From assembly GCA_017443295.1 (NCBI GenBank), contig JAFSNT010000177.1:1-43088 (forward strand): a DNA stretch of 43,088 bases, given 5' to 3'. The stretch is from Clostridia bacterium (lineage in GTDB: Bacteria; Bacillota; Clostridia; Christensenellales; Aristaeellaceae). The notes beneath the pieces are model-generated. The model did no database searches and was not told the DNA's origin. It worked only from the letters and a program-made list of their open reading frames with translations. Positions 1-43,088 of the stretch are shown piece by piece. Within the stretch, counting starts at the first letter, position 1. Each line of letters begins with the position of its first letter. A program made the position numbers and the translations under genes.

Positions 1-1152
1 CCCATGTTCGACAGCGAGCAGGGCATCAACATTCCCCCCAACAAGCGCCGCGTGGGCTTCCTGTTCCAGAACTACGCCCTGTGGCCCAACATGACGGTGT
101 ACCAGAACATCGCCTTCGGCCTGTCTAACATCAACGATTCCGGCGCGAGCGTCAATGAGAAGGGCGAAGTGATCCGGGACGAGACCGGCAAGGCCCCCGC
201 CCGCAAGCTGACCAAGGAAGAAATCAAGCGCGCCGTGGACCGCGTGAGCGCCATCGTGAAAATCGGCCAGTTCATGGACCGCTATCCCAGCGAGCTGTCC
301 GGCGGCCAGCAGCAGCGCGTCGCCATCGCCCGTACCCTGGCCCCGGGACCCCGCGTGCTGTTCATGGACGAACCGCTGTCCAACTTAGACGCCAAGCTGC
401 GCCTGGAAATGCGCTCCGAACTGCAGCGCCTGCACCTGTCCACCGGCTCCACCTTCGTGTACGTGACCCACGACCAGATGGAGGCCATGACCCTGGCCAC
501 CCGCATCTGCCTCATCGACAACGGCGTGCTGCAGCAGTACGACGAACCCCTCACCGTGTATAACAAGCCCAATAACCTGTTCGTGGCGGACTTCGTGGGC
601 AACCCCGCCGTGAACTTCATCGAAGCCACCGGCACCCAGGATGGAAACGGCCTCCTGAACCTGACCATTCTCAAGGATATCAAGGCCAGCTTCCTGCCGA
701 ACGGCGGCCTGAAAATCGCCGACTGGTACAAAAAGGACGATCAGGAACAGGCCGAAGCCAAGGCGAAGCACGAACAGCGCGCCAAGGAACCGGGCTATGT
801 GGAAAAAACCAACAAGGACACCCTGTTCAACTACAACATCGCCAAGGTGGAGGACAACGACGAAAAGCGCCCCGCCCCCACCCGCAATGATTTCGTGCTG
901 GGCGTGCGCCCCGAATTCATCCGCATCAGCGACGACGGCGCCATCGAGGGCGAAGTGTTCAGCGCCATGCCCACCGGTATGGAAACCACCGTCAAGATCC
1001 GCGTGGGCAATTTCCTTCTTACCGCCGTGGTCTTCGGCGGCGTGGTCTACAAGATCGGCCAGAAGGTGCGCCTTTCCTTCTCCGGCGAAAATATCATGCT
1101 GTTCAGCCGTGAAAACGGCCGCATGATCACCAATGGCGAAGTGAAGCTGTAA
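1..1152 (+). CDS. ABC transporter ATP-binding protein, sugar type (5' truncated by window)
   Basis: This is the 3' part of a cytoplasmic ATPase that would power an ABC importer. The reading frame is open to the first base, and the Walker A loop that should come first is missing, so the true start lies upstream. Visible motifs, numbered from the Met at position 4, are the Q-loop (LFQNYALW), the signature LSGGQQQRVAIARTLA at about 98-112, Walker B RVLFMDEPLSNLD, the H-loop VTHDQMEA, and a C-terminal TOBE/MOP-like region ending near residue 380. The order and wording resemble the MalK/UgpC/MsmX group that serves sugar and glycerol-phosphate importers. Two insertions are odd: a charged stretch before the signature (about residues 44-70) and a Lys/Glu-rich stretch at about 240-285. 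No permease or binding protein is in view, so the substrate is unknown. Confidence 0.9.
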   Translation, partial: PMFDSEQGINIPPNKRRVGFLFQNYALWPNMTVYQNIAFGLSNINDSGASVNEKGEVIRDETGKAPARKLTKEEIKRAVDRVSAIVKIGQFMDRYPSELSGGQQQRVAIARTLAPGPRVLFMDEPLSNLDAKLRLEMRSELQRLHLSTGSTFVYVTHDQMEAMTLATRICLIDNGVLQQYDEPLTVYNKPNNLFVADFVGNPAVNFIEATGTQDGNGLLNLTILKDIKASFLPNGGLKIADWYKKDDQEQAEAKAKHEQRAKEPGYVEKTNKDTLFNYNIAKVEDNDEKRPAPTRNDFVLGVRPEFIRISDDGAIEGEVFSAMPTGMETTVKIRVGNFLLTAVVFGGVVYKIGQKVRLSFSGENIMLFSRENGRMITNGEVKL

Positions 1153-1173
1153 TTGGGGGACGCTGGGAGAACC

Positions 1174-1223
1174 CTGGGGGCTATCCGCCCCCAGACCCCC
1201 GACCAGGGGCATGATGCCCCTGG
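1174..1223. repeat. Two GC-rich inverted repeats after the ABC ATPase
   Basis: Two hairpins follow the ATPase stop codon. The first pairs 1174-1180 with 1188-1194 (CTGGGGG/CCCCCAG). The second is a 10-bp palindrome around position 1213 (1203-1212 with 1214-1223). Neither is followed by a T-tract, so they are not textbook terminators, although they could act as 3' mRNA ends for the ATPase gene. Confidence 0.55.
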
Positions 1224-1303
1224 ACCCTCACTCGGCGAACTAACTTGTATGGGCATTCCGAACAACCGCCGCCTGCCGCGCTGGAGTTTACGAAAGTTTG
1301 ATA

Positions 1304-1431
1304 GCTTCTGGCCCAAGAAAGCCGAAAAAAATTACCCGGAGGGAAAGCGAGCTTTCCTCCTGGGTATTTTTTCGGCTTTCCCCGGATGCTTTGCATCCGG
1401 GATGGCGGCTTTCAGCCGCCGGGCCAGAAGC
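1304..1431. repeat. Cloverleaf-like composite inverted repeat
   Basis: An 11-bp perfect closing stem (1304-1314 with 1421-1431, GCTTCTGGCCC/GGGCCAGAAGC) encloses three consecutive hairpins. These are a long 64-nt imperfect hairpin (1317-1380), a perfect 9-bp stem with TTT loop (1381-1401), and a perfect 7-bp stem with TTC loop (1404-1420). Together they would fold into a four-way junction as RNA or as extruded DNA. No protein-coding reading fits this stretch. The whole gap 1153-1749 holds no supported gene. It could be a structured RNA, a REP/MITE-type element or an mRNA 3' end. Confidence 0.6.
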
Positions 1432-1519
1432 GAATTGGCGTTTAGCTATGCCGTTCCCTCCAAACAACAGCGGGAATTTGCTTGGTTTTCAAGTCAAGCA
1501 ATTTCCGCAAGAGAGGGGT

Positions 1520-1566
1520 CAAGGGGGTTCAACCCCCTTGTGGAGGTTTGGAGGCAAAGCCTCCAA
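1520..1566. repeat. Pair of short inverted repeats upstream of serC
   Basis: Two perfect hairpins lie side by side: 1520-1540 (CAAGGGGGTT/AACCCCCTTG around a central C) and 1548-1566 (TTGGAGGC-AAA-GCCTCCAA). They sit about 75 bp before the serC -35 box and lack T-tracts. They look like members of the same family of dispersed GC-rich hairpins seen elsewhere in the window. Confidence 0.45.
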
Positions 1567-1641
1567 GGTTTCCTTCGTTTGAGAGCGGAATGGATGTTTG
1601 ATGAAAAATTGTTTTTTCACTGTTCTTTGCATGCGCAGCGG

Positions 1642-1670
1642 TTGCCAAATGGGCATGAACATGGTATGAT
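1642..1670 (+). promoter_or_regulatory. Sigma-A-type promoter of serC-serA
   Basis: TTGCCA at 1642-1647 and TATGAT at 1665-1670 are separated by 17 bp, close to the vegetative consensus. Transcription would begin near 1677 and give a leader of about 70 nt before serC. No T-box or other riboswitch was recognised in that leader. Confidence 0.7.
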
Positions 1671-1749
1671 ATGCGCACGGTCAAAAAACGCCCGGCGGGC
1701 GAAAATTGACCCAATAAAACGAAGAAGCAAGAAAGGTGGATATCTCGCA

Positions 1750-2820
1750 ATGGAACGAGTATATAATTTCTCTCCGGGTCCCTCCGCACTGCCCCTGCCC
1801 GTGCTGGAAAAGGTGAAGGAAGCGCTGCCGGTGTACGGCGATACCGGCATGAACGTGATGGAAATGAGCCATCGCAGCCCCATGTATCAGGCCATCATTG
1901 ACGATACGGAAGCCCGGCTTCGCGCCCTGATGCACATTCCGGAAACCTATGCGGTGCTGTTCCTCCATGGCGGCGCGACGATGCAGTTCGCTTCCGTGCC
2001 CATGAACCTGGGCGTGAAGGGCGTCGCGGACTACATCGACAGCGGCAATTTCGCCCACGGCGCGGCGGGCGAGGCGGCCAAGTACCTGAAGGTGAACGTG
2101 GTGGCCTCCTCCCGGGATGATAATTATGTATACATTCCCGATTGGGAAGGCAAGCTGAATCCCGACGCGGATTACCTGCATATCACCACCAACAACACCA
2201 TTTACGGCACCCACTACACCAAGCTGCCCGAGGGGAACGCACCCCTGGTGGCCGATATGAGCAGCAACATTTTGGGCGAGGTCTACGACATCAACAAGTT
2301 CGGCGTGGTGTACGCCGGCGCGCAGAAGAACATCGGCCCCGCCGGCCTGTGCGTGCTGATCGTGCGCAAGGATCTTCTGGGTCACGCGTCGCCCATCTGC
2401 CCCAAGGTACTCAACTGGGCTACCCAGGCGGACAACGGCAGCATGCTGAACACCCCCAACACCTTCGCCATCTATGTGGCGGGCCTGTGCATGGCGTGGC
2501 TGCAGGAGCAGGGCGGCGTGGAAGGCATCGAAAAGGTCAATAAGGAAAAGGCCGCGCTGCTGTATGATTATCTGGACAACAGCGCCCTGTTCAACGCCAC
2601 GGCGCAGAAGGAATTCCGTTCCATCATGAACGTCACCTTCGTCACCGGCGACAAGGAAAAGGACGCCGCCTTCGTCAAGTTCGCCGCCTCCAAGGGCCTG
2701 GTGAATTTGAAGGGCCACCGCAGCGTGGGCGGCATGCGCGCCAGCATTTACAACGCCATGCCCATGGAAGGCGTGAAGAAGCTGGTGGACGTTTTGAAGG
2801 AATTTGAAGTGAACGGGTAA
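1750..2820 (+). CDS. serC: Phosphoserine aminotransferase
   Basis: This PLP enzyme converts 3-phosphohydroxypyruvate and glutamate to phosphoserine and 2-oxoglutarate, the second step of serine synthesis. The 356-residue protein starts YNFSPGPSALP, the hallmark of SerC. It carries HGGATMQFASVPMNL near residue 75, the PLP-lysine segment VYAGAQKNIGPAGL near 190, and a C-terminal HRSVGGMRASIYNA that contacts substrate phosphate. Length matches the family (about 360). The frame stays open far upstream, but the ATG at 1750 is chosen because AAAGGTGGA lies 9 nt before it and the protein then begins like its relatives. serA follows after 13 bp, so the two form one serine operon. Confidence 0.97.
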   Translation: MERVYNFSPGPSALPLPVLEKVKEALPVYGDTGMNVMEMSHRSPMYQAIIDDTEARLRALMHIPETYAVLFLHGGATMQFASVPMNLGVKGVADYIDSGNFAHGAAGEAAKYLKVNVVASSRDDNYVYIPDWEGKLNPDADYLHITTNNTIYGTHYTKLPEGNAPLVADMSSNILGEVYDINKFGVVYAGAQKNIGPAGLCVLIVRKDLLGHASPICPKVLNWATQADNGSMLNTPNTFAIYVAGLCMAWLQEQGGVEGIEKVNKEKAALLYDYLDNSALFNATAQKEFRSIMNVTFVTGDKEKDAAFVKFAASKGLVNLKGHRSVGGMRASIYNAMPMEGVKKLVDVLKEFEVNG

Positions 2821-2833
2821 AGGAGAACGCCGT

Positions 2834-3997
2834 ATGTATAAGATTCAAACGCTGAACAGCATTTCCCCGATCATTCACGACGTTCTGTCCGCCGGGCAGT
2901 ACATGATCTCCAACGAGGAACCCACCCCCGACGCCATCCTGGTGCGCAGCGCCGCCATGCACGACATGGAGCTGCCGGAATCCCTGCTGGCGATTGCCAG
3001 GGCCGGGGCGGGCACCAACAACATTCCCATCGACAAATGCTCCGAAAAGGGCATCGTGGTCTTCAATACCCCCGGCGCCAACGCCAACGCCGTGGCCGAG
3101 CTGGTCATCGCCGGTCTGCTGCTGTCCAGCCGTGACATCGCGGGCGGCATCGCCTGGGTGAAGGCGTCCAAGGACGAGCCGGGCCTGGAAAAGCTGGTGG
3201 AAAAGAAGAAGAGCCAGTTCGTCGGTCCCGAGCTGCGGGGCAAGAAGTTAGCCGTCATCGGTTTAGGCGCTATCGGCGCGCTGGTGGCCAACGCCGCCGC
3301 CCAGGGCCTCGGCATGGAAGTGGTGGGCTATGACCCCTACATCTCCGTGGCCCACGCATGGGCGCTGTCCCGCGCCATCCACCGGGCCGACGCCATGGAA
3401 GACGCCGTGAAGGACGCGGATTACATCACCTTCCACATCCCGCTCCTGGATTCCACCCGGGGCACCATCAACGCCGCCTTTATCAAGAGCCTGAAAAAAG
3501 GCGTGCGCATTATGAACTTCTCCCGCGGCGAGCTGGCCGTGGCGGAGGACGTGAAGGCCGCTATCGCGGAAGAGCAGCTGGCCGCTTACGTGACCGACTT
3601 CCCCTGCGCCGCCCTGGCGGACACGCCCAAGGTGGTGTGCCTGCCCCATCTGGGCGCGTCCACCCCGGAGAGCGAGGAACGCTGCGCCGAAATGGCCGCC
3701 AACGAACTGAAGGATTATTTAGAGCGCGGCGTCATCCGCAACAGCGTGAACCTGCCCGAGATCGTGCTGGGCATGCCGGAAGGCAGCCGCGTGCTGCTGA
3801 TCCACAGGAACGTGCCCGGCGTGGTGAGCAGCATTTCCAGCCTGATTTCCGGCCGGGGCATCAACATCCAGAACATGCTGAACAAGAGCCGGGGCGAATA
3901 CGCCGTCACCGTGCTGGAGCTGGTGCAGCACCCCGACGAAACCCTGCTGGCCGCCCTGGGCAAGCTCAAGGACGTGGTTCGGGCCAGGCTGATCTGA
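2834..3997 (+). CDS. serA: D-3-phosphoglycerate dehydrogenase with ACT domain
   Basis: This NAD-dependent enzyme oxidises 3-phosphoglycerate to phosphohydroxypyruvate, the committed step that feeds SerC. The 387-residue protein has the Rossmann signature LAVIGLGAIGALVANAA near residue 140, the NFSRGELA segment near 230, and the catalytic His in LPHLGASTPESEE near 275. A C-terminal ACT domain begins near residue 318 (VLLIHRNVPGVVSSISSLI) and probably senses serine. It is the short form of SerA without the intervening ASB domain. An AAAGGAG site at 2819-2825 overlaps the serC stop, indicating tight coupling. A rho-independent terminator follows. Confidence 0.96.
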   Translation: MYKIQTLNSISPIIHDVLSAGQYMISNEEPTPDAILVRSAAMHDMELPESLLAIARAGAGTNNIPIDKCSEKGIVVFNTPGANANAVAELVIAGLLLSSRDIAGGIAWVKASKDEPGLEKLVEKKKSQFVGPELRGKKLAVIGLGAIGALVANAAAQGLGMEVVGYDPYISVAHAWALSRAIHRADAMEDAVKDADYITFHIPLLDSTRGTINAAFIKSLKKGVRIMNFSRGELAVAEDVKAAIAEEQLAAYVTDFPCAALADTPKVVCLPHLGASTPESEERCAEMAANELKDYLERGVIRNSVNLPEIVLGMPEGSRVLLIHRNVPGVVSSISSLISGRGINIQNMLNKSRGEYAVTVLELVQHPDETLLAALGKLKDVVRARLI

Positions 3998-4015
3998 TCT
4001 GCATAAAAAGCCTTT

Positions 4016-4052
4016 CGGAGTCTGCCGCGTGCGCGCGGTCGGCTCCGTTTTT
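4016..4052 (+). terminator. Rho-independent terminator of serC-serA
   Basis: The outer stem CGGAG/CTCCG (4016-4020 with 4043-4047) and inner stem CCGCG/CGCGG (4025-4029 with 4034-4038) are followed directly by TTTTT. It ends four bases before the -35 box of the next gene, so two transcription units meet here. Confidence 0.8.
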
Positions 4053-4055
4053 CTG

Positions 4056-4085
4056 TTGACAAAATCTATTAAAAAGGCATATAAT
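4056..4085 (+). promoter_or_regulatory. Consensus sigma-A promoter of the glutamine synthetase gene
   Basis: A perfect TTGACA (4056-4061) and a perfect TATAAT (4080-4085) are separated by 18 bp. It is the strongest-looking promoter in the window and lies directly after the serA terminator. Transcription would start near 4092, leaving a leader of about 50 nt. No obvious nitrogen-regulator site was recognised. Confidence 0.88.
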
Positions 4086-4140
4086 TTCAACGTATTTTAC
4101 CGGCGCGGCGGGGTTCGCGTCGCTTTGGATGGAGGTTCTC

Positions 4141-6228
4141 ATGAATTTACAGGAAACGTTCGGCAGCCTGGTGTTCAACGACGCGGTGATGCGGCAGCGT
4201 TTGCCCAAGGAGACCTATCGGGCGCTGCACCGCACCATCGCGGAAGGAAAGTCCCTGAATCCCCAGGTGGCCAGCGTGGTGGCCAACACCATGAAGGATT
4301 GGGCCATCGAAAAGGGCGCCACCCATTACACCCACTGGTTCCAGCCCATGACGGGCATCACCGCCGAAAAGCACGATTCCTTCCTTTCGCCCATCGAGGG
4401 CGGCGGGGCCATTATGGAATTCGGCGGCAAGGAGCTGGTGCGGGGCGAGCCGGACGCCTCCTCCTTCCCCTCCGGCGGCCTGCGCGCCACCTTCGAGGCC
4501 CGGGGATACACGGCCTGGGATCCCACCAGCTACGCCTTTATCAAGGACGGGACGCTGTGCATCCCCACGGCCTTTTGCAGCTGGGGCGGCCACGCCCTGG
4601 ACAAAAAAACGCCGCTGCTGCGCTCCAACGAGGCCCTGAACCGTCAGGCCCGGCGGGTGCTGCAATTGTTAGGCCATCCCGACGTGAAAAAGATCAGCGC
4701 CACGGTGGGGCCGGAGCAGGAATATTTCCTGATCGACCGGGATCTGTATTACAAGCGCAAGGATTTGATCTATACCGGCCGCACCCTGTTCGGGGCCAAG
4801 CCTCCCAAGGGCCAGGAGCTGGACGACCATTATTTCGGCAACCTGAAGCCTCGTGTGGCCGCCTTCATGCGCGAGGTGGACGAGGAGCTGTGGAAGCTCG
4901 GCGTGTCCGCCAAAACGGAGCATAACGAGGCCGCCCCCTGCCAGCATGAGCTGGCCCCCATTTTCACCACCAGCACCCTGGCTACCGACCACAACCAGCT
5001 CACCATGGAGATCATGAAGCGGGTGGCCGGGAAGCACGGGTTCGCCTGCCTGCTGCATGAAAAGCCCTTCGCCGGGGTCAACGGCAGCGGCAAGCACAAC
5101 AACTGGAGCATGAGTACCGATACCGGTGTGAACCTGCTGGAGCCGGGGGAGACCCCCGCCGAAAACGCACAGTTCCTGCTGTTCCTGGTGGCGGTGATCA
5201 AGGCTGTAGATTTGCACCAGGATCTGCTGCGCATCTCCGTGGCCGGGGCGGGCAACGATCACCGCCTGGGCGGCAACGAAGCGCCCCCCGCCATCATTTC
5301 CATGTTCTTGGGGGACGAGCTGGAAGCCATTCTGAACGCCATCGAGCATCATAACGCTTACGTGGCAGGGGAACGGATGGACATGAACATCGGCGTGACC
5401 ACCCTGCCCCGCATTCCCAAGGACACTACCGACCGGAACCGCACCTCGCCCTTCGCTTTTACCGGCAACAAGTTCGAGTTCCGTTCCTTAGGTTCCTCCA
5501 TGTCCATCGCCGAAGCCAACGTGGTCATCAACACCATCGTGGCGGACGTGCTGATGGAATTCGCCGAAAAGTTAGAGGCGGCGGTGGATATCCGCGCCGA
5601 GGTGGAGCAGATCGTGGTGGACACCATCACCAACCACAAGCGCGTCATTTTCAACGGCAACAATTATTCCGACGAATGGAAGCGGGAAGCTCACGAACGG
5701 GGCTTACTCGATTTGCCCTCCACCCCGGACGCCCTGCCGTACCTGATTTCGGAAGAAAACATCGCCCTGTTCGAGCGCCAGCGGGTGTATACCCGCCAGG
5801 AGCTGAACAGCCGCTATGACATTCAGCTGGAAAACTACTGCAAGGTCATTTCCATCGAAGCCCACACCATGCTGGATATGGTGAACCAGGAGATCCTGCC
5901 CGCAATTTTGGCCTATTCCGGCCAGGTGGCCCGGGACGCTTCGGCCAAGCGGCAGTTCTGCGCCGATTTAGACCTGAGCTGCGAAACGAACCTTGTGCGC
6001 CGCCTGACCGGCCTGACCGGCGCCATCAGCGAAAAGACCAGGGAGCTGGAGCAGGCCGTGCAGGGCTTTGACGCGAATGAGGACGCCCTGGCCCAGGCCC
6101 GGTACTGCCGCGACCGCATTTTCCATTGCATGCAGGCCTTGCGCGGCCCGGTGGACGAGGCGGAAACCATTGTGGACAAGCGCCTGTGGCCCTTCCCGGG
6201 GTACGGGGAGCTGCTGACCACAAAATAA
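4141..6228 (+). CDS. glnN: Glutamine synthetase, type III
   Basis: It makes glutamine from glutamate, ammonia and ATP, and is probably the cell's main ammonia-assimilating enzyme. The 695-residue length and the N-terminus [17 protein letters not shown] are typical of the GSIII family found in Bacteroidetes, Clostridia and cyanobacteria. Visible motifs include HYTHWFQP near residue 62, [10 protein letters not shown] near 190, the [18 protein letters not shown] block near 259, [12 protein letters not shown] near 315 and [16 protein letters not shown] near 440. An ATG at 4129 is also in frame, but 4141 is chosen because GGAGG at 4131-4135 is spaced correctly for it. The gene stands alone between a promoter and a bidirectional terminator. 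Confidence 0.96.
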
Positions 6229-6237
6229 ACGAATAAC

Positions 6238-6275
6238 AAAACCCCCGTTTCAGCAAACGCTGAGACGGGGGTTTT
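6238..6275. terminator. Bidirectional terminator between convergent genes
   Basis: A near-perfect stem AAAACCCCCGTTTCAGC ... GCTGAGACGGGGGTTTT has A-tract and T-tract on its two sides, so it works on both strands. It separates the glutamine synthetase gene (+) from the sensor phosphatase gene (-), with both stop codons within about 10 bp. Confidence 0.92.
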
Positions 6276-6284
6276 GCGCATGGT

Positions 6285-8372
6285 TCAGCCGATGTTTTTC
6301 TGAATGCGCAGGATGTTCTGCCCATCCTTGTATTCGTAGTCGATGCCGTCCATGCTCTTTTTCACCATGTAGATGCCTAAGCCGCCGATGGCCCTTTCCT
6401 CGGCGGACAGGGTCACGTCCGGGTCGGGCTTTTTCAGCGGGTCGTAAGGAATGCCGTGATCAATGAAGGTGATGGACACGGCCAGCGGATCCTGCAGCAC
6501 CTCCACCCGGACGGTGGCCGAGCCGACGGCGGGATTGTAAGCGTAGTGAGCGATGTTCACATACAGCTCTTCCACGGCAACGTCGATTTGCATTTTGGCT
6601 TTCAGGGGGCAGTCCAGCTGCTCCAGGTGGCTGTCCACAAAGGCAAGCACTTCATCCAGGTTTTCCACCCTGGCTTCAAGGGTAAGCTCGTTCACCTTTT
6701 TTTCCTCCGTTCCCGCATACTGAAAGCTCAGCATGGTAATATCGTCGAACTGAGGCGCTCCGCCTACAAAAGCATCAATATCGCCGCGAACCGTCTGAAG
6801 CAGCTCCTGCGGACTGGCGTTGGGATAGCGGTTGAGGGAAAACAGCATCCTGTCTGTGCCAAACAGCTCGTTGCGGGAATTGGTGGCCTCCGGCACGCCG
6901 TCGGTGTAAACGAACAGGCTGTCGCCGGGGTTCAATTCAAAGGTGTGTTCCCGGAAACGAATGCCGTCCACGGTCGCCACGGCGGGGGAGTGGCGGTAAA
7001 CCACCATTTCATACTGGCCGTTTTTTCGCTTGATCACGGGATGCTCGTGCCCCGCGTTGGCGGCCACGCCCTTGCCGGTGGAAAGCTGGATCACGGCCAG
7101 CCACACGGTGACGAACAGCTCCGCGTCGTTGCCCTGGCACAATTGCTCGTTGACGTTGGTCAGGATCTCCGCCGGGCTGTCGCCCATCTGCGCCCGGTTC
7201 TTGATGAGAGTCTTGGCGATCACCATGAACAGGGCGGCGGGCACGCCCTTGCCGGATACGTCCGCCATGACCAGACAGATGTGATCGTCGTCCACCAGGA
7301 AGAAGTCGTAGAAGTCGCCGCCCACTTCCTTGGCGGGGTGCATGGTGGCGTACAGGTCAAATTCGTGCCGGTCGGGGAAGGGCGGGAAAATGCGGGGCAG
7401 CATGTCCGCCTGTATTTGGGTGGCGATGTTCAGCTCCGCGCCGATGCGCTCCTTTTCGGCGGTGATGTGGGTCAGGTTGTCCATGTACTCCACCATGCGG
7501 CTTTCCATGGTGCGAATCTCCCGGTACAGATCGCCGATTTCGTCCTTGGAGCGGATGGGCAGGCTGATCACGTCGTCCTTGGTATAGCCGTTTTCTCCGT
7601 CCACAAAGCTCATGGTGGCCTGAGAGAGCATGGACAGGGGCTTGGTGGCCATTTTGCGCATCAGCACGATGCTCACGCCCACGGCCACCACCATCAGCAC
7701 GGCCGCGAAGAGCAGCATGTCGATCAGGAAAACCTGCCGCTCCTCCATCACGTCGTTCATGTCGATATCCACGCCCAGGATCGCGATGGCGTTGCCCTGG
7801 GAATCCACCACGGGCTCATAGGCGGAACACAGCCAGCCAAATTCCTCGGTGGTGGACACGGTGGGATCAATGTGCACGTTGCCCTGATAAGCTTCAAATT
7901 CTTCGGGCGATATTTCGATACTGCCGATATACAGCAAATCTTCGTCCGGGTCGATCAGATTCACGCTGATATTGCCCTGCAGGGATTGCAGATAAATGTA
8001 TTTGGCGTCCAGCTTCCGCCGGTACAGCACCAAATCATCGCTGATTTTCTGAAAATTGTCGTACAGGCCCTGATCCACCAGCCATTGCCGGATCATTTCC
8101 TCGTCTTCCGCCCCCACGGCGGCGTAGCGCAGGGTTTGGAAATCCGACGAGGCGATGCTTTCTTTGAAATGGGCGAGATAATCCCCGTCCACAAAAGCGG
8201 CGATGGCGGAGGCGGCTTCGGAGGTGGTCTGCTTATAGTACCGATCCACCCGTTCGCTGTTGACCTGATACGCGATCAACGTCAGGCCCCCGGCCAACAG
8301 AATGGTGATCGCCAGGATCAGTACGTTCAGTTTTACCGTCAGGGATACCCAGCCTTTTTGGTTACGCGCCAT
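6285..8372 (-). CDS. Membrane sensor with SpoIIE/RsbU-type PP2C phosphatase fused to RsbW-like HATPase
   Basis: The 695-residue protein is a one-chain partner-switching controller. Order: TM helix (about 11-35), extracellular Cache-like sensor (36-210), TM helix (213-237), HAMP and coiled linker (238-320), PP2C phosphatase (325-555), then a HATPase_c domain (560-695). Phosphatase motifs are EVGGDFYDFF (349-358), ADVSGKGVPAALFM (370-383), YTDGVPEA (489-496) and FDDITMLS (542-549), with the metal-binding Asp residues present. The HATPase keeps its N-box Asn (EELYVNIAHYAY, 601-612), DHG (638-640) and GGLGIYMVKK (663-672), so it looks active. It is probably able both to dephosphorylate and to phosphorylate a STAS protein, and the STAS gene is three genes upstream. 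AAAGGAG precedes the ATG. It is the last gene of the operon. Confidence 0.9.
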   Translation of the reverse strand: MARNQKGWVSLTVKLNVLILAITILLAGGLTLIAYQVNSERVDRYYKQTTSEAASAIAAFVDGDYLAHFKESIASSDFQTLRYAAVGAEDEEMIRQWLVDQGLYDNFQKISDDLVLYRRKLDAKYIYLQSLQGNISVNLIDPDEDLLYIGSIEISPEEFEAYQGNVHIDPTVSTTEEFGWLCSAYEPVVDSQGNAIAILGVDIDMNDVMEERQVFLIDMLLFAAVLMVVAVGVSIVLMRKMATKPLSMLSQATMSFVDGENGYTKDDVISLPIRSKDEIGDLYREIRTMESRMVEYMDNLTHITAEKERIGAELNIATQIQADMLPRIFPPFPDRHEFDLYATMHPAKEVGGDFYDFFLVDDDHICLVMADVSGKGVPAALFMVIAKTLIKNRAQMGDSPAEILTNVNEQLCQGNDAELFVTVWLAVIQLSTGKGVAANAGHEHPVIKRKNGQYEMVVYRHSPAVATVDGIRFREHTFELNPGDSLFVYTDGVPEATNSRNELFGTDRMLFSLNRYPNASPQELLQTVRGDIDAFVGGAPQFDDITMLSFQYAGTEEKKVNELTLEARVENLDEVLAFVDSHLEQLDCPLKAKMQIDVAVEELYVNIAHYAYNPAVGSATVRVEVLQDPLAVSITFIDHGIPYDPLKKPDPDVTLSAEERAIGGLGIYMVKKSMDGIDYEYKDGQNILRIQKNIG

Positions 8373-8398
8373 ACCCTATTCTCCTTTGCGTGGAACGG

Positions 8399-10174
8399 TT
8401 ACAGGATTGCCAGCACCACATTGAAGCCCTCGTAATTCCGGTAATACAGCGCCTTGGCCTGCTTTTTGACCATCATGACGCCGATGGAATCCAAAAATTC
8501 TTCCTTGGCGTCCTGCTGCAGACGGCCCATTTTCATGTCCAGGGGATTGAAATACGGCGCGCTGTTGCGGATGCGGAGGGAAAAATCGCCGTTCTTTTCC
8601 TCGCACAGCGTCACCTGAATGTATTCCTCCGGCTTGCCGGTGAAGGCTTTCTCCAGCGTGACAAGACACAGCTCCTCGGCGGCCAGCTGAAGCTGCATCG
8701 CCTTTTTCATGGGGAATTCCTGCTCCTCGCAGAAGCGTTCGATCCCCTCCATCACCCGCTGCAGCTCGTGGTCGCCGTTATCCATGACCGCGCTGAATAC
8801 GGGAATATCCGCGTCCCTGACGATTTTTCTCCGGAAATGGGTCACCATGCCCAGCAGCAGCAGGGACGCCGCCTCGCAGGCGGGGAACAGCCACCAGAAC
8901 CCGGCGGGATAGAACATGCCGAACACGAACGCGATGGGAAGCAGGAACAGGGCGCTGCGCATCAGCGTGATCAGACTGCTCAGCTTGCTTTCACCCACGG
9001 ACTGATAGAAGCCCATCAGGATGATGAGGCAGCCGCCCATGGGCGCGCTCAGGCAGAAAATGCGGATGGCGGGGACGGACACGGCCTGGGACGCATTTTC
9101 GGTGACGCCGAAGAAGGAGGAAACCGGCCCGGCGAACAGCGCCAGCAGCCCGGCCAGGGCCGCGCCCAGAGCCAGGCCCCACCCCAAAGCCAGGCGCAGC
9201 ACGCATTTCAGGCTGTCCCGGTCGTGCTCCTCGGAAAATACGGAGGCCAGAGGCTGCATGGTTTCGGAGGACGCTTGGAACACGGAGGAGGACACGTAGG
9301 AAACGTTCATCACCACGTCAAACACGGCCACGTACAGGTCGCCGTCGATGATGCCCAAATCCCCCGCGCGCAGCAGCAGGCGGTTGCCCAGGGGCAGGAA
9401 CAGAAACTGAAACACATAGCGTATGGAGGTGGAAAAGCCAATGGTGAGGGAGGAAAACACCTCTTTGCGGATTTCCTTGGGATCGGCCACCGCCCGCATA
9501 ATGGCCATCAGGCGCAGCACGCCCCGGCCGGTGAACAAATGGATGCTCATTACGATCACGCTGATTGCCTGGGCCGCCACGGTGGCGATGATGGAACCCA
9601 GCACGCCCATGTCCAGGATCAGCACCAGCACGATGTTCAGCGCCAGGTCTGCGGCGCAGCCCAGGGAAAAGCCCAGGGAGGCCAGCCGGACGCCGTCGTC
9701 GCACCGCACGAAATCGTACAGGATGAAATTGAGCATGAAAACGGGGGCGGCGGCGATCATGGGCCGGGCGTAGGCTTCGCACAGGGCCAGCAGCTCCGGA
9801 CGGCTGCCGTCCACGCCCAGCATGGAAAGCAGGGGCATCATCAGCAGATTGCCGCCCACGGCGATCACCGCGGAAATGCCCAGCAGCCACGCCGCCAGGG
9901 TGCGGAAATGGCACAGGGCGTCGTAATTCCGGGCGGCGGAGGTCAGCTTGCCGTGGGTGACGCAGCCGCCGGTGGAAAAACCGTAGCCGATCAGGTTATA
10001 GATCATGTAAACCGGCGTGACGATGCCGATGGCGGCCAGGCCCCTTTCGCCCACCCGCGCGCCGACGACCAGGGCGTCGGCAATATCCGCCACAGCCAGC
10101 GCCACGGCGGATATGAGCGCGGGCCACAGCACGCGGTAAAACATTTGTCGGGGGATCCACAGATTCTTCTTCAC
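8399..10174 (-). CDS. MATE-like multidrug/polysaccharide-flippase-type transporter fused to degenerate HATPase domain
   Basis: Residues 1-448 form about 12 membrane helices with the two-halved layout of the MATE/MOP superfamily. They are followed by a short linker and, from about residue 470 to 591, an RsbW-like ATPase fold. The tail reads LQLAAEELCLVTLEKAF (N-box position) and LDSIGVMMVKKQAKALYY (G2 position). Compared with the neighbouring phosphatase, the N-box Asn is replaced by Val, the DHG of the G1 box by NSA, and GLG by SIG. ATP binding is therefore doubtful, and the domain may be a docking module for a STAS protein (inference). The start is GTG, overlapping the TGA of the upstream DUF2156 gene by four bases (GTGA), which implies coupled translation. 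The transported substrate cannot be told from sequence. Confidence 0.85.
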   Translation of the reverse strand: MKKNLWIPRQMFYRVLWPALISAVALAVADIADALVVGARVGERGLAAIGIVTPVYMIYNLIGYGFSTGGCVTHGKLTSAARNYDALCHFRTLAAWLLGISAVIAVGGNLLMMPLLSMLGVDGSRPELLALCEAYARPMIAAAPVFMLNFILYDFVRCDDGVRLASLGFSLGCAADLALNIVLVLILDMGVLGSIIATVAAQAISVIVMSIHLFTGRGVLRLMAIMRAVADPKEIRKEVFSSLTIGFSTSIRYVFQFLFLPLGNRLLLRAGDLGIIDGDLYVAVFDVVMNVSYVSSSVFQASSETMQPLASVFSEEHDRDSLKCVLRLALGWGLALGAALAGLLALFAGPVSSFFGVTENASQAVSVPAIRIFCLSAPMGGCLIILMGFYQSVGESKLSSLITLMRSALFLLPIAFVFGMFYPAGFWWLFPACEAASLLLLGMVTHFRRKIVRDADIPVFSAVMDNGDHELQRVMEGIERFCEEQEFPMKKAMQLQLAAEELCLVTLEKAFTGKPEEYIQVTLCEEKNGDFSLRIRNSAPYFNPLDMKMGRLQQDAKEEFLDSIGVMMVKKQAKALYYRNYEGFNVVLAIL

Positions 10175-11022
10175 CTGATCGCCTCGTATACGTTCAGCCG
10201 GTCCACCGGGTTGTACAGGATTTTTGCCTGCCGAAGGCCCGAAATGCCCAAATCCTCCTCCAGGTTGATCAGGGGATAGCGGTCCTTCACGATGCGGGCC
10301 ATCTCGTGGATCAGCACCGCCGTGGTCTGGGCCGGCAGGGAAGCATCGTGCTTGGGCGTGGTCATGGTGTATTCCTCGGGGGTGTTCTCATAGCCCACCA
10401 GGAAGGCTCTCTGCCCCTCTTCCGTTTCCAGACACACGCCGCTCATGCCCAGCGCGGCGAAGGCTTCCAATTCCAGCTCCAGCACGTTCCAGTCGTCCAC
10501 GTTTCCCCGGCGTTCCGCTTCGGCGGTGCGGGCCATGTCCAGCAGGGAGGGCAGATCATCTTCCGTCATGGGGCGCACGGTATAAGGCATGTGCCTTTGA
10601 AAATGCCGCACCTTGTTGCGGAAGCTGTGGGGCATATGGTGCCCCTCCTCCAGCGCCAGAGCGGGCGCGGAGGAAACGTACTCGCTTAAATCGTCCCGCA
10701 GGATAAGATGTAACCCGAGCTGTTTCAGTTCCTCGCCCTGTTCCCGGGTGAGGTACAGAAAGTGGGGGTTCTTTTCTTCGCGGCATGCCCGCTCAACGAA
10801 GGCTAAGCACTTTTCCTTTTTTCCGCAGGGACAGTAATAGGCGTGATCGTGCTGGCTGTAAACCGCGAAAAAATCCTCGTCACCGGTGACGGAGAAGCCG
10901 TAGGTGTTTTTCCAGGCGTAAAGGCAGGGAAAAGAGAGCGACGAAAACGGGTTCCGGCGCACGTCTCGGCAGGCGTCCATCCAGGGCTTGTCTTTCAGCT
11001 CGATGGGGCGGAAATGCGTCAT
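10171..11022 (-). CDS. DUF2156 (phosphatidylglycerol lysyltransferase C-terminal-like) protein
   Basis: A 283-residue soluble protein of the GNAT-like fold seen in the C-terminal half of MprF/LPG synthases and in stand-alone DUF2156 proteins. The strongest match to the family is the C-terminal block INLEEDLGISGLRQAK followed by ILYNP, plus the SFRNKVRHFQR segment near residue 132. MprF-type enzymes transfer an aminoacyl group from tRNA to a lipid, but this protein has no membrane domain and no such role can be shown. ATG overlaps the STAS stop as ATGA, and its own TGA overlaps the MATE-HATPase start, so it is translated in tight coupling with partner-switching proteins. It might modify a cell-surface component under their control (inference). 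Confidence 0.8.
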   Translation of the reverse strand: MTHFRPIELKDKPWMDACRDVRRNPFSSLSFPCLYAWKNTYGFSVTGDEDFFAVYSQHDHAYYCPCGKKEKCLAFVERACREEKNPHFLYLTREQGEELKQLGLHLILRDDLSEYVSSAPALALEEGHHMPHSFRNKVRHFQRHMPYTVRPMTEDDLPSLLDMARTAEAERRGNVDDWNVLELELEAFAALGMSGVCLETEEGQRAFLVGYENTPEEYTMTTPKHDASLPAQTTAVLIHEMARIVKDRYPLINLEEDLGISGLRQAKILYNPVDRLNVYEAIR

Positions 11023-11318
11023 GCTTCGATATTCAGGATATCCACGAAGCCTGTTACGTCGAAGATTTCCATGATTTCGGGCTTCACGTTGCGGATCACC
11101 ATTTTGCCCTGCTTGTTCATCACCTTCTGCGCGGAGAGCAGCACCCGCAGGCCGGCGGAAGAGATGTAGTCCAGGCTGTCCAGATCCAGGATGAATTCAG
11201 AAACGCCGTTCAGGGCGGTGCGCAGTTCGTTTTCCAGCTGGGGGGAGGTGGTAGTGTCCAGACGGCCCTCCAGGGCGATGGTCAGCTGATTTCCGTTGGG
11301 CTTCTTGACGATGTTCAT
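11019..11318 (-). CDS. STAS-domain anti-sigma factor antagonist (RsbV/SpoIIAA-like)
   Basis: A 99-residue single-domain STAS protein. It has the N-terminal strand QLTIALEGRLDTTTSPQLE and the phosphorylation-site loop LDYISSAGLRVLL at about 49-61, where Ser53/Ser54 are the candidate phosphoacceptors. Proteins of this type bind an RsbW-like kinase when unphosphorylated and are released when phosphorylated. Kinase and phosphatase candidates are in the same operon. The frame opens earlier (11357), but the ATG at 11318 is preceded by AAAGGAG at ideal spacing and gives a normal-length STAS protein, so the upstream Met is rejected. It is the first gene of the operon. Confidence 0.93.
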   Translation of the reverse strand: MNIVKKPNGNQLTIALEGRLDTTTSPQLENELRTALNGVSEFILDLDSLDYISSAGLRVLLSAQKVMNKQGKMVIRNVKPEIMEIFDVTGFVDILNIEA

Positions 11319-11399
11319 GCGATGTATCTCCTTTTCAATAAAATCTGATGATGACATGGGCGGCGGCCTCCGGGGCCGAACTTTCCCATTTCACGCTCT

Positions 11400-11428
11400 A
11401 TTATATACTTTTTCTCCAATAAATGCAA
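11400..11428 (-). promoter_or_regulatory. Promoter of the partner-switching operon
   Basis: On the minus strand TTGCAT (11428-11423) and TATAAT (11405-11400) are 17 bp apart. The transcript would begin near 11393 and run through STAS, DUF2156, MATE-HATPase and the phosphatase to the terminator at 6238-6275. No terminator was seen between the upstream polysaccharide operon (ending 11488) and this promoter, so read-through from that operon is possible. Confidence 0.75.
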
Positions 11429-11487
11429 TGGGGCAATGAAAACGGATGGGGGATTCCGGCGGCGGATATAGAGAAAAACCACATTAT

Positions 11488-14400
11488 TTATCGGGCTGGC
11501 ATCTTCCTTTTGCCTGTTTTCCGCCCCGGCTTTCTCTCCGCCAGGGCGGCGGGCAGGCGAAGCAGGAAACGGCCGGCCAAAAGCAGGGCGCCGCCCAGCA
11601 AAAGATCGTGGCAGAGGGAAAAACAGAACAGCTGCTTCTGGTTGTCCGCAAAGCCGTTGCCCAGAACGGACAGGGGGAACTGGAGCACGCCGGTGACGAT
11701 CAGGAACAGGGGCACGGCGCAAAGCATGCGTTTCCACTGGGGGCGGTCCTTTTGCAGGATGTACCAGACGCACAGGATCACAAGCGCGCCGTAATACAGG
11801 ATATAGCCCAAGAACGATCCCGGCGTGAGCCAGGAGCGCCAGCTCGGCCACAGGTTCCAGCCGTTCACCTCGTCGTGGTTCAGGTCGGAATAATCCTGGC
11901 CCACGTAGACGCGGAAGCCGGTATACAGGGCTTTGGATTCGCTGGCGGCGTGATCCAGCATGTACCACAGCTTGGCGGGATGGGTCAGGTACCATTTCAC
12001 GATGGTCAGCATGCTCACGTGGTCAAAGAATCCCTTCTGCGCTTCGTCGGAGAGGGGCTTGTACACGTAATCCATATCGTCCCCGAAGGAAACGTATTTG
12101 CCGATGTCCGGGGCCATGGCGGTATCCACGCCTAAGGCCTCCATATCGCCGATGGGATCGTCGGAAATCATGAAGATGCCGTAGAAATACGCCTGCCACA
12201 TGGTATGCTTCTGGGATACGCTGTCCTCGGTGCGGTCGGTTTGATACACGCCGAAGGTGGAAACGGCCAGCACGCCGCACAGGGCCAGGCACACCAGGGC
12301 CTGAATGGCCTGTAGGTCGTAGCGGTGGGGCCGGTGGTACCAGCACAGGATCAGGAAAAGCGCCACGGCTCCCGGCGCGGCCATCACCATCTGGGATTTG
12401 GCGGTGATCAGGATGTTGAGGGACAGGAACAGCCCCAGCAGCCAGGCGGGCCGTTTCCAGCTTTTTTTCCGGGGCATCACGCAAAGATGCACCGTACACA
12501 TGACGGAAAGCAGCACGCCCAGCAGGATGCTGCCCTCGCCGAAGAGGCTGTTGAACCAGGTGAGGTAGGTTTCGTTGAACAGCATAAGGATGAGCAGGGC
12601 GGCGGCGGGCACGATCCATTTGCCCAGCAGGGGGAACAGATCGCGGAGGATTTGCAGCACGCAGACCAGCATGATCAGCCCCATGAGCCAGGCCAGCAGA
12701 TAGGTGCTGAAGCCTAAGCCCAAAGGCTCCGTCAGCAGGCGCAGAAGCCCCGCGAACCAGTACAGGCTGTAGGTGGGCTTTAAGGGAGTGAGCTTGAGGA
12801 AATCAAAGCCGCTGGTATAGGCGTAATCCTCGATGGCGTAGCGTCCGGCCTGGCTGCCGGTGTCGAAATACGTCATGCTGTCCCAGGTGATGTCCAACTG
12901 CTCCATCATGCGGCCATAGTCGCCGTTGTTGACGGAGGCGGGATGGTTTGCGGGCAGGTATATCGCCGTCAGGAGGACGGCGCAGACCAGGCCGGTGAGC
13001 AGCAGGAAGGGATAGCGACGGTTGCTGAGGATTTCCGCCCAGCGGTTCAGCGTTTGAAGCGGGCGGGGGGCCGGGCCGTCCATACTGCGCACGGGGAGGG
13101 GAGAGGCGGCCACCACGTAGGGTTCTTCCATATATTGGGTGAACCATTGAACGGCCAGGGGCAGGCTGTAAATGGTCATGCACAGCAGCTCCGTCAGCAG
13201 CGCCGCGGTCAGGAAGGTCTGATACAGCATGTACTGCTGGCTTTGGGCGTAGCCGTCCAAAATCAGGGCGAAGGGCAAAAACAGGGTGGAGCAAAGGGAA
13301 AACAGGGCGATCAGCCCCGCCCCCATGCGGCGTTTCCGGATGGCGCGCGCCGCCCAGAAGACCGTCAGCAAAAGCTGAATGAGGAAAAAGCCCGCCCAGT
13401 TCAGCGGCAGCACCTTCCATAGGAAGGGCAGCACGCCGCCCTCCGTCCGCGCGGCGGAAAAGCCCTTTTCGTTGGGGGTCAGAGTGCTGTTCCGGGTGTT
13501 TTCAAAGCCCTTTCCGCCCCACAGCTCCCGGGTACACAGCGCCTTGAAAAGCAGGCCGGGGCGGGAGAGGTAAGCGCTCAGGATTTTTTCGGTGGACAGA
13601 CGGGAAAACAGCTTTTCCGCTTCCTGCTCGTCCCGGGGATAGTGAACGTAGCTTTCCTGGGGTTCGTAGAAGGATTTTCCCACGTCGGGCAGATAGCTGC
13701 TATCCAGCCCCCATTCCCACAAAATGGCCTCGGGATCGTCCGCTTCCCGCAGCAGGGCGTTGAAGGCGGATTCATACAGGGAGGCGTTGGAAAAATAGTC
13801 CACGTCGCCGCCCACCAGCTGAACGGCGCTGCCCACGCCGCTGAACAGCACCGCCGCCGTCAGCACCAGCAAAATGATTTTCCGGGCAAGGCCCTTGCGG
13901 CAGGAATAAATCAGCCAGCCGTTCACCGCCAGCACCAGGGGCAGGAACACGATGAGCGGCGACAGGGATTTGAGCAGCAGAATGGAGAGGAACGCCAGGG
14001 GGAAAAGCCATTTGACCCGGCGCTTTTCGTCCAGGCAGAAGGCCCGGAGCGCCGCAGCGATAAACAGCAGGGAAAACACGATGGCCGCCGCCTCGGGGTA
14101 CAGGCTGCGGAAGATGGCGCAGAAGTTGCCGTCCGTATACACAAGGCACAGGATCAGCGCGGGAAGCATCCAGGCCCGGGGCAGCTTTTCGCGCAGGGTT
14201 CCGGTGATCAGCCCCGCGGCCAGGGCCAGCAGCAGCGCCCATACGAAGGAAAGGGCGTCGATGGAAAAGGGCAGGCCGAAGGGTTCGGTGAACAGCCGCA
14301 CCAGGGCCACCGCGTACACGGTGCTGCCGCTGGCCCCGGGGGACAGGAGGGAGGCCCAGGAAAAATGGGCATAGCTGAACGCGGCCAGGGGCCGCACGTA

Positions 14401-14607
14401 CTGCAAATTCCCCAGGGCCATATCCTCCGGCGTCCAGGTCAGCCCGCACTGGGACAGGATGATTTCGTACTGCCCGAAGTCGATGGCGTACAGGCGGGGT
14501 TCCCTGACAAAGCCGATCGCCAGGCAGAGGGCAGCGCAAACAAAGGCCGCCAGCGCGGGCAAACGGCCGGATGAAGCGACAAACCATCCTTTCAGCCTTT
14601 TGATCAT
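11488..14607 (-). CDS. Double-length polytopic membrane protein, tandem GT-C-like modules
   Basis: A 1039-residue integral membrane protein with no family I can name confidently. It is built from two homologous halves. Half one has DFGQYE (43-48), FRSLYPEA (166-173), and DDPEAILWEWGLD (290-302) followed by PDVGKSF. Half two has NNGDYG (560-565), FNSLFGEG (685-692), and DDPIGDMEALGVD (816-828) followed by PDIGKYVSF. Each half has many hydrophobic helices with an acidic N-terminal loop motif and a large extracytoplasmic loop, as in GT-C lipid-linked glycosyltransferases. Gene 26790-28334 is a single copy of the same module. The last gene of the exopolysaccharide locus, it overlaps the SGNH gene by ATGA. 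A role in adding or polymerising sugars from lipid carriers is an inference. Confidence 0.75.
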   Translation of the reverse strand: MIKRLKGWFVASSGRLPALAAFVCAALCLAIGFVREPRLYAIDFGQYEIILSQCGLTWTPEDMALGNLQYVRPLAAFSYAHFSWASLLSPGASGSTVYAVALVRLFTEPFGLPFSIDALSFVWALLLALAAGLITGTLREKLPRAWMLPALILCLVYTDGNFCAIFRSLYPEAAAIVFSLLFIAAALRAFCLDEKRRVKWLFPLAFLSILLLKSLSPLIVFLPLVLAVNGWLIYSCRKGLARKIILLVLTAAVLFSGVGSAVQLVGGDVDYFSNASLYESAFNALLREADDPEAILWEWGLDSSYLPDVGKSFYEPQESYVHYPRDEQEAEKLFSRLSTEKILSAYLSRPGLLFKALCTRELWGGKGFENTRNSTLTPNEKGFSAARTEGGVLPFLWKVLPLNWAGFFLIQLLLTVFWAARAIRKRRMGAGLIALFSLCSTLFLPFALILDGYAQSQQYMLYQTFLTAALLTELLCMTIYSLPLAVQWFTQYMEEPYVVAASPLPVRSMDGPAPRPLQTLNRWAEILSNRRYPFLLLTGLVCAVLLTAIYLPANHPASVNNGDYGRMMEQLDITWDSMTYFDTGSQAGRYAIEDYAYTSGFDFLKLTPLKPTYSLYWFAGLLRLLTEPLGLGFSTYLLAWLMGLIMLVCVLQILRDLFPLLGKWIVPAAALLILMLFNETYLTWFNSLFGEGSILLGVLLSVMCTVHLCVMPRKKSWKRPAWLLGLFLSLNILITAKSQMVMAAPGAVALFLILCWYHRPHRYDLQAIQALVCLALCGVLAVSTFGVYQTDRTEDSVSQKHTMWQAYFYGIFMISDDPIGDMEALGVDTAMAPDIGKYVSFGDDMDYVYKPLSDEAQKGFFDHVSMLTIVKWYLTHPAKLWYMLDHAASESKALYTGFRVYVGQDYSDLNHDEVNGWNLWPSWRSWLTPGSFLGYILYYGALVILCVWYILQKDRPQWKRMLCAVPLFLIVTGVLQFPLSVLGNGFADNQKQLFCFSLCHDLLLGGALLLAGRFLLRLPAALAERKPGRKTGKRKMPAR

Positions 14608-17222
14608 TTCGTTTCTTCTTTCCAGGCCTGATGCAGGGCCAGCACCGTTTCATCGGTCAGGGCCTCGCTGACGGCCTCCAGCCGCCGGACGGAAATATCC
14701 GAGAAGCGGAAGGGCCGCCCGTACTGGTTCCGTTCGCAGCCGATATACAGATTGCCAAGGTAGGAAGCGATTTTGCAGTCCTTTTCCGCTTCCAGGACGC
14801 CGTTCAGGTAAACGCGGTAATGATTGCCCTCCTTCACGAGGGAAAGGATGACCTGATCCGCGGGGTGGATTTCCACTTCCACATATTCCGAGCCGAGGAT
14901 GAAGGAGAACACGGTATCACTGGTCTGCCGCACCAGCAGCCCCCTATATTTGCCGGGGGTTTCGTCAAAGCAGGAAATCACGCTGCCCCTGCGCACCGTC
15001 ACCCGATCCAGCAGGAAGGTGAGGGTCCAATCCTTTTCGGCGTTGTCGTACAGCTTGAGGCCCGTGTCCACATAGGCGCTCTTTCCGTTGCCCACGAAGC
15101 TGGGGGAAAGGGTATAGGTCACGTCCATGCCGGGATCCCGGGGTGCTTCGGCCAGGGGTTCGGGCCGCCAGGCCAGAATCTGTTCCTCCGCCATCAGCCC
15201 CCGGTATACATCCAGGTTGTACACGGTGGTGCCGGACACGCGGAAAATGTTGCCCGAGGCGTCCGTCTGTGCGCCGATGAGGAAGGTGCCGTTATAGGCC
15301 GTACACGGGCTGGCGTTCTGTTCCAGCACCTTTTCGCCGTTCAGATATACGGTGTAGGCGGAACGGTCCTTCACCACGGCCAAGCGGGAGGGCGCGTCCT
15401 TGGGCAGGGTCAGGTTCACTCCGGTGCCCGCGCCGTAAATCACGTTCAGGGTATCTTCCCCGATTTTTCGCACGAGCAGCCCGCGATAGGCCCCCGGTTC
15501 CTCGGAGAAACAGGAGAAATAGACGGTATCGCCCGCCTCGATCCGGGGTTCGATCTGGCTGAGCAGCGTAAAGGAGCTTTCGGGATCGTCAAAGAGCATG
15601 CAGCCGGTATCCACGTATTCCTGCCCGTCGCCCACGAAGCGATTCTCCAGGGACAGGATCAGATCGTCCCGGGTGACTTCCTTCATGTAAGCCGCCTTTT
15701 CCGCCAGGGGCAGCTGCTGGGGCTCCCAGGCCAGGGCGTCGGCTTCGCCCAGGGCGGAATCATAAATCACCAAATCGCGGATCAGGGTCTTGCCGAAATG
15801 CATGCGCCGTCCCTCGGCGCTCACCTCGCAGCCCAAGAGCAGCGAGCCTTCGTAGGCGTTCAGCTCGGAGTCGATCAGCTTCACGTCCTCCACCACGTTT
15901 CCGTTCACGTAAATGGTGAAGGCCTTTCCTTTTTTCACCACCACCAGACGGATCACGTCCTCCGGGTCGGCCACGCGGATGGTCATGGTAGCGCCGATGG
16001 TGATTTCCATCTTTCCGTTCACCGCCCGGCAGACCCGGAAGCCGCCCATGCCCGGCACGTCGTTAAAGCAGGCCATGACCACGCGGGTGTTATCCCCGGT
16101 TTCGGGGAGGGTGAATTCGGTGCAAAGCGTCCAGGAAGCGAGGGGGTTTTCATAGAGCCGATAGCCCGTATCGCTGTAATCCTGGATGCCGTCGCCCTGG
16201 AACTGTTCCGTGGCGGCGTAGGCGGGGGTGGACGCCAGCGTGCTGGTTTGATTCCAGATGTGGTTGGGATCCTGCCGCCGGTCGGGCAGGTCGTGCTTGC
16301 TTTTCAGCAGCTCGGCGATGGCCCTTGCATATTTGGGCAGGCCGAATTTGTTGAAATGGCCGGGGTCGAGGAAATCCTGCAAGGGATCGATGTCGATTTC
16401 CGCGTAGCTGTCGTTGAAGTTGGTGAAATCAAAGCCGTATTCCGCCACGATGGAGGCCACCCGGCGAAATTTCTGCTGTTCCGCGGCGGAAAGCTCGTAG
16501 GGCGCGGCCACGACCTCCAGCTTGACGCCGTTCGTCCGGCAGTAATCCAGCAGCATGCGGAAGTATTTTTCCTCTTTTTCTCCCAGGGCTTCTTCCCCTT
16601 GGGTGGCGTCCGGGTCCAGCACCGTGATGGGATACACCTTATCGGACGTTTCGGTGGAGTACATCTGTATGTCCTGATGGCTGTCCCAGGGAAAGTATTC
16701 AAAATCCTCCTGGGTCAGCTCCGTATACCGGTTGTGATACGTGGAGAAGCCGAAGAGCATGAACGCGCGGTCCTCCTCCGGCACGCTGGCCCAGATGTTT
16801 TCCACCTTTTCCTTGGACAGCCGCAGGGCGATGGTATTTTTCACCTGTACGGGATAAGCGCCGTATTCCTGCTGGAAGGTGAGGCTGTAAGCGTCCAGCA
16901 GCACCACCTTGGGGGTCTGGTACTTTAAGGCTTCCTGCAAATAATAATAGGTGTTCCAGATGGGCTGGATACTGCCCCAGAAGCGGTAGCCCGCGATGCC
17001 GTATTCGTCCCACAGGGTTTTGGTGCTGATGTTCATGCCCGCGTGGGAGGTGCCCAAAATCAGCACGTCCACGGTGTCCTTGGGCAGGGAATAATAATTG
17101 TGTACGGGCAGGGTGCCGTCCTCGTACTTGAATTCCATTACGCACATGAGCAGTGCGCCGATCGCCAGGAAAACAAGCACGAACAGGATGCCCTTTCCCG
17201 CTTTTTTCAGGATGTTTTTCAT
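14604..17222 (-). CDS. AlgJ/AlgX-like SGNH protein with three C-terminal LamG-like repeats
   Basis: An 872-residue protein with one N-terminal membrane anchor (about 10-29). The extracytoplasmic SGNH domain has the nucleophile motif GTSHAG (Ser59, residues 57-62) and the catalytic pair DPGH (Asp286, His289). Proteins of this class work with the MBOAT protein encoded just upstream to O-acetylate a polysaccharide outside the membrane. After residue 330 come three related modules of about 165 residues, each beginning F-V/Q-G-D/N-G, then Y-x-DTG, then L-Y/F-x-x-P/A and S/W-x-TL. These look like LamG/concanavalin-type sugar-binding folds and are unusual on this enzyme type. GGAGG precedes the ATG; the gap to the MBOAT gene is 30 bp. 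Confidence 0.85.
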   Translation of the reverse strand: MKNILKKAGKGILFVLVFLAIGALLMCVMEFKYEDGTLPVHNYYSLPKDTVDVLILGTSHAGMNISTKTLWDEYGIAGYRFWGSIQPIWNTYYYLQEALKYQTPKVVLLDAYSLTFQQEYGAYPVQVKNTIALRLSKEKVENIWASVPEEDRAFMLFGFSTYHNRYTELTQEDFEYFPWDSHQDIQMYSTETSDKVYPITVLDPDATQGEEALGEKEEKYFRMLLDYCRTNGVKLEVVAAPYELSAAEQQKFRRVASIVAEYGFDFTNFNDSYAEIDIDPLQDFLDPGHFNKFGLPKYARAIAELLKSKHDLPDRRQDPNHIWNQTSTLASTPAYAATEQFQGDGIQDYSDTGYRLYENPLASWTLCTEFTLPETGDNTRVVMACFNDVPGMGGFRVCRAVNGKMEITIGATMTIRVADPEDVIRLVVVKKGKAFTIYVNGNVVEDVKLIDSELNAYEGSLLLGCEVSAEGRRMHFGKTLIRDLVIYDSALGEADALAWEPQQLPLAEKAAYMKEVTRDDLILSLENRFVGDGQEYVDTGCMLFDDPESSFTLLSQIEPRIEAGDTVYFSCFSEEPGAYRGLLVRKIGEDTLNVIYGAGTGVNLTLPKDAPSRLAVVKDRSAYTVYLNGEKVLEQNASPCTAYNGTFLIGAQTDASGNIFRVSGTTVYNLDVYRGLMAEEQILAWRPEPLAEAPRDPGMDVTYTLSPSFVGNGKSAYVDTGLKLYDNAEKDWTLTFLLDRVTVRRGSVISCFDETPGKYRGLLVRQTSDTVFSFILGSEYVEVEIHPADQVILSLVKEGNHYRVYLNGVLEAEKDCKIASYLGNLYIGCERNQYGRPFRFSDISVRRLEAVSEALTDETVLALHQAWKEETK

Positions 17223-17252
17223 TGCATTGATCCTCCCGGTCAGCCCTTGGCG

Positions 17253-18761
17253 TCAGAACTGGAAATAGATGAAGCTGGCGGCGTCGAAGGCGGGGCCGTA
17301 AACGCCAAAGAGCAAAATCCAGAACAGAGCGCCGTAAATCACCGCCCACCGGAGGGGCAGCGGCCAGGCCAAAAGCGAATCCCGGATGGAAACGCCTTTT
17401 TCATGCAGGATATCCACGAAGAGCAGAATGAGAATGGAAAGCACCATCAGCCAGAAATCCGCCCGCTCAAGGCCCAGGGTGTACAGCGTGCCGTCCACCA
17501 GCAGCCAGGGATTCCACACGAAGGAGGATTTGATGATGTGGATGGCGGAGGCAAGATCCGTGGCCCGGAAAAACACCCAGGCGATATCCACCAGGATGAA
17601 GGTGAGCAGCATTTGGGCCAGCCGGTGGCCGAAGGATTTCCGATTGACGCCGAGCTTATCCAGGGCCTTTTCCCGGATGGGCTTGAGCATATCGCCCACG
17701 ATCTGCATGACGCCGTTCAGGCCGCCCCAGATCACGTAGGTCCACGCCGCGCCGTGCCACAGGCCGCTGACCAGGAACACGATCATGATGTTCCTGTACC
17801 GCTTCCATTTGGCGCAGCGGCTGCCGCCCAGGGGGAAATAGATGTAATCCCGGAACCAGCTGGTGAGGGAAATGTGCCACCGCCGCCAGAAATCGGCCAC
17901 GGAGGTGGCCAAATAAGGTTCCTTGAAGTTCTGCATCAGATGGAAGCCCATCACCTGGGCCGAGCCGATGGCGATGGTGGTGTAGCCGTTGAAGTCGCAG
18001 TAAATCTGCACGGCGAACAGCACAGTGCCCAAAATGGGGATCACGCCCTCGTAGGAGCCGTAGTAGTTATAAATCTGATCCACCAGCATGGCCACCCGGT
18101 CGGCCACCACCACCTTCATAAAGTAGCCCCAGATCATGAGCATGAAGCCCTTGGCGGCTTCCCGGGAATCAAAGGCATGCTTTTCCTGGAACTGCCCCAG
18201 CAGGTTGCTGCTGCGCTCGATAGGCCCGGCCACCAATTGGGGGAAGAAGGACACGAACAGCGCGTAGCGGAAGAAATTCTTTTCCGCCTTCGTTTTGCCC
18301 CGGTACACGTCGATCACGTAGCTTAAGGACTGGAAGGTGAAGAAGGAAATGCCCACCGGCAGGGCGATATTCAGCTTGGGGAGCTTTAACTGGACGCCCA
18401 CCAGAGCAAAGAGGGAAACCGTGCTTTCCGTCAGGAAATTGGCGTATTTGAACCAGGCCACCACGGACAGGGTGAAAATGATGGTGACGGTGGTGTACAG
18501 GGTGGCCCGGCCCGTGCGGCGCTTTTCCGGGGCCACGCCCTCCTTGTCCTCCCGGCGGGAAATGTCGATGAACAGCCCGTCCAGGTACGTAACCAGGGTG
18601 CAGCCTAACATGAGCAGGATAAAGCGGGGATCCCAGCACATGTAAAAGTAATAGCTGCCGATCAGCAGGAGCGCGTTGCGCACCTTCTGCCAGGGGATCA
18701 GGAAATACGCCATGGCGATGGCGGGAAAGAAAATCAGATAGGACAGGGAGTTAAATAGCAT
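17253..18761 (-). CDS. MBOAT-family membrane O-acyltransferase (AlgI/DltB-like)
   Basis: A 502-residue polytopic protein that would pass acetyl groups across the membrane to the extracellular SGNH partner encoded next. Family marks are the N-terminus LFNSLSYLIFFPAIAM, YFYMCWDPRFILL near residue 40, WHISLTSWFRDYIYFPLGG near 295, and the invariant-His segment VSGLWHGAAWTYVIWGGLNG near 330. This arrangement matches AlgI and the acetylation proteins of clostridial cellulose (ccs) loci. AAAGGAG lies before the ATG. The gene follows the GT-C gene after 51 bp within the exopolysaccharide operon. Confidence 0.95.
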   Translation of the reverse strand: MLFNSLSYLIFFPAIAMAYFLIPWQKVRNALLLIGSYYFYMCWDPRFILLMLGCTLVTYLDGLFIDISRREDKEGVAPEKRRTGRATLYTTVTIIFTLSVVAWFKYANFLTESTVSLFALVGVQLKLPKLNIALPVGISFFTFQSLSYVIDVYRGKTKAEKNFFRYALFVSFFPQLVAGPIERSSNLLGQFQEKHAFDSREAAKGFMLMIWGYFMKVVVADRVAMLVDQIYNYYGSYEGVIPILGTVLFAVQIYCDFNGYTTIAIGSAQVMGFHLMQNFKEPYLATSVADFWRRWHISLTSWFRDYIYFPLGGSRCAKWKRYRNIMIVFLVSGLWHGAAWTYVIWGGLNGVMQIVGDMLKPIREKALDKLGVNRKSFGHRLAQMLLTFILVDIAWVFFRATDLASAIHIIKSSFVWNPWLLVDGTLYTLGLERADFWLMVLSILILLFVDILHEKGVSIRDSLLAWPLPLRWAVIYGALFWILLFGVYGPAFDAASFIYFQF

Positions 18762-18812
18762 GGTTTCTTCTCCTTTCGCCAGATGCGACTGGACGAAAAA
18801 GCGGCCTGTGTT

Positions 18813-20729
18813 TTATCGTTTTTTTCCTTTTTTTCCGTGGGCTTTCTTGGCGGGAGCGGGCGTTTCCTCCGCGGGGATGTTTTCTTCCGACCCCGGGGCG
18901 GGCTGCTCCGGAACGGCGCCGGGAACGGGAGGGGGCTGCGGGGGATCGGCGGGCACCTTCAGCGGCGCGGGGTCGCTCATGGCCACGCCTTCGCTGGCCA
19001 CGATGCGGATATGCCCTTCCCGGATGGCCGCGCCCATATCAAACTGGGCGTGGAGCGCTTCGGCGCGCAGCCGCGCCCGATCCGCTTCCTCCTGCTGGAG
19101 CATGAGTACGCGGGAAGCCCGGGCCGCCATTTCCGCCGCTTCCCGCCGCTTTCTCTCCAGACGGTCCATGACGGACTGGCGCACCAGGGCCATCACTTCC
19201 CTGACGGACATGCCGCTCATCATGCAGAGCAGGGCAAGGGCGTGGTAATGATAGCGGTTCTGGTTTTCCACAAACAGATGCAGCCCGGCGGTGCCGCAGA
19301 AAAGCAAAAGGCATGCGTACATGGCGTCCGGCCCCCGGCGCAGGCACAGGCAGCCGTACACCCCGGCGGCGAACAGCAGCACCAGATAATACAGGTCGCT
19401 CACGTCCATCATCCGGTACAGGAAGCTTTCCCTTTCCGGCGTCAGGGTGCCCTGCTGATCCAGGAACAGGATGTTCCAGGATGCGCCGAAGTCGTCGTTG
19501 CCCCAAAGCACCTCAAATTTATGCACGAACAGGTCCAGCAGCGCCCGGGGATCCACCTTCAGCCGCTCCAGGGCCATGTCTCGGCACATGAGCTGGGCTT
19601 CCTGGGCGGAACCCGTGGCTTCCAGGGCGGCGTAGAGGTAATTGGCGTCGTCCTCGTTCCAGCCGCCGTAGCTTTGCAGGTTCAGGCCCACCAGCAGGTT
19701 ATAGCCGTAGGAGGCGCTGCCCGCAAGCTGCCGGTTGACGGCGTAGCCCGTCGCCATGGTGAAAATGCCGGAAAGGCCGAAATACACGGCGCAGACCAGG
19801 GCGCAGCGCTTGACGCCCCGGTTCGTCAGCCGCAGGCCCAGGGGAATATCGTTCCGGGGCAGAGAGGGCAGCTCCTTCCTGGTGGGCAGCAGGCAAATGA
19901 CCGCCGCGATCAGGAAAATCACCGCCATGGGCCGGATAAAGGAGCCGAAGGCCAGCACCGCCGCCATGGCTGTCAGCTCCCCGGCGCACAGCCAGGGATG
20001 CCGTTTCTGGCGTTCCGAATCCTTCAAGGACAGGGCGAACAGCCACGCGCCCAGCAGCAGCACCAGGGTAAACAGCGGTTCGCTGGCCACCAGATTGCTG
20101 TACAGAATATTGGAGGGCAGGAAGCAAACGGCGGCCAGGGAAACCAACCCGCACAGCCTGCCGCCCAGCAGCCGGGCGATGCGCCAGGCCACCAGACACA
20201 CGCCCACCTCCAGCACCAAATTGAACATCAGCGCGGTATGTACGCTTTCGCCGAAAACGCCCAGCATCCAGGCCAGCACCCAGGGATAGCCGAACACGTG
20301 GGGGAACATGGACACGTAATCGCAATAGCCCACGCCCGCTTCCACCAGGGTGCCCCGGTGCAGCAGCACCGCCATTTCATAATAGGTTTTATAGTCCGAA
20401 TCCGGCTCCATGGGCAGAGATCGGATCACCTGATAGCGAAGAAATGCCCCTGCCAGCAAAAGCAGCGCGGCCAGCAGGTATTCCGCCGCGAGGGCCGGGC
20501 CGGGGTAACGCCGGAGCTTTTGGCTCACGTCCAGGCGCGCCCACAGGGCGCACGCGCCCAGCAGCGCCAGGGTCAGCGCCAGCGCGCCTAAGATCCAGGC
20601 TCCTTTCAGCAGGTAAGGGTATTCCTGCCCCGCGCCCAAGCGGTTGAATACGCAGGCCATGGAAAACAGCATGCACAGCAGGAACACCAGCACCGCGAAA
20701 TAGAAGAATGCGTTTTTCCGCAGCTTCAC
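18813..20729 (-). CDS. GT-C/PMT-like membrane glycosyltransferase with charged C-terminal tail
   Basis: A 638-residue polytopic protein resembling ArnT/PMT-type GT-C enzymes that use polyprenyl-phosphate sugars. The acidic first-loop motif PDSDYKTYYE near residue 130 matches the catalytic-loop pattern of that fold. About 10-12 helices run to residue 495. The last 140 residues are cytosolic: a Lys/Arg/Ala coiled-coil-like stretch (DRLERKRREAAEMAARA), a Pro/Glu-rich segment and a basic end KKAHGKKGKKR. Start is GTG, overlapping the BcsB-like stop by four bases (GTGA), with GGAGGAG just before. Substrate unknown; the basic tail could bind membrane or a partner (inference). Confidence 0.82.
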   Translation of the reverse strand: MKLRKNAFFYFAVLVFLLCMLFSMACVFNRLGAGQEYPYLLKGAWILGALALTLALLGACALWARLDVSQKLRRYPGPALAAEYLLAALLLLAGAFLRYQVIRSLPMEPDSDYKTYYEMAVLLHRGTLVEAGVGYCDYVSMFPHVFGYPWVLAWMLGVFGESVHTALMFNLVLEVGVCLVAWRIARLLGGRLCGLVSLAAVCFLPSNILYSNLVASEPLFTLVLLLGAWLFALSLKDSERQKRHPWLCAGELTAMAAVLAFGSFIRPMAVIFLIAAVICLLPTRKELPSLPRNDIPLGLRLTNRGVKRCALVCAVYFGLSGIFTMATGYAVNRQLAGSASYGYNLLVGLNLQSYGGWNEDDANYLYAALEATGSAQEAQLMCRDMALERLKVDPRALLDLFVHKFEVLWGNDDFGASWNILFLDQQGTLTPERESFLYRMMDVSDLYYLVLLFAAGVYGCLCLRRGPDAMYACLLLFCGTAGLHLFVENQNRYHYHALALLCMMSGMSVREVMALVRQSVMDRLERKRREAAEMAARASRVLMLQQEEADRARLRAEALHAQFDMGAAIREGHIRIVASEGVAMSDPAPLKVPADPPQPPPVPGAVPEQPAPGSEENIPAEETPAPAKKAHGKKGKKR

Positions 20730-23056
20730 TTTTTCTCCTCCTCGCGCCGGTTGCGGCGGTACCGCACCAGGATCAGGATGACGGCCACCAGCATCAGGAA
20801 CATGACGGAGGTGGAGATGAGGGTAAAGATCACGGCGTCCCGGTTCTTTTCCAGGCGGTCCCGCAGGGTGGCTTTTTCAATGGCTTCTTCCTTGAGGAAG
20901 CGGAAGCTCTTGGTTTCCAGATCCCGGTCGATCAGGAAAGCGTCTCCCGCCAAAGCCCAGGTGTTTTCCTGCTTTACGGCGTACCGGTCCAGCTGGGACA
21001 GGGCCTGGGTGTCCGGCGCGCAGACGGCCAAGATGGCGCGGCCCTCCTGATAGGGGGAACGGATGTATTGCAGCACGCAGATTTCCGCCGCGTAGCGCTC
21101 GCTGAGCAGCAATTGGCTGCTGTTGGCAAAGCGCGCGCCGTCTTTGGCGAAGGGGAAACTCAGTTTATCGTTGATGGAGCGCAGGAAGGCGTTGTCCTGG
21201 TACGTGCCGATGGCGATCACGTGGGCGTTCTGGTTTTCCTTGGGGAAACGGGAAGCGTACCACACGCTCACCGTGCCGTAGGGCGAAACGTCCGTACCCA
21301 TGAGGGCGGCGATGCGGCCGAAAACGGCGTATTCCTTTTCGTCCATGTCATCCGGCACCACCAGGGCCAGATTGTTGAACAGGCCTAAGCGCTGGAAGGG
21401 ATAGGGCCGCAGGGACAGATCGAACACGCTGGCGTTGCCCGCGGGGAAGTAGAGGGTGGATTCGCCGCTGACGTAGGCCCAGGGCACTTCGTCCGCCCGC
21501 TTGGTGCAGTACAGATCCTTCACCTCCAGGTCGAAGGCGATTTTCAGGGTGGAGGCGTGGGTGCCCACCACGTCGGAGGGCATCATAAAGGAGAAGATGT
21601 CCAGGGTGGCCTTGTCCCGATCCAGCTTTTTGGAGGCCACGGGAGTATCGCCCCAGTAGACCGTCACCAGGGAACGGTCGAAATCCAGGTTGTCGCTGTA
21701 ACGCATTTTCAGCTCGATCTTGCCGCCCTCGCCCAGCACGAAGCCGCCGGAGAAGGGCAGATAAATGTTGCTGACCTGATGAAAGGGGCCCACGAAATAA
21801 ATGCCGTTCTGGTTGGTGATGCCCTTGACGGTTTCCCCGTTTTCGATCAGGGCGTTTTGCGAACGGTAAGCCAGCACCGTGGCGGACGCGCCGGAGGAAA
21901 CGAAAGCCCAGTCGTATTTTTCCTGGCTCACGCGGTCGGCGTCCAGCAGCATGAAGGCCGCCTCGGTCAGGTCCTCCGCTTTGGACGCGGTAACGACCAT
22001 CACATACCTGCCGTTCTGGCCGTACAGGTACACGAAGGCCCCTTCCCGGCTCAAATCCATATCGGCGGGCATGACTTGGCGCGCTTCCTCCGGCAGGCGG
22101 TCGGCCTGGGCCACGATGAGGGCGTTGCCCTGGGCGGGCAGGGAGGCGGGCAGGGTCTTAAAGCCGATGCGGTCCTCCGCGCCGGTTTCGTTGCCCAAAT
22201 CCGCCCGCAGAAGGAACGCGGCGCGCAGTTCTTCCTCCAGGGCCTTGTCCGGCACGTACACCGTCAGGTCCGCCCCGGTATCGTCCATGCTGGAAATGAG
22301 GGGATAGGGATAAAAGCTGATCTTGCTGCCGAAATCCACCAGATCGTAGCCCGTTTCGATAAAGGAGGCTTCGGAAATGCTGATCCAGTTGGCGCCGGAA
22401 AAATCGTCCAAGCAGCCGTCGTCGTCGTAAAGCCGCACGTAGCCGGTGACGGTGAATTCGTTATAGCCTTTTATCAGCATGTCCACGGGAATGGACACGT
22501 AAACGATCTGGGACGCGCCGTTTTCATAATCCACGGAGCAGGAGAAAATGGGGTGATTGTTGATGAAAAAGGTCAGGGAGGCGGGCACGCCCTGGATCAT
22601 GGGGCTGACGGTGTATTCGATCTGGGCCAGGGCGTAGCGGGTATCCCAATAATCCGGGATCTTGAAAAAGTACCCGGATCGGCCGAAAATGCCCCGCAGC
22701 ACGATGTTTTCGCTGTACTTGAAAATCTTCACGTGCTGGGTTTCCGGCGTTTCAGGACGCACGCGAAGCGGCTCGCCCGCCAGCTCGGGATCGCTGGCGA
22801 ACACATAGTCGATCAGCGATACTTCCTGAAGCGCTTCCGGGGTGGGCGTGGCCGTGGGATCAGGCGTGGGGGTTGGCGTCGGCGTCGGAGTTGGCGTGGG
22901 CGTAGGTGTTGGCTCCGGCGTCGGTGTAGGCGTGGCCGTCGGTGTGGCCGAGGGGGTGAAAGCGGGCATAGCCGCCCCGCCTTCAGCCCCGCACACGGGG
23001 CAGAGCAGCACAAGACTCAGCAGAACCGCCGCGCAAATCAGGAATCCTCGCTTCAT
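20726..23056 (-). CDS. BcsB-like cellulose synthase accessory subunit
   Basis: A 776-residue extracytoplasmic protein that would guide the nascent glucan emerging from the GT2 synthase. It has a signal peptide (MKRGFLICAAVLLSLVLL), a long Thr-Pro linker (about residues 30-75), two BcsB-type carbohydrate-binding/flavodoxin-like repeats, and one C-terminal TM helix (about 740-762) followed by a basic tail. FKIPDYWDTRYALAQIEYTV and ASLTFFINNHPIFS are typical BcsB segments. The frame opens at 23098, but the ATG at 23056 has AAGGTGA upstream and starts at the signal peptide. It follows the synthase gene, the usual BcsA-BcsB order. Confidence 0.88.
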   Translation of the reverse strand: MKRGFLICAAVLLSLVLLCPVCGAEGGAAMPAFTPSATPTATPTPTPEPTPTPTPTPTPTPTPTPDPTATPTPEALQEVSLIDYVFASDPELAGEPLRVRPETPETQHVKIFKYSENIVLRGIFGRSGYFFKIPDYWDTRYALAQIEYTVSPMIQGVPASLTFFINNHPIFSCSVDYENGASQIVYVSIPVDMLIKGYNEFTVTGYVRLYDDDGCLDDFSGANWISISEASFIETGYDLVDFGSKISFYPYPLISSMDDTGADLTVYVPDKALEEELRAAFLLRADLGNETGAEDRIGFKTLPASLPAQGNALIVAQADRLPEEARQVMPADMDLSREGAFVYLYGQNGRYVMVVTASKAEDLTEAAFMLLDADRVSQEKYDWAFVSSGASATVLAYRSQNALIENGETVKGITNQNGIYFVGPFHQVSNIYLPFSGGFVLGEGGKIELKMRYSDNLDFDRSLVTVYWGDTPVASKKLDRDKATLDIFSFMMPSDVVGTHASTLKIAFDLEVKDLYCTKRADEVPWAYVSGESTLYFPAGNASVFDLSLRPYPFQRLGLFNNLALVVPDDMDEKEYAVFGRIAALMGTDVSPYGTVSVWYASRFPKENQNAHVIAIGTYQDNAFLRSINDKLSFPFAKDGARFANSSQLLLSERYAAEICVLQYIRSPYQEGRAILAVCAPDTQALSQLDRYAVKQENTWALAGDAFLIDRDLETKSFRFLKEEAIEKATLRDRLEKNRDAVIFTLISTSVMFLMLVAVILILVRYRRNRREEEKK
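22844..22950. repeat. Thr-Pro codon repeat tract inside the BcsB-like gene
   Basis: A run of near-identical 6-bp units (on the plus strand GGCGTC/GGCGTG/GGTGTT variants) encodes the TP linker of the BcsB-like protein. Third-base variation shows it has been kept as peptide sequence, but the tract is prone to slippage and its length may vary between strains. Confidence 0.85.
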
Positions 23057-23081
23057 TTCAATCACCTTTTCTAAAACCAGA

Positions 23082-24336
23082 TTATTGTCCTTCCACATAG
23101 CGAACCGTTTTATCCCATTTGACTTCGCGCTTGAACAGCGCGTCCATGATGGAATCCCAGGCGGCCTTGACCACCACCAGCACCCAGAGCTTGGCGTAGG
23201 AAAACAGCATGAGCGCCACCAGCCCCAAAGATTCCAAGGTAAATTCGTTTCTTTCCAGGGAGAGGGTGAGCATCACGTTGGCGATGAACACCAGGATGGC
23301 CATGCCCCACAGGGCGGAGGAAAACCCGCCCAACTTCACCTGGATGGTGCCCAGGATGCCGCCTAAGAAGATAAAGTCGGAGGCGATCAGGGAGGTGAGC
23401 ATCACGCTGTATACCAGGGCGTAGTACAGGGTGTCCAGGCGCATGGGGCCGGCCTTGCGGTCAAAGGTGTACTTAAAGTTCTTGAGCATCACGTAAATAT
23501 TTCCCTTGGCCCAGCGCACCCGCTGCTTGAACCAGATGGGCAGCAGATGGGGTTCCTGTTCCCAGGTGACGGCCTGGGGCAGCAGCTTGATGTAATAGCC
23601 CATGCGGTAAATGCGGAAGCTGATTTCCGTGTCCTCGCTGAGGGCCTTCACGTCCCAGCCGCCCACCTGCTCGATGATGCTGCGGCGGATCACGTAATTG
23701 GTGCCCGGAATGGTGCAGAGCTTAAAGAAGAAATACCGGCCCGCCTGGTTCATGCACTGGTGGGACAGGGTTTCGATGTTCACAAACCTTGACAGGATGG
23801 AGGCGTTGCGGTTCCGGGTGCGGAATTTGCCGATCACCGCGCCCAATTTATCGTCCACCAGCAGGTTTTCCACCAGCAGGCGCAGGGCCTTGGGTTCCGG
23901 GGTGTTGTCGGCGTCGTAAATGGCGATCACCGTACCCTTGGCCACGGAAAAGCCAATGTTCAGGGCGTTGGATTTGCCGGTGCCGCCCACCACCTTGTCG
24001 GTGCTGATGCACATGAGGCGGCTTTCGGGATGGGCCGCCGCCAGCTCCGACAGAATTTCTTCCGTGTTGTCGCTGGAATTGTCGTTGACCACGATGATTT
24101 CATACTTGTCCTTGGGGTAATCGAAATTCAGCAGCGCCTGCACCGTCCGCTTGAGGACCAGGGCCTCGTTATGGGCGGGCACCAGCACGGAGACCATGGG
24201 ATACTTGCCCCCCGGCGGGGGAATGCTGCCGTCCGTTTTGTTGCACCGGTAGATATAGATATACCCGCCGATGCTCAGCGCCACGTTGAGCATCATCATG
24301 GCCCAAATGGCCGCGATGGCGTAAATGGATACGATA

Positions 24337-24350
<14 letters not shown>
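23082..24350 (-). CDS. BcsA-like processive GT2 beta-glycosyltransferase, no PilZ domain
   Basis: A 422-residue membrane synthase of the cellulose/chitin/hyaluronan type. The GT2 catalytic motifs are all present: VVND (Asp90), YDADN (DxD at 146-148), SEDTE (239-241, catalytic Asp) and QRVRW (276-280). One or two helices precede the catalytic domain and about four follow. Unlike proteobacterial BcsA it ends after the last helices, with no PilZ domain for cyclic-di-GMP. This short form matches clostridial CcsA-like enzymes. The product could be beta-1,4-glucan or another beta-glycan, since sequence alone does not decide the sugar. GGGAGGAG precedes the ATG, and the start overlaps the DUF2334 gene end by 14 bp. 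Confidence 0.92.
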
Positions 24351-25918
<1,568 letters not shown>

Positions 25919-25929
<11 letters not shown>

Positions 25930-26785
25930 AGGCAAATTCCTTTTCCACCTCGCTGATGTACTTCATGGCGTCCTTGCCGAGCGCCGCGTTGTATTGCTTA
26001 AACACCACGCTCACCTCCACGGTGAGCTGCTGGCCGGTCAGCTCCGGCACCATGTTTTCCTTCTGCACGGCGGTGAGAATGCGGCTCTTGACGATGGGCG
26101 CGCCGTTTTCCAAACTGAAATAGATGATGCCGAAGGAACCCAATTCGTCCAGGGTGAACACCCTGTCCTCCAAGCGCAGGGTATTCTGGATCACGGTGGC
26201 TAAGATGTGCCGCAGGTCGTTGAACTGGGCGCGGGTAAGCACCTTTTTGATTTCCTCGGCGTACCGCAGCCGCACCATCATCAGGCCCATGCTGGTGCCG
26301 TTGCGTTCGCTGAGAGCCATGTACCTTTTCAGGCTGCTCACCATGCTGCGCAGGTTTTCCAGGCCGGTGACGGGATCCATCACCGTCAGTTCGTCTAAGC
26401 GCTTGTTCAGCACGCCGTTCATGCCCTCGATGGAGGAGAACAGCGAAATGAACATGGACATGCCGCCTAAGGCCGCCGCCAGCAGCGCGGGCCACAGGTA
26501 AGCCGTCCACTCGATGGGGGTAAAGTAAGCTAAGCGGACGTACAGCTTGTACACAGTGAACACCAGCACCGACAGGGCCGTGATCACCGTGCCCGCCACC
26601 TGCGCCCGCAGACCCGTCAGCAGGGCGGAAAGCAGCATGGCCAGCATCAGCGCCGTGTGCTGATACATCAGCTCTTTGTCCGTCAGGCCCGTGATCAGGG
26701 CCGCGCCGAGCATGCTGAGCATGAAAAGCAGGATGCCCAAATCCTGGATCAGGATCAATCGGCTGGCAGCTTTGTTTTTTTCCAC
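25919..26785 (-). CDS. Membrane protein with degenerate GGDEF domain
   Basis: A 288-residue protein with about four N-terminal TM helices (15-115) and a cytosolic GGDEF-type fold from about 130. The DxLTGLxNRR strand is visible as MDPVTGLENLR (136-146). At the active-site loop, where active cyclases have GGDEF, the sequence is TLDEL (211-215) followed by GSFGIIYF. The two glycines needed to hold GTP are absent, so diguanylate cyclase activity is unlikely. The domain may bind a nucleotide or act as a structural regulator of the synthase. Start is GTG with GGAGG 9 nt before it, just after the stop of the GT-C-like gene. Confidence 0.85.
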
Positions 26786-26789
26786 AGCA

Positions 26790-28334
26790 TTATTCCTCCG
26801 CGCTGAAAATGTGCAGGCGATGCAGAATCTCCGCGACGAACAGCAGCAGCATGCCGTCGATGCAGACCCCGCACAGCATTTGGTACCTCTCCATTTCCGC
26901 CGTGCCGCTCAGGGCGATGATGGCCGTCAGGTGCGCAAGGCCCGTAAACAGCAGCAGCAGAAAGGTATCCAGCATGATTTGCCTTTCCCGGAAGGTGAAG
27001 TTCACTTTGTGGGGGTTCAGCCCCCGGCGCTTGCGGAACAGCACCCAGTAAACGATGGTCAGGATCAGCAGGAAGCCCATGGTCTGGGGCAGGGAATTGG
27101 CCTTGAAATTGCTGTAATTGGTCAATTGCCCGTTGACGGCGCGTTCCGGCTGCCCCGTATCGCTTTCAAAGTTGCCCACGAAGCTGCGCATGGAATGGAA
27201 GGCCGCCCGAATTCCTAACTCCAGCAGGCCGAAGTAAGCCAAAGGATGGGTGAGATAATGCACAAGGATGGCGCCCACGGAATACTTGGGCAGGAAATCC
27301 CGCTGGATATCCGGATTGCCCGACAGGGCATAGGGGAAATTGCCGTAGCTGGACATATCGGTGAGCGTTTCAAACCGGGGATCAATACCGAAATCCTCCA
27401 GGGTCTTCGCCGGATCCTCCGCCCGCAGGAGTACGCCGTTGGTCATGGCGTGCATCTTGGAAGCGTCCGAAAACCGATCCGTTCCCGCCGTGGCGCCCAC
27501 CACGGACACGATCAGGATCACCGCCGCGCTGACCGCCGCGATCAGGGAAATCTGCACCGTGCGGTCCTCCATCATGATCTGGCGGGCGAAGAAAACCGTC
27601 AGCACCAGCCCCACCGCCACGCAGTGGGATTCAGAAAGCGTAAGCACGCACCCAGCCGCCAGCAGCCCCACCAGTCCCGTTTGGGTCCAGCCCGTTTCCT
27701 TGTGCTGGAGGGCCAGGGAAAAGCCTAACATGTAGACCAGGCAGATTTGCCACATGGCTTCGGGGTAGAGGCTGTTAAAATAGGAAACGATGGCCGCGTC
27801 CCCCAAGATCAGCGCGCCGATGATGACCAGGAAGGTGGCCTCCGCCGCCACCTTCACCCGGGCGGCGACGCCCCGCATGGTCAGGTACACGGCGGGCAGA
27901 TACAGGATGGCGTACACCAGGGCCAGAAAGCGGATATCGAACAGGTTATCGTGGGTAAACTGGTCGTCCAGCCACATGGCGAAGCGGATGATCAGCCGGT
28001 GGGCGGAGACGCCCTGGGGCAGGTAGGTGGAATGCAGGTACACGCGGACGAAGTAAGCCCCCGTGGGATACGTGAGGTCCTGTCCCCGGTAGCCCAGGCC
28101 CGTGCCCAGCAGGATATCGTTCAGGGAGCCGTCGTCCGCCACCCCCGAAAAGGGCGGGATGAACAGGGTGAACAGCATCATCACCAGCACCAGGGCCGCG
28201 CCCGTCAGCGCCGCTAAGTTGGGGGAATAAATCTTGCTCATGCGGCGGTTGTATTCGTGAAACCAGTGCCGCACCCCGGTGATGATTTTCACCAGCCTGG
28301 ATCGAATGGTTTTTTGTTCCGAATTGTTGCTCAT
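26790..28334 (-). CDS. Polytopic membrane protein, single GT-C-like module
   Basis: A 514-residue membrane protein that I can place only by similarity inside this window. Its features VADDGSLN near residue 65, YFNSLYPEAM near 185, LLRAEDPAKTLEDFGID near 303, and LTHPLAYFGLLE line up with both halves of the 1039-residue protein at 11488-14607. It has about ten helices with one large extracytoplasmic loop. Such a layout fits GT-C glycosyltransferases or polymerases acting on lipid-linked sugars. It has only a weak ribosome binding site, and 274 bp of stacked hairpins separate it from the upstream gene. Confidence 0.72.
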   Translation of the reverse strand: MSNNSEQKTIRSRLVKIITGVRHWFHEYNRRMSKIYSPNLAALTGAALVLVMMLFTLFIPPFSGVADDGSLNDILLGTGLGYRGQDLTYPTGAYFVRVYLHSTYLPQGVSAHRLIIRFAMWLDDQFTHDNLFDIRFLALVYAILYLPAVYLTMRGVAARVKVAAEATFLVIIGALILGDAAIVSYFNSLYPEAMWQICLVYMLGFSLALQHKETGWTQTGLVGLLAAGCVLTLSESHCVAVGLVLTVFFARQIMMEDRTVQISLIAAVSAAVILIVSVVGATAGTDRFSDASKMHAMTNGVLLRAEDPAKTLEDFGIDPRFETLTDMSSYGNFPYALSGNPDIQRDFLPKYSVGAILVHYLTHPLAYFGLLELGIRAAFHSMRSFVGNFESDTGQPERAVNGQLTNYSNFKANSLPQTMGFLLILTIVYWVLFRKRRGLNPHKVNFTFRERQIMLDTFLLLLFTGLAHLTAIIALSGTAEMERYQMLCGVCIDGMLLLFVAEILHRLHIFSAEE

Positions 28335-28391
28335 GTTCCGTTACCACTCACTTATTTGAAAGAGACCAAGCAGCATTTTCAGCGGGGGGGT

Positions 28392-28599
28392 GTCGGGGGC
28401 ACTCCCCCGACTGTAATCCGCAGGCGGCGGCGTGTACGTCGCCGAGGAGCAACAGAATGTTGCTTCCTCTATCAATTTCTGGCCGTAAAATGAGCGTTTT
28501 CGCTTGCGAAAATGCCATTTTACAAGAAATTGATGCTTCGAATGAAAGAGGAATCCTGATTCCGCTTTCATTCGCACCATTCAGCGATAGCTGAATGGT
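28392..28599. repeat. Array of consecutive hairpins inside the exopolysaccharide operon
   Basis: Within the 274-bp gap between the thioredoxin-hydrolase and GT-C-like genes are five hairpins in a row. They are 28392-28411 (GTCGGGGG/CCCCCGAC), 28444-28469 (around GCAACA-GAA-TGTTGC), 28471-28534 (64 nt, stem of nearly 30 bp), 28539-28574 (CGAATGAAAG/CTTTCATTCG with a nested stem), and 28576-28599 (perfect 10-bp stem, GATA loop). The stretch is more AT-rich than its neighbours. It may be an intra-operon processing or attenuation region, or an inserted repeat element. Confidence 0.65.
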
Positions 28600-28608
28600 T
28601 CATGTTCC

Positions 28609-30297
28609 TCACATGCCCCGGAATTCGTTTCCGCCGCTGGCCAGGGCGTTCACCAGCAGGGGAATCAATTGATCGAAGGCGTGGGCCGCGGCCCCCTTCT
28701 GGGCGTAAGCGCCGTATCGCGCGTCCTGCGCGTCCAGCACGTACATCCTATCCATGCGGCGCAGGGCCTTTTCAAAGGCGGCCCCGTCGCCCATTTCCCT
28801 GGCGATCAGCGCGGCCAGCCCCCAAACGGCGGTGGAGTGGTATTCAAAGCCCTTCACGGCCGTGCCGTCCACGTGATACCGGGCGGCCAGCGTTCCGGCT
28901 TCAACGCGCTCCCGCAGCCAAAACCATGCGTCCTCCGGCAAAGCGTCCGCGCGGCTCAGGTTCCACAGGGTATACAGCGCTTCCGCCGTGTTCAGGTCGT
29001 TCTGGCTGTATGCGGCGGCGTCGTAATCGTAACCGGCGTAATACAGGGGGAAGGCGTCGGAGATCCGGCCCCCCGCCAGCGTTTCTTCCGCCTTTGCCAG
29101 CACCGGGGCAAAGCCTTCGTCCTCCCCGGCCAGCGCCCGCAGGCAGGCAAGGTCCAGATAGCACAGGGAAATGGTGCGGGCCTGCCCGTCGCCCGCCAGC
29201 TCCGCCCAATCCACAAGGCCCCCTTGGGCGTTGACACAGCGATTAAGCAGCGCCTTTTCCATGTCCGCCTCGAGAGCGGCATAGGGTTCAGCGCCCCATT
29301 TTTCCGCCGCCCCGCGCAGGGCCTGGATGACGCGCAGATCGTCCAGGGAGGCGTTCACCGCCCCTGTTTTTTGTTCGCCCGCGTACCAGACGATCAGGCC
29401 GTTTTTCAGCATGTCCGTTTGGATAAAGGAAAGGGTCTGATCGAACAGGGCCTTGTTCTCCCGGATCAGGGCGTACCACAGCATCAAGCCCTGGCTTTCG
29501 CTGAGTACGTCCGTGCCGGTGGGGGAGTCCCCCTCGGCCGCCGTGCCGGTATACACGCCGCCCCGGCCGTTGGACAGGCTGTTCAGGATAAAGGATAATC
29601 CCGCGCTGTCCCGGCCCCGGAAGGCCCGATCCAGCAGGCCCTGGCACTGGCCGGCGGTCAGGGTGCCGTTGGCGTATGCCCGCACGACGCCGTCCCTGTC
29701 CAGCACCACGGAGGAGGGGATTTCCCGAATGCCCCAGGCGGTATAAACCGCTTCGTCGGGATCGTACAGCACCGGGGCAGTCACGCCGTATTCCGCGATT
29801 TTCTTTTGAGCCGCTTCCACGCTTTCCTTGGCCCGGTTCAGCCGATCCACCAGCAGCAGGCGCGCGCCGTAAGCCTCGGCCAGGGCTTCCATTTCCCGGA
29901 TCACCTCGAACTGGCGGTTGCAGTCCGGGCACCAGCTGGCCCAGAACACCAGCCACACGCCGCTTTCCCCCCGGGCGATCCAATCCCGCAGGGCAATGGG
30001 ACTTCCCTGCTCGTTAGTTAATACGGCTTCGGGAGGAGGATTGGCAATTGCCAAATGCTGGGGAAGCCAGTCTTCCGGCGCGGCCAGGGCCTGATCCTGC
30101 CGGGCCGAGGGGGAAGGCGTGGCGGCGGCGGGCGCGTCCGTGCCGCCGCCCAGCAGCCGCATGGCAAACACGATCATCCCCATGGCCAACAGCGCCAGCA
30201 GCGCAACGCAGCCGTACAGGATGCAGGAGACGCGGTCGCGCTTTTTGCCGGGGACTGCCGCTTCGTCCTTTTTGAAAAACCCGTTTCCTGTCGCCAT
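28609..30297 (-). CDS. Membrane-anchored TlpA/ResA-like thioredoxin domain fused to GH8-like domain
   Basis: A 562-residue protein with an N-terminal TM anchor (about 24-46) and a Ser/Pro linker. A TlpA-type thioredoxin fold follows (about 85-225) with the redox motif WASWCPDC (Cys123, Cys126) and cis-Pro loop REIPSS (193-196). From about residue 235 to the end is an alpha-helical region resembling GH8 endoglucanases: GVYTG near 247, SESQG (Glu267, at the expected acid position), NASLDDLRV (Asp319) and SQNDLNTAEALYTLW near 431. Cellulose operons often encode a GH8 (BcsZ) or other endoglucanase, which supports the assignment, but the match is weak and I cannot confirm activity. It is the first gene of the operon. 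GGAGG lies 14 nt before the ATG, longer than usual. Confidence 0.78.
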   Translation of the reverse strand: MATGNGFFKKDEAAVPGKKRDRVSCILYGCVALLALLAMGMIVFAMRLLGGGTDAPAAATPSPSARQDQALAAPEDWLPQHLAIANPPPEAVLTNEQGSPIALRDWIARGESGVWLVFWASWCPDCNRQFEVIREMEALAEAYGARLLLVDRLNRAKESVEAAQKKIAEYGVTAPVLYDPDEAVYTAWGIREIPSSVVLDRDGVVRAYANGTLTAGQCQGLLDRAFRGRDSAGLSFILNSLSNGRGGVYTGTAAEGDSPTGTDVLSESQGLMLWYALIRENKALFDQTLSFIQTDMLKNGLIVWYAGEQKTGAVNASLDDLRVIQALRGAAEKWGAEPYAALEADMEKALLNRCVNAQGGLVDWAELAGDGQARTISLCYLDLACLRALAGEDEGFAPVLAKAEETLAGGRISDAFPLYYAGYDYDAAAYSQNDLNTAEALYTLWNLSRADALPEDAWFWLRERVEAGTLAARYHVDGTAVKGFEYHSTAVWGLAALIAREMGDGAAFEKALRRMDRMYVLDAQDARYGAYAQKGAAAHAFDQLIPLLVNALASGGNEFRGM

Positions 30298-30411
30298 GGC
30301 TTGTGGAAAAATCCTCCAAATGTTTTGATAAAGTGTTGATGCCGGGGGATACGGCAGAAAAAGTAAAAAAATTCCAGAAAATGGGGAAAATTGTCACTTT
30401 CACCATCTAAT

Positions 30412-30440
30412 ATTATATACAAAATTCAGAGCATTTTCAA
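30412..30440 (-). promoter_or_regulatory. Promoter of the exopolysaccharide operon
   Basis: On the minus strand TTGAAA (30440-30435) and TATAAT (30417-30412) are separated by exactly 17 bp. The leader is about 108 nt. No cyclic-di-GMP riboswitch, T-box or other known leader was recognised. A terminator for the upstream ThuA gene lies just behind the promoter. Confidence 0.85.
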
Positions 30441-30459
30441 GTAATTTTCATATTTTCCC

Positions 30460-30492
30460 ATAAAAGAAAAGCACAGCGGATGACTGTGCTTT
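30460..30492 (-). terminator. Rho-independent terminator of the ThuA-domain gene
   Basis: A 9-bp stem AAAGCACAG/CTGTGCTTT (30484-30492 with 30468-30476) with a 7-nt loop is followed on the minus strand by TCTTTTA. It ends the ThuA gene and insulates the polysaccharide promoter. Confidence 0.85.
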
Positions 30493-30520
30493 CAAAACCG
30501 GTCTGTTTTGTTTTTCGCGA

Positions 30521-31249
30521 TCAGCGCTTTTCTTCCAAGGACGGGGCAAATTCGCTGTACAGCGGGCGGTCCAGCGCCCGGTCGCGGGCGGCCCAGCGGG
30601 CGGCGTTGCGCAAAATCAGTTGTACGTTTTGGTTATAGTAGGAGCGCAGGGTTTCATGGCCGGGCTGGAAATAGAAGATTTTGCCGTAGCCCCGCTCAAA
30701 ACAGCAGGCGGAGCGGAACACGTCGCCGGATTCATACCAGCCGATGGCCAGCAGGGCGTCCGGCGCGGGGATATCGAAGCGCTCGCCGTACATTTCCTCC
30801 GCCTCCAGTTCAAACCAGGCGGGCACGCCCCGCATGACGGGATGGGCGGGCTCGATGACGAAAATGCGCTCCTTGTCCTTGTTTTCATGCCAGCGCAGGG
30901 AGCATTGGGTGCCCAGCAGCCGCTGCATGATTTTGGATTCGTGGCCGGAATGCAGCACCAGCAGGCCCATGCCCCGCAGCACGCGCTGCTGCACCCGGGT
31001 CACGATCTCGTCCGGTACCTGGGAATGCATGCAGTGGCCCCACCACACCAGCACGTCCGTATCGTCCAGCACTTCTTCCGTCAGGCCCGCCTCGGGCTGG
31101 GAAAGCCAGGCAGTGCGCACCGTAAACTCCGGATGATTCTCATAGATGGCGGCCACCGCCCCCAACACGCCCTGGGGATAGACGGCCAGCACCTCCTGCT
31201 TGCATTCCGCGGCGCAGTCCTCGTTCCACACTGTTACAGAAACCGGCAT
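30521..31249 (-). CDS. ThuA-domain (trehalose-utilisation-like) protein
   Basis: A 242-residue soluble protein of the ThuA family, which has a class I glutamine-amidotransferase-like fold and is linked to sugar metabolism in some bacteria. Typical segments are VTVWNEDCAAE at the N-terminus, DVLVWWGHCMHS near residue 67, GLLVLHSGHESKIMQRLLG near 95, HPVMRGVPAWFEL near 137, and GYGKIFYFQPGHET near 193. The ATG at 31249 has AGGAAGAG upstream and is preferred to the Met at 31306. It stands alone, with no sugar transporter or kinase beside it. Its substrate is unknown. Confidence 0.88.
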   Translation of the reverse strand: MPVSVTVWNEDCAAECKQEVLAVYPQGVLGAVAAIYENHPEFTVRTAWLSQPEAGLTEEVLDDTDVLVWWGHCMHSQVPDEIVTRVQQRVLRGMGLLVLHSGHESKIMQRLLGTQCSLRWHENKDKERIFVIEPAHPVMRGVPAWFELEAEEMYGERFDIPAPDALLAIGWYESGDVFRSACCFERGYGKIFYFQPGHETLRSYYNQNVQLILRNAARWAARDRALDRPLYSEFAPSLEEKR

Positions 31250-31342
31250 TTTGATCTCTTCCTTTCGTAGTATATTTCTATGTGGCAGACCACCTGTAAG
31301 TGGCAAAAAACGAAAACCTTTATGGCTTTCTTGGAAGGGGGT

Positions 31343-31387
31343 CTGGGGGAAACCATTCTTTGGCCCCCAAAGAATGGTTTCCCCCAG
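31343..31387. repeat. 21-bp-stem hairpin repeat, copy A
   Basis: Perfect inverted repeat: 31343-31363 pairs with 31367-31387 around a CCC loop. It is flanked on one side by TATGGCTTTCTTGGAAGGGG, as is copy B at 41428-41472. It lies 22 bp after the stop of the MATE gene. There is no clear T-tract, but its position at a 3' end suggests transcript termination or stabilisation. Confidence 0.8.
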
Positions 31388-31409
31388 AAAACTCCTCCGC
31401 TTTTGGGGA

Positions 31410-32864
31410 TTACACCTTTTTATCCTTCCATTTGCCGCTGGCGAAGCGGGGATAGAAGAACGCGAAGCGCAGCACGATTTCGGACAGGCCGAAGATCCAG
31501 GTGCCCACCAGCTCCAAATGCAGGGCGTACACCGCGATCACCGCCATGATGGGCCGCACCACGGACACACACAGGGTGGCCACCAGCGCCACATACAGGT
31601 TATCGCCCGCCCCACGCAGGGAACCGGACAGCACCACGCTGCTGGTCTGGAAGGGCTGGATGGCGGCCAGCACCAGCATGGTGCTGGCGGCGTAGGCGAT
31701 CACCTGATCGGCGTTCAGGGTGTTTTCCCCAATGAACAGGCTCACGATCTGATACCGGAAGGTCACGATCAAAACGCCTAAAACCAGGGAGATCATCACC
31801 GCGAACCGCTGGCTGATCTTTCCGTAGAGCATGGACAGGTCGGGCCGCTTCCGGCCTAAGTTCTGGCCCACCAGAGCCGTGGCCGCCACGCCCAAGCCGT
31901 CGCCGAAGGTGAAGGTGATGCTCAAAAACTGCATGCAGATCTGGTTGGCGGCGTACATGGTGGTGCCCAGGGAAAACAGGATGCGGGCGTACACGAAAAA
32001 GCCGAACCGCACGCCCAATTGCTCGATGGCCGCGTTGCCGCCCACCTTCACGATGGAGCGCATGCTGTCCTTATCGAAGCGCCACTTGTCCCGCAGGGAA
32101 AGATGCAGATAACCCTTGTATTTTCCTCCCGCCACCACGGTGGCCAGGGCCATGAGGAACCCGGCGCACATGCCGATCACCGAGGCCAGGGCCGCGCCGC
32201 GCACTTCCAGCCGGGGGAAGCCCAAATGGCCGCCGATGAGGCAGTAATTGAAAAACACGTTGATCAGGTTGCTGCCCATGTTCACCCACATGGTGATCCG
32301 GGTTTTGCCGATGCCCCGCTGGGCGGCGCAGATGCACATCGACAAAGCATTGACGGGCAGGGCGTAATTCATGATGGTGAAATAATCCACCGCGTCCAAA
32401 AACACCTTTTCGCTCTCCGCGCTGTCGCCGCCCGCCAACCGCATGAGCGGCACGGCGAACACGTCCGCCAGCAAAGCCAGGAAAAGCGACAGGCCCAGGG
32501 CCAGCATGAGGGCGTTGCGCAGGGTGGCGTTGGCGTCCTCCTGCCGCTCCTCCCCCTTGCGCCGGGCCACGATGGCGGTGATGCCCACGTTCAGCGCGAA
32601 AAACAGGCACAGAAGCACCATGCGCGGCTGGGTGGGCAGGCCCACGGAGGACAGGCCCTCCGCCCCCAATTCGTTGCCCACCATGATCGTGTCTACCGTG
32701 CCGATCAGGCTCATCAGCACCATTTCAATGATGGAGGGCAGCGCGATGCGCATCACGTCCCCATACGCGGTTTTCCCATCGGGCAGCTCGCCCTGGCGAT
32801 GCTCCTGCTTTACCAGATATTCCGGGGCCAGCAGCCGCCGCAGCACATTGCTTTCCACGCCCAC
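31410..32864 (-). CDS. MATE family efflux transporter
   Basis: A 484-residue membrane protein with 12 predicted helices, the usual length for the family. It probably exports drugs or metabolites in exchange for Na+ or H+. Typical segments are MRIALPSIIEMVLMSLIGTVDTIMVG near residue 40, VWVNMGSNLINVFFNYCLI-like text near 190, and YAANQICMQFLSITFTFGDGLG near 300. No extra domain is attached, unlike the MATE-HATPase protein at 8399-10174. The start is GTG at 32864, and another GTG two codons later (32858) is also possible with the GGAAGG site. A promoter and a tandem repeat lie directly upstream. Confidence 0.93.
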   Translation of the reverse strand: MGVESNVLRRLLAPEYLVKQEHRQGELPDGKTAYGDVMRIALPSIIEMVLMSLIGTVDTIMVGNELGAEGLSSVGLPTQPRMVLLCLFFALNVGITAIVARRKGEERQEDANATLRNALMLALGLSLFLALLADVFAVPLMRLAGGDSAESEKVFLDAVDYFTIMNYALPVNALSMCICAAQRGIGKTRITMWVNMGSNLINVFFNYCLIGGHLGFPRLEVRGAALASVIGMCAGFLMALATVVAGGKYKGYLHLSLRDKWRFDKDSMRSIVKVGGNAAIEQLGVRFGFFVYARILFSLGTTMYAANQICMQFLSITFTFGDGLGVAATALVGQNLGRKRPDLSMLYGKISQRFAVMISLVLGVLIVTFRYQIVSLFIGENTLNADQVIAYAASTMLVLAAIQPFQTSSVVLSGSLRGAGDNLYVALVATLCVSVVRPIMAVIAVYALHLELVGTWIFGLSEIVLRFAFFYPRFASGKWKDKKV

Positions 32865-32899
32865 GCGCCTTCCTTTCGTAAAATCAGCCGTTCAAAAAA

Positions 32900-32928
32900 A
32901 TTCTACCATACTTTTCCCCGCTTGTAAA
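32900..32928 (-). promoter_or_regulatory. Promoter of the MATE transporter gene
   Basis: Minus-strand TTTACA (32928-32923) and TAGAAT (32905-32900) are 17 bp apart, 36 bp before the start codon. A 24-bp direct repeat (32976-33023) lies about 50 bp upstream of the -35 box. Confidence 0.7.
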
Positions 32929-32975
32929 TTCTGATACCGGGAAAAAATGTAAGGGGGTTTCCTGGCGGGCGTCAA

Positions 32976-33023
32976 CAATTGACCGAGACTCACGAACTGC
33001 AATTGACCGAGCCTAACGAACCG
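32976..33023. repeat. 24-bp tandem direct repeat upstream of the MATE promoter
   Basis: Two exactly adjacent 24-bp units (32976-32999 and 33000-33023) both begin CAATTGACCGAG and differ at three positions. They contain no coding sequence. They could be paired binding sites for a regulator of the MATE gene, or a duplication scar. Confidence 0.75.
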
Positions 33024-33027
33024 CATA

Positions 33028-33062
33028 AAAAGGGGAGACGGCGCTCAACCGTCTCCCTTTTA
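33028..33062. terminator. Rho-independent terminator, likely bidirectional
   Basis: Stem GGGAGACGG/CCGTCTCCC (33033-33041 with 33049-33057) is flanked by A-rich and T-rich tracts on either side. On the minus strand it would end transcripts that run out of the LRR gene at 33305 through the MITE-like element. The stretch 32929-33304 holds no gene. Confidence 0.8.
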
Positions 33063-33223
33063 ATACTAAATCGCATCTAAAACGTTGAATCTATGGGCGC
33101 CTTTTTCGCTCTGGCGTTGCTTCGTTCCGGTCAACGCAGCACTGCTACGCCTCCCTTCACACAGCTTAGCCAGAACGAAAAATTCATCCCATATCTTTCA
33201 ACATTTTAGACTTGATTTAGTAT
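33063..33223. mobile_element. 161-bp MITE-like palindromic element
   Basis: The ends form imperfect inverted repeats of about 35 bp: ATACTAAATC then TCTAAAACGTTGAA at the left, and the complement (TTCAACATTTTAGA then GATTTAGTAT) at the right. The complementarity continues inward (CTTTTTCGCTCTGG against CCAGAACGAAAAA). It has no ORF. This is the form of a non-autonomous miniature inverted-repeat element or a long structured RNA. A clear target-site duplication could not be assigned. Confidence 0.6.
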
Positions 33224-33243
33224 AAACGCATCGCAGCTGTTCA

Positions 33244-33299
33244 ACCAAGACAAATCGGAAGTGTCAAAGGCAGGTAAACCTCCTACTTCCTACCTTGGT
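33244..33299. repeat. Interrupted hairpin after the LRR gene
   Basis: Three nested complementary pieces, ACCAAG/CTTGGT (33244-33249, 33294-33299), GGAAGT/ACTTCC (33257-33262, 33285-33290) and AGGT/ACCT, form a stem with internal loops. It lies just past the LRR stop codon. There is no T-tract, so its role is uncertain. Confidence 0.4.
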
Positions 33300-33304
33300 C
33301 TCCG

Positions 33305-33847
33305 TCACTTTGCCGGTACGAAGGGCATTACCGCCACGGGCGATTCCTTGGCGGGTGCGGGGGTTTGCAATATCGGCTTCAGCGGGACAAAGGCAAAATT
33401 GGCGTCCGGATCGGCGTCGTTGACCGCTTCAACGAACTTTTCAGCCGCCGAACCCTTCACGCCGTACACCGTCACGTTTTTGCAGCCGTCCAGGGCGGCG
33501 GCGTCGATGGTCAGCACCGAATCGGAAATGGTGATTTCCCGCAGGCTTTTGCAGTAGGCGAAGGCGCCGGCTTCAATGGATACCACATTTTTCGATATTT
33601 CCACCGTTTCGGCGGCAATGCCCTCAAAAGCGCCCTTCTCAATGATGGTCAGGGAGGCGGGCAGGGCGAAGCTTCCCGCTTTCTCGGCTATGCCCCGGGC
33701 GCGGATCAAGGTTTCCTGCGGGGTGAGTACCACCACGCTGATCCCGTCCATTTTCAACACTTCCACCTGCACGGCGTCTTCCGCCTGGGCGGAAAGGCAC
33801 AGGCCGAGGAGCAGGAAAACGGCGAGCAAAAGACTGATTTTCTTCAA
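33305..33847 (-). CDS. Secreted BspA-like leucine-rich repeat protein, short
   Basis: A 180-residue secreted protein. It has a clean signal peptide (KKISLLLAVFLLLGLCLSAQA) and two or three LRR_5/BspA-type repeats: LPASLTIIEKGAFEG, ISKNVVSIEAGAFAYC and ISDSVLTIDAAALDGC. It ends in an Ala/Pro-rich tail. An ATG at 33856 directly abuts the AAGGAG site, which is too close to be used. The TTG at 33847, nine bases after the site, gives the proper signal peptide and is taken as the start. BspA-type LRR proteins are surface or secreted proteins of host-associated bacteria. It is probably co-transcribed with the peptide and surface protein upstream. Confidence 0.8.
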   Translation of the reverse strand: MKKISLLLAVFLLLGLCLSAQAEDAVQVEVLKMDGISVVVLTPQETLIRARGIAEKAGSFALPASLTIIEKGAFEGIAAETVEISKNVVSIEAGAFAYCKSLREITISDSVLTIDAAALDGCKNVTVYGVKGSAAEKFVEAVNDADPDANFAFVPLKPILQTPAPAKESPVAVMPFVPAK

Positions 33848-33922
33848 TCTGAGCATCTCCTTATTCTGTATTGCGGCAATGAAGGTTCCTTCCGGAACAG
33901 CCCACGCCTGTTTCTGCCGGAT

Positions 33923-34048
33923 TCAATTACTGTTGCTTGTGTAAAGGATGCATTCCTCGCCGCTGGTTCCGTCCGGGTTGCTGGTCAGAATAACGTCCTC
34001 GGTTTCCATTTCGATGATTTCCATTACCGGCTTTTCATACGGTTCCAT
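33923..34048 (-). CDS. 41-residue peptide with YxxP...DV leader-like pattern
   Basis: This small ORF has an excellent ribosome binding site (AGGAGG, 34058-34063, nine bases before ATG). It encodes 41 residues beginning MEPYEKPVMEIIEMETEDV, followed by ILTSNPDGTSGEECILYTSN and ending SN. It is acidic and has no signal peptide. The Y-E-x-P start and later E-D-V resemble the N-terminus of the RiPP-like precursor at 38967 (YDAP ... DDDV). Similar short Y-x-x-P-x-x-E-x peptides occur in clostridial genomes, from memory, without a settled function. It could be a second substrate for the radical SAM enzyme or an unrelated small protein. Confidence 0.7.
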   Translation of the reverse strand: MEPYEKPVMEIIEMETEDVILTSNPDGTSGEECILYTSNSN

Positions 34049-34123
34049 TCGGTCTTCCCTCCTGACGTTTCGCCTGCCGGTTTCCCTGCCCGCGCGGGGC
34101 CGGGGGAACCGGAAAAAAGCAAA

Positions 34124-37100
34124 TTACTGCGCGTTTATATATGCGGCCGCGGCGGCATAGTATTGATACAGGGAAGCAAGCGCCAATTTTTCGGACGCGT
34201 AGGTTTCCGTCCCCTTGCTCAGCACGGTATACACGTAGGACAGGGGCGACAGCTCGATGCAGAATACCGTATCGTCTCCGATCTTCACCGTCACCGTATA
34301 CCTGTCGGCCAGGGCGGCCGCGCCGATATTGGGAATGGTGGCCGTGCATGTCGCGCCGCTTACGGAGGTTCTGGCTTTTTTGGTGTTGACGGAAATCTCC
34401 GCGTTCTCATACGCGTCCGCCAGCGTCACCTTAACGGTAAAGTTGGTATCGGCGTTGAGCGTAAGATAATACGCGGCGCTTTCCACCCGCGGATCCACGT
34501 CGCCGATCACTTCATACGCGTGGTTTGCCGTGGCGGCGGCCGCCGCCGTAACGTCACTTTCGGACAAGGCTGTAAAGAAGTTCATTTCCTTGTATTTCTC
34601 GCCCACCGTCCAGCCGTTCACGCTTGCCAGATAGGGCTGGATGTAATGCCCGTAGGTTTCGGTAGCGGCGGCTAAGGCGCTCGCCTGGGGCTGTGTGATG
34701 CGCACGGTTTCGAGATAACTGCTCAGGGGGCAGTAAAAATAATCTCCTGCCTCGCCGTTCCCATAGGAGAAGATGGCGTTGACGTAGTCGTTCATCTGGT
34801 AAGCGTACACGCTGCACGTGAACACTTTGCAGCTCTTGCCGTCCATCGTTCCGTTCGCTGCTTTGCTCAGGGGGACCACCTGATCGCTCTGATTGGGAAT
34901 GGAGAAGGTCATGTACGCGCCTTCGTAATAGGGATTCGTTTCGTAGCCTTCGGGCAGCTCCACATAGTATTGCATGCCCAGCACGCCGCTCAGCCGCAGG
35001 GTGCAGCCCAGGATATCGGGTTCGGGAACGCGCCACAGGGCGGTCAGGGTGAGGTTTTCCGTCACGGTGATTTCATTGCCCGGGGACAACTGATCTACAC
35101 TGCCGTCGGCGTCGGCATGAGTCACCCACCATTCGCTGAATTCCATGCCTTCCGGCGCGGTGAAACCGCAAGCGGGCAGCGTGTAAAGATCGCCCATTTG
35201 CACAGTTACGTCATCCATTGTGTCGCTGGCCGCCGGATCGCCCGGATCGAAGGAAACGACGCATGCTATGCTGTCTGGAATAGTAAAGACGATCGAGCTG
35301 TAAGGATTGGTTTTCGCGTCATGAACGTCAGCAAAGGTGTATTCATTCGGTATGTCATAATCCGGCAGGAGCAGCGCCAGGAACTCTTCAGTGTCATCAT
35401 CGTTATATTGGTAAAATAACGTAACGTCCGGAATGCCGCTGCCGTTCAGGTCGATGGGATGAATGCCGTAATCGGAGCCGGTGATCTGGTAAAACGCTTC
35501 CAGCGACATGGGAATGGGATTGGTGGTGAATCTCAGCGTCAGCGGTTCCTGTTCTTCCTGGAGGGCCTCCACATAGACGGCTTGGCTGGGCATATCAAAG
35601 TAATCCACGTCTTCCTCATAGAGTTCGCGCCCGTTTTCGCCATCGACGTATACCATGAACCCGCCCGTAAAATAATATCCCTCGTCGGGCCGCGCGTTAT
35701 CGGCGAGCCATATATCCAGCGATTCCCAATCCGCCGCTTCTGTGACGGGTTCATAGTCGTCCAGGCTCCATCTATAGCCAACCACGGCGCAGCCATCGGT
35801 GGTGATCGGATAAACACGCTCGTAATACGCGGTGATGGTGATATCGCCCTCTCCATCGGGCATGATAAATTGATCGTTCTCAATGGTGATCCCTTCGGGG
35901 GCTTCCCAATAATTCAGGCGGAAGCCCGGCTTCGGGTTGGCGTCAAGATGCACCGTGCTGCCTACATAAGCGCTGGTGATCGGCCCCTCGTCCTGATAGT
36001 AATAGGCATACGGCGCGCCTTCGTCTTCGTCATAAGTGAAAGCGATGCCGCGCGTGCCGCTGGAAACAGCCAATTCTTCGCTGTCGCTGTTCCATACGAT
36101 CGAGACGTTCTTGCCGGTGAAGGGAATAGCACTGTCGCTGTTATAGTACTGACCGTAGTTTTTTGTAAAAACGCCCGGAAGGTTTGTATCCCCCTCCCGC
36201 CGGACAGAGATCGGATTGGCATTCAGCACACCCGCGATGGTGATGCGGGAATTGTCGAACAGCTCCACGTCCGCGTTTTCCGTATTCAGGGTGGTAAAGG
36301 AAGGGCCGCCGGACAGCTTGAACGTGGCGTTCTGATGATTGCTGTATACCCCGCAGCAGTATGCTCTGACCGTGCCGCCGCTGACCGTCAGCTGGCATGT
36401 CCCGTTATTGAGGTAGAAGCCGATGCCGCCGTCGCCATTGCCGTCCGCGGACTTTGTGGCGCTGATCGTGCCGCCCAGAACGGCAACGTCGGCGTATTTG
36501 ATCAGACTGATCGCCTCGTCGTGGCCGTTTTGCGTAATGGTTCCGCCTGTTACTTCCAGTGCGGCCCAACTATACGAACCCGAGCCTGCCAAATAGATCG
36601 TCGGGGCGCCGGCGGCGGTGACGGAGCCGCCTCTGACCGAGCAAATCCCTTTGTTTAAAATAGCGTAAGAAGCCGCTTCGACGGTACCGTCTTCAATGAT
36701 CAAAGAGCCGTCGTCCATCTGGATGGCGTAATCTCCGGTGGCCTTTACGGCGCCGCTTTCCACCTTCACTTTGCCATTCGAGCCTGTAGAATAAATAGCG
36801 CCCTCGTTCGCCTGAACGGTGCCGCCGGAGACGGTCACAGTACCGTTCTCATTGCGGACGCCGGTTTGACCTGCCACAATAACGCTGCCGCCGTTGATAT
36901 ATACCTTTCCTGATTTGTTATAAACGGCTCCGTTGGGCGCGGTGACGCTGCCATCGCTGATCGTCAGGATGCCGTCCCCATTTACGGCGATACCGTTCAC
37001 CGTGCCGCATACGTTTCCTGATTCCACGGTCAGCGAACCGTATTGAACCGCGATCAGATAATGGCTGTCGCCGCCGCCGGAACCGGTGATTTGCCCGTTC

Positions 37101-37444
37101 TGATCCGTGCTGCTGTCCTTGATGACGAGGTTTGCGCTATAGGAATTGAGCTTGATTGTAGCCGCGCCTAAGTCCAGCGTATGGCCGTTCAAGTCGATGG
37201 TGATCGCCTGCTCACAGCTGTAAATGCCGCCGTTCGGGGGTTCCAAGGAAAAATCATCCATTAATTTGATTGTGCAGCTATTATGAAATGCATCATTCAC
37301 ATAACAATTCTTCAGCGCCGACAGCAGATCCGAAGTCGTCAGGTTGCTAATCTCAATAACGTCTTCGGCCAACCCGGCGGAACACGCAAAGAGCGCCGCC
37401 ATCATGGCGATGCACAGCAGGGCGATCATGAGCTTCCGTTTCAT
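34124..37444 (-). CDS. Large secreted beta-helix surface protein
   Basis: An 1106-residue protein exported by an N-terminal signal peptide (MKRKLMIALLCIAMMAALFA, with a likely cut after GLA). Residues about 60-400 are a series of short repeats of the form GGSV/GGTV plus T-V-x-x-G (for example ITGSGGGD, VSGGTVQANEGAIYST, VRGGSVTAAGAP), typical of a right-handed parallel beta-helix. Then come InlB/List-Bact-type repeats (VHLDANPKPGFRLNYW, VQMGDLYTLPACGF, TENLTLTALWR). A C-terminal region of about 270 residues has no domain I recognise. No LPxTG or SLH anchor is visible. ATG 37444 with GGGGAG upstream is preferred to 37474. Probably an adhesin or glycan-binding protein. Confidence 0.85.
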   Translation of the reverse strand: MKRKLMIALLCIAMMAALFACSAGLAEDVIEISNLTTSDLLSALKNCYVNDAFHNSCTIKLMDDFSLEPPNGGIYSCEQAITIDLNGHTLDLGAATIKLNSYSANLVIKDSSTDQNGQITGSGGGDSHYLIAVQYGSLTVESGNVCGTVNGIAVNGDGILTISDGSVTAPNGAVYNKSGKVYINGGSVIVAGQTGVRNENGTVTVSGGTVQANEGAIYSTGSNGKVKVESGAVKATGDYAIQMDDGSLIIEDGTVEAASYAILNKGICSVRGGSVTAAGAPTIYLAGSGSYSWAALEVTGGTITQNGHDEAISLIKYADVAVLGGTISATKSADGNGDGGIGFYLNNGTCQLTVSGGTVRAYCCGVYSNHQNATFKLSGGPSFTTLNTENADVELFDNSRITIAGVLNANPISVRREGDTNLPGVFTKNYGQYYNSDSAIPFTGKNVSIVWNSDSEELAVSSGTRGIAFTYDEDEGAPYAYYYQDEGPITSAYVGSTVHLDANPKPGFRLNYWEAPEGITIENDQFIMPDGEGDITITAYYERVYPITTDGCAVVGYRWSLDDYEPVTEAADWESLDIWLADNARPDEGYYFTGGFMVYVDGENGRELYEEDVDYFDMPSQAVYVEALQEEQEPLTLRFTTNPIPMSLEAFYQITGSDYGIHPIDLNGSGIPDVTLFYQYNDDDTEEFLALLLPDYDIPNEYTFADVHDAKTNPYSSIVFTIPDSIACVVSFDPGDPAASDTMDDVTVQMGDLYTLPACGFTAPEGMEFSEWWVTHADADGSVDQLSPGNEITVTENLTLTALWRVPEPDILGCTLRLSGVLGMQYYVELPEGYETNPYYEGAYMTFSIPNQSDQVVPLSKAANGTMDGKSCKVFTCSVYAYQMNDYVNAIFSYGNGEAGDYFYCPLSSYLETVRITQPQASALAAATETYGHYIQPYLASVNGWTVGEKYKEMNFFTALSESDVTAAAAATANHAYEVIGDVDPRVESAAYYLTLNADTNFTVKVTLADAYENAEISVNTKKARTSVSGATCTATIPNIGAAALADRYTVTVKIGDDTVFCIELSPLSYVYTVLSKGTETYASEKLALASLYQYYAAAAAYINAQ

Positions 37445-37553
37445 AGGATCGTTTTCTCCCCTTTCCAATTGCAAAAAACCGTTCTGTTCCGGTGAACCGT
37501 ATGTTTACAGGCGGGGCTGTTTTCAGCGAGCCAGCCCATAATTTCCCACCGTT

Positions 37554-37582
37554 ATTATATTACAGCGACCGGGAATTTTCAA
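37554..37582 (-). promoter_or_regulatory. Promoter of the surface-protein/peptide/LRR genes
   Basis: Minus-strand TTGAAA (37582-37577) and TATAAT (37559-37554) have 17-bp spacing, the same boxes as the exopolysaccharide promoter. The transcript would begin near 37547 with a leader of about 100 nt. Confidence 0.85.
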
Positions 37583-37715
37583 GGGCCGCCTAAAATGAAA
37601 AATATTTATCTTTGCGCTGCCAGCCCGTGAAATCGCGCGTATCAAGAAGTGAAAGGAGCGCCAGGGGAAAAACATTACGATTATGTAAATTTTTCCTCCC
37701 TGACCGGAAAAACGC

Positions 37716-37744
37716 TGGACAGCGGCGTTCCTTTTCGGTAAAAT
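37716..37744 (+). promoter_or_regulatory. Promoter of the radical SAM/RiPP-type cassette
   Basis: TGGACA (37716-37721) and TAAAAT (37739-37744) are 17 bp apart, starting transcription near 37751. It is divergent from the surface-protein promoter, with about 130 bp between the two -35 boxes. The 37475-37799 gap holds these two promoters and no gene. Confidence 0.65.
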
Positions 37745-37799
37745 ATTTGATGAAAGAGTGTGGAACGGGGAACGGCCGCGCGGGAGGATAAGAAAAACT

Positions 37800-38939
37800 A
37801 TGTCCGAGTTTCGCGGGTATCTGGATATGCTGCGGCAGCAGGGCCGCGAAGCGGGCCGGGATTACGGCGATTTTTCCCGGTATCTGGAAAAGAAAGCGCG
37901 GAAGATGAATGTTCCGCTGTACGGACAGTTTGAACTGACGCCCCTGTGCAACCTGAGCTGCAAAATGTGCTACGTACACCGGACGGAAAAGGAAATGGCG
38001 GGCTTAAAGCCTCTGGGCGTTTCGGTGTGGAAGGATTTGATGGCCCAGGCCTTTTCCGCCGGGATGTTCGAGGCGGCGCTCACCGGCGGCGAGTGCCTGA
38101 CGTATCCGGGATTCGACGAATTGTACCTGTACCTGCAGAGCTTGGGCATCCAGGCGACGGTGATGACCAACGGCGTGCTGCTGAACGAGGAAAGGCTGCG
38201 GTTTTTCGGGGAGCATCCCCCCGCGCTGATCCAGGTGACGCTGTACGGCCCCAGTGAGGAAGCCTACGAGCGGGTCACGGGCCGCCGGGCGTTCCAAACC
38301 GTAACGGAGAATCTTCGGAACCTTCGCGCGGCGGGGCTGCCCCTGTCCGTTACCGTTACGCCCAATCGGCATTTGGGCGAGGATGTGTTTGAAACCCTGA
38401 AGCTGGCCCACAGCTTGTCGAATCGCGTTTTCATCAACACCTCCCTGTTCGCCCCGCCGGAGGAACCCTGGCGGCTGACGGCGGAAGACGAACTGGACGC
38501 GGCGTTCTACGCGCGGATTTTGCGGTATGACTGGGAGCTGGCCGGCATCCCCGTGCGGGAGCCGCCGGAGGACAGTCTGCCGGAGCCGGGCGGCCCCTAT
38601 ACCGAATGCCGGGAATGCGGCCTCACCTGCGGGGGCGGAAGATCCTCATTCGTGATCGACTGGCGGGGCAGGCTTCGGCCCTGCAACCGGCTGGACGCTG
38701 CCAGCGACGCCCTGAAAGCGGGCTTCAACGAGGCATGGCGGGAGATCAACCAAATCGCCAACAGCTGGCCCCGGACGGCGGCGTGCCAGGGCTGCGCCTA
38801 CGAGGAAGTCTGCGATCACTGCGCGGCGAACCGCATGAAATACGCGGAACCGGGCAAACAGCCGCTGGCCCTGTGCCGTCAGACAAAATATTTGGTTTCA
38901 AAAGGCGTTTTGCCTTCCCCGGAATGCGACCCGGCATAA
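37800..38939 (+). CDS. Radical SAM/SPASM peptide-modifying enzyme
   Basis: A 379-residue enzyme. The radical SAM cluster motif is CNLSCKMC (Cys50, Cys54, Cys57), followed by a SAM-binding GGEC near 96-99. The C-terminal SPASM region supplies cysteines for extra Fe-S clusters: C270, C273, C277, C295, C329, C332, C338, C341 and C359. Such enzymes install thioether, C-C or other crosslinks on ribosomal peptides. A short precursor gene and a PqqD-like gene follow within 27 and 9 bp, which fixes the context as RiPP-type. The ATG at 37800 with upstream GGAGG is preferred over the GTG at 37758. The modification made cannot be deduced. Confidence 0.9.
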   Translation: MSEFRGYLDMLRQQGREAGRDYGDFSRYLEKKARKMNVPLYGQFELTPLCNLSCKMCYVHRTEKEMAGLKPLGVSVWKDLMAQAFSAGMFEAALTGGECLTYPGFDELYLYLQSLGIQATVMTNGVLLNEERLRFFGEHPPALIQVTLYGPSEEAYERVTGRRAFQTVTENLRNLRAAGLPLSVTVTPNRHLGEDVFETLKLAHSLSNRVFINTSLFAPPEEPWRLTAEDELDAAFYARILRYDWELAGIPVREPPEDSLPEPGGPYTECRECGLTCGGGRSSFVIDWRGRLRPCNRLDAASDALKAGFNEAWREINQIANSWPRTAACQGCAYEEVCDHCAANRMKYAEPGKQPLALCRQTKYLVSKGVLPSPECDPA

Positions 38940-38966
38940 TGAGAATGAGTAAGGAGGATCAATCGT

Positions 38967-39272
38967 ATGTTTGGCAAAGGAAAAAAAGCCTATGACGCTC
39001 CAGCCATCGCCAAGTTCGCCCTGGGTGACGACGACGTGGAGAAGATCGTGGGCGGCATCCAGAAGCGCAAAGAAATCGGAACCGAAACGGACAATAGTGG
39101 GAATAATCCGGGCTTGAATGGAACGGACAGTACGACGCAAACGGGCGACAGCGCGTTCAATACGGGCAACGTCGACGTGGGCCAGGGCCGCGGCAGGGGC
39201 GGCGGCTGCGACGGCGTGCCCTATCACCGCAATGCCCGCACCTTCTCCAGCGGCCGCAACAGCGGCTGCTGA
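38967..39272 (+). CDS. Probable RiPP precursor peptide, Gly-rich with two C-terminal cysteines
   Basis: A 101-residue peptide with AAGGAGG before its ATG. Residues 1-40 are leader-like: basic start FGKGKKAYDAPAIAKF, then LGDDDVEKIVGG. Residues 41-70 are a Ser/Thr/Asn/Gly linker. The end, residues 71-101, is Gly/Arg-rich (GQGRGRGGGC) and has only two cysteines, Cys81 and Cys101, the latter the last residue. It has no signal peptide. Its position between the radical SAM and PqqD-like genes makes it the likely substrate. It lacks the six-cysteine SCIFF pattern and matches no precursor class I know. Confidence 0.82.
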   Translation: MFGKGKKAYDAPAIAKFALGDDDVEKIVGGIQKRKEIGTETDNSGNNPGLNGTDSTTQTGDSAFNTGNVDVGQGRGRGGGCDGVPYHRNARTFSSGRNSGC

Positions 39273-39281
39273 GGCTTCGCC

Positions 39282-39551
39282 ATGAAAGCGCGCGGCGGCT
39301 TTATCCTGCGGAATTTGGCGGGGGAATATGTGCTGGCCCCCGTGGGGGAAAACATCAAGGCCTTTGATGGCGTGGCCGTAATGAACGAGCTGTCCGCCTT
39401 TATTTGGAATCTGCTGCAAAAGGACGTTTCCCCGCGGGAATTGCTTTCTTCCATCCTGGACGCCTACGACGTGGAGGAAGAAACCTGCAAAAAGGACCTG
39501 GACGCGGTGCTGCGGGATATGCGGGAAATGGGCGTCATTGAGGAAACGTAA
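39282..39551 (+). CDS. PqqD-like RiPP recognition element protein
   Basis: An 89-residue protein of the PqqD family, which binds the leader peptide and presents it to the radical SAM enzyme. Typical features are GGFILRNLAGEYVLAPVGE, then NELSAFIWNLLQKDVSPREL, and the C-terminal winged-helix segment DAYDVEEETCKKDLDAVL. Length and layout match stand-alone PqqD proteins. A TGAGG near 39269-39273 overlapping the precursor stop serves as ribosome binding site. It is the last gene before a terminator. Confidence 0.92.
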   Translation: MKARGGFILRNLAGEYVLAPVGENIKAFDGVAVMNELSAFIWNLLQKDVSPRELLSSILDAYDVEEETCKKDLDAVLRDMREMGVIEET

Positions 39552-39580
39552 GCAGCTCCCTGTCATTTCTTATGAACATA

Positions 39581-39612
39581 CGAAAGCCCCGGCCTGTGCG
39601 CCGGGGCTTTCG
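39581..39612. terminator. Bidirectional terminator between RiPP cassette and ilvE
   Basis: A perfect 12-bp stem CGAAAGCCCCGG/CCGGGGCTTTCG with an 8-nt loop lies between convergent genes. The T-tract is short (CTTTCG), but the stem is strong on both strands. Confidence 0.8.
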
Positions 39613-39635
39613 CTTGCAATCACTGAATCGGATCA

Positions 39636-40697
39636 TCACACCTGGCAGGTCCACTGATGGGTGTCCGGCGCGGTGCCCCACTGGATGGAAGTGAGGGTGT
39701 CGTACAGTTTCTGGGAGAGCTTGCCGATGCCGCCGTCCGCCACCTGGTAATGGGCCTGGCCCATGCGCAGCTCGCCGATGGGGGAGATGACCGCCGCTGT
39801 GCCGCAGCCCCAGGCTTCTTCCAGGGTGCCGTCCCGCAGGGCCTGGGACAGCTCTTCCACGGAGAGCAGGCGTTCTTCCACGGTGTAGCCCATTTCACGC
39901 AGCAGCTCGATGCAGCTCTTGCGGGTGATGCCGGGCAGGATGGAGCCGGTGAGCTGGGGGGTGACCACGGTGCCGTTGATGAGGAACATCACGTTCATGG
40001 CGCCCACTTCTTCGATGTACTTGCGTTCCACGCCGTCCAGCCACAGCACCTGGGAATAGCCCTCGGCCGCCGCCCGGTCACCCGCGCGCATAGAGGCCGC
40101 GTAGTTGCCGCCGCACTTGGTATAGCCCGTGCCGCCGCGCACCGCGCGCACGTCCTGGGTTTCGATCATGATCTTCACGGGGTTCAGGCCCTCGGCGTAG
40201 TACGCGCCCACGGGGGAGGCGATGACCACGTACTTGGCGTGATGGATGGTGTGTACGCCTAAGGTTTCGTCATTGCCAAACAGGAAGGGGCGCAGGTACA
40301 GGCTGGTGCCGGGCAGGGAGGGCACCCAGTCCTTTTCCAGGGCCACGAACTTTTTGAGGGCTTCCAGAGCAAAGGCTTCGTCCACCTGGGGCAGGCTCAG
40401 GCGCTCGGCGGAAGCGTTCAGGCGCTTCATGTTCTCCCAGGGCCGGAACAGCTGCACTTCCCCGTCCGGGCGGCGATAGGCCTTCAGGCCCTCGAAGATT
40501 TCCGCGCCGTAATGGAACACCGTGGCGGCGGGATGCAGAACCAAAGGCCCGAAGGGTTCGATGCGGGCGTCATGCCAGCCCTGGTCGCTGCTCCAGTCCA
40601 TCACGAACATGTGATCGGTGAAGATTTTGCCGAAGCCCAAGTTATTCCAGTCGGGCTTGGCCTTGGGGGCGGTGGTGAGATTCATTTTGATTTCCAT
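39636..40697 (-). CDS. ilvE: Branched-chain amino acid aminotransferase
   Basis: This 353-residue fold-type IV PLP enzyme moves amino groups between glutamate and the 2-oxo acids of valine, leucine and isoleucine. It is the long, eukaryote-like BCAT form: FGKIFTDHMFVMDW near residue 23, FHYGAEIFEGLKAYR near 61, the PLP lysine in GGTGYTKCGGNYAAS near 195, and IEEVGAMNVMF near 232. AAAGGAAG precedes the ATG. Only 52 bp separate it from the toxin gene upstream, and no T-box leader was found, so it may be read from the toxin-antitoxin promoter or a weak local one. Confidence 0.95.
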   Translation of the reverse strand: MEIKMNLTTAPKAKPDWNNLGFGKIFTDHMFVMDWSSDQGWHDARIEPFGPLVLHPAATVFHYGAEIFEGLKAYRRPDGEVQLFRPWENMKRLNASAERLSLPQVDEAFALEALKKFVALEKDWVPSLPGTSLYLRPFLFGNDETLGVHTIHHAKYVVIASPVGAYYAEGLNPVKIMIETQDVRAVRGGTGYTKCGGNYAASMRAGDRAAAEGYSQVLWLDGVERKYIEEVGAMNVMFLINGTVVTPQLTGSILPGITRKSCIELLREMGYTVEERLLSVEELSQALRDGTLEEAWGCGTAAVISPIGELRMGQAHYQVADGGIGKLSQKLYDTLTSIQWGTAPDTHQWTCQV

Positions 40698-40749
40698 TTG
40701 TCAGACTTCCTTTCCTAATATATGAATAAGTTTATTTTTGATTGCTGGA

Positions 40750-41052
40750 TCAAATGTTTCTTCCCTGATACTGCACCGTAATCACATAGACGGTCTTTTT
40801 CTTCTCGTCTATTTTGAAGATGGCGATGTAATGATCGATCAGGAGCTGCTTATAGCCGCGCCCCGCGTATCGGCCCTCCAAACGATCCTGATGGGATGCG
40901 GGAAAGGTTTCCAGTGTGCGGATCGCTTTCCATATCCTGTCCGTTTGGCCCTTGGCATTTTCCGGGGCCAGCTTTTCCAGAGCGATATAAGCGTATATAT
41001 CATCGATATCCCGATACGCTCTGGGGTAAAGCATGACTTTATAGCGTTCCAT
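40750..41052 (-). CDS. RelE/ParE-family toxin
   Basis: A 100-residue toxin-like protein of the RelE/ParE fold. The segments YKVMLYPRAYRDIDDIYAYI at the N-terminus, LETFPASHQDRLEG near 50, and YKQLLIDHYIAIFKIDE near 67 are typical. RelE members cut mRNA on the ribosome and ParE members poison gyrase; sequence alone does not decide here. Start is taken as ATG 41052, which overlaps the antitoxin end by 14 bp, rather than 41064. Co-transcribed with the antitoxin. Confidence 0.88.
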   Translation of the reverse strand: MERYKVMLYPRAYRDIDDIYAYIALEKLAPENAKGQTDRIWKAIRTLETFPASHQDRLEGRYAGRGYKQLLIDHYIAIFKIDEKKKTVYVITVQYQGRNI

Positions 41053-41308
41053 AGTATTTCCCATCCAGACTCTCTATGGCGGCGTCCAGTGCGATGGGTT
41101 CTCCGCCCTCCTCCACTTCCTTTTCCGCTTCAAAAATCGCCTGATCGATGCGGTTGATTCGGGCAAAACGCTCGTACAGCTCCGCGCTCATGACCACTAA
41201 ATCGCTGTACCCGTTTTTTGTGATAAAAATGGGTTCCTGTTTTTTGTGGGCCAGCTCGGAAATCGTACTCGTGTTCCGCAAATCCCGGATGGGCATAATC
41301 ATGGGCAT
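41039..41308 (-). CDS. Phd/YefM-family antitoxin
   Basis: An 89-residue antitoxin. The N-terminal MPIRDLRNTSTISELAHKK and the segment EPIFITKNGYSDLVVMSAE are the standard Phd/YefM DNA-binding half. The acidic C-terminal half (EAEKEVEEGGEP) should wrap the toxin. The ATG at 41308 has AGGAGG eight bases upstream and is preferred over the start at 41317. Proteins of this type repress their own promoter, and a palindrome overlies the promoter here. Confidence 0.9.
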   Translation of the reverse strand: MPMIMPIRDLRNTSTISELAHKKQEPIFITKNGYSDLVVMSAELYERFARINRIDQAIFEAEKEVEEGGEPIALDAAIESLDGKYYGTL

Positions 41309-41337
41309 GGTCAACACCTCCTATTTGATGCGACACC

Positions 41338-41366
41338 ATTATAGCACAATTATGCTACGCCGTAAA
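41338..41366 (-). promoter_or_regulatory. Toxin-antitoxin promoter with overlapping operator palindrome
   Basis: Minus-strand TTTACG (41366-41361) and TATAAT (41343-41338) are 17 bp apart. The inverted repeat TAGCA...TGCTA (41342-41346 with 41353-41357) lies in the spacer and touches the -10 box, where a Phd/YefM dimer would block polymerase. Confidence 0.72.
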
Positions 41367-41427
41367 GCGGTTGAGAGAAAGAAAAAAGAAGGAAGATACG
41401 CCTTTTATGGCTTTCTTGGAAGGGGGG

Positions 41428-41472
41428 CTTGGGGAAACCATTCTTTGGCCTCCAAAGAATGGTTTCCCCAAG
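41428..41472. repeat. 21-bp-stem hairpin repeat, copy B
   Basis: Perfect inverted repeat 41428-41448 with 41452-41472 around a CCT loop. It is almost identical to copy A (31343-31387), with the base-paired difference T-A in place of G-C, and shares the same left flank. It lies 11 bp past the stop of the acyl-CoA ligase gene. Confidence 0.8.
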
Positions 41473-41483
41473 AAAATCCATCC

Positions 41484-43088
41484 TTACGCTGTTTCGATGC
41501 TGTTGGCCTTTTGCAGTTTCAACAGTTCTACGGCGTCCTGGCGCATTTTGTATTTCAAAATCTTGCCCGCCGCGTTGGTGGGGAAGGCGTCAACGAACTG
41601 CACGTACCGGGGGGTCTTGTGCCGGGCCATATGGTCGCGCACGAATTGCTTTAATTCTTCCTCGGTCATGGATTGTCCTTCTTTCAGGATGACCACGGCC
41701 ATGATTTCCTCGCCGTACTGCTCGTCGGGCACGCCGATCACCTGCACGTCGGAGACTTTCGGGTGGGTGTAGATGAATTCCTCGATCTCCTTGGGGTAAA
41801 TGTTTTCACCGCCGCGGATGATCATGTCCTTCAAGCGCCCGGTGATGCGGTAATTGCCCTCCGGGGTGCGGCAGGCAAGGTCGCCGGTATGCAGCCAGCC
41901 GTCCTTGTCGATGGCCTCCTGGGTGGCGCGGGGCATTTTGTAATAGCCCTTCATGATGTTGTAGCCCCGAGCCACGAACTCGCCGGTCACGTTGTCGGGC
42001 AGGTCGGCCCCGGTTTCGGGATCCACGATCTTGCACTCGATTTCCGGCATGGCCCGGCCCACGGTGGTCACACGCACTTCCAGGGGGTCGTCGGTGGAGG
42101 ACATGGTGCAGCCGGGGCTGGCCTCGGTCTGGCCGTACACGATGGTGATTTCCGTCATGTGCATCTTGTCCACCACGTCCCGCATGACGGCGATGGGGCA
42201 GGGGGAACCGGCCATGATGCCGGTGCGCATGTGGGAAAAGTCCGTTTTCGGGAAATCGGGATGCTCCAGCAAGGCGATGAACATGGTGGGCACGCCGTGG
42301 AAGGCGGTGATCTTTTCCTGATGGATGCAGGCCAAGGCGGGCTTGGGGGAGAAATAGGGCAGGGGGAACAGGCTCGTTCCGTGGGTCATGCTGGCGGTCA
42401 TGGCAAGCACCATGCCGAAGCAGTGGAACATGGGCACCTGAATCATCATGCGGTCGGCGGTGGAAAGATCCATGCGGTCGCCGATGATCTTGCCGTCATT
42501 GACGACGTTGCGGTGCGTGAGCATCACGCCCTTGGGGAAGCCGGTCGTGCCGGAGGTATACTGCATGTTGCACACGTCGTCGGGCTTGACCATCGCGGCG
42601 CGGCGGCGCACCTCCTCGAGCGGCACCGCTTCTGCGCGGTCAAGCAGTTCGTTCCATTCCAGGCAGCCGTCCATTTCGAAGCCGCAGGTGACGATGTTGC
42701 GCAGGAACGGCAGACGCTTGGCATAGAGCGCCGCGCCTTTTTCCTGCGAAGCGAGCTCGGGGCAGAGCTCCTGCATGATTTCTTTATAATTCGCGTCCTT
42801 CGAGCCTTCGATCATCACGAGCGTATGCGTGTCGGACTGCCGCAGCAGATATTCCGCCTCGTGGATTTTATAAGCCGAGTTGACCGTGACGAGCACCGCG
42901 CCGATTTTGGTCGCCGCCCAGAAGGTCAGAAACCATTGCGGCACGTTGGTCGCCCAGATGGCCACATGATAGCCGGGCTTGACGCCCATGGCGATGAACG
43001 CCGCCGCCACACGGTCGACGTCGCGGCGGAATTCCGCGTAGGTGCGCGTGTAATCGAGGGTGGTGTATTTGAACGCATACTGATCAGG
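41484..43088 (-). CDS. AMP-binding acyl-CoA ligase (5' end outside window)
   Basis: An adenylate-forming enzyme that activates a carboxylic acid, probably a fatty or other acyl acid, to its CoA ester. The frame is open to the window edge, so at least 534 residues are present and the start lies beyond it. Motifs include YTSGTTGFPKGVML (P-loop), YGQTEASP, TGDLACRTPEGNYRITGRLKD then MIIRGGENIYP (hinge), and PTNAAGKILKYKMR with the C-terminal catalytic Lys. The upstream half (about 42500-43088) uses TCG, CTC, GCG and TAT codons freely, while the downstream half prefers CTG, GCC, ACC and TAC like its neighbours. Substrate unknown. Confidence 0.93.
   Translation of the reverse strand, partial: PDQYAFKYTTLDYTRTYAEFRRDVDRVAAAFIAMGVKPGYHVAIWATNVPQWFLTFWAATKIGAVLVTVNSAYKIHEAEYLLRQSDTHTLVMIEGSKDANYKEIMQELCPELASQEKGAALYAKRLPFLRNIVTCGFEMDGCLEWNELLDRAEAVPLEEVRRRAAMVKPDDVCNMQYTSGTTGFPKGVMLTHRNVVNDGKIIGDRMDLSTADRMMIQVPMFHCFGMVLAMTASMTHGTSLFPLPYFSPKPALACIHQEKITAFHGVPTMFIALLEHPDFPKTDFSHMRTGIMAGSPCPIAVMRDVVDKMHMTEITIVYGQTEASPGCTMSSTDDPLEVRVTTVGRAMPEIECKIVDPETGADLPDNVTGEFVARGYNIMKGYYKMPRATQEAIDKDGWLHTGDLACRTPEGNYRITGRLKDMIIRGGENIYPKEIEEFIYTHPKVSDVQVIGVPDEQYGEEIMAVVILKEGQSMTEEELKQFVRDHMARHKTPRYVQFVDAFPTNAAGKILKYKMRQDAVELLKLQKANSIETA

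Follow-up and report, generated by a model that had tools for sequence, protein, structure and literature searches.

A MATE-type transporter encoded in the stretch of DNA analyzed here, 43,088 nucleotides long and called the window below, carries at its C terminus a degenerate copy of an RsbW/SpoIIAB-type domain. Judging from sequence, we think it rather probable that this domain is a pseudo-kinase serving as a docking site for unphosphorylated STAS protein, and that partner switching runs MATE transport through it. Partner switching is known chiefly as a form of sigma factor control. In the arrangement proposed here, a transporter would occupy the place usually held by the sigma factor-binding kinase.

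The fused protein and its nucleotide site

The fused gene, referred to as MATE-HAT, and the parts of its product that matter to the argument are as follows.

8399 to 10174, minus strand: MATE-HAT, a MATE transporter with a C-terminal degenerate HATPase_c_2 domain (591 amino acids, GTG start)
8855 to 10147, minus strand: MATE/DinF-like transporter part, about residues 10 to 440
8414 to 8767, minus strand: pseudo-HATPase (RsbW/SpoIIAB-like) domain, residues 470 to 587
8672 to 8677, minus strand: Glu500-Glu501; Glu501 aligns with the Glu through which RsbW contacts the phosphorylation-site Ser of RsbV
8660 to 8662, minus strand: Val505, in place of the N-box Asn
8558 to 8566, minus strand: Asn537-Ser538-Ala539, in place of the G1 motif D-x-G
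8480 to 8491, minus strand: Asp562-Ser563-Ile564-Gly565, in place of the G2 motif G-G-x-G

A first-pass annotation had described the protein as a MATE transporter fused to a degenerate RsbW-like domain, and this description is borne out, since both parts score above the curated Pfam cut-offs. MatE is matched in two stretches at 69.1 bits (cut-off, 24.9), and residues 470 to 587 match HATPase_c_2 (PF13581) at 36.3 bits (cut-off, 27.4). The solved protein closest to the transporter part is the DinF-type protein BH2163 (4lz6 and 5c6o; residues 14 to 446 aligned, E = 4.6e-22). The aligned chains of this DinF/MATE exporter consist of the transmembrane part only, whereas MATE-HAT adds the C-terminal HATPase_c_2 domain. 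Asp33 of MATE-HAT aligns with an Asp of the BH2163 chain that we take to be the known proton-site Asp; it is invariant in two alignments of 16 and 56 rows (A3 and A4) and present in at least 90% of the rows of a third (A1, 33 rows). The solved structures best matched by a profile of the pseudo-domain are SpoIIAB and RsbW, at the weak level of E = 0.023 to 0.029, while homology to the intact HATPases of the same loci is clear (hhalign E = 7.9e-15). Two other reading frames may be mentioned here. A 629-residue open frame lies antisense to MATE-HAT (8390 to 10279, plus strand), and neighboring genes have similar long shadows; it is probably an effect of composition. The window also holds a second, ordinary MATE gene without an extra domain (31410 to 32864, minus strand).

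What is left of the nucleotide site? Set against the intact copy encoded by the neighboring gene, EELYVN has become EELCLV, with Val505 in the place of the N-box Asn; DHG has become NSA at residues 537 to 539; and GGLG has become DSIG at residues 562 to 565, two of the three G2 glycines being gone. The losses reported in the first-pass annotation, namely the N-box Asn, the G1 D-x-G, and part of G2, are all correct. That annotation had also suggested a search for further fusions with a check of residue loss across them, and had named conservation of the active site in close homologues as grounds for giving up the idea. No such conservation was seen: the Asn is gone in 99 of 103 distinct MATE-HAT domains. 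The four that keep it contrast with 35 of 36 SpoIIE-fused and 45 of 46 other HATPases in the fetched loci. At G1 the Asp is kept in 77 of the 103 domains and the Gly in 19, and at G2 the first Gly is kept in 2 and the last in 101. Loss of the G1 Asp, as in the window, is therefore a minority trait, and the Asn and Gly losses are general. The glutamates behave quite differently from these residues, with Glu501 kept in 103 of 103 domains and Glu500 in 102. Of the features of RsbW/SpoIIAB serine kinases, the N-box Asn, G1, and G2 are thus wanting in MATE-HAT, and the Ser-contacting Glu is present. In addition, the lid segment of intact copies, PDPDVTL...EER..GG, is absent from the aligned MATE-HATs. 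On these grounds the pseudo-domain is predicted not to bind nucleotide.

Not counted among the 103 are duplicate rows, domains that span fewer than 90 residues, and any protein that has an ABC, SDF, or AMP-ligase domain. A set of 71 loci (from 77 pattern matches) was found through one pattern around residues 578 to 586, so that part of the conservation of Y578, R579, Y581, G583, F584, and N585 in those loci follows from how they were found; the pattern does not include the N-box, G1, or G2 positions. The four domains that keep the Asn belong to L091, L093, L132 (the copy at 5317), and L175 (the copy at 795), and the last two also keep the G1 Asp and Gly. Some members may therefore still bind nucleotide. 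Two histories would account for them: a fusion followed by loss of the nucleotide site inside the family, or fusion events of their own.

Forty of 300 genomes of the family, that of the window included, are matched at E <= 1e-30, and in 38 of them the alignment runs almost the full length of the fused protein, starting at residue 14 or earlier and ending at residue 586 or later. Of the other two, one (G171) has a MATE protein that lacks the domain, and in the other (G087) the gene is split across contigs. Among 56 aligned proteins, all 56 match MatE and 53 match HATPase_c_2 (E <= 1e-3). A sequencing or assembly artifact is ruled out by the recurrence of the fusion in many assemblies. Outside the family, MATE-HAT occurs in 8 of 13 stretches fetched from the matches of a phylum-wide search of 398 genomes. 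Named carriers are Clostridia and relatives, largely gut metagenome-assembled genomes (MAGs) labeled Christensenellaceae, Lachnospiraceae, or Oscillospiraceae; others are Coprococcus catus, several Butyrivibrio, Oscillibacter sp. MSJ-31, Anaerocolumna sedimenticola, and Selenomonas ruminantium, the last presumably a member of the Negativicutes. Red deer is the source of the nearest relative (95%), an uncultured Christensenellaceae MAG. In Anaerocolumna sedimenticola and one MAG, MATE-HAT is split into two open frames (L182, at 7980 and 8225; L183, at 7890 and 8735), through either a broken gene or a sequencing error.

Selection on the domain is strong. By the Nei-Gojobori method, dN/dS in 9 of 11 planned pairs is 0.03 to 0.21 for the domain and 0.14 to 0.31 for the transporter part, the domain being lower in all nine. 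Judged from these sequences, the nucleotide-site residues were lost long ago and in common, and the loss is not decay. In a tree of 92 transporter parts (74 fused and 18 not, thinned from 122), the fusion label changes 3 times, against a mean of 16.6 when shuffled; the tree is rooted at its midpoint only, and several divergent fused rows sit on long branches, where placement is unsure. Four unfused rows lie within the mostly fused group, of which two are cut by the end of the stretch (L058 and L212) and two are complete without the domain (L056 and L159). Because label changes and unfused rows are so few, the fusion looks old, with few origins.

The operon and its neighborhoods

The other three genes of the operon, together with the residues and domains of interest, are given below.

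11019 to 11318, minus strand: STAS protein of the anti-sigma factor antagonist type, with Ser54 in YISSAGL
10171 to 11022, minus strand: LPG_synthase_C (DUF2156-type) transferase
6285 to 8372, minus strand: sensor with a SpoIIE (PP2C) phosphatase domain (residues 361 to 551) and an intact HATPase_c_2 domain (residues 566 to 692; 6297 to 6677)

In the order of transcription on the minus strand, the genes are those for STAS, LPG_synthase_C, MATE-HAT, and the sensor. The first three are joined by 4-base overlaps at both junctions, and a 26-base gap precedes the sensor gene. The STAS start is placed at the ATG at 11318, which AAGGAG precedes; another in-frame ATG lies further upstream at 11357. 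In the sensor, the intact HATPase_c_2 scores 77.3 bits with Pfam, and a HAMP match falls below the cut-off. This protein is likely both the phosphatase and the kinase of the switch. The operon thus holds a complete partner-switching gene set, that is, a SpoIIE phosphatase, a HATPase kinase, and a STAS protein with a phosphorylatable Ser. Promoter and terminator patterns between 6000 and 12000 are near chance (1 promoter found against 2.4 expected and 7 terminators against 5.8), and tRNA and Rfam scans of the window gave no matches.

Neighborhoods were compared for 96 MATE-HAT genes, no two of which are identical over the final 300 residues. Counting genes at most 5 kb downstream and in the same orientation, 71 of the 76 loci whose flanks reach 3 kb or more have one of SpoIIE type, as do 83 of the full 96; the five well-flanked loci without one nearby are L051 to L054 and L070. 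SpoIIE directly adjoins MATE-HAT in 58 of 90 cases, and LPG_synthase_C lies upstream in 50 of 87; a STAS gene was found in 32 of 84. A wider count, within 3 kb of 104 MATE-HAT genes, gives SpoIIE 88 times, LPG_synthase_C 60 times, a formyltransferase 43 times, and STAS 38 times, which means that the STAS partner is often not adjacent, or was missed. As a control, SpoIIE, STAS, and HATPase genes were sought in the fetched flanks of seven distinct genes, from the eight best MatE matches in the window's genome, and were found in none of the seven. Wherever a STAS protein was found in the fetched loci, its phosphorylatable Ser was kept (71 of 71 rows).

Formyltransferase-like genes near MATE-HAT are seen, for example, at 9723 to 10547 in L137 and at 6194 in L163. 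Such genes and LPG_synthase_C give a hint that the cargo may be a small molecule or lipid that has been modified. In the window, the operon is preceded on the same strand by a cellulose-like exopolysaccharide cluster (11488 to 30297, minus strand) that includes GGDEF, DUF2334, GT2, BcsB, PMT_2, and MBOAT genes, a LamG-like protein, a thioredoxin/GH8-like gene, and two proteins without a Pfam match (11488 to 14607 and 26790 to 28334). Both genes that adjoin the operon are present in the 95% relative (L067 and L117); LamG-like is also present in L125, and MBOAT in L125 and L192. Relatives of BcsB or PMT_2 were not found in the other loci, whose flanks of about 8 kb may not reach so far. A link between the cluster and the operon may therefore not be general.

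Proposed STAS docking and its rivals

How could a dead kinase domain control a transporter? A signal at the membrane sensor would tip the balance toward its SpoIIE phosphatase domain or its intact HATPase kinase. When STAS is unphosphorylated and its Ser54 free, it would dock on the pseudo-domain through the surface around Glu501, and phospho-STAS would be repelled by the Glu pair. Docking would then alter the activity or the assembly of the attached MATE exporter. If the pseudo-domain does bind unphosphorylated STAS, the SpoIIE/HATPase partner switch would control transport directly.

The contact residues can be compared with those of a known complex. In the RsbV-RsbW structure (PMC7340262), RsbW Glu49 directly contacts RsbV Ser56, the site of phosphorylation. 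In the printed alignment, Glu49 corresponds to the second Glu of the pair, Glu501, in MATE-HAT, and RsbV Ser56, Tyr53, and Asp23 align with Ser54, Tyr51, and Asp21 of the window's STAS protein. Of the six RsbV-contacting residues of RsbW named in PMC7340262, four could be placed, with Glu49 kept and Asp42, Lys44, and Ser48 replaced by Gln494, Gln496, and Glu500; Arg23 and Tyr118 fall outside the printed alignment. The window's STAS protein has Glu81 and Glu84 at the positions of RsbV Arg84 and Arg87, and an acidic residue (Glu or Asp) occupies position 84 in 68 of 71 STAS rows. These replacements speak against a plain replica of the RsbW-RsbV contact. On the other side, HATPase position 490 is Lys or Arg in 33 of 36 SpoIIE-fused, 41 of 46 other, and 74 of 103 MATE-fused domains. 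The basic residue at 490 and the acidic STAS positions are no more than suggestive of a charge-swapped version of the RsbW-RsbV contact.

The domain might instead do something other than read STAS. It may, though this is rather unlikely, be a dimerization arm that pairs with an intact HATPase, that of the SpoIIE protein or a solo kinase, and so tethers the transporter, STAS not being its ligand at all. RsbW monomers pair through helix 1 and strand 1, as PMC7340262 describes; 48 of the 71 loci with enough flank have a further HATPase, either alone or fused to SpoIIE, no more than 6 kb away; and two residues ahead of the Glu helix, Phe481 (90 of 103) and Cys482 (86 of 103), are frequent in MATE-HATs but not in other HATPases. 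However, a dimerization arm leaves the complete conservation of Glu501 unexplained, because this residue is outside the helix 1/strand 1 dimer surface of RsbW as given there. That the nucleotide site was discarded but the Ser-contacting Glu was kept in every domain argues for a pseudo-kinase that reads the phosphorylation state of STAS over either a plain dimerization arm or a vestige, although conservation of the Glu pair could be structural instead. As for a functionless vestige, the least probable reading of all, the nucleotide-site residues have indeed been lost, but the domain is under tighter constraint than the transporter part in every pair compared and persists over a large, deeply split group. 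This reading was rejected on dN/dS and breadth of conservation.

Information might also flow the other way, a prospect we regard as distinctly improbable, more so than a dimerization arm: the MATE part would be a flux or ligand sensor, and the HATPase domain would titrate STAS, with a sigma factor or another distant target as the output. Partner-switching components often act on transcription, and no adjacent STAS gene was found for most loci. Against this, the transporter part is conserved, Asp33 included; related domains on ABC ATPases, SDF symporters, and an AMP-ligase (described below) fit outputs better than sensors; and no sigma factor was found among the 16 window proteins scanned with Pfam. 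Very little weight is given to a noncanonical but still active ATPase or kinase, able to bind nucleotide although the N-box Asn is missing. The G1 Asp and the last G2 Gly are frequently kept, and Glu501 could still serve as base, but the window's own G1 Asp is gone, most rows lack the Asn, the G1 Gly, and both of the leading G2 glycines together, and the lid segment is missing from the aligned MATE-HATs as well.

The preferred reading, a STAS-gated valve, draws its support from the operon, the invariant Ser-contacting Glu, the constraint on the domain, and the related domains on other transporters. The first-pass annotation had proposed that a transporter with a dead anti-sigma-like domain could be gated by a STAS protein; its fusion, its residue losses, and the conservation of those losses in homologues stand. 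STAS binding, its effect on transport together with the sign of that effect, and the substrate are the parts that we infer.

Related domains and known switches

The same dead-kinase domain appears on other proteins. Related domains with the same signature are found at the C terminus of amino acid ABC ATPases, including SBP-permease-ATPase fusions, ahead of SDF dicarboxylate symporters, and on an AMP-ligase. All of the 42 distinct non-MATE fusions (39 ABC, 2 SDF, and 1 ligase) have both Glu residues. Only one retains the Asn and only one the G1 Asp; 40 retain the G1 Gly. With an ABC-type profile, 120 of the 300 family genomes give a match at E <= 1e-6, some of these being cross-matches to MATE-HAT; the window's own genome gives one, on contig C104. 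At the thresholds used, Pfam matches to the domain, all below cut-off, were obtained for one of eight ABC-type proteins (L112), one of two SDF-type proteins, and the ligase; with matches so few and so low, homology of the non-MATE domains rests on profile comparisons. By hhalign, the ABC-type domains match the MATE-type domains at E = 1.2e-18 and intact HATPases at 1.7e-10.

Some of these genes sit among partner-switching genes. L163 carries a string of ABC-HAT, STAS, MATE-HAT, STAS, STAS, formyltransferase, LPG_synthase_C, and a second MATE-HAT, followed by SpoIIE, HATPase, STAS-APH, HATPase, and HAT-SDF. A STAS-APH gene also lies ahead of ABC-HAT by about 0.1 kb in L246 and 0.4 kb in L247. 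A STAS, SpoIIE, or separate HATPase gene was present in only 7 of 20 fetched ABC-HAT neighborhoods, so that ABC-type domains are less firmly tied to partner switching than MATE-HAT is. The fusions of STAS to an APH-type phosphotransferase (L163, 12391 to 13569; L246, 3032 to 4309; L105, 307 to 1890), of which the one in L105 also carries a HATPase with the N-box Asn kept, are possibly another partner-switch output.

How does MATE-HAT compare with known switches? With RsbW and SpoIIAB it shares the HATPase_c_2 fold, the helix with the Ser-contacting Glu, and a linked SpoIIE-type phosphatase, along with STAS in part of the loci. It differs from them in the loss of the nucleotide site, the fusion to a transporter, and a window without a sigma factor among the proteins scanned. 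The Sia and Syp (SypA/SypE) systems also use partner switching with a SpoIIE phosphatase, a HATPase kinase, and a STAS protein, and their output is not a sigma factor; in MATE-HAT the proposed output is instead a membrane transporter bearing its own pseudo-kinase receptor. In the RsbT-RsbU module of the stressosome, STAS proteins act on a HATPase domain, which in turn controls an effector. RsbT, in contrast to the MATE-HAT pseudo-domain, is a separate, active kinase, and its effector is a phosphatase. As in SLC26/SulP proteins, the transporter bears one half of a STAS/anti-sigma pair. SLC26/SulP proteins, however, bear a C-terminal STAS domain (PMC8256260), whereas MATE-HAT has the HATPase half (its domain is HATPase_c_2, not STAS), the transporter folds are unrelated, and STAS is separate. 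No description of a transporter fused to an RsbW-like domain was found among the literature matches listed, which covered titles and the beginnings of abstracts, most subscription journals and bioRxiv being outside the scope; the word MATE is absent from PMC9239204 and PMC1262709.

Overall, MATE-HAT may be a variant of partner switching, with a device that would be wider than the MATE case and with gating as a plausible function. The chances seem about even that Clostridia have a general form of post-translational transport control, in which a single family of pseudo-RsbW docking domains sits on at least three unrelated transporter types (MATE, polar amino acid ABC ATPases, and SDF) and on an AMP-ligase, and STAS proteins, switched by SpoIIE phosphatases and HATPase kinases, act as diffusible on/off signals for nutrient uptake or export rather than on sigma factors. 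If a kinase became a receptor tag on transporters, the orphan SpoIIE, STAS, and HATPase proteins of gut Clostridia would gain a direct output. Transporter regulation by reversible STAS phosphorylation would then be testable with purified parts. As the mirror image of SLC26/SulP, where the transporter has the STAS half, such an arrangement may help explain what STAS domains do on transporters.
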